64,000 bases of DNA from Antedon mediterranea (Eukaryota; Echinodermata; Crinoidea; Comatulida; Antedonidae), in NCBI RefSeq assembly GCF_964355755.1, contig NC_092680.1, positions 13,867,001 to 13,931,000 of the forward strand, given 5' to 3'. Made by a program: the position numbers and the translations under genes. This document shows positions 1 through 64,000 of the stretch, in pieces. The notes under the pieces were generated by a model. The model searched no databases. It was given only the letters and a program-made list of their open reading frames with translations, and was not told where the DNA came from. Each line of letters begins with the position of its first letter. Position 1 is the stretch's first letter.

Positions 1-95
1 TAAAGTGGCCTAGTTGACGTGAGGCCGAGTTGACTTCAGGGCGAGTTGACTTGTGGGCGAGTTGACTTGGGGTCGACTTGAATTTGACTTAGACG
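1..95. repeat. Degenerate minisatellite, ~16 bp
   Basis: Five or so imperfect copies around the core GGGCGAGTTGACTT, continuing off the left edge of the window. Confidence 0.6.
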
Positions 96-269
96 GGTTA
101 AAGCCTTTGATCATAATTAAATACAACAGTATAATTAGCCTAGTTATTATGATATTGAGCATTTTAAATTTATTAGACTCTTTTACCTATTGTTATTTCT
201 ACTCTGAAAGACCTACGAACCAAAAATATAAAATGTAATAGGAATTTGACTGAATAAATGATTTGTACA

Positions 270-480
270 TTTGTAGAATACCTTTTGCACATTTAACGTC
301 AAAACGGATCGTTTTTACATTTAACGTCGTGATGTTTGCACATTTGCAGGTTATACATTTTTACAGATTTGCACATTTGAAGGTAAAATGTTTGCACAAA
401 TGTGGTTGTTTGCACATTTGAAGGTAAAATGTTTGCACAAATGTGGTTGTTTGCACAAATGTGACTTTTTGCACATTTCA
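270..480. repeat. Minisatellite with TTTGCACAAATGTG / TTTGCACATTTG cores
   Basis: Repeated TTTGCACA units, including a duplicated stretch that reads TTTGAAGGTAAAATGTTTGC twice (375-395 and 418-437). Each unit is partly palindromic (CACATTTG against CAAATGTG). The short ORFs across it are a by-product. From 481 to 599 I see nothing definite. Confidence 0.6.
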
Positions 481-599
481 CGGCTCCACAGCCCCCCTCA
501 GCCTAATGATGCTCGCATAGCCAATAAAATAATGTGCCACATTTCATTCCTAGTGCTAAGTGCTTTAGTGTCAACAAGCTTTTCTTGCGTGAATTTTAA

Positions 600-1231
600 A
601 GACCCCTTTCCCTGCAATTTTGGACGTTTTTTGGAAAATAATATATATACAGTATATCACTTTAAAAACATTAAACCATGTCATTCCTTGTCTTAAATGT
701 ACGTTTTATGGTAAATTATGATAAAAAGTGAGAAACAATGCACTACCTAAGTAGCTCGCGGCGATCGACCTCTCGTGGACGGTCTTAGGCCTAGCCTAGC
801 TAGGCTTAGTTTTGTAGGCCTAGCTGGTAAACATCGATAACGTACGAACATCGTACGCTAGCTATATACCTAGCCTGACGTTGTATAGTTGCTGCATTAA
901 TTGTCTTTCTATTTTTGCCAAACTCCGTTGATACAAATTGGGGAAAACCCGGTATTTTCGCTGAAAAGTTAGGAGTCTTCCATTTGTTTTGGCTTCACGA
1001 TCGATCGAAAAGTGGGCGAATTACAGGTGAAAAACAAAAATATCAATCCGCGCGCAATGCATTTTGGGATTTATAGCGGGCCGCTATAATTATTAGAATC
1101 GATTTATTTTTCACATTTTTAACCATTTAAAGACGAAAAAAGTTATCCCAATAGGACCATATAGTATTATTTTTACATTAAATATAGTTTGTGATCTTAA
1201 ATTAGATCTAAAAAACGTAGGGAATGGGGCT
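600..1231. mobile_element. TTAA-flanked non-autonomous DNA element, copy A
   Basis: TTAA lies on both sides (596-599, 1232-1235). The ends are short inverted repeats, AGACCCC on the left and GGGGCT on the right, followed by TTCCCT-like sequence at both. A related copy lies inverted at 53584-54168 and a diverged fragment at 26682-26920. Shared landmarks are the AGCGGGCCGCT palindrome near 1076, ATCGATCG and a TAGGCC island. There is no coding capacity. TTAA targets are typical of piggyBac and Kolobok superfamilies; which one is unresolved. Confidence 0.75.
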
Positions 1232-1291
1232 TTAATTAAAAAAGTTAATTAGATTTTTCTGATTTTATCGTAATTTTCCCCTAATTTAATT

Positions 1292-3555
1292 AACGCCGTG
1301 GTTAGGATTCCGGCACCGGAACTCAACTGCTCACCGGTAGGGAATCCGACACGCTATTGCGCATGCCCAGAGCTCTGGGAAGTGAATTAGCTTGCACTAA
1401 TAATACAGTAGTGCCACACACCACACACCACCACCGAGAGTCGGAGTGTTATAATAGGGATTTACTGTAGCCTCGATAGTCGTTGCGCGAGCGAGAGATG
1501 GATGAAACTTGGCCTATGCCATGCATGAATTAATAATTAGAATACGACTACGCCACGCGTTAAAATAATTATAATGATATTAATAAGAATCAGTATCTAT
1601 CTAAGAATCGTAATGCTGTTTTTAGCGTTGCGACCCCGAATTTCCGAACAGTTTTTTCACATCCACGCGGTGGCTGCCGTCAACAAATCAACTTATGATT
1701 GCATGTTTATGTACAGTATAATGCGTTATGAAAAATCAAAAAAACTAGTCATGTAATTACTGTATATAGTTTATATATGAATGAAGCAACAACTTTTTAA
1801 TTACAAAATAAATAGGCCCACTGATCACGTCTAACTGGTAGCCCTAGCCTAGATTATTGGATCCCGTATTAGTATGCATGTAGGCTAGTTCGCCGTGTGG
1901 CAGTGGCGTAACAGGCGGGGGGGGGGCAGGGGGGCGGAATACCCCCCTGGCGGATTTTACCGGGTTGAGAAGCGTTCGATCGGGCTGGGTAACAAGTAAA
2001 AAAAATAAAATAAAATACAAAGAAGGGATAGAAGAAAGAAAATATAAGATAAGAATAAAATATACGATATATGATATGGCTTCAAATGAGTCACAGTACA
2101 GTATGATATCATATGATATTCAAGTAAGATGACGCACTGCTTATCAGTACATTAACAAGCGGTCAGTTGACTGTGGTTTTTGGCGTCTTTTATCTAAGCC
2201 GCCATCGCGGGCATCTCATACACAATTGTGACGCTGTGCTGTGCGTCCGTGTGAGGCCACCTTAAAAAAATACACTCCTACTAATCGTATGTAACGCGCT
2301 AGCGATCAGCAAAATGAACGTACTTTCGTGGTTGGCTGTCACTCCAATACTCAATCTTTCACAGGCATACTAACACAACACTACGATTGTTTACTACAGG
2401 TCTAGTCAAGCCTTAATAAATTTAATTAATATAAATCGACATAAGAATATAAAGTATATTTTAACTAAAATATAAAAACCTAACACTACATTTACAAGAT
2501 AAATTCTATTTGATAACTGCTGAACATCGTGGCACAGAGCATAGTTGTTTGCTTGACATAAAAGGGTATTCCCCTACACAGGTCTCTGCGTGCGTGTGAC
2601 GTGCCCAGCCAGCTGCTTGATAGTATAGAGAGAAAGCATGCAGCTCACGCAAGTGCAAGATGCAATGGTTGAGTGAATTCAGGGATCACCTTAATTCCAT
2701 GGTTTGTTACCTAAACACCACATGATGGTGAATATGCCTGTTAAAGTCTCAATGATACGATCCCTTAATGTACCATGTTGTTGTTAGGAGGCTTAAAGGG
2801 AGGAGGGATCTAGCCTAGTTTCGGTCGGCAAGAGAATGCCTTCCTCTGACAATTTAAGGTCGGCAATAAGGTCGGCAATTGAAATTCGTGGGCTGGAAAT
2901 TTCACCAAATTATATAGTTCATAAACAAAAGAGTTTAGCCGGAAATGCGATTTGCGGCCATACATAGGCCTATAGAGAAAAAATTCGAGGGTATGTTTCC
3001 ACTAAACAATTTAACGATCCACCCCGCCGTCAAACCTGGTTACGGCCCTGTTTCAGTCTTCTAACCGGAAAAATTACTACCTTTGCCAGGTGCGGATCCA
3101 ATGTTAGATTGGGTTTTCACATGTTCAAATGTTATGTCACCTGAGTTTTTAACGGTGGAAAATGTACGATCATTTTGCTGATTGCTGTGCAATAAATGGG
3201 AGTGTTATTTCCAGGCCAACTACTACTAGTTAGGCGCCATTTATCATGAATTTTATGTGCGAGAGTACCATTTCCGACGATCTAGGGGTGTCATTTACCA
3301 AAATTCGCTTCGCCACAGCCCCCACCATGGGGGAGCTGTGGCTCAAGTACTTGGTGTCTGGAAAGATTTTCCCCTCTTTGCCCCCCCTGACAAGACCCCC
3401 TTGTTACGCGGCTGCCGTGTGGGCGCCATGATCCATCGCGCGCTGTTATTAGAGGAGAGTCGCCGATTACCTCGCTCTGGGCATGCGCAATAGCGTGTCG
3501 GATTCCCTAACGCTGGGCAGTTGAGTTCCGGTGCCGGAATCCTAACCACGGCGTT
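1292..3555. mobile_element. 2.26-kb element with ~85-bp terminal inverted repeats
   Basis: 1292-1376 and 3471-3555 are inverted repeats with only a few mismatches. They start AACGCCGTGGTTAGGATTCC and include TTGCGCATGCCCAGAG. TTAA adjoins both ends (1290-1293; 3555-3558, one extra T on the right). The interior has short ORFs only, so it is non-autonomous. Two CAG(T/G)G(C)CGTAAC-like ends at 1902 and 3051 hint at a nested insertion, but no target duplication was found. Confidence 0.7.
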
Positions 3556-3594
3556 TAACTAAACACTACTGGTGTTAAGAATTTCTTACCCGAT

Positions 3595-3722
3595 CGTCTT
3601 TCACCCTTGATGGACACGATCGTCTCACGATTTGGGCCCGATCGTCTCACGATTTGGGCCCGATCGTCTCACGATTTGGGCCCGATCGTCTTGAAGTGGT
3701 CACGATCGTCTGATAACCCACT
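3595..3722. repeat. 22-bp tandem repeat with CGATCGTC core
   Basis: Three perfect copies of GATCGTCTCACGATTTGGGC-type units, flanked by partial units that keep only CGATCGTC. Lies upstream of the NCBP1 promoter. Confidence 0.7.
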
Positions 3723-3959
3723 TGTCACTACTCACTACATATTGGCCTAGCTAGCTAGTACGTAGGCGCGGCGCGCCGCGCCTAGAACTAGCCTAGGGCC
3801 TAACTAGGCTACATCACGCCCCAATACAATTGATTGACAATTCTTAACATAGGCTTAGGCCTAGCGTAATATTAAAACATTATTGAATAGGCCTAGCTGT
3901 TTTTATATCATAATATTATGTTGTTAAGCCTTATTTACCACAATAATAGAGTAAACCTT

Positions 3960-4374
3960 TCGTCTTTAGGCCTTTTGATAAACGTTGTATGGAGGCTGCC
4001 ATTTTGGTAAGTTCTTCACCACCTTTTTCAATAATTTCAAAACAGTTAATATTTCATACACAGTATGTGATAAAATTAATATAGTAAAATTGGATTTGAA
4101 AAATAGTAATTACTTTCATATTTATTAGCAGAATGAAAAATCTTTCTTTAAAAAAAATAGATAAAATAACCGAAAACTGAAAATTAATTATTAGAGGAAG
4201 TCTCAACCACTCGACTTTTTCTTACAACTTTTAACCCGCGTCGATCGTCGACGCCGCTCTCTGCATGCTGTGTCGTGTGTGAAGACATTTGTATTGTTTC
4301 TAAACAGACACGCTAGGATATGTTGAAGTTTTGATTTTATAAAAAATAAGTTGAGTTGTTTTATTCTAAAGAAA
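3960..4374 (+). promoter_or_regulatory. Probable NCBP1 promoter and 5' leader
   Basis: GCCATTTTG at 3998-4006 matches the YY1 consensus (reverse complement CAAAATGGC), often found near start sites of housekeeping genes. It is followed directly by a good splice donor (GTAAGT at 4007). A pyrimidine-rich stretch ending in AAAG at 4368-4371 could be the matching acceptor, so a 5' exon upstream of the first coding exon is plausible. No TATA box is evident. A short GC-rich patch (about 4236-4262) sits just before the start codon. Confidence 0.4.
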
Positions 4375-7300
4375 ATGTCTGCTAAAAGAAGAAAGTATAG
4401 TGGGGATGATGGTGACGCTGGTAAGTAAATTTATAAAAATCAGTCATCTGATTTACCAGATGGTTAGCCTCTAGGCCTAGGCCTAGGCCTAGCCTACTAC
4501 TAGGCTAGGCCTAGCTAGAGTAGGCCCCTCGGTCGGCCTAGTAGTAGTAGGCCTAGCCTAGCCTTAGGTAGCCTAGATAGTAAGAGAGGTTAGGCTAAGG
4601 GTGGCCTAGGCGCTACGCCTAAGCCTAGCCTGGCTAGGGTGGTAGAGGTAGTGGGACGATTAAACCCGGGACGATTCGGCACTGAAACAGTTCCAGGACG
4701 ATTTGGCCCTGAGACGATTCAGCCCGGGACTATTCGGCCCACGTTTGGTGGGACGATTCGGCTCACTTTTGTTTTGGGCCAACATCCCAAATAAATGACC
4801 AAATTCATATTCATTTTTTTTAGTATTTATCAAGTTTTTAAAGGTATGGATACCGCATGGAGGTATAAAAATAGAAGGAGAGAGCTCCCAAGATAAGCCT
4901 TTGTAGTACTGTAGTCCGCCGCCTCATAAAATTAATTGATGTCCTCCATATAGCACAGCCTGTTACGTATATGTTTTAATCCCGTCCTTCAGTCTGCATA
5001 ATGCGGTCACTTCCGGCGTAGTCGCTTCCGGGTCGCGTTCTGTGTCGTTGCGCATGCTCTGCCGATCAACGTGCTATTGTTTAATGCTAAGAGATGCGTA
5101 AAATGGCTGCTTACAGCATGGATGATTTTTATATTGGCGGAGATCTCAGCAATTTAAGCGATTTTGAAGAACTTCTAGATAACATAGAAGATACAGAAAA
5201 TAATGATGATGATGATGATGATGTTTGTATTTGTGGGCAATTAGGCACAATGGAAATGATCCTGTGTGAAAATACATCGTGTTCTGTCAAGTGGTTCCAT
5301 TATGAGTGTGTTTCTCTCACAAAGAAAACCATACCGAAAGGCAAGTGGTATTGCAAAAACTGTACGGAAGGTAAGGTACTTGCGAATATTAAGTATACCT
5401 GGGTGGTTGTTGATAAAACAGACCACCAAGTTACTATAGTAGCTAGGAATTATTAACCCCATTGACTTATGAAAAGGCCCAGGAATATACTGTAACTTTT
5501 ATTATTAACACTGGGCTAGCTAGGCCTAGCTGGTGGACTACAAACTGGCGGAGTAGCGTCAGCTAGGCAAGACAGTACGAGAGGCCAATAGTACAAATCA
5601 AGTGATATTATTTTCAAAATTACAGGTAAAGAAGTATGTACTAAAGAGAAAAATAAAGGAAAAAAATCAAAAGAAAAGACAGAAGAAACTGGGCACAAGA
5701 AAACTGATCTTACAAAAAAAACCAAAAAACAAAAAAAAGGTATTGTCGTGTACTACTACTATGCCATGGACAAGACAATTATAATTACAGTTGTTTTTTT
5801 TATTTATAGAAAACATATATTATTTTTATCTTGTTTTTAATTGAAACTAATTAAAATCTCTCATTTTATTGTTTAGTCTTGCGTCCCCCATCCTGCTTCC
5901 TTAAAGACATGGCACTCGGCAAGGCAGTGGATTTTGTCATTACGACACTTAAAGACATACCAAATAAGCCAATTTACAAGCTGCAATTGCAAAATACAAA
6001 GGAGATAAGACGTATAGCTTCTATACTATTTGAAAAACAGGGAGATACAAAATTTAAGCGTTTCAGTGAAACGACTATAGGAAAGCTGTGGAACTGCATC
6101 GAGTTCAGCCGCACAAAGTATTTATCAGTAGAAGCAGACAATGAAATGTGGCGCTCTTTTCATTTTGTGAAAATTAGTACAATCGATTCCTGGCATGTAT
6201 TACTTGCAGAAATGGAAATCCAATTTACAACCATACCAGCTAATATTTTATACCAAGAGCTTCTTTTAGATCTCATGAAATTACTTATATCGGAAAGTAA
6301 CAGGGTCAACAACACCAGTGATGATGTTGCTGCAAGTCCTATAATTTTGACAAAAGATGAAGAGGAAATTTTGAGGTACCTTGCCGGGTATATTCCACAT
6401 GCACTATTGAAACGCTACAGAAAATTACCAAACAATATTACAGCATCAGCTTTTACAACAGAATTATTAATGTGGAAAGAGCAGAAAGAAATTGAGTCAA
6501 CTTCATTTTATGCATACACTCATGCTTGGATCAGTAAACAGAATCGTGGTGGACTGTTTCAAGTAAACGACAAAGTGTTCCTACTATTTCGAGAACTGGA
6601 GGTTGTGTTCCAAGAACATGTTACAGGAAAGACTTTGTCCCAAATGAAAGGTGTAAATTTGAATAATCTATTAATGGGCAAACTACAGCAGAACAGAAAA
6701 GTTGATAGATGTTGGTGTGCAGTTATTAATGGAAGATTGCAAGAAAGACTATCTTTAGAATTGCAACAAAAAGTATATAGGTACTGGATAAAGATTAGGA
6801 GTAAAGCTTTTGTTAAAGTCTATCTAGACCTACAGAAAAAGAAAGATGCATCATCAGTATCTGGCAAATGTGAAAAAGCACTTCGTAAAACATTGCATAA
6901 AAACTAGTACTGTATTTATTTAGAACCTTTGATCAAAGTGGTAATAAACATTACACATTTATAATATTCTGTATACCCCATAACATCAATACCAGCCTAC
7001 TCCAGAGTTACTGCAATTTTTTTTTGTATAATCATATAAAGTAATTAAAAATAAAAAGTTCAATAAATAAATAGTAATGCGATTCATTTCTGTCCTTTGT
7101 GTAGTGGCGTTGAATCTAAATAGTTATTACTACTTGTTGATGATTTGCAGTTGGCCTTTTTGGAGGCACGTACACAATTACCAGCAACATGAAGTACCAT
7201 CATGTTGTGGCCAAACTGTTCAATAGTTGGATTATCGTATGATCGACCTACTCCTCTCTGTTTGCTGAAATACTCTTCAAGTGGGTCTTGATTGAGTTTT

Positions 7301-10300
7301 TCGCTTAAGATGTACTTTGCCCCGGAACACAGCAACTGCCGACTCAGTTGGACAAATGAACGAACTAGAAGATAACAATTTATTGTAACATGATTATATA
7401 TTAATTTATAAGACAAGATCTGATAACATTTTACTTATGCAATCACAATCATGATTAGCTGTTTTTATGAAACTCACCTGTCATGCGTATACCATAAACA
7501 GTCGCATCGCTAAGACACATCTTCTTCTTTTGTGCATTTGATACATATGGCAGCGTTCTTACTTCCTCTTCCCATTCATCAAAGAATGAAAGAAATTCCC
7601 CCTCGAGCCACTAAATAAATAGAGTTTTTATAGACAAAACAGGTTACATTATACCACATAATCATGCTGTAGGTTGGTCAATTTGATTCAATATCCCTTG
7701 AAAATAACTTACCTCAAATCTCCAATCATCAACGGATGTATATGGTACAAGAGTTGGCTTAACACTTTTGGTAGGGTTCCATGGCTTAGAAACATTCAAG
7801 CAGTCAAAAAACCGATCAAGGAAGCGTACAAATTTTTGTGTTGATTTTGTGTCAGTTCTGCCCTGTGCTTCTAAAGCATTAGCTACTGATGTACTCAAAA
7901 CCTGTTAAAATTACAATAAAATAAGGATATGTTGACATAAAGATTTCCAACCAGAACCGCATTTTTCCAGATTGACAGTTGTAGAAAGTTACTGTACCTG
8001 TACTGCCATGTGCACTTTCATTCGATGAGAAGAAGACAGGTGTAGATGCTCATAAGTAATTTTGTTTAACCGCCTTAGTCCAATACTATTCCGCTTGTCT
8101 AATCCTGTGTCCCATTCATACAGTTTTAGTAGCTGCGTCCATGTAATATCCTGTTTGTTAAACTGAGAGGTAAAATTGTAATGTATTAATCAATTGTTCA
8201 TTTGTGAGTTCTATCTATATTTTGATTATGTCTGGTCAATCCTGATTGTCAAATAATAATTTAATAATAACAGGTTGTTATTAATTAATTTTTTTTGGAG
8301 TAAAAACACTTACATGTAGATTTCTTGTCTTGTTATGATAGTTGGAGTTCTCCCAATTATTTCTAGCCGTTTTCATCAGATGTGGTGCATCACTGATAAA
8401 AAACAGTCGTCGGTGAGGATCAACAGGATGTGTTGTATAGAAAGTCACTCCATCAGTGCATACTTCAGTGCTTGAATGCAAAGTGAAGAACTTTCTATTT
8501 GGAGCGGCTCCATCACAAACAAATGCTTGGACACGTAATCCCAATGCTTCCAATACATTAACTGCTTCACTTATGATGGGATACAAGGACCTACTACCAA
8601 TACCTTCTGTTGGGTAATAGGATATTGGTGTAAGCAGTGACCCACAAATGCTTCTCGCCATTAACACCAAAACATGTGTGGCTAGACTAGCATCATTGCT
8701 GCCATTGCAACGTGCCTCAAAGTCTGCAATGTCATTCGATATGTCCCCAACATCTGTGTAGCCAACTAGCTGTCCGCTTCCAACATTGAACACTAGACCG
8801 GACTTCACCTTCATCTCATCAAATAATATCGAAACATCACGTTCATAATCAGAGATTTGCTCAATCCGCAAGTCACTAAATACTCTATTTAAAAATTCAT
8901 CACTGATCCCAGCGATAGGTGTTGCAAAGTGGGTGTATTTTTTTAATGTTTTTAAATGTGGTAATTTCAAAAAACCACTGTCTCTTAGCAACTCATAACC
9001 AGATGTGGATTTTGAACTTAATGCAATACACCACCGAATTATTGCTGGATGCCAACGCATTTGTTTGTTTTTTTCATAAGCCTCTTTTTGTTGTTTCCAC
9101 AACAACTGAGCTGCTGGTTTATCTTCCAGTAGTTTTTCAGCAGATTGAAAGCGAGTTAATGTCTCACCTAGCAACTTGGCCTGAGTTTCTGTGATTGCGG
9201 TCGCCTCCTTACTGATGACATCACATATTTTGTCTTGTAGAAGATTGCTTCGCCTTTTCAGACTTTTGTTTTGCTGTTTTAACAGATGTGCCTTGCGACT
9301 AAGTTCGCACTTTGATAGGAGATCATTTCTTACAGATGATGACAATACATCACTAACACTGGAACTTGCTCTTTGTTTGTTAACCAAAGACATCAAATCA
9401 CTGCGATGCACTTTACAAGGAAAGCAACGGCCCTCACTTTCAATCAATACATGACAATTTATATGCCTTGTATTAGTCTTGCTTACCAAATCTATGTCTG
9501 TGTTTCCAGCACAATAGGTCATATTTGACACAGCGCATATCAACTTAACAATATCTTCAGAATTCAAATTCTTGCCAAAGCTCTGAAGATGACCCTTCTT
9601 ACTCACTGGCTTTTCATAGGCGTATACTTCCCAACAACCCTCATCACTTACAGAAATACATTTGCTAGCTTGACCGCACTTATTGACAATTGCAAAAACA
9701 TGGAAATTCTCATCAATACAACTACCAAACCCAAGTTTTGCTGCATACATTTGGACTTCACTCCAGTTGATTTTTAACTCTGGGCTGCCATTATCTTTAA
9801 ACTCGGCAAGCTGAATGTTTAATAAAACCTTTTTGTTCCGCTTGGCTTTATCCCACCACCTTCTTAAAGATCGAACACAAATCTCACATATGAATTCTGG
9901 AAAACAATCATTGTCATCACTGATGTCAATATTGAAAGCACGTTGAATTTGCAATTGAAATCTACCTTTCTTGTAGGCATCGGTTTGTGTTACTCTGCTA
10001 ACACCACAAAGCCTGCAACAATTATTCATATCTTTTTCTTTCTGTTTCCTAAGTCAAAAAGAAAAATAATTAATTAAATTACTGTACTGAATGTATGCAT
10101 ATTTAATAATATAAAACTGCATGAATAAGTTAATGTATGCCTGGCCATACATTATAATCATTATATTAGACCTATGAGTATTTAAACATTTAATAATATT
10201 ACATTATTATTAATAATATTAAGCTATTTTATATGCCTAGCCTAAATAAATTTTAAAACAAATCATAAATTTAATTGCCTGGTCCTAATTAATGATAATA

Positions 10301-13300
10301 AAATAAGTCTGTGTACTGTGTAGGCCTAACTACCTGGGAATATGATATAGCCTAGACTATGCTTATAAATAATAATTAATAATATAGGCCTAGCCTTAGT
10401 AGAGTAGCCTAGCTACTAAGCTAGCCTGTCTCTTTTATTAGTAGTGAAACTAGGCCTCTAAAGAGAGAATAGTAATAGTATAATAAATTCTAGGCATATA
10501 GTTAGGGCCTAGCCTAGATTTTATATTCATTATGCTACCCCGACCCTAGCCTAAAAACCTAAATATGCTAGGCCTAATCACTGTTTTGTAATCGAATACC
10601 CCCACATTCATTCTTAACAAACCCGCGAAAAAGCCTTCTTTATTTTCGTCAATATCTTTGGACGGTCATCGTTGGCAGCCCAGCGACTAACGTAAAAGTA
10701 TAAAGCAATAACCATACCTTATTCACACAAAATGACAGCTGTCTGACGGCGTATATTAATATTTTATCGTAAAAATATATATTGCATAAACAGCAATAAA
10801 ATATCAATGATAATTATAATAGAAACTTGATAAAATTCGCTTAAAATGTCGTACGTAATCGTGTTTGGTATCAATATTTAGGTAATTTTAAGCGGGAAAC
10901 GAAAATGTTGATTGCGCAATAATTATATCACAAACAATAGCACTGCGCATGCCAAAAGTATATGTGTTTGTTTGTGTTTATTCGAGGCTCTGACCTCCTC
11001 TACAATAGAGGGCTGAACTAGAGCGGCGGCTAACCTTGGTGAGAAAGGGCTTCCTGCTACCGCCGCGGGCTGTCGGTACAAGGCTTCGGCTTTGAAAATA
11101 TCATATCGCACATCCTGTTAATTGGATTAAGCAGATTACATACATTCGAGCTCTCTCCTTCTATTTTTATACCTCCATGGATACCGAGAGCTGACTCCAT
11201 TTTCATTACCACGATTAAACAGAGCGCACGTTACTATGCGCGCAATGTCAATGTCAATGTGTTTTTCTACTTTGGTAAACACTTTTTATTAGTTTGGGCC
11301 TAGGTCATTATTCTGAAAATAAATTAATTATGAAAATATCCTTTTGAGTGAATATTTATTTACCTTCGAGGCTCACTCACTCCATGGTTCTGGTGGTAGA
11401 ACGAGTCTTCTCGGATTAGGACTAAAACCGTAGGTCCAGTGTACACATCTAGCTCGTGTGCACTTTAAAGAACCTAGTACATCTTTCGAGACGAGTAGGG
11501 GGTTACCCCGGTGTATTAGTACATCACAGCCACTGATCACCAACTGGGCCCTCTGGGAGACCAGCCTTTGACTGAAGAGGTTACCCAGTATAAATATAAA
11601 CTTCAATTCAATTCAATTCAACCTATTATTCTATAAGATCAAGTATTTTTTATTTCCATTTCATTCAACCAAACATGAGAATATAGCCTAGTGGTTAAAA
11701 GATCATCATCGTCTAGCGAAACCATCGGAAGGCTGAATGACCTACCATTTTCAACCTTGTTTTTGTAGTTGAGACTCTTATGACCTAAAAATGTTTTTCT
11801 TCCTACACCAAGATAATATAGTTCCACATACCATGTGCTTGTTTTAAGTGCTAAAAAAACCGGTTTTATCCCGATATGAGGCCTTTATGATTCGAATATT
11901 TCATAGTAACAACCAATATACCATGAAAAATAATTTTTGGAAAATTCCAAGGGGCTCAACTACAAAAACGCCATTTTGTGGTATGATGTCATCGTAAGCC
12001 AATCAAACCTCCGCTTTCGACCGCTTCGCAGGGCTCACGCTTGAACAATTTTGGATTCCCGCCCTTTGATTGGTTGACGCGAATCAACACACAGCGGAGA
12101 AATTTTCCCGCGAGTGCCGTGAAGTCACGTGGGCTCAGGTCTGTCCAATTACACCGGAAAATAATGCATTGAAATTCTTCGAATGAGGTTAAAATATAGT
12201 CATTTACCGGTATATATTTTAATTAATTGTATTTGTGGATTTTAACATCGAAATCAATCATCTTTGTATATACAATGTAAACTATATCAAGTTATGGTAC
12301 CTGTTTTTAACAATGTATCATAAATTAGCGAAAAAACATGTTTAACCGATTCACCACGATAAGTGCTTAAAGCGCTCATGAGGTTAAAAGTCAAGGTCAT
12401 TGTAAACAAATTATCAACAAATAAAAAGTAAATCGAATTTACATGTGCAGTGTGATGTGCATGATTCGTGACAATAAATTATACAAAATACTCACAACAA
12501 CAGTACAGTACAGTTTTGTTCCTCTCACTGATGCCAGTCGCATCCAAGAGGCAGTCTTCTCTATCATCCGAATATATGCTTGGTCCGACTGTTAAGGGTT
12601 TCCTTGACTGGGTTAGCTTTTTAGCTTGACTAGGATCGCACTGGAGGAGATTGCTTAATTTAATCCAGGGGTCACGATAGTATGGTTTTCGGGCTTGTGC
12701 AAAGAGCATTCGTTTTGTTAATGAGTTACTTGGTTCTTGACAGATATAGGCTATGTACTTCAGGTAGTGAAAATATGCTTCTAAATATATAAAAACAATT
12801 GTTGAAGTTATGGGCATGAAATATTTTTCAAACTCTGCGCAAAGGTCAGTTTGTTGAAGTATAACTTTTGATAAACATTTTGATACCAAACTTGTTTTGG
12901 TTTCATAAGTTTCCGATGCATTTTCATCTAATTTTCTGCAAGCTACACATCTAAAATAGCGGACTAAGGCTATGTTTAGACCCATGGCGTTAGACCGTTT
13001 TACCGTACATTGTTACGGGCAAGGTAATCGAATAAAATCAATCAATATTATACGTCTTATTTTATTGAATTTTAAATATTTCCCCTGCCTACAGTACTGT
13101 CTCATCTTCTGATGATTGAATATGATAGTAATAAGTTATTTATATAAAGTAATTGATGTAATTTTATTTATCGATAGGGCCATTTAGTAAACGAAGGAAA
13201 TCTGTCCATGATGAAATTGAAGAAAGACTTGAATCGCTCATCACAAGGGTTGGCGAGAAGGTAAAAATAGTTTTTTCTTAAAGTATTTGATATCAATAAA

Positions 13301-16300
13301 TTTAATATTTAATTTGTGAATTGTACTAAAGCTATTTATTATTGAAAAAAAAATGTTGGTTTATGACAGCCAAAAGGCATCAGTCGTTGCAGGGTTCGTA
13401 CGCAACCTTAAATTCCGTAAAAGTCATGGAAAAATAAATTACTTTTTTAAGTACTGGAAAGTCCTTGAAATTTGTCCTTGAATGTCCTAAAAATTGTTAA
13501 CTACAGAAATGTAATATGAATTCTTTGTAATAATGTTTTAAAAACACTGAATAAGTGTTGCTTAATTTTGTTGAATGACACCCCATAGATGGCCGGAATG
13601 ATACTCGTGCATGTAAAATTTGCTGGAAATGATACTTCATTGCGAACAGCAAAACGATCGTTGCCACCTCTGTCCGTGATTGACGATGATCAGGCCCATC
13701 AGCGCAACTGTGTGGACGTTTGGGCCCAACTATGTGGATGATCGGGGCCCATTCTAAAAATAAAGGAAAGCCGATTGGTCCACGAAAATGAAGTGGATTT
13801 ATAATTTGTCCACCATAAATTATTTTTGGGTAGGGTATGATCAAAAATAAAATATGGGTCTCATAATTTCATCTATATAACATAATACAGTGTACTCTGT
13901 AAATATTGTTAAACTTTAATATCAGTAAATAGGTACAATTAGCACTGTAAACATATTTAATTCATGTCATAGGATGGCATAATAATTTTCACTGTTCACA
14001 TTTTATGTGGATTTTGCGCTTCAGCGGATAACCCGAACTCGTCACGGTGACAAGTTTAAATCTTTAAAAATAAACTGAATGTTTTGTGCTAATTATTACC
14101 CATGCTTGCATGTCCCTATCAACAAGGGTGTTGCTGCTTACATAAACCATGTCCCAACAAGAGGAGTATCGCTATTTACATAAACCATGTTCAAACAAGA
14201 GGAGTGTTGCTGCTTGCAAAATCTGCTGTAGTTAGCAGCAATTAATAACAGCTTTGTTTCAGATTAAGAAGTTATTAAACAAATCGCTATAACAGTATTA
14301 TAACAATGATAAATTCTTTCATGCTACACATTCAGTATATATTACATTTACTAACTATTACATTGAAACAGAGTACATCTTCATTGGAGAGTAACTTAGA
14401 AGGTCTCGCTGGTGTTCTAGAAGCTGACGTACCAAACTACAAGAACAAAATCATTGATATATTATCTGTTTGGTTAGTACTTTATATCTTTAGTAGAAAC
14501 TAAATGTAAGGCTATACAATAATATGAAGAATGACATTTACTGCTTTAAAAATGCCTACATATGATATGTATGCACATGCCTTTGCCAACAAGTTACTGT
14601 GATGAAAGTATTGGTCTAGTAACCCTAATCAATCTGCTGTTAATTAAAAATTACACAGAACTTTTCCGACGAAGTATCTTCGTAGATAGAACGTAGGGTA
14701 CGTTGTTGGCTTCGTAGGTTACATTATTTGGCTTCGTAACCTCAATAAACAACTATCAATGAACAACGTTCTAAACTTCGTAAGGAGTTTGTAACCTTAA
14801 TTAAACAACCCTACGATGTCCTTTGAGAAGTAACATGGTGTGAAAATTAATGTCTTAATTTTGACTGGTGGAGGACCAAGTTTTAAATAATACCAAAAAA
14901 TATGCACCTTTGCGTAAAAAATGTGGCTTACCTTTAGGTGACCATTACGCATCCATGAGGCCAGATTTGCATTGTATGGTGGGAATTGACCCTAGATACC
15001 ATTTACCAGCTTTGTATCTTAATTTTAAACAATTAATTTTGAACAATTTGACACCAAAATTATCTCACTATGTCCAGTATTTCCATGATATAGCATGTTT
15101 GTATGGAAATAGCAGCCATTTTGTTGATGCTAATTATGCAAATTGCTCGATGCTGACAGCCATCCAGAGTAAAAAAATCTTCATTTTGATGGTATCTAGA
15201 ATCTTAATCCATAAAAAAAAACTATAAAAAAACATTGCAAGGTTATGGAAAAAATAGGCATTTGGCTGCTGGACTAAATACTGAACTGTATATTGTGTGT
15301 TTTGTTTGTAATTTTGATCTTTTATTGCAGTGCATCAGATTTACCAGAGAAGGTTACAGTTTATACTACTCTTGTTGGCCTGCTAAATACAAAGAACTAC
15401 AACTGTGGTAGAGAGGTAACAGTATTAAGTTGCTAGATACAAATATCAATTAGTAATTACTGTATAAATATGTTCACAATTTTACATTTTTTAAAACTAT
15501 TTTGCGACCTTTTAGTTTCTCGATTTTGAGTTACTTGTGTAATTGGATGAACCAAATTGGCAAATGTATTTCGCCTCCGCAATAAACGTAAAAAAATGAC
15601 CACGATTGTCTTTGGCACAATTGTCTGTTCACCCCCACAAGCTAGGCTTACGCAAGTAATTTCCTGTATGGACACATTACAACTTATATGATTTAATGGA
15701 CAAAGGATTCGTCAAGCAAGTACACTATACATTTCAAAAAAAATTGTGAAGAGGAATTTCATCATTGTTTTGGGCGAGACAGCGCAGGCTGAGTAGGGCC
15801 TAGCTAGCATTTTCGTTCGGTTGCAATTTCTTTTAATGTTTTAATTACACTTGAACAAATAATAATCGGTTTCGTAAATTTTTCAAAGAATACACAATTT
15901 AGAAGTTAATTGTAACTATTTTTTTTCCATTTTTTCCATATTTAGGCTAGGGCCTAGGCCTGGCCAACTAAGCCTAGGCTAGGCCTGATCGACTGTAAAA
16001 AACATCTTTGGAAATTATTTTCACAATCTTGTTGTTTGTTGTTAAATTGTAAAAAAATAACACTGTTTATGTAATAAATTACTAAAAATGATGACGTCAT
16101 TAGTCATTTTATGCGTACGTAAAATCAGGATACGTAAAACGGAGATTCTACTTTATATTATTTATTTACTACAGTATTAAGTGTTTTTTATTTTTGCTCT
16201 TTGTTAGTTTGTAGAAAATTTGTTACGAAAACTGAAAGAAACTCTAAAAAATAGTGATTGGATTCGAGCTCATACCATAACACGTTTCATGGGTGATCTT

Positions 16301-19300
16301 GTCAACTGCCACGTGGTCGATCATGCGTCCATTATTGGTATGTATGAGACTTTTCTAAGCACGTTGAAAGAAGATAAAGTTCCACAAGTACGAACCGATT
16401 GGTATGTTTATGCTGTGTTATCATCTCTACCATGGGTAAGCTATTTATACATTTTGCTGGCTACACTGTCACAAGAAAAGACAACATTGAAATAGCACAG
16501 TTGGATTAACTGTTGGTAGCCACTGTGTTGTGCGCTGAACCGTGAAAGACCATGGTCCATGGATCGAATCCAATTGCCTTTGGTCCTGTGTGCAACATGG
16601 CTCATGGCTCACACAGTACACCACCAAAATTACCCCAGCGGAAAAAAATCTATGGACTTACTAGTATATCCTTGATTGTTTGATTTGTAACATGTAGCAT
16701 GGTATTATTGCTATTATTTTGTTCCATTTTTACTGAAAATGTATGTGTGCTCAGGAGCCAATATCTGAAGACGACCTTTTTTAAAGGGTCGTGTTCATTC
16801 ATTACAGTATATTTGTTTAATAATCGATATACTTATTGTTTTTGTAGTCAGCACATGAACTTCATGATAAGAAACCTCAAGAATTTAATAGAATATTAAG
16901 CACAATAGAAAAATATATTGGGTAAGATTACAAATGTTTATAGATTTAACATAATTATTATAATGATGTTATAGTAATAAAAAAAATTATGAATTTTATC
17001 ATATTTTGATGTTTTTTTCAGTCAGCGTAAACATAATCACATGGCAATGCTGAGGGTCTGGTCGTTAGATGTTCCACATCAGCAAGAAGATGTAAGAAAT
17101 TAATATGCATTTCAGCTTTTTTATTACAGTGTTAGATTATAAATAGACAGCAGGAAATGAAGATGGGTTTTATTCAGCTCTGAAATTTGTCAGACCATTT
17201 TTTTGATACCATTTTAGAACGCCGATTGCAAATATATATGTTATATGGACTGTATATTGTGTTTTCGAGAAAAATGATCTTTTGTGACAAATTTTTGTCA
17301 TTGATCACATGATCACAATAATGATATGCGCCATTTCTGCTTTTGTCAAAAAATTATAAGCCTGATAATAATTAACTATATTTCAATGTATTACCACACA
17401 CTATATACTATTTTATTACTATATTCAATTTAAACATTAAAATCTGCTCCCCCAATCAAAATAACTACACCCTCAATCTGATAATAATTCAGGCAATAAA
17501 CACTAAGTATCTTCAAAGATATAAATAAGTCACGTAATGAAGTTATAGTATTTATAACTAATGTTAACAAAATGATTTTGTTTTTTTTATTTTGTTTTTC
17601 TGCTGTATTTGTATTTGCAGTTTTAGTTTGAAATAAAATTTAATGAAAGGTATTTTCTTACTAGAATACATGCTTGGTTCATGGACCATCAGTTGTTCTT
17701 CATCCTACCAATGATAACAACTTTTAGTGATATAAAAAATATATTTTCGATGAATGCCGTATCCGGTGCTGTGATTGGCCAATTGTGCTCACATGGCTTT
17801 AAAGCTCATGACTGCGCATGCTCACAATGTCGTAGCTGTCAAAATTTTACCAACGTGTGCAGTGGTTTGGAGGAGAAAGCAGAACACAACGCGAGAGCAG
17901 TATAACTGAGATTTTGCATGTCTGAGAGTAATATAAAAACAAAATAATTTTGGAATTTTATTAACATCTGATATTCTAGAACAATAATAAAAGCGTGTTC
18001 TCTGTGTCCTCTTTTCCGTTGCTAGAGCATTCAGCCTCGCTGTTCAGGGAAGGCCACCGCGGCCCAGCAGCGCGTCAATAAACTTTGAACGCATATTTCT
18101 CCAAAACATAATCCAGAGAGTTCCAACACATACATGTTTTAAATTTCACATATATCTTTGTAAGTAAAAGTCGAATTACAATAATTTTTTTACCATTATA
18201 AAACAGATAATTAGCTGCATAATAATATATTATCTCAAAATTTTGCGACATGCGACTGATCTGGCTTGTCCCTGCCACATATACATTTGGAATCACCGTC
18301 CTAAAATGTTGTATCAAAATATGGTCCGACAAATTGCCGAGCCGGATGATTGATTTCCTCCTGATCTAACTTTCACAAAACGCAATCATTGTTTACCATA
18401 GCTACTGATGCCTAAAAAAGTAGCACCCTCTATGTTTGGGTTTTTTAAAATCTCCCAATATTTCATTTAACCAAGTTGGCTTTTGGGGTTTTTTCCAGGT
18501 ATTTAGACCTATTGAATTTCATTTTCCTTTTTTTTTTAGTACATTGATTCACTTTGGGCACAAATAAACAAAATGCGTCGAGATAAATGGCAGGAAAGAA
18601 TTCTACAAAGACCCTACTTGGCATTTGATGGCGTCATGTCAGAGGCCCTTCAGCATACGTTACCCAAGTTTACCCTGCCTCCACACTCGCCAGACATTTT
18701 ATATCAGCCCCCTAAAGTGGTCTACAGGATGTTTGATTACACTGATGTTCCAGAGGTAAGTCTTCTATTGAAATTATTTCATCTCAGTTAAGTTAACTCT
18801 GTTTACATAACGTTTATATCACAGGTAGCTTAATATCCCAAAAGAAAACGTTTTTGCACAATGCAGGGTGGGAAAGAATTGGTGGAAAAATGTCAATAGT
18901 AAATGTTTCTCCCCATTAGTGTGAAAACCAATAAAGCTCCAGGTCCAGATGACGTATTGAGAGGCCTCTCACGATAGGCTATATCACTTTCCTGAATTTT
19001 AAGGATAAACACTAACAAAAAGACAAGAAATAACAGTAATTTGACATGTTTCGTAAATTGTTATGTCGCACATCATCTACGCAACCTCTGTTGTAGCAAA
19101 AGAGTTACCAAACCTCACGCAAATAGCAAATGTATAATGGGTAACAAATCTCTCACACAAACAAATTGCAAAATACCAAATCCATTAAAATAATATAGTG
19201 GGTCATACAATTTTACAAGTGCATAACAAATAAAAATGCCAATCCACAAAAACCTCTGCAAATGCTTTGATCTAGCTAGTGCAGCCAATACACAATGCAC

Positions 19301-22300
19301 CAAGCCATCGCTCTACATGCTGCTGTGATGCATTTGAAATCAGCACTGCTGACTCTTATGGCAGCCCCTGCATCTAGTATCTGCCTCATACGTATTGGCT
19401 TATGCCTTTCGTCTGGTCAAGGTGGGCACTGGACGAGAGAAGCCCTTGATCAATGTTAGGACCAATCAAGGTGCTTTAAACAGTCCTGACTTTATTTGTA
19501 TCAAACATATTGGTGGCGGTAATTATCGCTGTTAGTTTCGAATAAATAAAATCAAATCAAATCAAAAAGAAAAAGTGATAAATAAGCCTCAATTTAATTT
19601 CTGTGATACATTCTGATAATACAGATTTATTCTGAATTGTAAGATTTTAAAAAAGCCTGTGACTGAGCAGGGAATATTTTCATTCCAAATTTTTGCATAG
19701 CCATAATTACAAATTGGTTTGTATCTATATATAAATTTAAGTAAGGGCAAAATTTGGTAAGTCGCGCGTTAATTCCTTTTTACTCAATAGTATATAAAGT
19801 TTGTTCATACTTTCGGTAACCACCTAATGTAAAACTGTTTACTAATTAAGTTGATTTAGATAATAATTTATTGACAATTTAAAGAATTTTTCAACTATTT
19901 GCCCCAAATAGGGGTGTTTTCCGATCGTTGTATACAACGCAAGCCATCTGTGGGCCATCCGTGGGCACACAAGCATGCCGTCTAAATAAATAAATTGATA
20001 CTGATTTCGTTACTGTGCTTTGGTTTAGTTTTAAATCTGTCGCAAAACAATTTGTATAAACAATTTAAAACAGTTTAATTAACATTTAATCAGTAGCATT
20101 TCAATTGGATGAGATTATCGCTTATCTTCACATCATATCCCAAATTATTGTATATCCCCGTCATAGACAGGCAGATCCCAGAAGGTTTAAGGAATTGGCA
20201 CAGTCCATCACAAATAATTGTACTAAGAGTGGGCGGAAGTATAGACTTATTAGCCCAAAGACGCATATTCGATGCAATCATGTCAGCTTGCCAGTTCTCC
20301 CATAATTGTTCTTTAAAATAACATGACCTCAGGTGGAAAATTCAGGTTGAATGGAGCTAGGTGTAAAACAGGCTGGGTGGCAAATGGCCAGGTGGCAACA
20401 GGGTGGAAATGACCTAGGTGGCTAAAGACTGGGTGGCTTGAAGCCAAGTGGCAAAGGGTCGGGTGGCAACAGGCTATGTGGCAAAAGTTTGGGTGGCAAT
20501 GGGCCTAATTTGATTTAACATAATTCACATGGTTTCATATCCCTGACTAATCTCCACAAACTATCCGTATCTACACATATTTGTTTTCTCCTAGTCAGTT
20601 TATGGATAATACCAAATGAGATTGACCTAATTGAGTTTTTAGCCTGATCATATTCCTTGTCTCCTAATAATGTGCTAAGCTTCAATATGTGTCTTAGTTT
20701 CACCAGTGCAAAACTGATGAGACACTGGAGCTTAGTAGGTTTAGAAGCTAGGCCCTATATTATTTTCTAAATTTGAAATGAAATCAAAATACCTGATAGC
20801 AAAACACTAGATTTATCAATGTTACTTTTAGTGTCCATATTACCCTCAACATCTGAACGGTAAAATATCTTGTCCTCGAGGTTGCCATCTTCAGAGTTCC
20901 AACTTCTGTCGAGCACTATTAAATACCTGAAACATTTCCATCCGACAATCCTCCATCCATGTTTCAGTGTACGCAAATTCCTCATCCTTCTCTATCAATG
21001 CTACAAATGCTTCATGAAAGTTCTCAAGTTCCTCAACTTATTTTTCCAATTTTTTGATTAGCTTTATTATTTATTCAGCATTTAAATTTATAATATTGGA
21101 TGTTCTTATCTTTTTCTTTCCTCTATTACAAGTTTTCCAACAGCCTTTGTACATCACATTTCCAGTAAACAAAATTTCTCATACAGATTCATGTTTTATT
21201 TTTAACCTCGCTATGCTACCATTTTTTTTCTCAAAAACAATGTTGTTAAATTCAACTCAAAACAAATAGCAACAATCACAAATCATTAAAAAAAGACAGG
21301 CTTCATTTGGTGTTGGTTTAATTTTTTTAAATTTTGTAGTATGGCCATTACAAACTGCCTGTTCCAAACAACAAAAATAATTGAAACTGCCCCACCCCAC
21401 GCCATGAATACAGTTTTGTTGTATAGTAATTTACATAAAGGTGTTCAACAATTTAAGAATAGAATTAATGCAACAATGAACTATTCTTTTAAAAAATGAT
21501 CTTAAAATACTGTATTTGACTTGTTATTAGGGCTCTCCCACATTGCCAGGTATACATTCTGTTGAGAGGTATTTAGTAGAGGATCACCTGGGAATCATCA
21601 TAGATAACTTTTGGAAAGAAAGAAAAGAATGGTATGTACATCTTGCATTTCAGACACAAAATTGGATTTTCAAATTTTGAAGGAAATTATAACAATATTT
21701 ATAGCCTAATATTAAACGGAAGTTTATCCAGTAATTACAGTCAATATATGAATAAAAACACTAATGAAATGATGTTTCTCCAGTTGAATGTGTTTATGTT
21801 TTATTCATTCATTAATTTATACACTTTAGTAAACTAGTCTAATTTCAGAATAAATTATATACAAATAAAACTAAATCATATTTTGCAACAATTACCAGTA
21901 ATCTCATTATTATTTTGTTTTTGCAGTGCTGCCCAGTTAGTGAGCTTTCATGCCAAACACAAGGTACCACTCAACTACATGATAGTAGAAGCTATATTCT
22001 CACATTTCTTCAGGTTGCCAGCCTCACCACGCATTGAAATATTCTATACCTCTTTATTCCTGGAGCTTTGCAAGCTGCAGCCAAGCTCCTTACCTCAAGT
22101 TGTATCCTTTTCTGCTAATCTAACAAGTAATCTTGCCATTGTTCCTGATCTATAAGTTGCATAAATAAACTATATCATTATACTTTAGTTCTATTATAAA
22201 TGAAATCATTTTTAGAAGCTCATTTTTTGAAGTAGAAATATGTAATAAAAGACAAATTGTGGTTTCAATAAATTGGTAATAATACATAACACATTAATTT

Positions 22301-25300
22301 GAAACGATAAATAAAAGATGAGGAAATCTGAGAATGAGACTAGTGCTTTTCCGCTATACCACGGCAAGTGTGTTAAGAGTAGCTATCCAGTCGAGTTTGA
22401 ACAACACCATGACAGCCTCAGTGGTTTAATGGTTAGTACATCTGCATATTCAAGAAGAAGGTTCCAGATTCGAATTTCAGTTGGGGAAACTTTTTCTTAG
22501 TCTCACAGATTTTTTCATCTTTATCGTCTAAAATTTGTTCTGTGCCTGTGATGTTTATGTATCATACATTGTTATAATTGGTCAATTTTGAACTTTTACC
22601 CTTTTTATCCAATAAACACTGCTGTTGGTTATTGTTTTAATGATTTATTAGCTTGCTCAAGCAGCTGAGATGATGTATGATCGTCTTGACTCCATGAACC
22701 TCAGTATTATGGATCGTTTTACTAACTGGTTTGCTCATCATCTTAGTAACTTTCAGTTCAGATGGAGTTGGGATGAATGGTAAGTATTATTCAGCTATCG
22801 GCCACGACAAGTGGTTTCTTGCAAAACACAGTTGCTTTATATATAGAACACCATACCATCTGATAACAAAAAAGAAGAAATTCAGATACTTGTTCAATAG
22901 ATAATAATAATAATAATAATAATAAGCTTTATTTAATCACGGATACTTAACTCAACTAAAAGTTGTTTTTCAGTAAGACCGTGCTCAAAGGAAAACACCA
23001 ACAAAAATAAATGTAAAAAGCAAATATATATATGTAATAATGTTACATGGATATCTCCCTAGATAATCCTGCTTATGCTATGTAACAGAATCATTAGAAA
23101 AATATGTGCAGATACTGCTGTTATGTTGGGCACAAAGTTAGTTTGCTTTTCAATATAGTTCACATGCTATTAAAGCAGCTTTAGTCTGAGCCCATACACA
23201 TTTTGAAATGTTATAAATTCTGTTTAAATGAATTGACTGAATATTTTAATATTAGAAATATATTTTTATAATTCCTAACAGGACTGATTGCTTGAACTCT
23301 GATCCTGAACTACCTAAGCCCAAGTTCATTAAGGAAGTTTTGAAAAAATGTATGCGACTGTCATACCACCAGCGAATTCTGGACAATATTCCTGACAGCT
23401 TTTCCTCTCTTATCCCAAAGGAACCCAAGCCAGTTTATAAGTACAAACTAGAAGGAGCAAGTAAGTACTGTTTGTGGTTTAATAACATTTTTTGTTTTAT
23501 TTGATGTATAAAACAACCAAAATGTTCATCATTGTGGAATTAAATATTATATTTATACTTTTTCAAAATATTATTGCCTCCGAACACATACAAAACTGAG
23601 ATACATTCTGTTGTGGAAATAATTCAGGTGCTATGTGCCTAAAATTCTGTGCACTTTGTAGTTTAATGTGTATACACACAGCAGGGATTCCATTAACAAT
23701 AAAGTCTAATGCCATGCATCTGTACTGTTACTAACTTTAAGTAAATGTTTGTATTTTTTTCAGTCAGTATATGTATCTTAAATTCCCTATATTGATCTAG
23801 TTAATTAAAATAGTTTTTGAATGAAAAAAATCGGTGCCGTATTAAGCATTTTACAAAGTAGGCTGTTTTTTGTATCAAGCTTGAAAAACACAAGCTTTTA
23901 AAATGTTTTTAACGATGCAATCATGTTCTGATAATGTTTATGTGAAATTAATTATGTATAGCCAGAGTTGCTTATCTAAGAGATTATCATAACATTATGC
24001 CATCAATAGCTTAATGACTTAAACACATGTAATCTTCCTAATCCCTTTTTTCCACAACGGACTGTATCTCAGTTTCCCATGAGTTATTTTTGTTTGATAA
24101 TGTTTTAACCTAAAAAACAAAGCCCAAGTTTTTCCAAAAGGACTGTTTCTCATATGATTAAATAACTGGTCAAATGCATCATTATCTGAATAAAAATTAT
24201 TCCATTTCCATGGCAGCAGAAATTAGTAAAATAACAGTTAGAACATCCATTCGACTGACCGACATAGAACATTGGGTTGACCTTTGCAAAGTCTTGTCCA
24301 TTTGAATGCAGAAACTAATTCATATATTGTCTTTAGGTCAATTACCAGGCAATATGATGGCTCATAGATTGATCGATGCATTCAAATCGAGAGCTACACC
24401 TGAAGATGTAACCAAGTTATTAAAAGACACGCCCAATCCAAACAAAGATGAATATGCATTTGATGGTTAGTTTGTTCTTTATGTAAAAGTAATTATTTTT
24501 ATTTTTAAAACCAAAAACAGCAGAAACCATAATCCAGAACCATAAATGTAAATGGGGGAATAACCTGCAACTTGCAGCCTACTAGGCTGAATTGCACGCA
24601 GGTGTGGACGACACCAAAGAACTTATAACACAAGAATCTCCTGTTCTTCAATTTGCATTCAAAACACAGTATCGGAAGTACAGGGTTAAAAGGTCAAACT
24701 GGGCGACGCCATTTCACAGCATGGAGCAGTGCCCCCTCCAAACTAGGAAGTCAATTACTCTACCCCCCCCCCCCCCTAGAGTATTAGCAGATCCCCTCTA
24801 TGATTTTGACTTACTAATTTGATGCGGGCGCCCTACTCCTCAGTCAATTACTCTATCCCCTCTAGAGCATTAGCAGATCCCCTCTATGATTTTGACTTTC
24901 TAATTTGATGCGGGCGCCCTACTCCATGGCTCACAATGGCGCCACCCATTGCTCTATTCTATCCCACAATGCCTTTCGAAATTGTTACGCGCTTCGGACG
25001 AACAGGAGATTCTTGTGTTATAAGTTCTTTGACGAAACATGCTACAACTTTCTACTCCCCTAAGGGTTCCTTCATGTCGAGTGCTGTGACCAAACGGCAC
25101 CCGTTTGTCCGTCAACAACGACAGGGGCGGAATGCACCAGTACACCAGGGTAACCCCCTACTCTTTCGAAAAATGTACTGGGTTCATAATATTGTCAAGG
25201 GTTTGAGGCTCACTTCATGATTCTGGTGGTATAAAACGTCTTTAAGAAAAGGACTATAAACCGTAGCTCCAGTGTACAGACATTACTTATGTGCACTTTA

Positions 25301-28300
25301 AAGAACCTAGTGCATCTTTCAAGACTAGTAGGGGGTTACCCTGCTGTACTAGATCCCACACAGCCACTGTAGTGGACAAATTTTGGAGCGCCTTAAAGTG
25401 GCTGCAATGGCATGACCCTTAGAAGAGAAGCATTTTGACAACAATACATTTTTTAAAGTTTTAAAATATTAAACATAGTTTTAGATAGTTCTGAAATAGT
25501 TTTAACAATGTTTTATATGTTATTTTATCATGAACCTTTTACTTGTTATATGTGCAACTGTGATTTTTACTAAATAAATTAATGTATAGCATGTAGTTGA
25601 AAAGTGTATCATCATCATCCACAGCACCATGAGCAATGATCCATTTGTTGAAATTTGGCAAGAACTTGTATATTATACTCTTAATATTTTTCTTCTCCAT
25701 TTTACACATTGTACTTATTGTTCATGTAGATGATTCAGGATTTAATCCTGTAAAGATTGACATCTTTGTGCAAACATTGTTTCACTTGGGCAGTAAATCA
25801 TTCTCGCATTCATTCAGTGCACTTGCAAAGTAAGTATTTCTTGCAGAACGGTATCCATGTGGTAGAATAAATCTTGTTAAATCTGTGGTAGACCTTAAAG
25901 CATGGATTCTAGCTAGAGAAGTCCAGGGGTGGTTATCAAAAAGTTATAGGTGGGTGGAAAATTAGGCTGAGTGGAGTGGAAACCTAAGCTATAGACTTGG
26001 TAGGTAGTTATTCACCATGCAAAGCTTTAACCAAAGTACTTTCATCCACCTCCACCTAGCACAATGACATCCATGAGAGTAAAGCTCAACTGTTTGGTGC
26101 TTTAAAAACTAATGGGATAATATTTTTTAATGAAAAAATTGGTATTAAAGATAGAAATGATGAAGAATAAAACTCTGAAAGAAAATAAATTAATAAATAA
26201 TAGTTAATTTTTATATTTTTTTCAAAAATGTTGAATAGATTTCACTCAGTGTTGAAATCATTAGCAGATTGTGCTGAAGCTCAAGTATATATTTTGCGTA
26301 TGGTACATGAACTTTGGCGAAATCATGAACAGGTAAGAAGTGAAGAAAATTAATTATTCTGCTTATAAAATAATCAACATAAATAGTTCACAAATTACAT
26401 TTCCACAAATGGCCTATTTTCAATTATTGTTTTAGGAAACCATATATTTTTACAATTACCAAGCCTACCCCTATTTTTGATAAATTCTTGATCTAAATTT
26501 GGCATTTGGGTACAAGCCCACCATTAATTATTAGATCAGAGTGCAGAGTAAAACGTTGTTTAATTGCTGTTGTAAGCTAGATTAGGGAGGCCTAGAGTTG
26601 AATTTGTTCCAAAATCTACTGTATATTGCCATTTTGGTATTTAGTATAAGTATTACAGTAAATAAATAATTATGAAAACTTTAAAGACACTGACCTATTT
26701 CTTTTACCTAATTTAAAGGTCACACAATACATGTTATGTAAACATAAATACTATATGGACCTATTTCGATAATTGTTTTAAATTTTTAACAGTTGAAATT
26801 GTGAAAAATAAGTTTATTTTATACATTTAAGTGACCTGCTATAAATCCCAATATGCATCGCGTGTGGATTGATATTTTCATATTGTGATGTGATGCACCC
26901 ACTTAAAAAACGTAAACAGATAAAAGAATCGTAACTTCTCAGAGAAATACTAGGTCTTCCCCATCCCCCAAACGGATTCTGCCAAAAAAAGAAAGGACAA
27001 TAGAGTAGAGAGGTTTCACAATGCTATAAATAGGATAACGAAACTATCACTGCCATAGTCGATTGAAATAGTAAAGTACATGTAACGATACACCACTACG
27101 ACGTTTTTATTTGTTGTAATTAGTAATTAATACAAATGTTTAGAAGCAACTGTCAGTAATAAAGTTTATTTTTATATGTGTTTATATATCTAACAGTACC
27201 CACCCTTACAGTAAAAAATTTCAAATGACGACCAAAAATGGTTTATGTATTTATTGTCAACATTTGTTATACACTACTTATAACAATTACAGTATTGCAA
27301 TACTATATCTACTATTAGACCTCTAACTGTCAAAGGGCCCATAAATTTACAAAAAAAATTATAATCGCCAATCAATACGTTTGTAGAAATGTATATCAAA
27401 TCTATTAAAATAGTATTTTTTTAAGAAATTTGGTTTGTCTTCAACATTATGATGCTTATCGTAGGAGGAGATAGGTAAATGCGAAGTGTTCTTGTATTAT
27501 TGTGTGCGGGTATTTTTCAAGATGGACATCCATTAGACAGTGTATACAATGATCGTAAAACACCCTATTTGGGCCAAATCGTTGAACCTAAATTTGTTTT
27601 AATTGTCAATAACTAATTATCTAGCTCAACTTAATTAGTAAACAGGGTTACATCAGGTGGTTAAAATCAGTACCGAAAGTATAAACCAACTTCATATAAA
27701 ATTTCTAGAAGTAACACGCGATTTACCTAACTTTGCCCCTATGTAAATTTATATATAGATGCATTTTACGTCAAAAATTGCAGGTCTTTAATTTTTTTTT
27801 CAACTATGGGATCTAGACCATCTAAAATATTGCACCCTTTGCACCAATTATAAACTAAATAGATTTCGCAAATTTGATGATCTAGCCAACATTTTCCTTA
27901 TCGGCAACTTATTTTTCTTGTGTTTTAGATGATAATTGTACTGGTTGATAAAATGCTACGAACCCAGATAGTTGAGTGCGCCTCTGTAATCAACTGGCTG
28001 TTTTCAGTGGAAATGCGAGATCAGTTCACATGTTTATATATGTGGGAAATTTTACATGCAACCATTCGTATTATGAGCAATCATGTGAATAAGCTAGAGT
28101 CAGAAGTTGAGTCAGCACTTAAAAAACAGAAGAGAGGCAACAAGGTAAAAATGTTGAGCAACAAAGCCCTGATTACATATATTTAATAATATAAACAAAT
28201 TCTAAACTGCTTGGTGATATACTGACTTTTTTTTTATTAATTTGAAACTATAAAGATGAGGAAATCTGTGAGAATAAGAAAAAGTCCCCCAACCAAGATT

Positions 28301-31300
28301 CGAACTGAGAACTTTCTGCTTGTTATGTACTAGATCACTGGGGCTTTCATGATATTGTTTAAACTCGATTGGATATTGACTCTTTAATGATATATTGGAT
28401 TCATGGTAAGGGAGAGTGAAAGTCCCTGTCATCTAATAGGACACTATTATTATCTACAATACTATCCAAATTACATCTACCCTTGCATGCATACTGGCCG
28501 CGGAAAATATTTAGAAAAAAAGTGTGTTAATATTCCGCGATTATGTAACTGTTAGCAGCTACTTCGAATCGGACCTCACGTACAGCATGCTCCAGTGATC
28601 TTCGAAGATGTGTTGAACAAAAGGTCATGGAGCTAGATCATTATGTAAACCTTGACACGCCCATTCATTCATAATTTAAAACAAAAGATTCCAACTGTAT
28701 TATTTGATAAACAATAATTGCGCTGGAGCATGCTGTACGTGAGGTCCAATTCGAAGTGGATGGTTATTTTAGGTAATTAATATATTGATATAACACAATC
28801 ATACATTTCTATTCCTTTGACTGTATTTGAATATCAATCTTTAAAAGAAGCCCAGCGGGCTTGATTCGAGACTCAAGATTACTTTTTGCAAACTAGACCT
28901 CAAGATAGGTTTTACTGTACGGTATACTAAATATACTTGTTATATTGATCAATGTTGTTATATTGTTTAATATATAGGACTCTGATATTAGTGACAGTGA
29001 AGAAGATATGGATGCCACAGAAACCCATCTGGAGGGTCTGCAGGAAAGCTTAGAATCTGCTCAGAGTGACCAGAAGAATATGTTTCTTATTATATTTCAG
29101 GTTAGTCATTTTTACTAATCTAATTGCAAATTGTTAGCACAGTAGTTCAATCTCTGGAATTTTACTTCTTGTTGTATGTGTCCCCGACAAAAGGCTAAAG
29201 AATGAGTGAATACCATTAAGCCTGGTTTCTACTAGCCAAATTTAGTCTGTGAATCCAGTGTTTTTGCAGGAAGCAAATTTGCCCTTTTTACCACAAGAAC
29301 GATAGCTGCAATCTTTGTGTCTGCGGAGCTTTATGATTTGCATAAGTACTCATGAACACATAACTCATTTCCTGAGTTCTTATTGGTTTGCAAAATTGTT
29401 CACTTTGAAAAGTAGAAATATCAAGTTCTCTGAAGCAAACAACTCAAGTAACTAGAATTCATCAAGAGAAATTGATAATGGAAGATGAAAATATGAATTT
29501 GCTCGGTCTGAGCTGGAATCTTCCATTCGTCTTGTGGAATACAGGAGCAATTTAGAATGTTTAGATGAGATGGAAACTATGCCCACTTTGTATAATTACT
29601 TACCCGTTAGTACCACCGAGCAGCATAATTACTTACCCGTTAGTACCACCGAGCAGCATAATTACTTACCCGTTAGTACCACCGAGCAGCATAATTACTT
29701 ACCCGTTAGTACCACCGAGCAGCATAATTACTTACCCGTTAGTACCACCGAGCAGCATAATTACTTACCCGTTAGTACCACCGAGCAGCATAATTACTTA
29801 CCCGTTAGTACCACCGAGCAGCATAATTACTTACCCGTTAGTACCACCGAGCAGCATAATTACTTACCCGTTAGTACCACCGAGCAGCATAATTACTTAC
29901 CCGTTAGTACCACCGAGCAGCATAATTACTTACCCGTTAGTACCACCAAGCAGCATAATTACTTACCCGTTAGTACCACCGAGCAGCATAATTACTTACC
30001 CGTTAGTACCACCGAGCAGCATAATTACTTACCCGTTAGTACCACCAAGCAGCATAATTACTTACCCGTTAGTACCACCGAGCAGCATAATTACTTACCC
30101 GTTAGTACCACCGAGCAGCATAATTACTTACCCGTTAGTACCACCAAGCAGCATAATTACTTACCCGTTAGTACCACCAAGCAGCATAATTACTTACCCG
30201 TTAGTACCACCGAGCAGCATAATTACTTACCCGTTAGTACCACCGAGCACCATAATTACTTACCCGTTAGTACCACCGAGCAGCATAATTACTTACCCGT
30301 TAGTACCACCGAGCAGCATAATTACTTACCCGTTAGTACCACCGAGCAGCATAATTACTTACCCGTTAGTACCACCGAGCAGCATAATTACTTACCCGTT
30401 AGTACCACCGAGCAGCATAATTACTTACCCGTTAGTACCACCGAGCAGCATAATTACTTACCCGTTAGTACCACCGAGCAGCATAATTACTTACCCGTTA
30501 GTACCACCGAGCAGCATAATTACTTACCCGTTAGTACCACCGAGCAGCATAATTACTTACCCGTTAGTACCACCGAGCAGCATAATTACTTACCCGTTAG
30601 TACCACCGAGCAATTCATGTGTAGATTTCTTTGTATTCATTCATTTTGTTTTGTTTGTATGTGTTCTGTAATATTTTTATATTTTAGTAATGTCCATTGA
30701 AATGCTCCTTGATTGTGTCTAAGTATTTTTTTCTCGGACGTCCTTTCTTTTTTTTTCCATTAATTTATTGCTGTTAAACGTAACTCTTCTCATTACATGG
30801 CCGAGAATCTAAGTTGTCTTCGCTGTACACTGTTTATTAATTTTCTTGTTGTAGTTCTTTGCAACACTTTTATATTATTTTGCTGGTGATCAATTATGTT
30901 AACTCCACCTTTCTTAGGTGGATTCTGATTATTTGTTTGTTTTGTTGCTTACCTTCTTGGTGTTAATTTTATCAAATTTGTTATATGTCTTAATAGAGAA
31001 TTGAATTGATCATTTGAAATATGTGCAAACCAATGAGGAATCTTCAGAACTCTCCTTAAAAACTACATCTCTGCTGCTTCTAACCTATTTCTTATGGCAT
31101 TGCTTATTGTCCATGTTTCACAACTATACAGTAAGGTTGTCCACACATACGTTTTTAACACACAGTCTAATTTACATGAAAATCTTTTCACATTTTAAAA
31201 TACTCTTTCGTTTTTTGTATGCATTCTTTGCAATGGCAATTATGGCCATAATTACTGTATTACACTTTCCGCCGGCTGTGTTAATGCGTCAAAGGTATTT

Positions 31301-33967
31301 GGTACTTTGAACTCTACTCCTTCCATCAACTATAATATCATAATATAAGTAGTACATATATTAATGTAATTATACTTCTTTTGTTTTAGCGTTTCATCAT
31401 GACATTGTCAGAACATATTGTTCAGTGTGAAAACAGAAATGTTCCATTTCGTACTCCTTGGTTCAATTATGCCATACAGCGATTAGCTGAAATGTTCACA
31501 ATGGTAAGTACTGATTGAAAAAATGAATTGATTGCCTGGATTATTATAAATGCTATCGTTTATTATGTGAGTGTGCATCTAATGGAAAAGTTTTCTATAG
31601 ACACAGTTGACTATACTTATTCAAATTAGTATTTTCTATAGGTTTACTTTGCCAATAGTCATTAAATTTTCAGCTGTGCCAATAGAAAACTTTACATTTT
31701 AAAGCATGGTCAACTGTATTCACGGTCTATTGTGTTGATAGTCAGTACCTAGATAACGTTATATTATTGCACTGTTAGCTATTTACTAACTAGGCAATCG
31801 CATGATAGTGATAATTATATAGATAAATTTGATTAATATAAAAAATATATTTTAACCTTTGCCTCTAAAGCTTACCAATGGTATTTGTTAAAAGTTGTAT
31901 TTTAAAGATATTAACACCATATACAGGGATGTCACCAGCATTTCATGAGTGGTTGTCAGCCATCCCCCCTCCCCCCCCCCAACAAAAAATCGGGGGGGGG
32001 GGGGGGTTGACCGGCTACTCCGCCAAACCCATGCATTTCATAATAAGGTCGGAAAAAGTGCATTACGAATCTAAAATGTTTTTTGTGAGGTAACAAGGTG
32101 TGCAAATTAAATTATTGAGTCAATTTTGACCGACGGAGGACTAAGTTGTAAATTACTCGGAAGCATTTATTAATAAATATTAGTCGTAACCGTTTTTTTG
32201 TGGTGTTTTTTTTATCTACTTGACTCGACGGCGAATACATATAAATATAAATTTCCCACAGTAGAGGCATGATGGCACCACATGGTGAACCACAATGAAC
32301 TAGTAGTAGTGCTGAATAGGCTTAGGCCAACTTCTAAAAATAAAACGTCCAGTTGATCCAGAAACGATGCCGACAACAAAAGATCGTTAACATTCTAAAT
32401 ATAGTATCGGAACGTCGATCGCGCGCACAGACCTAGATTTTGTTTGTGGCTCAATGGCAGGCCTGGAAATAACGCGACGAAGGTCGTGTACGTACCTAGA
32501 TTTTGTGTCACATGACATGAAACGCGATACTCTCTCTTCTCTAAATTAACTGTTCCCACCACACGTAGCACATGTTTTTTTTCACTCAAAATTAATTATG
32601 GTCGGAGTTAGCTACAGAATACTAGAGCCATTTTCATTACAGTGACATCATGTAATAATTGAATAAGCCTAGACCCTAGGCCTATGTTAAATCTTAACAT
32701 GGAATATATTGATTTTGCATATATTTTGTTTATGTTTACGTTGGCATATTTATAATTCGCTAAGCCAAGGTAGGATTAAAAAATTTAGCGTAAGCCTAGA
32801 CCGCCAAAACTAGACTCCACTCCGATGTTGATTCGGCGCACGATGTCGTCTCGTCCGGCTAAATTAGGCTAATGTGTCGTCTCCTACTAGGCCTAGCCTT
32901 AGGGAGGATTTTTAGGCGGCGCCGATTTTAATTAGTGAACAGTACATTGTTAATTTGCATTGTCTATGCGTTTTCTAAAAAAAGGCGATGAAAATGTTGT
33001 TTATTAACTCTACGAACCACCCTATGATCGAAGCGTTGATAATTATAATAACAATACATCGTATCGTAGTGTAGTAAGTTACGAACAATAGGCTACGATC
33101 TACATTCGTAAATATAGTGGTGGTCGGCGTCATGAAAATGGTGGTCGGAAATTCCGAGTGCCTGGTGGACGGGCCTGTCCATCGCCGACCACCGTGGTGA
33201 CATCCCTGCATATAGGTAATACATTTTTCAGTTGTCTCCATAATGATTAGAATACCCTAATAAAAATTAACCCCTGTATGCTTGTTTTCTTTCTTCTCAA
33301 ATTTACAGCATTATGGACATTAACATCATTTTGGTTATCAATATTTAAATATTAATGCAAGTTCTCTCCCCTAATTTTCTAATCTATTTCTAAACAAGCT
33401 ATCCATTTTGTGTTGCCTTTTTTCTATTAAATTTTTCATTGTATCAATATGAAAGTTTATCAATGATAAAGTATTCAATTAAGATAATGTTATCAGCAAT
33501 GATATGTGTTGAAATTTAACCTTTGCAATGCATTTGTGATAAATAAAGTAGCAGCAAGCAATTATAATTGTTGAAAGTTAAACCTATATTGCATATGTGT
33601 TTTTTTTGTAAAAAAAATGTTTGTTGTAATAGTCAAATGTAATAGTCAAATTAAATAATGTAAATAGGTCATTTATTAAATAGGTCATTTATTAAATAGG
33701 GCATTTATTAAATTTTGAGACATTTTCATACCAAACAAAAAATGAAAGAACATCAATTGAATTTACCCATTTTTACCCGATTATCAATTGTAGGTGATCG
33801 ATCATCTATCGTTTAACACTTCTTAATTGTTTTTTTTCCCCATTTTTTTTTAGCACTACAGCCAAGTGTTCAAATACATCAATACTCTGGAAAGCCTTAT
33901 CTTTACCAATGATATAGACTCCAACATCTTACAAGTTTTCAGTCAGTTCCGCTCAATGACATCATAG
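4375..33967 (+). CDS. NCBP1: Nuclear cap-binding protein subunit 1 (CBP80), 19 coding exons, complete
   Basis: Large subunit of the nuclear cap-binding complex. In other animals it partners CBP20 on the m7G cap and links splicing, 3' processing, export and NMD. Exons, all with GT/AG borders and matching phases: 4375-4420, 13178-13260, 14372-14472, 15331-15415, 16208-16435, 16848-16921, 17022-17091, 18540-18755, 21531-21631, 21927-22101, 22652-22779, 23282-23460, 24337-24465, 25730-25829, 26239-26332, 27929-28144, 28978-29100, 31390-31503, 33854-33967 (TAG). They sum to 2,376 nt, 791 aa; human is about 790. Visible landmarks: bipartite basic NLS (KRR near residue 5, KRR near 20); [16 protein letters not shown] (about 47-62) in the first MIF4G domain; [25 protein letters not shown] in the middle domain; [14 protein letters not shown] in the third. 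A D/E/S-rich linker starts exon 17. Start chosen by conservation and by an A at -3; an in-frame upstream exon is possible (see findings). Introns 1, 17 and 18 are swollen by mobile elements or arrays. Confidence 0.97.
4470..4775. repeat. GGCCTA island and degenerate GGACGATTCGGC repeat
   Basis: 4470-4640 is a dense run of AGGCCTAG/CCTAGG motifs. 4650-4765 then has about six imperfect copies of GGGACGATTCGGCCC. Both lie in NCBP1 intron 1, just before the transposon target site. Confidence 0.55.
4849..4855. repeat. Target site duplication, left copy (GATACCG)
   Basis: The same 7 bp directly follow the right terminus at 11180-11186. The G at 4848 extends it to GGATACCG, matched at the right end only by the last base of the terminal repeat. 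Confidence 0.85.
4856..4887 (+). repeat. Left terminal inverted repeat of the P-type element
   Basis: 32 bp, an exact inverted copy of 11148-11179. Contains TATAAAAA at 4864-4871 reading into the element, a possible TATA box for the + strand gene. Similarity to the other end stops abruptly after GAGCTC. Confidence 0.95.
5049..5082 (+). promoter_or_regulatory. Left subterminal block of the P-type element
   Basis: TGCGCATGC (5049-5057, NRF1-like palindromic core) is followed by GTGCTATTGTTT (5071-5082). Both recur in inverted orientation and the same order near the right end (10932-10952). The block begins about 200 bp inside the left end. Drosophila P elements carry internal inverted repeats about 125 bp from their ends, so this may be an equivalent transposase-binding or promoter block. 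Two ETS-like CTTCCGG sites lie just upstream (5010-5016, 5025-5031). Confidence 0.55.
5094..6907 (+). CDS. PHD-finger protein encoded by the P-type element (3 exons)
   Basis: Exons 5094-5370, 5626-5739 and 5877-6907 join in frame to 473 aa; borders are GTAAGG/ACAG and GTATTG/TTTAG. Residues 17-43 are acidic and end in six Asp. Residues 45-90 form a PHD finger, C45-x-C47-x10-C58-x4-C63-x5-H69-x2-C72-x14-C87-x2-C90, with the ING-type spacing and KGKWYC ending. ING fingers bind H3K4me3. The cage Trp (W67) and the Met at 55 are kept, but the Tyr before the first Cys is V44. Exon 2 is almost pure Lys/Glu/Thr (residues 93-131), suggesting nuclear localisation. I do not recognise the C-terminal 340 residues; [16 protein letters not shown] is their most striking motif. 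ATG at 5103 has a better context and would drop three residues. AATAAA lies at 6943-6948. Lying between the inverted termini, it belongs to the transposon; a role as targeting or regulatory partner of the transposase is inference. Confidence 0.85.
7084..10029 (-). CDS. P-element-like transposase, 5 exons, intact
   Basis: Exons on the - strand: 10029-8314, 8150-7998, 7901-7713, 7610-7478, 7364-7084, all GT/AG, giving 823 aa without internal stops. Residues 5-51 carry C-x2-C-x39-C-x2-C, like a ZAD zinc finger rather than the THAP domain usual in P transposases. A second Cys pair (RCFPC, 201-205) precedes a likely coiled coil. The core has P-family signatures: [14 protein letters not shown] (D404), [13 protein letters not shown] (D506), [34 protein letters not shown]-like [16 protein letters not shown], and [14 protein letters not shown] (E760). 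D404, D506 and E760 are the candidate RNase H-like catalytic residues. The [11 protein letters not shown] region lies where P transposases have the GTP-binding insertion. A poly-pyrimidine plus AG just before the ATG suggests a 5' UTR intron. A polyadenylation signal on this strand is at 6915-6920, overlapping the tail of the convergent gene. Confidence 0.92.
10030..11147 (-). promoter_or_regulatory. Upstream region of the transposase gene inside the element
   Basis: About 1.1 kb without a convincing coding exon. Contains TAGGCC/GGCCTA-rich patches (10320-10580), AT-rich sequence and the right subterminal block. Probably promoter, 5' UTR and a leader intron: CACCAAG before GTTAGC (- strand, near 11035) is one possible donor. 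Confidence 0.4.
10932..10952 (-). promoter_or_regulatory. Right subterminal block of the P-type element
   Basis: Read on the - strand, GCATGCGCA runs directly into GTGCTATTGTTT. The 12-mer is identical to the left block, about 236 bp from the right end against 215 bp on the left. Confidence 0.55.
11148..11179 (-). repeat. Right terminal inverted repeat of the P-type element
   Basis: Exact inverted copy of the left terminus. The TATAAAAA on the - strand (11164-11171) points toward the transposase gene. Confidence 0.95.
11180..11186. repeat. Target site duplication, right copy (GATACCG)
   Basis: Direct repeat of 4849-4855, immediately outside the right terminus. Confidence 0.85.
11369..11622 (+). 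mobile_element. SINE copy (family with CTTTAAAGAACCTAGTACATC core)
   Basis: About 250 bp shared with 55510-55780 (inverted) and 25201-25380. Core landmarks are TCCAGTGTACAC, GTGCACTTTAAAGAACCTAG, GTAGGGGGTTACCC and GAGGTTACCCAGTATAAAT. Ends in a CAATT repeat tail. The 55510-55780 copy keeps the tRNA-like head, which marks the family as a tRNA-derived SINE. Confidence 0.7.
12479..12985 (-). CDS. Unrecognised 168-codon ORF in NCBP1 intron 1
   Basis: An open frame on the strand opposite NCBP1. The C-terminal part ([18 protein letters not shown], then [19 protein letters not shown]) looks more protein-like than the Cys-rich start. A TTTATATATTTAG acceptor-like site (around 12783-12795) and a GTGAGT donor-like site (around 12491-12496) bracket the plausible part, so it may be one exon of an old gene or mobile element. 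No family recognised. The surrounding 11630-13177 has CCAAT motifs (about 12000-12080) and otherwise nothing I can name. Confidence 0.25.
   Translation of the reverse strand: MGLNIALVRYFRCVACRKLDENASETYETKTSLVSKCLSKVILQQTDLCAEFEKYFMPITSTIVFIYLEAYFHYLKYIAYICQEPSNSLTKRMLFAQARKPYYRDPWIKLSNLLQCDPSQAKKLTQSRKPLTVGPSIYSDDREDCLLDATGISERNKTVLYCCCEYFV
14115..14215. repeat. ~46-bp tandem repeat, 2-3 copies
   Basis: Copies share CAACAAGAGGAGT, GCTGCTTACATAAACCATGT and similar strings. Lies in NCBP1 intron 2. Confidence 0.5.
14820..14895. repeat. Dispersed repeat shared with 32082-32160
   Basis: Both sites align over about 75 bp: TAACA-GGTGTG-AAATTAA, then AATTTTGAC, then GGAGGAC-AAGTT-TAAAT. A 119-codon ORF (14868-15227) starts inside it; its product is not recognisable and it is not annotated as a gene. 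Confidence 0.5.
16500..16640 (+). mobile_element. Possible tRNA-derived SINE fragment
   Basis: GGATCGAATCC at about 16559-16569 fits a B-box. An A-box-like stretch lies about 45 bp upstream. No clear ends. In NCBP1 intron 5. Confidence 0.3.
18905..18970 (+). mobile_element. Small LINE reverse-transcriptase remnant
   Basis: Translates to [16 protein letters not shown], the conserved KAPGPD motif of non-LTR reverse transcriptases (CR1/Jockey-like). A stop follows at once. In NCBP1 intron 8. Confidence 0.6.
19400..19566 (+). mobile_element. LINE or SINE 3' end with ATCAA tail
   Basis: Ends in AATAAAATCAAATCAAATCAAA, a short tandem tail typical of CR1-like retroposon 3' ends. May belong with the KAPGPD remnant 450 bp upstream. 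Confidence 0.4.
19733..19985 (+). repeat. Dispersed ~250-bp repeat, copy 1
   Basis: Aligns in inverted orientation to 27500-27765. Landmarks are GGGCAAA-TT-GGTAA, a CGCG-GTTA block, TTCATACTTTCGGTA, a CTGTTTACTAATTAAGTTGA block and TTTGCCCCAAATAGGG. Non-coding; probably a non-autonomous element. Confidence 0.6.
20333..20512. repeat. Degenerate GGGTGGCAA minisatellite
   Basis: About ten imperfect units of roughly 16 bp with the core GGTGGCAA and a variable filler. In NCBP1 intron 8. Confidence 0.6.
22300..22540 (+). mobile_element. tRNA-like SINE with inverted ends, copy 1
   Basis: The interior has TGGTTTAATGGTTAG (A-box-like) and GATTCGAATTT (B-box-like), as in tRNA-derived SINEs. The two ends are imperfect inverted repeats of about 35 bp (AAAGATGAGGAAATCTG against CAGATTTTTTCATCTTT). 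An inverted relative lies at 28245-28440. Confidence 0.5.
24750..24925. repeat. Tandem duplication of ~85-90 bp
   Basis: 24750-24841 and 24843-24925 share TCAATTACTCTA, TAGCAGATCCCCTCTATGAT and AATTTGATGCGGGCGCCCTA. Copy 1 has a run of 14 C that is much shorter in copy 2. In NCBP1 intron 13. Confidence 0.75.
25131..25380 (+). mobile_element. SINE fragment pair, partly inverted
   Basis: 25201-25380 is a diverged + strand copy of the 11369-11622 SINE. 25131-25175 is an antisense scrap of the same SINE, so the two make a small foldback. Confidence 0.55.
26682..26920. mobile_element. TTAA element, diverged copy C (partial)
   Basis: Parallel to 53590-53830: shared ATACTATATGG-CCTAT-TCGATAA, then GCTATAAATCCCAA-ATGCAT and GGATTGATATTTT-AT. 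In NCBP1 intron 15. Confidence 0.6.
27500..27765 (-). repeat. Dispersed ~250-bp repeat, copy 2
   Basis: Inverted, moderately diverged copy of 19733-19985, with the same block order when read on the - strand. In NCBP1 intron 15. Confidence 0.6.
28245..28440 (-). mobile_element. tRNA-like SINE, copy 2
   Basis: On the - strand it shares with copy 1 the CCAATCGAGTTTAAACAATA-like body, a TTCGAA B-box and the ACTTTTTCTTA-TCTCACAGAT 3' part, then an A-rich tail. In NCBP1 intron 16. Confidence 0.5.
28561..28757. mobile_element. Foldback element with 37-bp inverted ends
   Basis: 28561-28597 and 28721-28757 are inverted repeats with two mismatches, starting ACTTCGAAT and containing CACGTACAGCATGCTCC. 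No clear target duplication and no coding capacity. In NCBP1 intron 16. Confidence 0.65.
29592..30612. repeat. 33-bp tandem array, ~31 copies, in NCBP1 intron 17
   Basis: Nearly identical units containing ATAATTACTTACCCGTTAG and TACCACCGAGCAG. The only variants noticed are GAG to AAG in a few units and one CAG to CAC. Because 33 is a multiple of three, two + strand frames stay open right through (11-residue repeats such as [10 protein letters not shown] and ITYPLVPPS). The array sits inside an intron, so these are not treated as genes. Near-identity implies recent expansion. On the - strand each unit carries TACTAAC and GGTAAGTA. Confidence 0.95.
30661..31320 (-). mobile_element. Degraded LINE fragment, antisense
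   Basis: TTGTCCATGTTTCACAACTA (31108-31127) with its AT-rich surroundings resembles the antisense of the 3' part of RTE/CR1-type reverse transcriptase genes. Frames are broken; identification is by resemblance only. Confidence 0.35.
31581..31720. repeat. Small imperfect foldback
   Basis: AAAGTTTTCTATAGACACAG near 31588 is matched, inverted, by CTGTGCCAATAGAAAACTTT near 31674, with further pairing of AGTTGACTA against GGTCAACTG. In NCBP1 intron 18. Confidence 0.5.
31924..33208. mobile_element. 1,285-bp TIR element with CATATA target duplication
   Basis: Ends are perfect 14-bp inverted repeats, CAGGGATGTCACCA (31924-31937) and its complement (33195-33208). CATATA flanks both sides (31918-31923, 33209-33214). 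The interior has a C-run/G-run pair near 31963-32006, a TAGGCC island near 32650-32900 and no transposase frame. Non-autonomous; superfamily not assigned. In NCBP1 intron 18. Confidence 0.75.
33657..33715. repeat. 18-bp tandem repeat x3
   Basis: AATAGGTCATTTATTAA repeated three times, the last with GGGCATTT. Confidence 0.7.
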
Positions 33968-34055
33968 TTTTATAACTTTTACCATTCCCTTATTTTCTAC
34001 TTTTATTATGCCAATGTGGCTATCATTGTACAAATTTAGTGTTCAGATAAAGCTA

Positions 34056-34518
34056 TAAAGCTAAGTTCACACTGAGCCCGGATTCCGGTCCGGCCTTTGT
34101 TAGGGCCTACCTACTACTAGCTAGCTAGCTAGCTAATAAATAAATACATTTAACTACAGCTTCCTACCTAGCTAGTACTAGCTTTAATTAATTAATTAAT
34201 AGTACCATAGTCTAATTAAATATCGTTTAAAACAGTCCTATCATTACCCCGTAGCTTTCGCACCTTTGGGCAAACAACATACACATAGACTTTGTTGCAT
34301 TTTAAAGAATATCATTAGTATGCGCACAAGATTGGCATAAACCCACGAGGGTCTGTAAACAAAAGATGTTGTACAAAAGTTGTGACATGACACAACCTTG
34401 AGGAACACCATTAGTAACATTGAAACCTTCAGATAACGCAAAAAAAACGCTTCTATTCTTTAACACTAAACCCATTTGTCATGATCTTTTCTCTAATACC
34501 AGTGTGAACGTAGCTTTA
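34056..34518. mobile_element. 463-bp TA-flanked MITE in the NCBP1 3' UTR/downstream
   Basis: Inverted 19-bp ends (34056-34074 and 34500-34518, one mismatch) containing AGCTAAGTTCACACTG. TA at each end is compatible with a Tc1/mariner-type duplication. Starts 89 bp after the NCBP1 stop codon and carries AATAAATAAA at 34135-34144. Confidence 0.7.
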
Positions 34519-34707
34519 AGGAAAACAGGGAAAATTTGGATAAAATTTGCTTGATACAGGGTGCATTATGAAGGAGACACCATGGATACATAAATTCAAT
34601 AAAAGAACCAGGATTAATTGATTGATTGATACAGTAGCTTACACCCTAAGTAATTTATGTGTGTAGCATATCGTAGAATAAGTCTGTTATTATGGTTAAT
34701 TATAAAG

Positions 34708-34713
34708 AATAAA
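34708..34713 (+). terminator. Candidate NCBP1 polyadenylation signal AATAAA
   Basis: Canonical hexamer 741 bp after the stop codon, downstream of the MITE. Competes with AATAAA inside the MITE (34135) and at 35543. Confidence 0.4.
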
Positions 34714-35542
34714 GAGCATGTACACCGTATATAGAGCTGCATCTCATTCTCATCAGGAAGTTATTCACATACACTTGAAAATAAACATTTTTTTCTTTGT
34801 CTTCTATATGTTTATTTCCTTCTTCTTATATACAAATAGAACTTTTATTTCCCACAATGTGTACAGTTTGGCCTATTATACAATTATTAAAATTATGATT
34901 TATATGCTATTTACACTGCATTGTAATTTGTATAGTCAATGGCAAGCTATTGTAATTATGTGTATTACGAACTGTTGAAAATAACTGTTTTGTGTAACGT
35001 TACATATCATGCTTTACAAGGTTGAGTATTTGGAATATGATGTAATGAAGGATTGTTGGATATCACTCATTTGTAATGTTATTTTTGCTTTAGAACTCGA
35101 GTCATCATTTAGAAGAACTGCAAAGAATGTTCACATAGTATTGAAGATACAGTGTCCATATTGAATTGACAGAATTGTTTGTACACCTAATTTACTGGGT
35201 AATAATTATTGTGAGTGAAAGTGTCATTTTGTAAGGGAGTAGTGATGGAAAGAGGATTGGATTGACTATGGAATCTAAGTGAATATAGATGTTGTTATTC
35301 ATTGGTATTTGGGAAATTCACAACTACTCTTATGTTTATAGACAATTTCTTCCCATGTCATACTAAAGCTACTGAAATGTTTGAGAAATATAAATCAATC
35401 TTCATCAACACGCACTTCATTTGCTTGTTTGTCAAGAACTAAATAGTGTACAGTATTTTGTTTTGTTTGTAATTTGTTTAAATATTTTTACTGTCATTCA
35501 GTTCTTTTTTTTTATAATTCATACTTTTTATTATTTTAACCT

Positions 35543-35548
35543 AATAAA
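35543..35548 (+). terminator. Candidate distal NCBP1 polyadenylation signal AATAAA
   Basis: Hexamer in an AT-rich stretch. Choosing between this and the proximal sites needs transcript data. Confidence 0.35.
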
Positions 35549-35996
35549 ATATTATTTTAAAACTGTACAAATATTGATAATTTTTAATTGATTTCTTTTT
35601 TGGAGGATGAATACTGATGGATCCAAAGAGACTAGAAACTTATTTGCATATATTTTTTGATGAACACCTAATTAATTAAAATCCACATTCCTTGGGATTA
35701 ATATAGTAACTTGTATTGCCTGCCGGTTTCAGGGCCGTAGCCAGCATAAAGCAGACATCTGACATTTTCACAGCACAGAATGTCATATTTGATATTCATA
35801 ATTATAAGTATCTTTGCCTTGTTTTTTTTAAAACACATTTTAGTTTGTATATTTGTTGTTATTTTCTAAAAGAATTAAAATAAGATCCAAATGGAATTGT
35901 GTTTTATTTTCTATACCAAGCAGATGTATTTTGTCTCCTAAAAATTATAACATAGAATAGAAATTATAATTAATTCATTTAATCAACCTTAATATA
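35549..35996. other. Intergenic AT-rich sequence
   Basis: No gene seen. CAGGGCCGTAGCCAG at about 35733-35747 resembles the end of a TIR element, but no partner end was found. Confidence 0.4.
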
Positions 35997-36311
35997 ATAA
36001 TAATAATAATAATACCAGATTTATATAGCGCCCTTTTCATGAGTAATCATGCTCAAAGGCGCTTTACAAGCATTATTACCCCAGTATTTTTTGGGATCAA
36101 ACACGTATGGAAACATACTCCCATAATGCAGCCGGTAACCAGCGCAGTTGTGTCTAGATCTAACTGGGTACCCATTTATACACCTGGGTGGAGAGAGGCA
36201 ACGTAAGTAAAGTATCTTGCCTACGGATACAAGCAATGCGGCGAGAGTTGGATTCGAACCCAGGTCTGATGATCGGTAGTCCAACGTCCAACACACTGCG
36301 CCACACGCCCT
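35997..36311 (-). mobile_element. tRNA-derived SINE, near full length
   Basis: Read on the - strand: GGCGCAGTGTGTTGG (A-box region) and GGTTCGAATCC (B-box) form a tRNA-like head. A unique body and the tail AAGCGCCTTTGAGCATGATT follow, then ATATAAATCTGG and an ATT repeat. This is the classic layout of SINEs widespread in marine animals. A short related tail lies at 22904-22975. Confidence 0.85.
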
Positions 36312-36312
36312 C

Positions 36313-36338
36313 ACTTGGCCACCTTAAGGTGGCCAAGT
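36313..36338. repeat. Perfect 26-bp palindrome
   Basis: Centred on CACCTTAAGGTG, with arms ACTTGGCCACCTT. Abuts the SINE head. Confidence 0.85.
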
Positions 36339-36486
36339 AAAAAAAAATTCTTTTCTTTAAAATTTGCACAGTGAGAAAGGCTTGGTTGAAACATTACATG
36401 GACATATAAAACTAGAAAGCCACTCCCAAGAGTACATACCTCCATCTACTGTAAAAATGTCCTACATAAGATTTCTCCAGAAAAAT

Positions 36487-36545
36487 ATATAAATCCAATA
36501 GCAAAATACGGAAAAAATGACAATGCTGTGGGTATCAGAAATGAA
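36487..36545. repeat. Dispersed repeat shared with 63167-63222
   Basis: Both contain ATAAATCCAA and GACAATGCTGTGGGTATCAG at the same spacing. Further on, 36600-36690 and 36810-36905 form a loose internal duplication (ATGAATTCAT, then TGTTGT-ACGT, then AAATGGCCA). Confidence 0.5.
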
Positions 36546-37289
36546 AATAATTCTTCAGAATTCACGATGACCCAATTTTTAAAACTTATTCTGGAATCCA
36601 TTGAGTTGTAGATATGAATTCATGTACACATTTCATGTACAAAATGTTGTAACGTCATCAAATGGCCACTTAAATTGAAAAATTAGGTTTTTGTCAACAT
36701 TTTGATGAATAACGTAGGTCGTGTAATTTCACCTACACCATATTTTTTAATATCTTACAGCTCTTTAGAATTAAAGGTGACCTTGATGATTATAATTTAT
36801 TATGAAAGCTGATGAAATGTAGATATGAATTCATATAAAAATTAAGCCTATCGGATGTTGTGACGTTATGAAATGGCCAGTTGAAGTTAAAAAGTAGTTT
36901 TTTTCTCTCTTTCGTCAAATTTATACAAATATCAAAGTGCGCGCTTCTACGTGCCAAATTTTCTTCCAAATCTTATAATTTTTTGCTCAATTCATTATCT
37001 TTTGAAATGTTTATTTTTACGTCATCATCATACCAAAAAATTAGAACATGGTGTGGAGTATATATTATATGACACATATTAATAGGCACCAATCAGCACC
37101 ATAAACATATATGCATCAGGTAATAGGATTGCATAAATCAATATTTTGCCATCATATTTAACGTACGTGCATGTTTTTTTAAACATTAAATATCAGTAAA
37201 ATGATAAAAATTATCACCTATAATTAGTCAAAGTGACAATTAAATTCTGGTTGTTATACTGTCACAAAAGTTATTTTTCTGATTTCAAG

Positions 37290-37517
37290 ATATTGGGGAC
37301 CCCTTTGGAAATTGGGGACCCCTTTGGAAACTGGGGACCCCTTTGGAAACAAGCCTCTGGGCTTAAAGGGCCATCCCCTGCTTTCCATGCTTATTTTCTT
37401 GTCTAGTCTTGTATTTTTATATTTAATTGTTTCTCTTTTTATTTCATTTACATTATACTGTTTTATTTATTTGTACTGTATTTGGAAAGCAATAAATATT
37501 ACTTACTTACTTACTTA
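37290..37517 (+). mobile_element. Short tandem repeat and LINE 3' tail
   Basis: Three ~20-bp units of GGGGACCCCTTTGGAAA are followed by GGAAAGCAATAAATATTACT and an ACTT repeat tail, typical of CR1-like LINE 3' ends. Confidence 0.5.
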
Positions 37518-37907
37518 TGTTATTTGTAAAGTAATGGCATAAAAATTAAACTGAATTTAAATGGAATCAAACCAAAATGTAGAGCAGACATTAGTACTCT
37601 ACATTGATATAAAGAACTAAATGTTTGAGCAAGAAAAACTTTACTTATTTTTTATTAAACCCTACCCTAAATTGTTAAATAATTTAGAACTGAGTGTTTT
37701 TTTAACTTATGTACGTACATATTCATAGCTATAAACATGTACAGTACATAATGATGCTTAAATGAATCAGATTTTATATTAGGCCTATATATATGAAAAT
37801 TTTAAATATTTTAAAAATAATAGTCTTAGCATATTTTAAAAATAATATTTACATGTTTTAGATACGGTTATTTTCATTATTTATAAAAAACATAACCTTA
37901 TTTCCTT

Positions 37908-38252
37908 ATGTGACGTCATTAATTATATAATTACAATCAAATTACATCAAAATATAGAGACATTGCTTTATACTTTGATATCGGCACTATACATGGGAAA
38001 CTGCACTTACAGATATTTGTGTTCCATACCCCAAAATTGTCCAAAATTCTGGAACTGATTGGTATAGTTAGAAATACGTTAAAAATCCCACCTTAGGGAT
38101 TGGTCCTTATGTGACGAAATTAATTATCTAGTTACAATGAACTTACATAAAAAGGAAAGAGACATTGTTTTATACATTGATATCTGCATTACCTTACCCC
38201 AAAATTGTCAAAAATTCTGGAACTTATTGGTATAAAATCTCACCTTAGGGAT
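37908..38252. repeat. Imperfect tandem duplication (~200 and ~145 bp)
   Basis: Each half starts TATGTGACG-ATTAATTAT, passes CCCCAAAATTGTC-AAAATTCTGGAA and ends ACCTTAGGGAT. The second half has an internal deletion. Confidence 0.65.
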
Positions 38253-38352
38253 GAGAATATTTAATGTTTTTTGTTTACTGGCTACGTAGTAGACCACTCA
38301 TAACCAATGTACTACTGTCTTTTGTTGCTTGTAATCCCTCTATGACAAGATG

Positions 38353-39345
38353 TTTTTTTTTCTCTTTTGTGGCGCAAACACCACTTTTATTCACATTCAT
38401 ATTATCTCATATTACATAAAATCGTATTATTTAACTTGTAAATGTCGTTACAGTTCATAAGTAACATTTTTACATATATGAATTCTGTATTACTCCTTTT
38501 TTCATTAATTTTCGTATATTTTGTTATACACTTGACAGGATCATCATTGTCATCTATCCCGTTTTAAAATAGTTCACACATTTTCATTTGTTTGTTTTCA
38601 TTTTACAACCCGGATTATACAATATATTTATATACATGATAAAAAAAAACAATAATAACTCAGTACCACCAGTAACCCGTATCACTGTAATTCTTTTTCG
38701 GTTAATCGTATCAAATTAGAAATTATATTATCATAATCTTATTTCTTAAAGCTACCCATTTTTCTATACTTGTTTCTTTATTGTTATATGTTTCACATTC
38801 AATGTTATATAACATATTGCTTTTAAATGAATTCCATAAAGATTTACCCACTGGCTTATTTAGTGCAGATAACATTTTTATTCTATAAATAGTAAATGCT
38901 GCAAAAGTGTAAATATAATCTATTAGCTTATCTCCCGTTCCTAGTATTAATTGTTTAAATGATATATTATTGTGATTTAAACTTACAAAGATACTAAGCA
39001 TTTTCCTCCAATATTTCTGAATAAATCTACAAATAAAAAACAAATGATTTTCATTTTCAATTTCTCCACATTTGTCACACGTTTGTGTTTCCTTAACTTT
39101 CCACTGATACAGCCGTTTGTTGGTAGGCAGTATTCTATGTAACATCTTATAATTGAATTGTGCTAGTTTCTTATCTTTCATTTTACATACTTTCCGTAAC
39201 CAAGAAGTTTTCCAATCAATGTTGTTATCATTGAAGTACTCTTCCCATTTTAGTTGTGACATTGGAATAATGAAATATTCTTTCACAAACCATGAGTATA
39301 TTAGTTTGGTAGTATTAATCTCATACTTGGTCCCAAGATGTTAAG
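38353..39345 (-). pseudogene. 3' end of an L1/Tx1-like LINE (RT C-terminus), 5'-truncated
   Basis: An open stretch (38723-39345) encodes the C-terminal part after the reverse transcriptase: KKLAQFNYKMLHRILPTNK, then a zinc-knuckle-like C-x2-C-x7-H-x4-C (CDKCGEIENENHLFFIC). About 370 bp of 3' UTR follows, ending in a poly-A run (T-run at 38353-38361). The RT catalytic core and endonuclease are missing: a dead 5'-truncated copy. Confidence 0.75.
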
Positions 39346-39854
39346 GTGTCTCCTGATTTGTTAATTATAATAATTTAATTGACTACTTTTATCAGTCTGT
39401 GTGCAAGGTTATCACACAATTTTCCTTGGAGTTGTGTTTTCTATAAATATATTTGGTTAGATGGAACAACTCGGTCACCATGTACTTCATTTGAGTGAAA
39501 ATCTAAATACTCTTGCAGTAAGATCTAATTGGATACCATAAAGGATATTACATTTAAAATCGACAGTCCCTTTCTTTTTTATGCAAGTTATGGGTTTAAA
39601 AAAAAACAAAACAAAAAATAAAGAATACTAAAATCAAACATTGAAAAGTCAGGTTATTAAAAAAAAATGATTTAGCTTATAAACAAGTTAAAAAACAGTA
39701 AATCAAATACAAACCCATTGACTTCCAGACAATGTGCATCCAGTTTAGGATACCTTTTTTCACTTAAGCCTTTGAAATTTAACCTAGTGTTTCCAAAAGA
39801 AAGCACAGATTAAATTCACATTTATATTTGTACTTAATACATTCTAATTCAAAA

Positions 39855-42800
39855 TCAAGAGCATCTTGATTGTTTACTACTTGTTACAAGAGCACCTTGA
39901 TTATTTAATACTTGTGGCAAGAGCACCTTGATTGTTTACTACTTGTTACAAGAGCACCTTGATTATTTAATACTTGTGGCAAGAGCATCTTGATTGTTTA
40001 CTACTTGTGGCAAGAGCACCTTGATTGTTTACTACTTGTGACAAGAGCACCTTGATTGTTTACTAATTGTGGCAAGAGCACCTTGATTGTTTACTACTTG
40101 TGGCAAGATCACCTTGATTGTTTACTAATTGTGGCAAGAGCATCTTGATTGTTTACTAGTTGTGGCAAGAGCACCTTCATTGTTTACTTCTTGTGGCAAG
40201 AGCACCTTAATTGTTTACTACCTGTGGCAAGAGCACCTTGTTTGTTTACTACTTGCAGCAAGAGCATCTTGATTGTTTACTACTTGTGGCAAGAGCACCT
40301 TGATTGTTTACTACTTTTGGCAAGAGCATCTTGATTGTTTACTACTTTTGGCAAGAGCATCTTGATTGTTTACTACTGGTGGCAAGATCACCTTGATTGT
40401 TTACTACTTGTGGCAAGAGAATCTTGATTGTTTACTACTGGTGGCAAGATCACCTTGATTGTTTACTACTTGTGGCAAGAGAATCTTGATTGTTTACTAC
40501 TTGTGGCAAGAGCATCTTGATTGTTTACTACTTGTGACAGTAGCATCTTGATTGTTTACTACTTGTGGCGAGAGCATCTTAATTGTTTACTACTTGTGAC
40601 AAGAGCATCTTGATTGTTTACTACTTGTGGCAAGATTACCTTGATTGTTTACTACTTGTGGCAAGAGCATCTTGATTGTTTACTACTTGTAGCAAGAGCA
40701 TCTTGATTGTTTACTACTTGTGGCAAGAGCACCTTGATTGTTTACTACTTGTGGCAAGAGCACCTGGATTGTTTACTACTTTTGGCAAGAGAACCTTGAT
40801 TGTTTACTAGTTGTGGCAAGAGCACTTTCATTGTTTACTTCTTGTGGCAAGAGCACCTTCATTGTTTACTACTTGTGGCAAGAGCATCTTGATTGTTTAC
40901 TACTTGCAACAAGGGCATCTTGATTGTTTACTACTTGTGGCAAGAGCATCTTGATTGTTTACTACTTGTGGCAAGACCACCTTGATTGTTTACTACTTGT
41001 GACAAGAGCACCTTGATTGTTTACTACTTGTGGCAAGAGCATCTTGATTGTTTACTACTTGGGGCAATAGCACCTTGATTGTTTACTACTTGTGGCAAGA
41101 GCACCTTGATTGTTTACTACTTGTGGCAATAGCACCTTGATTGTTTACTACTTGTGGCAATAGCACCTTGATTGCTTACTACTTGTTGCAAGAGCACCGT
41201 GATTGTTTACTACTTGTGGCAAGAGCATCTTGATTGTTTACTACTTGTGGCAAGAGCATCTTGATTGTTTACTACTTGTGGCAATAGCACCTTGATTGCT
41301 TACTACTTGTGGCAAGAGCACCTTGATTGTTTACTATTTGTGGCAAGATCACCTTGATTGTTTACTACTTGTGGCAAGATCACCTTGATTGTTTACTACT
41401 TGTGGCAAGAGCATCTTGATTGTTTACTACTTGTGGCAAGAGCATCTTGATTGTTTACTACTTGTGGCAATAGCATCTTGATTGTTTACTACTTGTGGCA
41501 AGAGCATCTTGATTGTTTACTACTTGTGGCAAGAGCATCTTGATTGTTTACTACTTGTGGCAATAGCATCTTGATTGTTTACTACTTGTGGCAAGATCAC
41601 CTTGATTGTTTACTACTTGTGGCAAGAGCATCTTGATTGTTTACTACTTGTGACAGTAGCATCTTGATTGTTTACTACTTGTGGCGAGAGCATCTTAATT
41701 GTTTACTACTTGTGGCAAGAGCATCTTGATTGTTTACTACTTGTAGCAAGAGCATCTTGATTTTTTACTACTTGTGGCAAGAGCACCTTGATTGTTTACT
41801 ACTTGTGGCAAGAGCACCTTGATTGTTTACTACTCTTGGTAAGAGAACCTTGATTGTTTACTAGTTGTGGTAAGAGCACTTTCATTGTTTACTTCTTGTG
41901 GCAAGAACACCTTCATTGTTTACTACTTGTGGCAAGAGCATCTTGATTGTTTACTACTTGCAACAAGAGCATCTTGATTGTTTACTACTTGTGGCAAGAA
42001 CATCTTGATTGTTTACTACTTGTGGCAAGACCACCTTGATTGTTTACTACTTGTGACAAGAGCACCTTGATTGTTTACTACTTGTGGCAAGAGCACCTTG
42101 ATTGTTTACTACTTGTGGCAAGAGCACCTTGATTGCTTACTACTTGTTGCAAGAGCACCGTGATTGTTTACTACTTGTGGCAAGAGCATCTTGATTGTTT
42201 ACTACTTGTGGCAAGAGCATCTTGATTGTTTACTACTTGTGGCAATAGCACCTTGATTGCTTACTACTTGTGGCAAGATCACCTTTATTATTTACTATGT
42301 GTGGCAAGATCACCTTGATTGTTTACTACTTGTGGCAAGAGCATCTTGATTGTTTACAACTTGTGGCAAGAGCATCTTGATTGTTTACTACTTGTGGCAA
42401 GAGCACCTTGATTGTTTACTACTTGTGGCAAGATCACCTTGATTGTTTACTACTTGTGGCAAGAGCATCTTGATTGTTTACTAGTTGTGACAAGAGCACC
42501 TTGATTGTTTACTACTTGTGGCAATAGCATCTTGATTGTTTACTACTTGTGACAAAAGCACCTTGATTGTTTACTAGTTGTGGCAAGAGCATCTTGATTG
42601 TTTACTACTTTTGGCAAGAGCATCTTGATTGTTTACTACTTGTGGCAAGATCACCTTGATTGTTTACTACTTGTGGCAAGATCACCTTGATTGTTTACTA
42701 CTTGTGGCAAGAGCATCTTGATTGTTTACTACTTGTGACAGTAGCATCTTGATTGTTTACTACTTGTGGCGAGAGCATCTTAATTGTTTACTACTTGTGG

Positions 42801-45800
42801 CAAGAGCATCTTGATTGTTTACTACTTGTGGCAAGATTACCTTGATTGTTTACTACTTGTGGCAAGAGCATCTTGATTGTTTACTACTTGTAGCAAGAGC
42901 ATCTTGATTCTTTACTTCTTGTGGCAAGAGCATCTTGATTGTTTACTACTTGTAGCAAGAGCATCTTGATTCTTTACTTCTTGTGACAAAAGCACCTTGA
43001 TTGTTTACTACTTTTGGCAAGAGCATCTTGATTGTTTACTACTTGTGGCAAGATCACCTTGATTGTTTAATACTTGTGGCAAGAGAATCTTGATTGTTTA
43101 CTACTTGTGGCAAGAGCATCTTGATTGTTTACTACTTGTGGCATGAGCACCTTGATTGTTTACTACTTGTGGCAAGATCACCTTGATTGTTTACTACTTG
43201 TGGCAAGAGCATCTTGATTGTTTACTACTTGTGGCAAGATCACCTTGATTGTTTACTACTTGTGGCAAGAGCATCTTGATTGTTTACTACTTGTGGCAAG
43301 AGCATCTTGATTGTTTACTACTTGTGGCATTAGCATCTTGATTGTTTACTACTTGTGGCAAGATCACCTTGATTGTTTACTACTTGTGGCAAGAGCATCT
43401 TGATTGTTTACTACTTGTGACAGTAGGATCTTGATTGTTTACTACTTGTGGCGAGAGCATCTTAATTGTTTACTACTTGTGGCAAGAGCATCTTGATTGT
43501 TTACTGCTTGTGGCAAGATCACCTTGATTATTTACTACTTGTGGCAAGAGCATCTTGATTGTTTACTACTTGTGGCAAGAGCACATTGATTTTTTACTAC
43601 TTGTGGCAAGAGCACCTTGATTGTTTACTAGTTGTGGCAAGAGAACCTTGATTGTTTACTAGTTGTGGCAAGAGCACTTTCATTGTTTACTTCTTGTGGC
43701 AAGAGCACCTTCATTGTTTACTACTTGTGGCAAGAGCATCTTGATTGTTTACTTCTTGCAACAAGGGCATCTTGATTGTTTACTACTTGTGGCAAGAGCA
43801 TCTTGATTGTTTACTACTTGTTGCAAGACCACCTTGATTGTTTACTACTTGTGACAAGAGCACCTTGATTGTTTACTACTTGTGGCAAGAGCATCTTGAT
43901 TGTTTACTACTTGGGGCAATAGCACCTTGATTGTTTACTACTTGTGGCAAGAGCACCTTGATTGTTTACTACTTGTGGCAATAGCATCTTGATTGTTTAC
44001 TACTTGTGGCAAGATCACCTTGATTGTTTACTACTTGTGGCAAGAGCATCTTGATTGTTTACTACTTGTGACAGTAGCATCTTGATTGTTTACTACTTGT
44101 GGCGAGAGCATCTTAATTGTTTACTACTTGTGGCAAGAGCATCTTGATTGTTTACTACTTGTGGCAAGATTACCTTGATTGTTTACTACTTGTGGCAAGA
44201 GCATCTTGATTGTTTACTACTTGTAGCAAGAGCATCTTGATTTTTTACTACTTGTGGCAAGAGCACCTTGATTGTTTACTACTTGTGGCAAGAGCACCTT
44301 GATTGTTTACTACTCTTGGCAAGAGAACCTTGATTGTTTACTAGTTGTGGTAAGAGCACTTTCATTGTTTACTTCTTGTGGCAAGAACACCTTCATTGTT
44401 TACTACTTGTGGCAAGAGCATCTTGATTGTTTACTACTTGCAACAAGAGCATCTTGATTGTTTACTACTTGTGGCAAGAACATCTTGATTGTTTACTACT
44501 TGTGGCAAGACCACCTTGATTGTTTACTACTTGTGACAAGAGCACCTTGATTGTTTACTACTTGTGGCAAGAGCACCTTGATTGTTTACTACTTGTGGCA
44601 ATAGCACCTTGATTGCTTACTACTTGTTGCAAGAGCACCGTGATTGTTTACTACTTGTGGCAAGAGCATCTTGATTGTTTACTACTTGTGGCAAGAGCAT
44701 CTTGATTGTTTACTACTTGTGGCAATAGCACCTTGATTGCTTACTACTTGTGGCAAGAGCACCTTTATTATTTACTATGTGTGGCAAGATCACCTTGATT
44801 GTTTACTACTTGTGGCAAGAGCATCTTGATTGTTTACAACTTGTGGCAAGAGCATCTTGATTGTTTACTACTTGTGGCAAGAGCACCTTGATTGTTTACT
44901 ACTTGTGGCAAGATCACCTTGATTGTTTACTACTTGTGGCAAGAGCATCTTGATTGTTTACTAGTTGTGACAAGAGCACCTTGATTGTTTACTACTTGTG
45001 GCAATAGCATCTTGATTGTTTACTACTTGTGACAAAAGCACCTTGATTGTTTACTAGTTGTGGCAAGAGCATCTTGATTGTTTACTACTTTTGGCAAGAG
45101 CATCTTGATTGTTTACTACTTGTGGCAAGAGCACCTTGATTGTTTACTACTTGTGGCAAGATCACCTTGATTGTTTACTACTTGTGGCAAGAGCATCTTG
45201 ATTGTTTACTACTTGTGACAGTAGCATCTTGATTGTTTACTACTTGTGGCGAGAGCATCTTAATTGTTTACTACTTGTGGCAAGATTACCTTGATTGTTT
45301 ACTACTTGTGGCAAGAGCATCTTGATTGTTTACTACTTGTAGCAAGAGCATCTTGATTGTTTACTTCTTGTGGCAAGAGCACCTTAATTGTTTACTACTT
45401 GTGGCAAGAGCACCTTGTTTGTTTACTACTTGCAGCAAGAGCATCTTGATTGTTTACTACTTGTGGCAAGAGCATCTTGATTGTTTACTACTTGTGGCAA
45501 GAGCATCTTGATTGTTTACTACTTTTGGCATGAGCACCTTGATTGTTTACTACTTGTGGCAAGATCACCTTGATTGTTTACTACTTGTGGCAAGAGCATC
45601 TTGATTGTTTACTACTTGTGGCAAGAGCATCTTGATTGTTTACTACTTGTGGCATTAGCATCTTGATTGTTTACTACTTGTGGCAAGATCACCTTGATTG
45701 TTTACTACTTGTGGCAAGAGCATCTTGATTGTTTACTACTTGTGACAGTAGGATCTTGATTGTTTACTACTTGTGGCGAGAGCATCTTAATTGTTTACTA

Positions 45801-48800
45801 CTTGTGGCAAGAGCATCTTGATTGTTTACTGCTTGTGGCAAGATCACCTTGATTATTTACTACTTGTGGCAAGAGCATCTTGATTGTTTACTACTTGTGG
45901 CAAGAGCACATTGATTGTTTACTACTTGTGGCAAGAGCACCTTGATTGTTTACTAGTTGTGGCAAGAGAACCTTGATTGTTTACTAGTTGTGGCAAGAGC
46001 ACTTTCATTGTTTACTTCTTGTGGCAAGAGCACCTTCATTGTTTACTACTTGTGGCAAGAGCATCTTGATTGTTTACTTCTTGCAACAAGGGCATCTTGA
46101 TTGTTTACTACTTGTGGCAAGAGCATCTTGATTGTTTACTACTTGTTGCAAGACCACCTTGATTGTTTCTACTTGTGACAAGAGCACCTTGATTGTTTAC
46201 TACTTGTGGCAAGAGCATCTTGATTGTTTACTACTTGGGGCAATAGCACCTTGATTGTTTACTATTTGTGGCAAGAGCACCTTGATTGTTTACTACTTGT
46301 GGCAATAGCACCTTGATTGTTTACTACTTGTGGCAAGAGCACCTTGATTGTTTACTACTTGTGGCAATAGCACCTTGATTGCTTACTACTTGTTGCAAGA
46401 GCACCGTGATTGTTTACTACTTGTGGCAAGAGCATCTTGATTGTTTACTACTTGTGGCAAGAGCATCTTGATTGTTTACTACTTGTGGCAATAGCACCTT
46501 GATTGCTTACTACTTGTGGCAAGAGCACCTTGATTGTTTACTATTTGTGGCAAGATCACCTTGATTGTTTACTACTTGTGGCAAGATCACCTTGATTGTT
46601 TACTACTTGTGGCAAGAGCATCTTGATTGTTTACTACTTGGGGCAATAGCACCTTGATTGTTTACTACTTGTGGCAAGAGCACCTTGATTGTTTACTACT
46701 TGTGGCAATAGCACCTTGATTGTTTACTACTTGTGGCAAGAGCACCTTGATTGTTTACTACTTGTGGCAATAGCACCTTGATTGCTTACTACTTGTTGCA
46801 AGAGCACCGTGATTGTTTACTACTTGTGGCAAGAGCATCTTGATTGTTTACTACTTGTGGCAAGAGCATCTTGATTGTTTACTACTTGTGGCAATAGCAC
46901 CTTGATTGCTTACTACTTGTGGCAAGAGCACCTTGATTGTTTACTATTTGTGGCAAGATCACCTTGATTGTTTACTACTTGTGGCAAGATCACCTTGATT
47001 GTTTACTACTTGTGGCAAGAGCATCTTGATTGTTTACTACTTGTGGCAAGAGCATCTTGATTGTTTACTACTTGTGGCAATAGCATCTTGATTGTTTACT
47101 ACTTGTGGCAAGATCACCTTGATTGTTTACTACTTGTGGCAAGAGCATCTTGATTGTTTACTACTTGCGGCAAGATTACCTTGATGGTTTACTACTTGTG
47201 GCGAGAGCATCTTAATTGTTTACTACTTGTGGCAAGAGCATCTTGATTGTTTACTACTTGTGGCAAGATTACCTTGATTGTTTACTACTTGTGGCAAGAG
47301 CATCTTGATTGTTTACTACTTGTAGCAAGAGCATCTTGATTTTTTACTACTTGTGGCAAGAGCACCTTGATTGTTTACTACTTGTGGCAAGAGCACCTTG
47401 ATTGTTTACTACTTTTGGCAAGAGCACCTTGATTGTTTACTACTTGTGGCAAGAGCATCTTGATTGTTTACTACTTGGGGCAATAGCACCTTGATTGTTT
47501 ACTACTTGTGGCAAGAGCACCTTGATTGTTTACTACTTGTGGCAATAGCACCTTGATTGTTTACTACTTGTGGCAAGAGCACCTTGATTGTTTACTACTT
47601 GTGGCAATAGCACCTTGATTGCTTACTACTTGTTACATTGTTTACTACTTGTGGCAAGAGCACCTTGATTGCTTACTACTTGTGGCAAGAGCACCTTTAT
47701 TATTTACTATTTGTGGCAAGATCACCTTGATTGTTTACTACTTGTGGCAAGAGCATCTTGATTGTTTACTACTTGTGGCAAGAGCACCTTGATTGTTTAC
47801 TACTTGTGGCAATAGCACCTTGATTGCTTACTACTTGTTGCAAGAGCACCGTGATTGTTTACTACTTGTGGCAAGAGCATCTTGATTGTTTACTACTTGT
47901 GGCAAGAGCATCTTGATTGTTTACTACTTGTGGCAATAGCACCTTGATTGCTTACTACTTGTGGCAAGATCACCTTTATTATTTACTATGTGTGGCAAGA
48001 TCACCTTGATTGTTTACTACTTGTGGCAAGAGCATCTTGATTGTTTACAACTTGTGGCAAGAGCACCTTGATTGTTTACTACTTGTGGCAAGAGCACCTT
48101 GATTGTTTACTACTTGTGGCAAGATCACCTTGATTGTTTACTACTTTTGGCAAGAGCATCTTGATTGTTTACTACTTGTGGCAAGAGCACCTTGATTGTG
48201 TACTACCTGTAGCAATAGCACCTTGATTGCTTACTACTTGTGGCAAGAGCACCTTGATTGTTTACTACTTGTGGCAAGAGCACCTTGATTGTTTACTACT
48301 TTTGGCAAGAGAACCTTGATTGTTTACTAGTTGTGGCAAGAGCACTTTCATTGTTTACTTCTTGTGGCAAGAGCACCTTCATTGTTTACTAATTGTGGCA
48401 AGAGCATCTTGATTGTTTACTACTTGCAACAAGAGCATCTTGATTGTTTACTACTTGTGGCAAGAGCATCTTGATTGTTTACTACATGTGGCAAGACCAC
48501 CTTGATTGTTTACTACTTGTGACAAGAGCACCTTGATTGTTTACTACTTGTGGCAAGAGCATCTTGATTGTTTACTACTTGGGGCAATAGCACCTTGATT
48601 GTTTACTACTTGTGGCAAGAGCACCTTGATTGTTTACTACTTGTGGCAATAGCACCTTGATTGTTTACTACTTGTGGCAAGAGCACCTTGATTGTTTACT
48701 ACTTGTGGCAATAGCACCTTGATTGCTTACTACTTGTTACATTGTTTACTACTTGTGGCAAGAGCATCTTGATTGTTTACTACTTGTGGCAAGAGCATCT

Positions 48801-51800
48801 TGATTGTTTACTACTTGTGGCAATAGCACCTTGATTGCTTACTACTTGTGGCAAGAGCACCTTGATTGTTTACTATTTGTGGCAAGATCACCTTGATTGT
48901 TTACTACTTGTGGCAAGAGCATCTTGATTGTTTACTACTTGTGGCAAGAGCATCTTGATTGTTTACCACTTGTGGCAATAGCATCTTGATTGTTTACTAC
49001 TTGTGGCAAGATCACCTTGATTGTGTACTACTTGTGGCAAGAGCATCTTGATTGTTTACTACTTGTGACAGTAGCATCTTGATTGTTTACTACTTGTGGC
49101 AAGACCACCTTGATTGTTTACTACTTGTGGCAAGAGCATCTTGATTGTTTACTACTTGTGGCAAGATCACCTTGATTGTTTAATACTTGTGGCAAGAGAA
49201 TCTTGATTGTTTACTACTTGTGGCAAGAGCATCTTGATTGTTTACTACTTGTGGCATGAGCACCTTGATTGTTTACTACTTGTGGCAAGATCACCTTGAT
49301 TGTTTACTACTTGTGGCAAGAGCATCTTGATTGTTTACTACTTGTGGCAAGATCACCTTGATTGTTTACTACTTGTGGCAAGAGCATCTTGATTGTTTAC
49401 TACTTGTGGCAAGAGCATCTTGATTGTTTACTACTTGTGGCATTAGCATCTTGATTGTTTACTACTTGTGGCAAGATCACCTTGATTGTTTACTACTTGT
49501 GGCAAGAGCATCTTGATTGTTTACTACTTGTGACAGTAGGATCTTGATTGTTTACTACTTGTGGCGAGAGCATCTTAATTGTTTACTACTTGTGGCAAGA
49601 GCATCTTGATTGTTTACTGCTTGTGGCAAGATCACCTTGATTATTTACTACTTGTGGCAAGAGCATCTTGATTGTTTACTACTTGTGGCAAGAGCACATT
49701 GATTTTTTACTACTTGTGGCAAGAGCACCTTGATTGTTTACTAGTTGTGGCAAGAGAACCTTGATTGTTTACTAGTTGTGGCAAGAGCACTTTCATTGTT
49801 TACTTCTTGTGGCAAGAGCACCTTCATTGTTTACTACTTGTGGCAAGAGCATCTTGATTGTTTACTACTTGTGGCAATAGCATCTTGATTGTTTACTACT
49901 TGTGGCAAGATCACCTTGATTGTTTACTACTTGTGGCAAGAGCATCTTGATTGTTTACTACTTGCGGCAAGATTACCTTGATGGTTTACTACTTGTGGCG
50001 AGAGCATCTTAATTGTTTACTACTTGTGGCAAGAGCATCTTGATTGTTTACTACTTGTGGCAAGATTACCTTGATTGTTTACTACTTGTGGCAAGAGCAT
50101 CTTGATTGTTTACTACTTGTAGCAAGAGCATCTTGATTTTTTACTACTTGTGGCAAGAGCATCTTGATTGTTTACTACTTGTGGCAAGAGCACCTTGATT
50201 GTTTACTACTTGTGGCAAGATCACCTTGATTGTTTACTACTTGTGGCAAGAGCATCTTGATTGTTTACTAGTTGTGACAAGAGCACCTTGATTGTTTACT
50301 ACTTGTGGCAATAGCATCTTGATTGTTTACTACTTGTGACAAAAGCACCTTTATTATTTACTATGTGTGGCAAGATCACCTTGATTGTTTACTACTTGTG
50401 GCAAGAGCATCTTGATTGTTTACAACTTGTGGCAAGAGCATCTTGATTGTTTACTACTTGTGGCAAGAGCACCTTGATTGTTTACTACTTGTGGCAAGAT
50501 CACCTTGATTGTTTACTACTTGTGGCAAGAGCATCTTGATTGTTTACTAGTTGTGACAAGAGCACCTTGATTGTTTACTACTTGTGGCAATAGCATCTTG
50601 ATTGTTTACTACTTGTGACAAAAGCACCTTGATTGTTTACTAGTTGTGGCAAGAGCACCTTGATTGCTTACTACTTGTTGCAAGAGCACCGTGATTGTTT
50701 ACTACTTGTGGCAAGAGCATCTTGATTGTTTACTACTTGTGGCAAGAGCATCTTGATTGTTTACTACTTGTGGCAATAGCACCTTGATTGCTTACTACTT
50801 GTGGCAAGATCACCTTTATTATTTACTATGTGTGGCAAGATCACCTTGATTGTTTACTACTTGTGGCAAGAGCATCTTGATTGTTTACAACTTGTGGCAA
50901 GAGCATCTTGATTGTTTACTACTTGTGGCAAGAGCATCTTGATTGTTTACTACTTGGGGCAATAGCACCTTGATTGTTTACTACTTGTGGCAAGAGCACC
51001 TTGATTGTTTACTACTTGTGGCAATAGCACCTTGATTGTTTACTACTTGTGGCAAGAGCACCTTGATTGTTTACTACTTGTGGCAATAGCACCTTGATTG
51101 CTTACTACTTGTTACATTGTTTACTACTTGTGGCAAGAGCATCTTGATTGTTTACTACTTGTGGCAAGAGCATCTTGATTGTTTACTACTTGTGGCAATA
51201 GCACCTTGATTGCTTACTACTTGTGGCAAGAGCACCTTGATTGTTTACTATTTGTGGCAAGATCACCTTGATTGTTTACTACTTGTGGCAAGAGCATCTT
51301 GATTGTTTACTACTTGTGGCAAGAGCATCTTGATTGTTTACCACTTGTGGCAATAGCATCTTGATTGTTTACTACTTGTGGCAAGATCACCTTGATTGTG
51401 TACTACTTGTGGCAAGAGCATCTTGATTGTTTACTACTTGTGACAGTAGCATCTTGATTGTTTACTACTTGTGGCAAGACCACCTTGATTGTTTACTACT
51501 TGTGGCAAGAGCATCTTGATTGTTTACTACTTGTGGCAAGATTACCTTGATTGTTTACTACTTGTGGCAAGAGCATCTTGATTGTTTACTAGTTGTGACA
51601 AGAGCACCTTGATTGTTTACTACTTGTGGCAATAGCATCTTGATTGTTTACTACTTGTGACAAAAGCACCTTGATTGTTTACTAGTTGTGGCAAGAGCAT
51701 CTTGATTGTTTACTACTTTTGGCAAGAGCATCTTGATTGTTTACTACTTGTGGCAAGAGCACCTTGATTGTGTACTACCTGTAGCAATAGCACCTTGATT

Positions 51801-51885
51801 GCTTACTACTTGTGGCAAGAGCACCTTGATTGTTTACTACTTTTTGCAAGAGCATCTTGATTGTTTAATAATTGTGACAGCAGCA
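39855..51885. repeat. 12-kb tandem array of a 31-bp unit (~388 copies)
   Basis: Units read about GAGCATCTTGATTG, then TTTACTACTTGTGGCAA. Common variants are CATC/CACC, GAG/GAT/TAG, GGC/GAC and ACTTG/AGTTG. Most units contain TTGTTTAC and an imperfect dyad CAAGA-GCA-TCTTG. Copies are diverged but organised in larger blocks: about 41700-42790 recurs at 44180-45270, offset exactly 2,480 bp (80 units). A few units are broken, for example a deletion variant with TTGTTACATTG at 47632, 48738 and 51110. Short ORFs inside, such as those at 40149 and 44272, are periodicity artefacts. Confidence 0.97.
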
Positions 51886-53083
51886 TATCTTTAGCTTGAC
51901 AATAGTCATTAACAAGATGTCTCCTGACAAAGTGACCAGAAAATGATGAATATTATGTGTTTGTTTGGCATGCATTTCAGGTTGCTGTTTTTTATTCAAG
52001 GGAGGTGTTTTGGGGATGTAAAATGGCATATAAACTCAAATAAATGAACCTCAATATGAAAACAAATAAAATAGATTACCAGAAATAGAAATATGTTATT
52101 GTGTGTGTTTAATATTCCAATTGTATTATAAACTGGCACTTTCAATGTTGCCCAGTTACTATCGGACTTTTGACAGCGAGGTGGAAATCCGGCATCTACA
52201 GTTTTTGGGGAATTAGTAAGTAGGCCCTAGTATTGAGCACATATCATTTTCCAATCTGTTTTTAAAAAGTCGATAAAGCACGGAAGTAAGTGGCATTCAA
52301 TGGAATTTTGCACCAAATTTTGTGACATTTGAATACTGTGTAGTTGTTTGTTTACATGATAAATCAGTCAAACATGCAACAATAGATTGCAGTTTCTTTG
52401 GTTATTTAGGGGAATACCCCTGGGCTACGTCATTTGAAGGTCTCGTGTTACGTTTAAACCGTGGGAAGTGGCTAATGTTCCAATTTTATACCTCCATTTG
52501 AAAAAATTATAAAATACTGTTTCTCAATAACAACAAATAATGTTTAAATAAAAGCTATACAGTGCCAGATTGTTTGTATCGGCGGAACAGGACTTTTTCT
52601 TTTTCACTATTCGCTGGTATTAAATCTTGTTCTTCTTTTTGATGAATTTCTTATTTAAAATTAAAACAATTTGAAAAATAAACACAACACTGTTATTTTT
52701 GTTCTTTACGCTCGGCTGGTCACGACTGTTCGAATCGTATATTGAACGAATAGGCTTATTCAAAAAGAGATTAATTTATAAATTGTAATACAATAATAAT
52801 AGTAATACGGTAATTTATTGTTCTTATTAATAAAAACCGTTTCTGTACTAAATAAGAGGCCCCAAAATGTAGAATGAACGAGTCCATTAAAATAGTTTGT
52901 CATTTCCGGGTTCGTCAGGTCATTTTGAAGAAAACAATTATTTTCGTTCACATTCATGTGTGGCTGTCTAGGTGGTTGTAGTAAGTCTTCGGCTCAGCGG
53001 AAGACAATACTATCCGGAGAATTAAGAATACTTACGAAGAAATAATTTATTTGTTAAGGTGTAAGCTAATAACATTTGGAATT
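51886..53083. other. Intergenic region upstream of the second gene
   Basis: No convincing ORF or repeat. The last 120 bp are the likely 5' UTR/promoter of the exon at 53084; no TATA box is evident. Confidence 0.4.
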
Positions 53084-53164
53084 ATGGCCCAAGGAAGTAG
53101 CTACATGAGCGCAGCATACCGTTATCACGAAGGCTTTTTAGAGAAGAGAGGGCCTAAAGATAAG
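53084..53164 (+). CDS. Probable first coding exon of a PH-domain adaptor (STAP-like), partial gene
   Basis: ATG in a good context (ATTATGG) opens 27 codons ending at a consensus donor (AAG before GTAAGT at 53165). YHEGFLEKRGPKDK resembles the start of the PH domain of signal-transducing adaptor proteins (STAP family, PH plus SH2; human STAP2 has a similar YYESFLEKKGP stretch). No following exon of this type was found in the remaining 10.8 kb, so intron 1 is long and the gene runs off the right edge. The call rests on 14 residues; another PH protein is possible. Confidence 0.5.
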
Positions 53165-53583
53165 GTAAGTCTCTGCTCAAACAACAAGATGGACGTTAAG
53201 GAGGTTTTTTAAAGATTGATTTTCATTCTATTCTGTTATTAAGACATGGCATCACTGATTATTAGCAGGCCTAGGACACACACCATTCCATGCCTGATGA
53301 TCAGCGAGATCAGAGTGGGAGTACCAAGGGAACACTACTAGTACTACGACCGACCCCACCCATCCATCAGCATCTATACATTCTAAATTTAGAATGGAAA
53401 TTGGTCTGGCGATTAACATGATAAGTGATGACCACTGATGCTGGTGTACAGTCATAGATTATGAATTTGAAGGGAAAATTTACAGGTATCAATCAATAAA
53501 TACAAAAGTAAAATATTTTCGCATCTTGACAACTACTCGGCAATGTTAGCTCACCCATCCATGCGGATTGCAGCCTCTCTTAA

Positions 53584-54168
53584 AGACCCCTTCTCTATGT
53601 TTTTTAGATCTAATTTAAGATCAAAAACTATATTTAATCTAAAAATAATACTATATGGTCCTATTGCGATAACTGTTTTCGTCTTTAAACTGTTAAAAAT
53701 GTGAAAAAGTCGATTCTAATAATTATAGCGGCCCGCTATAAATCCCAAAATGCATTGCGCGCGGATTGATATTTTTGTTTTTCTTCTGTAATTCACTCAC
53801 TTTTCGATCGATCGCGAGACCAAAACTAACTTTTTAGCGAAAAAATACCGGGTTTAAAAATAAATAGAAAGACAATTGATGCAGCAACTATACAACGTCA
53901 GGCTAGGTATATAGCTAGCGTACGATGTTCGTACGTTACCGATGTTTACCAGCTAGGCCTACAAAACTAAGCCTAGCTAGCTAGGTTAGGCCTAAAGACC
54001 GTCCACGAGAGGTCATCGCCGCGAGCTACTTAGGTAGTGCGTTGTTTCTCATTTTTTATCATAATTTATTATAAAACGTACATTTAAGACAAGGAATGAC
54101 CTGGTTTAATGTTTTTAAAGTAATATATTATTTTTACAAAACGTCACAAATTTTAGGGAAGGGGGTCT
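53584..54168 (-). mobile_element. TTAA element, copy B (inverted relative to copy A)
   Basis: About 585 bp colinear with 600-1231 on the opposite strand: the GCGGCCCGCTATAA palindrome, CGATCGATCG, the GCTAGCGTACGATGTTCGTA block and the TAGGCC island. TTAA at 53580-53583; the right-hand copy is degenerated. Sits in intron 1 of the STAP-like gene. Confidence 0.8.
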
Positions 54169-54954
54169 TTTTAGGCTGGCTAGGCCTGATTTACTGTTCA
54201 ATTTTCCGTTTTAATTTTCCGTTTCTCTAATATACAAAATCGTTTTATTCTTTGTATACACATTTTATTCTGTTAAGTTATTTAATAATATAACTTGCAT
54301 TATTTGTAAATGTTGTAGAATATTTATATAAGTTTATCTTTGCTTTGTATCAAATACTAAAAATACTTTGCACAATTTGAAATTTACTGTGCGATTTTAA
54401 TCCAATCAAAAAGTATTTTAATACAAATTTCTGAAATCATTAAAAATGCCCATAACATTAATATTATTTAGCTTAAACAGTATGCATCCGAGCATTGGCA
54501 ATATTTGTTTTTAATTTTAAAACTTATTTCTTCCCCCTTTTTTTTTATTATATGGTTGATTAAAATTACTGTGAAGCTAAGTACAGTAAGTTATGAACAA
54601 TGTATAATTTCTCACTGCTATACTAATTGTCTATGTCTTTGTAATTCTGATTAAAATGTACATTCCAAATTGATTTTAGCTCCCATGGGTCTATATTGAC
54701 TTATAGAACCAGTTATTCAATTTTGTCTTTTAGTAATCATAGAGATTAATCAATAGGCAACCGTAAGCATAATGCATACAATTTGATATTTGGTCAGTAT
54801 TATGTAATCGGGTTTAATTATTTATACACATATATGGCTGCTATTTATAATTAAGCATTGTTGTTGATAGGCCTACAGTATGTATGTTACACGCAATTTG
54901 AAATTTCAAATTCACAATTGCAAATTAACATACTATAATAATTATACAAATAAA

Positions 54955-55150
54955 GAATGTTTATGAGTGTAATTAATGGTACAAATAATGTCATTTGATG
55001 AATGATGAAAGGTTAAATATATATAAAGTAACCTTTCATCTCACATGAGGTGAAAGAAAGGTTATATATCAATGAGGCGAAGCCAAGTTGATATTTTAAC
55101 CTTTCATCAAATGCCATTATTTGTACCATTACACGAATATAAAACATTCA
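54955..55150. mobile_element. Foldback element with ~60-bp inverted arms
   Basis: 54955-55020 and 55091-55150 pair over most of their length, including TGGTACAAATAATG and TGAAAGGTTAAA. The loop contains a further GTAACCTTTCATC/GATGAAAGGTTA-like inversion. Non-coding MITE. Confidence 0.75.
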
Positions 55151-55509
55151 TTATATGTTTTATATAACATCTAAATAGATTCCTGTCAACAAAGCCTACA
55201 GTACATTTGATTCACATTGATTAAAACTATTATTATACGATCGCTTAATAGTGTGTACTATTGCACGCCATGTGACCCACATTCAAATGTTCTATTTAAT
55301 ATTAATTTAAGAAATAATGAACTATTATCCATTTTAGAGTAACACTCAGTAGGCCTACAGTAGTACACATTTAGTGTAGTATAAAAAATGGGTGCATATT
55401 TATACTGTAGAAATCAGTGAGTGTCAATATGTTATCCAGCTTGTCAAGCTTGTCACTTTAGTTGAAGTATTATAACAGTGCATTTCAAATATTTGAGTTT
55501 ATGGTTTAT

Positions 55510-55780
55510 GTTGATTGAAATTGATTGAAATATATATTTATACTGGGTAACCTCTTCAGTCAATGACTGGTCTCCCAGAGGGCCCAGTTGGTGATCAGTG
55601 GCTGTGATGTACTAATACACCGGGGTAACCCTCTACTCGTCTCGAAAGATGTACTAGGTTCTTTAAAGTGCACACGAGCTAGATGTGTACACTGGACCTA
55701 CGGTTTATAGTCCTTATCCATGTTATGGCTAGGTAATTGCGGTTCCACTGTGTTAACCGCTCGGCCACTCACTCACTCGT
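55510..55780 (-). mobile_element. tRNA-derived SINE, copy with intact head
   Basis: On the - strand it begins GAGTGGCCGAGCGGTTAACA, an A-box of the tRNA-Leu/Ser type. It continues with the same body as 11369-11622 and ends in an ATTGAAA-rich tail. I saw no good B-box. Confidence 0.75.
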
Positions 55781-56052
55781 ACAATTTAGTAAAATGCATT
55801 GGGAAATTACCTTAATTGTTCATATCCTACTGACCAACTATGCGAAAAAGGGTCAGGTACGTATCTGAATCAAGACAAAAACCTTAGGTTGGGTGCGAAA
55901 AAAGTTACGTAGATATTTAATTTTTAAAACATTTTTTTTACTGGACAGCTGTCAGCATTGAGCTATTTGCATAATTAGAATAAACAAAATGGCCGCTATT
56001 TTCATACAAACATGATATATCTCTGGATTTACTGGACATATTGAGTTAATGT

Positions 56053-56560
56053 TGGTGTCAAATTGTTCACAATGTATATCTGTTTATATTAGCTCTAACA
56101 GAATTTTTTTTTTTAATTAATACCAGAACCCACATTTTTAGCAATTTTGACCTATTTCCGCCATATCTATTCTAATTAACGGCAGGTGGGAGGGAATTAA
56201 AACTAGGTGCAAATTGTTCCTAAGGTACAGTATATATTATATTCACTCTAAAAGATCTTGCTTGAAAATGACCAGAAGTGTGGTTATTGACCTTTGACAT
56301 AAATTATTAAATTTATTCTATATATTGATAATATAAATCAATAAATAATTAATATTTGTCGTAGGGAGCCAATTTTGGTGTCAAATTGTTCGCAACATAT
56401 ATGTTTATACTTGTCATAATGCAACATGCATTTTTTGTGTATAGTAACATTTGACCCGCTTTTGTCATCTAAATAACGACAGGGCGTAGAGTAGGCGCAC
56501 ATTGTTTATAATAATAGATATACAGTACACTTATATTCACTCTAATGGATTGTAACAAAA
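56053..56560. repeat. Diverged tandem duplication, ~190-215 bp units
   Basis: 56053-56268 and 56370-56557 share TTGGTGTCAAATTGTTC, TTTATA-T-G, an AACG(G)CAGG block and TATATTCACTCTAA, in the same order. Confidence 0.5.
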
Positions 56561-57330
56561 AAATAACATGTGATTATTTATGTTTTCTATGGGCCATAGC
56601 GGCTCTTTAATGAAAATAGGTCAAACATTTGGTCCCAATAGGCTGGCCCATACAGGAAAAAGATGCCTTAACACACAGGATTCTAAAATAACCCAAATGA
56701 ACCTTTTGGGATCTCTATATGGTGAGCTACATAAGGCCCTTCCTGGGACTATTAGGAATCAATATGGGGTACAGTTCATAGATTGAACTACAGTATATTG
56801 CAATAAAACTAAATGTGAACCCTTGATCTTTAAAGAATATGTTAAATGGATTTGCCCAAATGAACCCAAGGGCCAATCCGTCATGGACCTTTCATGGAAC
56901 AGTTTCCCGTTTGCCGGGAACTAATACAAATATTGTGCCTTCTCTGTAGTGTCCATAATATTTTTTAATAAAAAGTGCCTCGTGTCTCGAAGTGGCTGCT
57001 ACACCTCCCTGTCTGGTTTGTATACAACTGACCCCTTCCCCCCTCCCCTCTCAAGAAAATGTAACAAAGAGAATGCCTACAAAGTATTTTTTCAATGAAT
57101 TTAAGGTTTCAGTTTTGCGTTTTTGTACTCAATTTAACCATGGATTTATAAGTCCATGGATACAAGAGTGATGTTCTGTACATATGGTATCTGGTATTTA
57201 AAAGTTTTAGTATTAATCACATACTAACTATGAATTGTGAATACATTTTAATTTATAATTTAATCACAATAATTATCTTGTTTTGATCGAAACACTCTAT
57301 TGTCATATGAGCTGTTTTGGTTTCTGTTTT

Positions 57331-60300
57331 TAAGTTCCTAGTTTACTACAGTCTTCATAGTAGACAACAAGTATTTAAGTTCCTAGTTTACTACAGTCTT
57401 CATAGTAGACAACAAGTATTTAAGTTCCTAGTTTACTACAGACTTCATAGTAGACAACAAGTATTTAAGTTCCTAGTTTACTACAGACTTCATAGTAGAC
57501 AACAAGTATTTAAGTTCCTAGTTTACTACAGTCTTCATAGTAGACACAAGTATTTAAGTTCCTAGTTTACTACAGACTTCATAGTAGACAACAAGTATTT
57601 AAGTTCCTAGTTTACTACAGTCTTTATAGTAGACAACAAGTATTTAAGTTCCTAGTTTACTACAGTCTTCATAGTAGACAACAAGTATTTAAGTTCCTAG
57701 TTTACTACAGACTTCATAGTAGACAACAAGTATTTAAGTTCCTAGTTTACTACAGACTTCATAGTAGACAACAAGTATTTAAGTTCCTAGTTTACTACAG
57801 TCTTCATAGTAGACAACAAGTATTTAAGTTCCTAGTTTACTACAGACTTCATAGTAGACAACAAGTATTTAAGTTCCTAGTTTACTACAGACTTCATAGT
57901 AGACAACAAGTATTTAAGTTCCTAGTTTACTACAGTCTTCATAGTAGACAACAAGTATTTAAGTTCCTAGTTTACTACAGTCTTCATAGTAGACAACAAG
58001 TATTTAAGTTCCTAGTTTACTACAGACTTCATAGTAGACAACAAGTATTTAAGTTCCTAGTTTACTACAGTCTTCATAGTAGACAACAAGTATTTAAGTT
58101 CCTAGTTTACTACAGACTTCATAGTAGACAACAAGTATTTAAGTTCCTAGTTTACTACAGACTTCATAGTAGACAACAAGTATTTAAGTTCCTAGTTTAC
58201 TACAGACTTCATAGTAGACAACAAGTATTTAAGTTCCTAGTTTACTACAGTCTTCATAGTAGACAACAAGTATTTAAGTTCCTAGTTTACTACAGACTTC
58301 ATAGTAGACAACAAGTATTTAAGTTCCTAGTTTACTACAGACTTCATAGTAGACAACAAGTATTTAAGTTCCTAGTTTACTACAGACTTCATAGTAGACA
58401 ACAAGTATTTAAGTTCCTAGTTTACTACAGACTTCATAGTAGACAACAAGTATTTAAGTTCCTAGTTTACTACAGACTTCATAGTAGACAACAAGTATTT
58501 AAGTTCCTAGTTTACTACAGACTTCATAGTAGACAACAAGTATTTAAGTTCCTAGTTTACTACAGACTTCATAGTAGACAACAAGTATTTAAGTTCCTAG
58601 TTTACTACAGACTTCATAGTAGACAACAAGTATTTAAGTTCCTAGTTTACTACAGACTTCATAGTAGACAACAAGTATTTAAGTTCCTAGTTTACTACAG
58701 ACTTCATAGTAGACAACAAGTATTTAAGTTCCTAGTTTACTACAGACTTCATAGTAGACAACAAGTATTTAAGTTCCTAGTTTACTACAGACTTCATAGT
58801 AGACAACAAGTATTTAAGTTCCTAGTTTACTACAGACTTCATAGTAGACAACAAGTATTTAAGTTCCTAGTTTACTACAGACTTCATAGTAGACAACAAG
58901 TATTTAAGTTCCTAGTTTACTACAGACTTCATAGTAGACAACAAGTATTTAAGTTCCTAGTTTACTACAGACTTCATAGTAGACAACAAGTATTTAAGTT
59001 CCTAGTTTACTACAGACTTCATAGTAGACAACAAGTATTTAAGTTCCTAGTTTACTACAGTCTTCATAGTAGACAACAAGTATTTAAGTTCCTAGTTTAC
59101 TACAGACTTCATAGTAGACAACAAGTATTTAAGTTCCTAGTTTACTACAGACTTCATAGTAGACAACAAGTATTTAAGTTCCTAGTTTACTACAGTCTTC
59201 ATAGTAGAAAACAAGTATTTAAGTTCCTAGTTTACTACAGACTTCATAGTAGACAACAAGTATTTAAGTTCCTAGTTTACTACAGTCTTCATAGTAGACA
59301 ACAAGTATTTAAGTTCCTAGTTTACTACAGACTTCATAGTAGACAACAAGTATTTAAGTTCCTAGTTTACTACAGTCTTCATAGTAGACAACAAGTATTT
59401 AAGTTCCTAGTTTACTACAGTCTTCATAGTAGACACAAGTATTTAAGTTCCTAGTTTACTACAGACTTCATAGTAGACAACAAGTATTTAAGTTCCTAGT
59501 TTACTACAGTCTTCATAGTAGAAAACAAGTATTTAAGTTCCTAGTTTACTACAGACTTCATAGTAGACAACAAGTATTTAAGTTCCTAGTTTACTACAGA
59601 CTTCATAGTAGACAACAAGTATTTAAGTTCCTAGTTTACTACAGTCTTCATAGTAGACAACAAGTATTTAAGTTCCTAGTTTACTACAGACTTCATAGTA
59701 GACAACAAGTATTTAAGTTCCTAGTTTACTACAGACTTCATAGTAGACAACAAGTATTTAAGTTCCTAGTTTACTACAGTCTTCATAGTAGACAACAAGT
59801 ATTTAAGTTCCTAGTTTACTACAGTCTTCATAGTAGACAACAAGTATTTAAGTTCCTAGTTTACTACAGACTTCATAGTAGACAACAAGTATTTAAGTTC
59901 CTAGTTTACTACAGTCTTCATAGTAGACAACAAGTATTTAAGTTCCTAGTTTACTACAGACTTCATAGTAGACAACAAGTATTTAAGTTCCTAGTTTACT
60001 ACAGACTTCATAGTAGACAACAAGTATTTAAGTTCCTAGTTTACTACAGACTTCATAGTAGACAACAAGTATTTAAGTTCCTAGTTTACTACAGACTTCA
60101 TAGTAGACAACAAGTATTTAAGTTCCTAGTTTACTACAGACTTCATAGTAGACAGCAAGTATTTAAGTTCCTAGTTTACTACAGTCTTCATAGTAGACAA
60201 CAAGTATTTAAGTTCCTAGTTTACTACAGTCTTCATAGTAGACAACAAGTATTTAAGTTCCTAGTTTACTACAGTCTTCATAGTAGACAACAAGTATTTA

Positions 60301-60457
60301 AGTTCCTAGTTTACTACAGACTTCATAGTAGACAACAAGTATTTAAGTTCCTAGTTTACTACAGTCTTTATAGTAGACAACAAGTATTTAAGTTCCTAGT
60401 TTACTACAGACTTCATAGTAGACAACAAGTTTTTAAGTTCCTAGTTTACTACAGACT
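57331..60457. repeat. 45-bp tandem array, ~69 copies
   Basis: Highly homogeneous units containing AAGTTCCTAGTTTACTACAG and CTTCATAGTAGACAACAAG. One position, CAG(A/T)CTTC, is dimorphic and alternates irregularly along the array. Rare changes: two 44-bp units (near 57541 and 59431), AGAAAACA twice, TTTATAG twice. The frame KFLVYY(S/R)LHSRQQVF stays open except at the two 1-bp deletions. It lies in what should be intron 1 of the STAP-like gene, so coding is doubtful. Confidence 0.96.
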
Positions 60458-61964
60458 GATGGGTTGACAAAAAAAAATGAAATTGGGGAGACCAGGGTCA
60501 ACCTAAGTGAACTTAATCACTGTAGCTAAGCCGGTTGACCAAACCCAAATCTCTTGTATTCTAACTATACGGTCCCGACTTGTGATTCAAGTGTAGTGTC
60601 TGCAGCGATCTTCGCCCGTAATTGACAAAATAGGACTGCTATGCTTGATGGCCTACAGTAGCTTGGTTATTATAAGAGGTCTAGGTGGATGTGGTGTATG
60701 GTCGCCCTCGTTGAATATACCAAAATTAATACTTGGCCTTTCAAATACAAAATAATGTATAAGGGGCCTACTAATACTTAATAGATTAATGGGTGGCTTA
60801 TAACCAAGTGCCTCATTTTACATGAAAATTAGTCACAAGTCGGGGGTGGGCTTAAACCCAAGTATGGGCTTCTACCTGCGTCAATAGACTTGCCCCAGCC
60901 CAAGTCTTTATTCATTGTCTTCAAAATATTTATCTTTTACTATCTAATATTAAGACAAAACTCCGTCTGAAACCCAGACTACCCGCGTCAGTACAGTACT
61001 AAAAACCATAATATCTAAAGTTCATACAATTGCCTACAAATTTATTTACTTTGTTCGTGGCTAAAAACGATTATTTTTGGCGATGTTTTAGACCCTATAT
61101 TTCGAAAACTACAAGTCAGATTTTCATAATTCTTTCTTTATTTAAATATTGATACAAAATATCAACAGGCAATGTTGCTACAGTATTAACTTTTAATGTT
61201 GCATCGTTATCCCTACTGTAGCTAGGTAGTAGGCCTATATACATGTGGGCCGGGTCAAATTAGGGAGTAATTAGTCATAATGTCGAATTCTCCTACCATG
61301 GACCAATAAATTAGATAGATCCATGCTCCTACCCTGCAATATGTAGGCCTACATACACTGTAGTTTAGTTTATGATCATGTAGGCCAGACTATAGTATAT
61401 TTACACAAAGTATTTACTACTGATTGTTCCAAAAAAATAATGGATATAATAAAACCATTATATCTGAAGAAAGAACAAGGATTAAAATTGTTATGCAAAA
61501 AGTCGAGCGGCGTTTTTTGTAAGAAATATTTCTTGTTTATATTGACAGGAGTAACACAGTTTCTCATGTTTTATTATGGGAAAAATAAATTTTAAATTGG
61601 AACAAAATGCATGAAACTGTAGTTCCTTTCTGTTTTAGCATATAGTGTACGGTTTCTAAAAAGATCGGACATTCATCAGTAGACTTATAGTCACTATCAC
61701 TTTATATTAAATTTGTTTATTCTATTATTATTATTATAGGATAAGATATAATGTTTTTCATTGAACTGGCAGTTTCAAATGGGTGGTTTCAATGTCTCAA
61801 TACCAAAATCTATAGAAGATATAGTCCTAGCAAAGTTTTCAACCAGTTGTTAATTTAAGGCTTATTAACGTACAGATTGTCGGTATTTGTAACATGTAAA
61901 ATGTTTTTAATTCAGTTCAAAAACTCATTTATAATTAATTAGTGTATTGATTATGACCATAAAT
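60458..61964. other. Intron-like sequence, no feature recognised
   Basis: Short ORFs only, none with recognisable similarity or good splice context. Confidence 0.4.
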
Positions 61965-62205
61965 ATTGTCGGCAAAATGTAACCTGTTTTCTGCCAATCA
62001 ATTGTATGTCGGCCAATCGTATAAATGGCAGAAAAGTACCATGTTAGCCAATTTTCTGTCGACAAAATTTCTTGTCGATCGAGTGTCTGTTGGTCAATTG
62101 TCTGTCAGCAAAATGGTTTTCAGCGAAATGACCTTTGCAGTCGAAATGTCTTGTCGATCAAATATCCGGTCGAATAATATTCTGTCGTCCAGTAGTGGCA
62201 TTTGG
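61965..62205. repeat. Degenerate minisatellite with TCTGTCGGCAAAATG-like core
   Basis: About a dozen imperfect units of 15-20 bp (CTGTCGACAAAAT, TGTCAGCAAAATG, TTGTCGATC and so on). The 80-codon ORF across it is a by-product. Confidence 0.5.
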
Positions 62206-63078
62206 TAAAACTTCCAGTCACCTGTTATTCAACCAAAGTGCAATTGAAATTGTTTATTTACACAAATAATCACAAATAAAATATTGTGTACTTTACATGA
62301 TGCTTGGATTATTGATTTTAATTTCTTCTTTTCTAGTGCATGGAATCTGTGCAATTTGTTTTTCCGTGTTCTGGACCCCAATGGAATTTAGTATTTTACT
62401 TTTTGGGATATCCTTTTAACTCAAGTCTCCTGCTGTACTTATTTTATAATTGTTTTATGTTTATATTGTATGTATCTGTGTGACTCTATGCTAAGACTAA
62501 GAGAGCCCACCATATGAAAACAACCCCAATTCCAGTAGACAACGTGAAGGGATTTAGATATGTGTACTACATATACCAGTTTGTTGGCTGAGCGAAGGAG
62601 GACTTTTCTATTTTTTCTGCTGGTAGAAATGCTGTATAGTCCGAAAAGAGCTGGTCCAACACATTCTGTTTATTGTGCCAGGCATGACGTTGAGTTCATC
62701 GTAATATTGTTCTTGATTACAAAAATAACACTAGATTTCCGTTCGTAAGACGTACTGTGTATAAAAAGGACAAAACGAAACCACATGTTTTTATGCTCGA
62801 CTTCAGTATCGGCCATTTTCACACAAAACGTTGTTACAATAAAAAAAATCGCTCGAATCTTGATTGAGCTGGAAGACGTACTACTATATGTAATGGACCA
62901 TGTGTATTTCACCCTCCACTACACAGTACAGTATCGGCCGTGTCTACAGCATTATATCTGACGTTTTTGGTACGTTATCACAAAATAGTGTATTATTAAA
63001 AATTATGTTGTTGACAGGTTTTATATATTGAAATCAATTGTGTTGCGTAGCACTGTGTAAATTATATATAAATAATAC
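62206..63078. other. Intron-like sequence, no feature recognised
   Basis: A TATAAAAAGG at about 62760 is the only promoter-like string; no linked ORF is convincing. Confidence 0.3.
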
Positions 63079-63140
63079 TGTCAAATTATTGAACCATTGA
63101 AACAGTACTCATATTGTTTCAATGTATCAATAATTTGACA
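63079..63140. repeat. 26-bp-arm hairpin
   Basis: TGTCAAATTATTGA (63079) pairs with TCAATAATTTGACA (ending 63140). The arms differ at two positions and are separated by a 10-nt loop. AT dinucleotide runs follow at 63153-63168 and 63307-63324. From 63325 to 64000 I see no gene. Confidence 0.7.
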
Positions 63141-64000
63141 ATATGATTTTTATATATATATATATATAAATCCAAAGGCAAATTACTGAAAAAAATGACA
63201 ATGCTGTGGGTATCAGTGGCTGGATCTCAATGGAGATACAAAAATAAAAAGCGAAAAGCTAAATCAAAACGATAAAGTAAACAGCCAGAAAAGTTAGCAG
63301 AGCTTTATATATATATATATATATGGATGGGAGTAGGGAATCCCGAAAATTTACTATGTGAAGAGAAACAACATTATCTTCCTGTTAGACTTGCCATTTT
63401 CACAGTCTTGTTTACAACATAGAAATACCACTGGATTCTTGCTCAAGCTTAAAAACATACTGCATGAAATATTTCTTTCTGTAAACAAATATCTATATCT
63501 AACTGACTCGGCCTATGCCAGTTTTGTGGTGCATTTCATTTCAAAGCGTGAGCTGCACTGACTAGATCTATATAAAAGGCAAGCACAAAAAGTTTGTCTT
63601 CTAAGCACGCCGCAGTACATCATCCAATCGGTATTTTTTTCTTTTTGAACATTAGATTATGGACGGTACCTAAAACTTGCAGTGTATTTAAAAAATAGTG
63701 TAAAATGTCCACTGTATTTATGAGAAAAATGAGACTTCAATTGCGAATACATCTGACAAGTTTTCGGGGCGCGGTTGAAGTGGGGCTCACACCCAACAAA
63801 GATGGGTAATGCTACAATAGTATTGATATAAAACCGCCCAATGGTACTCGGGTATCTTATATTTACTGTTTATTTTTCAGAGTTTTAGGCCTACATTGTA
63901 GACAAATAAGATACTGTTATACGTTATTCAAGCAATCTGGATACAGTGGTTATTTAAACATATGCTTGCGTTGTTAAAAAAAGGCACATTAGCGTAGTCT

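Follow-up and report, generated by a model that had tools for sequence, protein, structure and literature searches.

A P-type transposon of the crinoid Antedon mediterranea with its C-terminal domain on a second, convergent gene: a candidate bipartite transposase

What is the role of a second gene inside a P-type transposon? This question was raised by a stretch of 64,000 nucleotides of the crinoid Antedon mediterranea (contig NC_092680.1; the whole stretch is called here the window), in which a sequence-only reading had described an intact element where a transposase gene faces a gene with a PHD finger. Our analysis indicates that the second gene codes for the P-transposase C-terminal domain (CTD), which is missing from the product of the first. 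We propose, with a probability of about 0.72, that the element is an intact transposon of the cut-and-paste type, that its catalytic core is P-type and that its transposase is bipartite, with the CTD on the opposing gene and assembly in trans.

The element and its target site

The element, of 6,324 bp, occupies positions 4856-11179 of the window and is bounded by inverted ends, and the coordinates first given for it hold in our computation of ends, duplications and gene models, as do the perfect ends and the target duplication (Table 1). Two genes lie inside the ends with their stop codons facing each other, 176 bp apart. The domain profiles and the ends likewise bear out an intact element that has a P-type core and, inside its paired inverted ends, two convergent genes.

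Table 1. Coordinates of the element's features in the window
Feature	Position	Strand	Description
Left target site duplication copy	4849..4855	.	GATACCG; 7 bp is the only exact flank match among 4-11 bp
Left terminal inverted repeat	4856..4887	+	32 bp, CATGGAGGTATAAAAATAGAAGGAGAGAGCTC; 100% complementary to 11148-11179
CTD-subunit gene, exon 1	5094..5370	+	Acidic N-terminus, ING-type PHD finger
CTD-subunit gene, exon 2	5626..5739	+	Lysine-rich linker; GT/AG borders
CTD-subunit gene, exon 3	5877..6907	+	Helical region, then P-transposase C-terminal domain match
Catalytic-subunit gene, exon 5	7084..7364	-	RNaseH_C with E764, short tail, stop; without CTD
Catalytic-subunit gene, exon 4	7478..7610	-	
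Catalytic-subunit gene, exon 3	7713..7901	-	GTP-binding insertion domain
Catalytic-subunit gene, exon 2	7998..8162	-	GTP-binding insertion domain
Catalytic-subunit gene, exon 1	8314..10029	-	Zinc domain to RNase H, D404 and D506
Right terminal inverted repeat	11148..11179	-	32 bp; 100% complementary to 4856-4887
Right target site duplication copy	11180..11186	.	GATACCG; same flank comparison, 7 bp

A duplication of exactly 7 bp was found in all six of the six elements examined with both ends intact, and its sequence is different each time, as expected of independent insertions (GATACCG in the window, GTAAAAC in L013, GTGAAAT in L014, and GTTTATA, CGGACAC and GCTAGCT in family D). Left out of this count were L011, whose right end was not found, L012, whose left outer bases are lost, L010, which has 17-bp ends without a duplication, L009, to which no ends were assigned, and other broken loci. 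An inverted repeat of L010 (1966/8742) was rejected as an element end because no duplication was seen. In Drosophila P and zebrafish Pdre2 the duplication is of 8 bp (PMC7776569, PMC10983969), so the stagger differs in the crinoid group. The ends of families A, that of the window, and B start CATGGAGGTATAAAAA, and those of family D start CTGAGACAACAATC.

Division of the transposase domains between the two genes

The minus-strand gene is predicted to have five coding exons that splice into a protein of 827 aa with no frame break; it had been read as a full-length, spliceable transposase, correctly, and as 823 aa long, which needed revision. Its first exon codes, in this order, for a ZAD/RAG1-N-like zinc domain (residues 1-67), a second Cys/His cluster (188-205), a coil, a candidate helix-turn-helix (HTH) and RNase H. 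The protein matches the profiles RNaseH_N (E 9.1e-24), GBD (E 4.3e-15) and RNaseH_C (E 1.5e-4, just under the cut-off of this profile in the whole protein and above it in the exon alone), and it matches 6p5a with E 1.9e-17. Putative catalytic residues D404, D506 and E764 were placed by motif alignment with relatives. A P-type HTH was matched by 8 of 9 proteins, with a best E of 7e-4 and 0.035 for the window, every score being under the curated cut-off. Judged by the sequence of its catalytic core, a TNP-like RNase H with a GTP-binding insertion domain, the element belongs to the P superfamily.

No THAP domain turned up when the 9 transposases and 7 further element ORFs were scanned. A Foldseek search with the N-terminal model returned nothing with E < 0.001, a ZAD chain (6fp5_B) standing at rank 35 with E 0.82; RAG1 chain 21wb was absent from a structural second look, which carries no weight either way. 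The CTD is also absent from the catalytic protein, whose profile aligns to residues 322-773 only of P0020, the CTD match of which starts near 823. The complete relatives P0012 (Acanthaster) and P0013 (Patiria) finish in the same short DSTPL tail; the other 6 relatives in the alignment are truncated, and are uninformative on the end of the protein.

The plus-strand gene is predicted to have three exons with GT/AG borders and to code for 473 aa, and its PHD finger is of the ING type (profile E 1.7e-12 against YNG1), both as previously described. It had also been stated that the C-terminal 340 residues of this protein match no family; we find that one segment of some 170 residues among them (model residues 156-323, near 6341-6844 of the window, with 111 residues aligned) matches the P-transposase CTD. 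This match emerged with profiles, the comparison with P0020 as single sequences being weak (E 0.026), and Foldseek alone gave nothing with E < 0.001 for the partner model. The kelch domain had no match in the partner protein. An NCBI-annotated protein of A. mediterranea, P0001 (380 aa), is the product of this gene, 100% identical over the aligned 61%. In the P0001 model exon 1 is spliced to an acceptor further on, with some 90 residues lost relative to window 5094-6907; alternative splicing or an error in the model would account for this.

Ordinary splicing cannot rejoin the CTD to the catalytic chain, the two genes being on opposite strands. We infer that the catalytic subunit, with its zinc domain, coil, HTH, RNase H (D404/D506/E764) and GTP-binding insertion, would bind and pair the transposon ends, and that the CTD protein would dock on it in trans and so complete the complex, a single subunit by itself being presumably inactive. 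The PHD finger may in turn tether the target-facing CTD part to histone H3 tails, biasing the landing sites. A linker in a P-type enzyme would be an easy place to cut it in two. A shortened P protein, in which the C-terminal third is missing, fails to catalyse transposition and can serve as a repressor (PMC7776569).

Recurrence of the pair and of the PHD finger

The genome searched comprises 354 Mb in 18 contigs, the window lying on contig C11, and it gave at least 18 matches to the CTD query and at least 39 to the transposase exon-1 query; our element counts cover copies with coding sequence. Thirteen partner loci besides the window were taken up (L009-L021). A transposase piece adjoins the partner in 10 of the 13, convergent every time and with overlapping pieces in L017, and no such piece was found beside the partner at L018, L020 and L021. 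The sequence-only reading had advised a search for copies with both genes, and the pair indeed recurs at other loci. Loci reached through the CTD gene are biased toward having it. Starting from the transposase query, the CTD gene adjoins in 10 of the 13 loci that keep the transposase tail (window included, among the matches listed), the other matches to this query being fragments without a visible tail or loci where the partner region was left out; with L013, L014, L015 and L019, which were reached through the CTD gene, the figure becomes 14 of 17.

The element group has probably moved recently in the Antedon genome. L011 (contig C3) and L012 (C6) are 99.46% identical across 6.49 kb and both genes are present in each, while L013 (C11) and L014 (C1), relatives of family B with internal deletions, retain the CTD gene together with the tail of the transposase. 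The latter two (L013:4962-8101 and L014:1904-5033) are 99.5% identical over 3.1 kb, with 36-bp ends and separate 7-bp duplications; most of the transposase is gone, the CTD gene has one internal stop, and they may be repressor-like or non-autonomous copies. L009 and L010, whose compared pieces are 92-97% alike, form a third family. In family D (L028 on C8, L029 on C1 and L030 on C3, which are 98-99.6% identical; L039 with L053 makes a fourth copy), a transposase frame of 794 codons faces a convergent CTD frame of 329 codons. Families B, C and D have about 30% protein identity to the window, which, among families that share the layout, argues that the two-gene layout is old. Synonymous and nonsynonymous changes were too few for a reading of selection, both in family D (0 to 1-3 in the partner; 4 to 2 in the transposase, with none between two copies) and in the family B partner (1 to 0, 6 to 5 and 7 to 6). 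A fragment at G000:C10:11276587-11277145, with 89% DNA identity to 730 bp of the N-terminal part of the window's transposase, is the nearest family A relative among the matches listed. No relative was found in the viral contigs scanned with both protein alignments.

The window and 8 of the 13 partner loci (L009-L015 and L017) have a PHD match ahead of the CTD part; this match is weak in L015 (E 4.7e-4) and covers only residues 21-74 in L013 and L014. None was obtained from L016 and L018-L021, in which the partner gene is itself incomplete, or from the 700 bp that precede the family D CTD frame (C8 copy), and the relatives P0004, P0005 and P0006 (P0006 being from Lytechinus pictus) start without a PHD finger, in models that may be incomplete. 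Because the split is present with and without the PHD finger, the finger looks, from these comparisons, like an addition in some families and not a defining part of the two-gene element. The PHD-partner architecture proposed earlier is therefore retained for its two genes, which recur, and not for the PHD finger, as a family D copy is split with none detectable.

Does the PHD finger read chromatin? It is possible, if somewhat doubtful, that the two proteins cooperate and that the finger only dimerises or stabilises its subunit, with no reading of H3K4me3 and no chromatin targeting. The family D copy examined does without a PHD finger, and at the positions that we take to be the aromatic cage (M, W and Y) the W is replaced by L in P0003 and the M by T in family B; the window retains M and W and has V in place of Y. 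Against this, L009-L012, the window and the two Anneissia proteins P0003 and P0002 preserve the zinc-ligand pattern, P0002 with a wider last spacing, and the finger's profile match is with readers of the ING type. This alternative can hold together with the bipartite transposase, of which it would remove the last step.

We consider it unlikely that the second protein is a CTD-derived accessory or regulator, for example one that selects targets or acts as a repressor, and that the catalytic protein works without it. Three loci that bear the transposase tail would fit this explanation, as no CTD gene was found within about 3.3-3.7 kb past the tail (C11:17.61 Mb, C10:11.20 Mb and C11:14.82 Mb); these are, however, fragments or interrupted copies. 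The deleted L013 and L014 also keep the CTD gene without most of the transposase, which would be compatible with derivatives that bear a repressor, but a domain common to the P transposases compared is missing from the catalytic protein, and the pair has been kept together in families only about 30% identical in protein. The bipartite transposase thus remains our preferred reading. That the PHD gene belongs to the host and was caught by chance in one element, for which it could be said that our protein search found only one protein named as Antedon, is scarcely credible and was rejected, because the pair recurs at other genomic loci (the 10 of 13 given above), the C-terminal domain of the product is a transposase domain, and the same protein search found two diverged paralogs of the CTD-subunit protein in Anneissia.

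Relation to known transposons

Like canonical P/THAP9 elements (Drosophila P and zebrafish Pdre2), the present group has an RNase H core split by a GTP-binding insertion, the D/D/E motifs and a CTD of the same fold. The ends of families A and B begin with CAT(G), as in Drosophila P, and similarly to the Pdre2 ends given in PMC10983969. In contrast to canonical P, where one protein includes the CTD, here the CTD is coded by a separate convergent gene, a ZAD/RAG1-N-like zinc domain stands in place of THAP, the duplication is of 7 and not 8 bp, and some families have a PHD finger on the CTD subunit. As THAP, a one-protein CTD and the 8-bp duplication are all lacking, we file these elements as a bipartite P-core group and not as canonical P.

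The RAG-like transposons (ProtoRAG/RAGL), which occur in echinoderms, have convergent genes for a transposase and a PHD protein; their RAG1 has N-terminal zinc motifs, their RAG2 contains a kelch domain, and their duplications are of 5 bp (PMC7204232). Convergent genes between inverted ends, N-terminal zinc motifs and, in many RAG-like elements, a PHD finger on the partner are thus common to both, a similarity of arrangement only and not of descent. The catalytic core here is P and not Transib, no kelch domain was found, the duplication is of 7 and not 5 bp, the PHD finger is N-terminal in the partner, and the partner ends in a P CTD; the different catalytic superfamily and the lack of a kelch match argue that this is not a RAG-like element. 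Rehavkus, a MULE-related DNA transposon, also has a PHD finger, but within the transposase itself, with one gene and a 9-bp duplication (PMC6446971), whereas here it lies on a separate partner gene and the duplication is of 7 bp. The zinc domain here also resembles the RAG1 N-terminal 'Chapa' zinc domain of Chapaev and TransibSU, which belong to catalytic superfamilies other than P.

No two-gene P element was found in the open-access literature searched; Repbase was outside that scope and may hold a library entry. We tentatively suggest, at a little under even odds, that these elements form a clade of animal transposons beside canonical P, with an obligate two-protein transposase from which the CTD was cut off and a 7-bp stagger, that in crinoids the CTD was fused to a histone reader and became a target-selection subunit of its own, and that the RAG1/RAG2 layout was reached independently or modules were exchanged with RAG-like elements. 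In the Drosophila P transposase the CTD is placed where the transposon end meets the target, and its role there is hard to test because it lies within one chain. A naturally detached CTD would make this role testable by supplying or omitting one protein, and a PHD finger on the CTD subunit would be a direct, testable link from a histone mark to target choice, so that one natural system could show how a P-type transposase is assembled and aimed. The similarity in layout to RAG1/RAG2 is relevant to the question of why recombinases with two genes and a PHD finger come about, and to the travels of the RAG1 N-terminal zinc domain. If it works, the pair would be a small two-part gene-delivery enzyme.

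Other features of the window were also recorded. Single end-like sites (CATGGA/AATGGAG..TATAAAA) at 36397, 52498 and 63229 have no convincing partner end and are perhaps ends of a related short family; the pairing of 36397 with 52498 was rejected because their flanks do not match. A 33-bp repeat at 29592-30612 (31 copies, 99% alike) contains two open frames of 403 and 368 codons, a 31/93-bp satellite forms a 12-kb array at 39856-51876, and a 45-bp satellite array of about 70 copies at 57329-60457 has open frames of 636 and 344 codons. A minus-strand frame at 38723-39340 with a zf-RVT domain (E 5.4e-8) is probably a LINE remnant.
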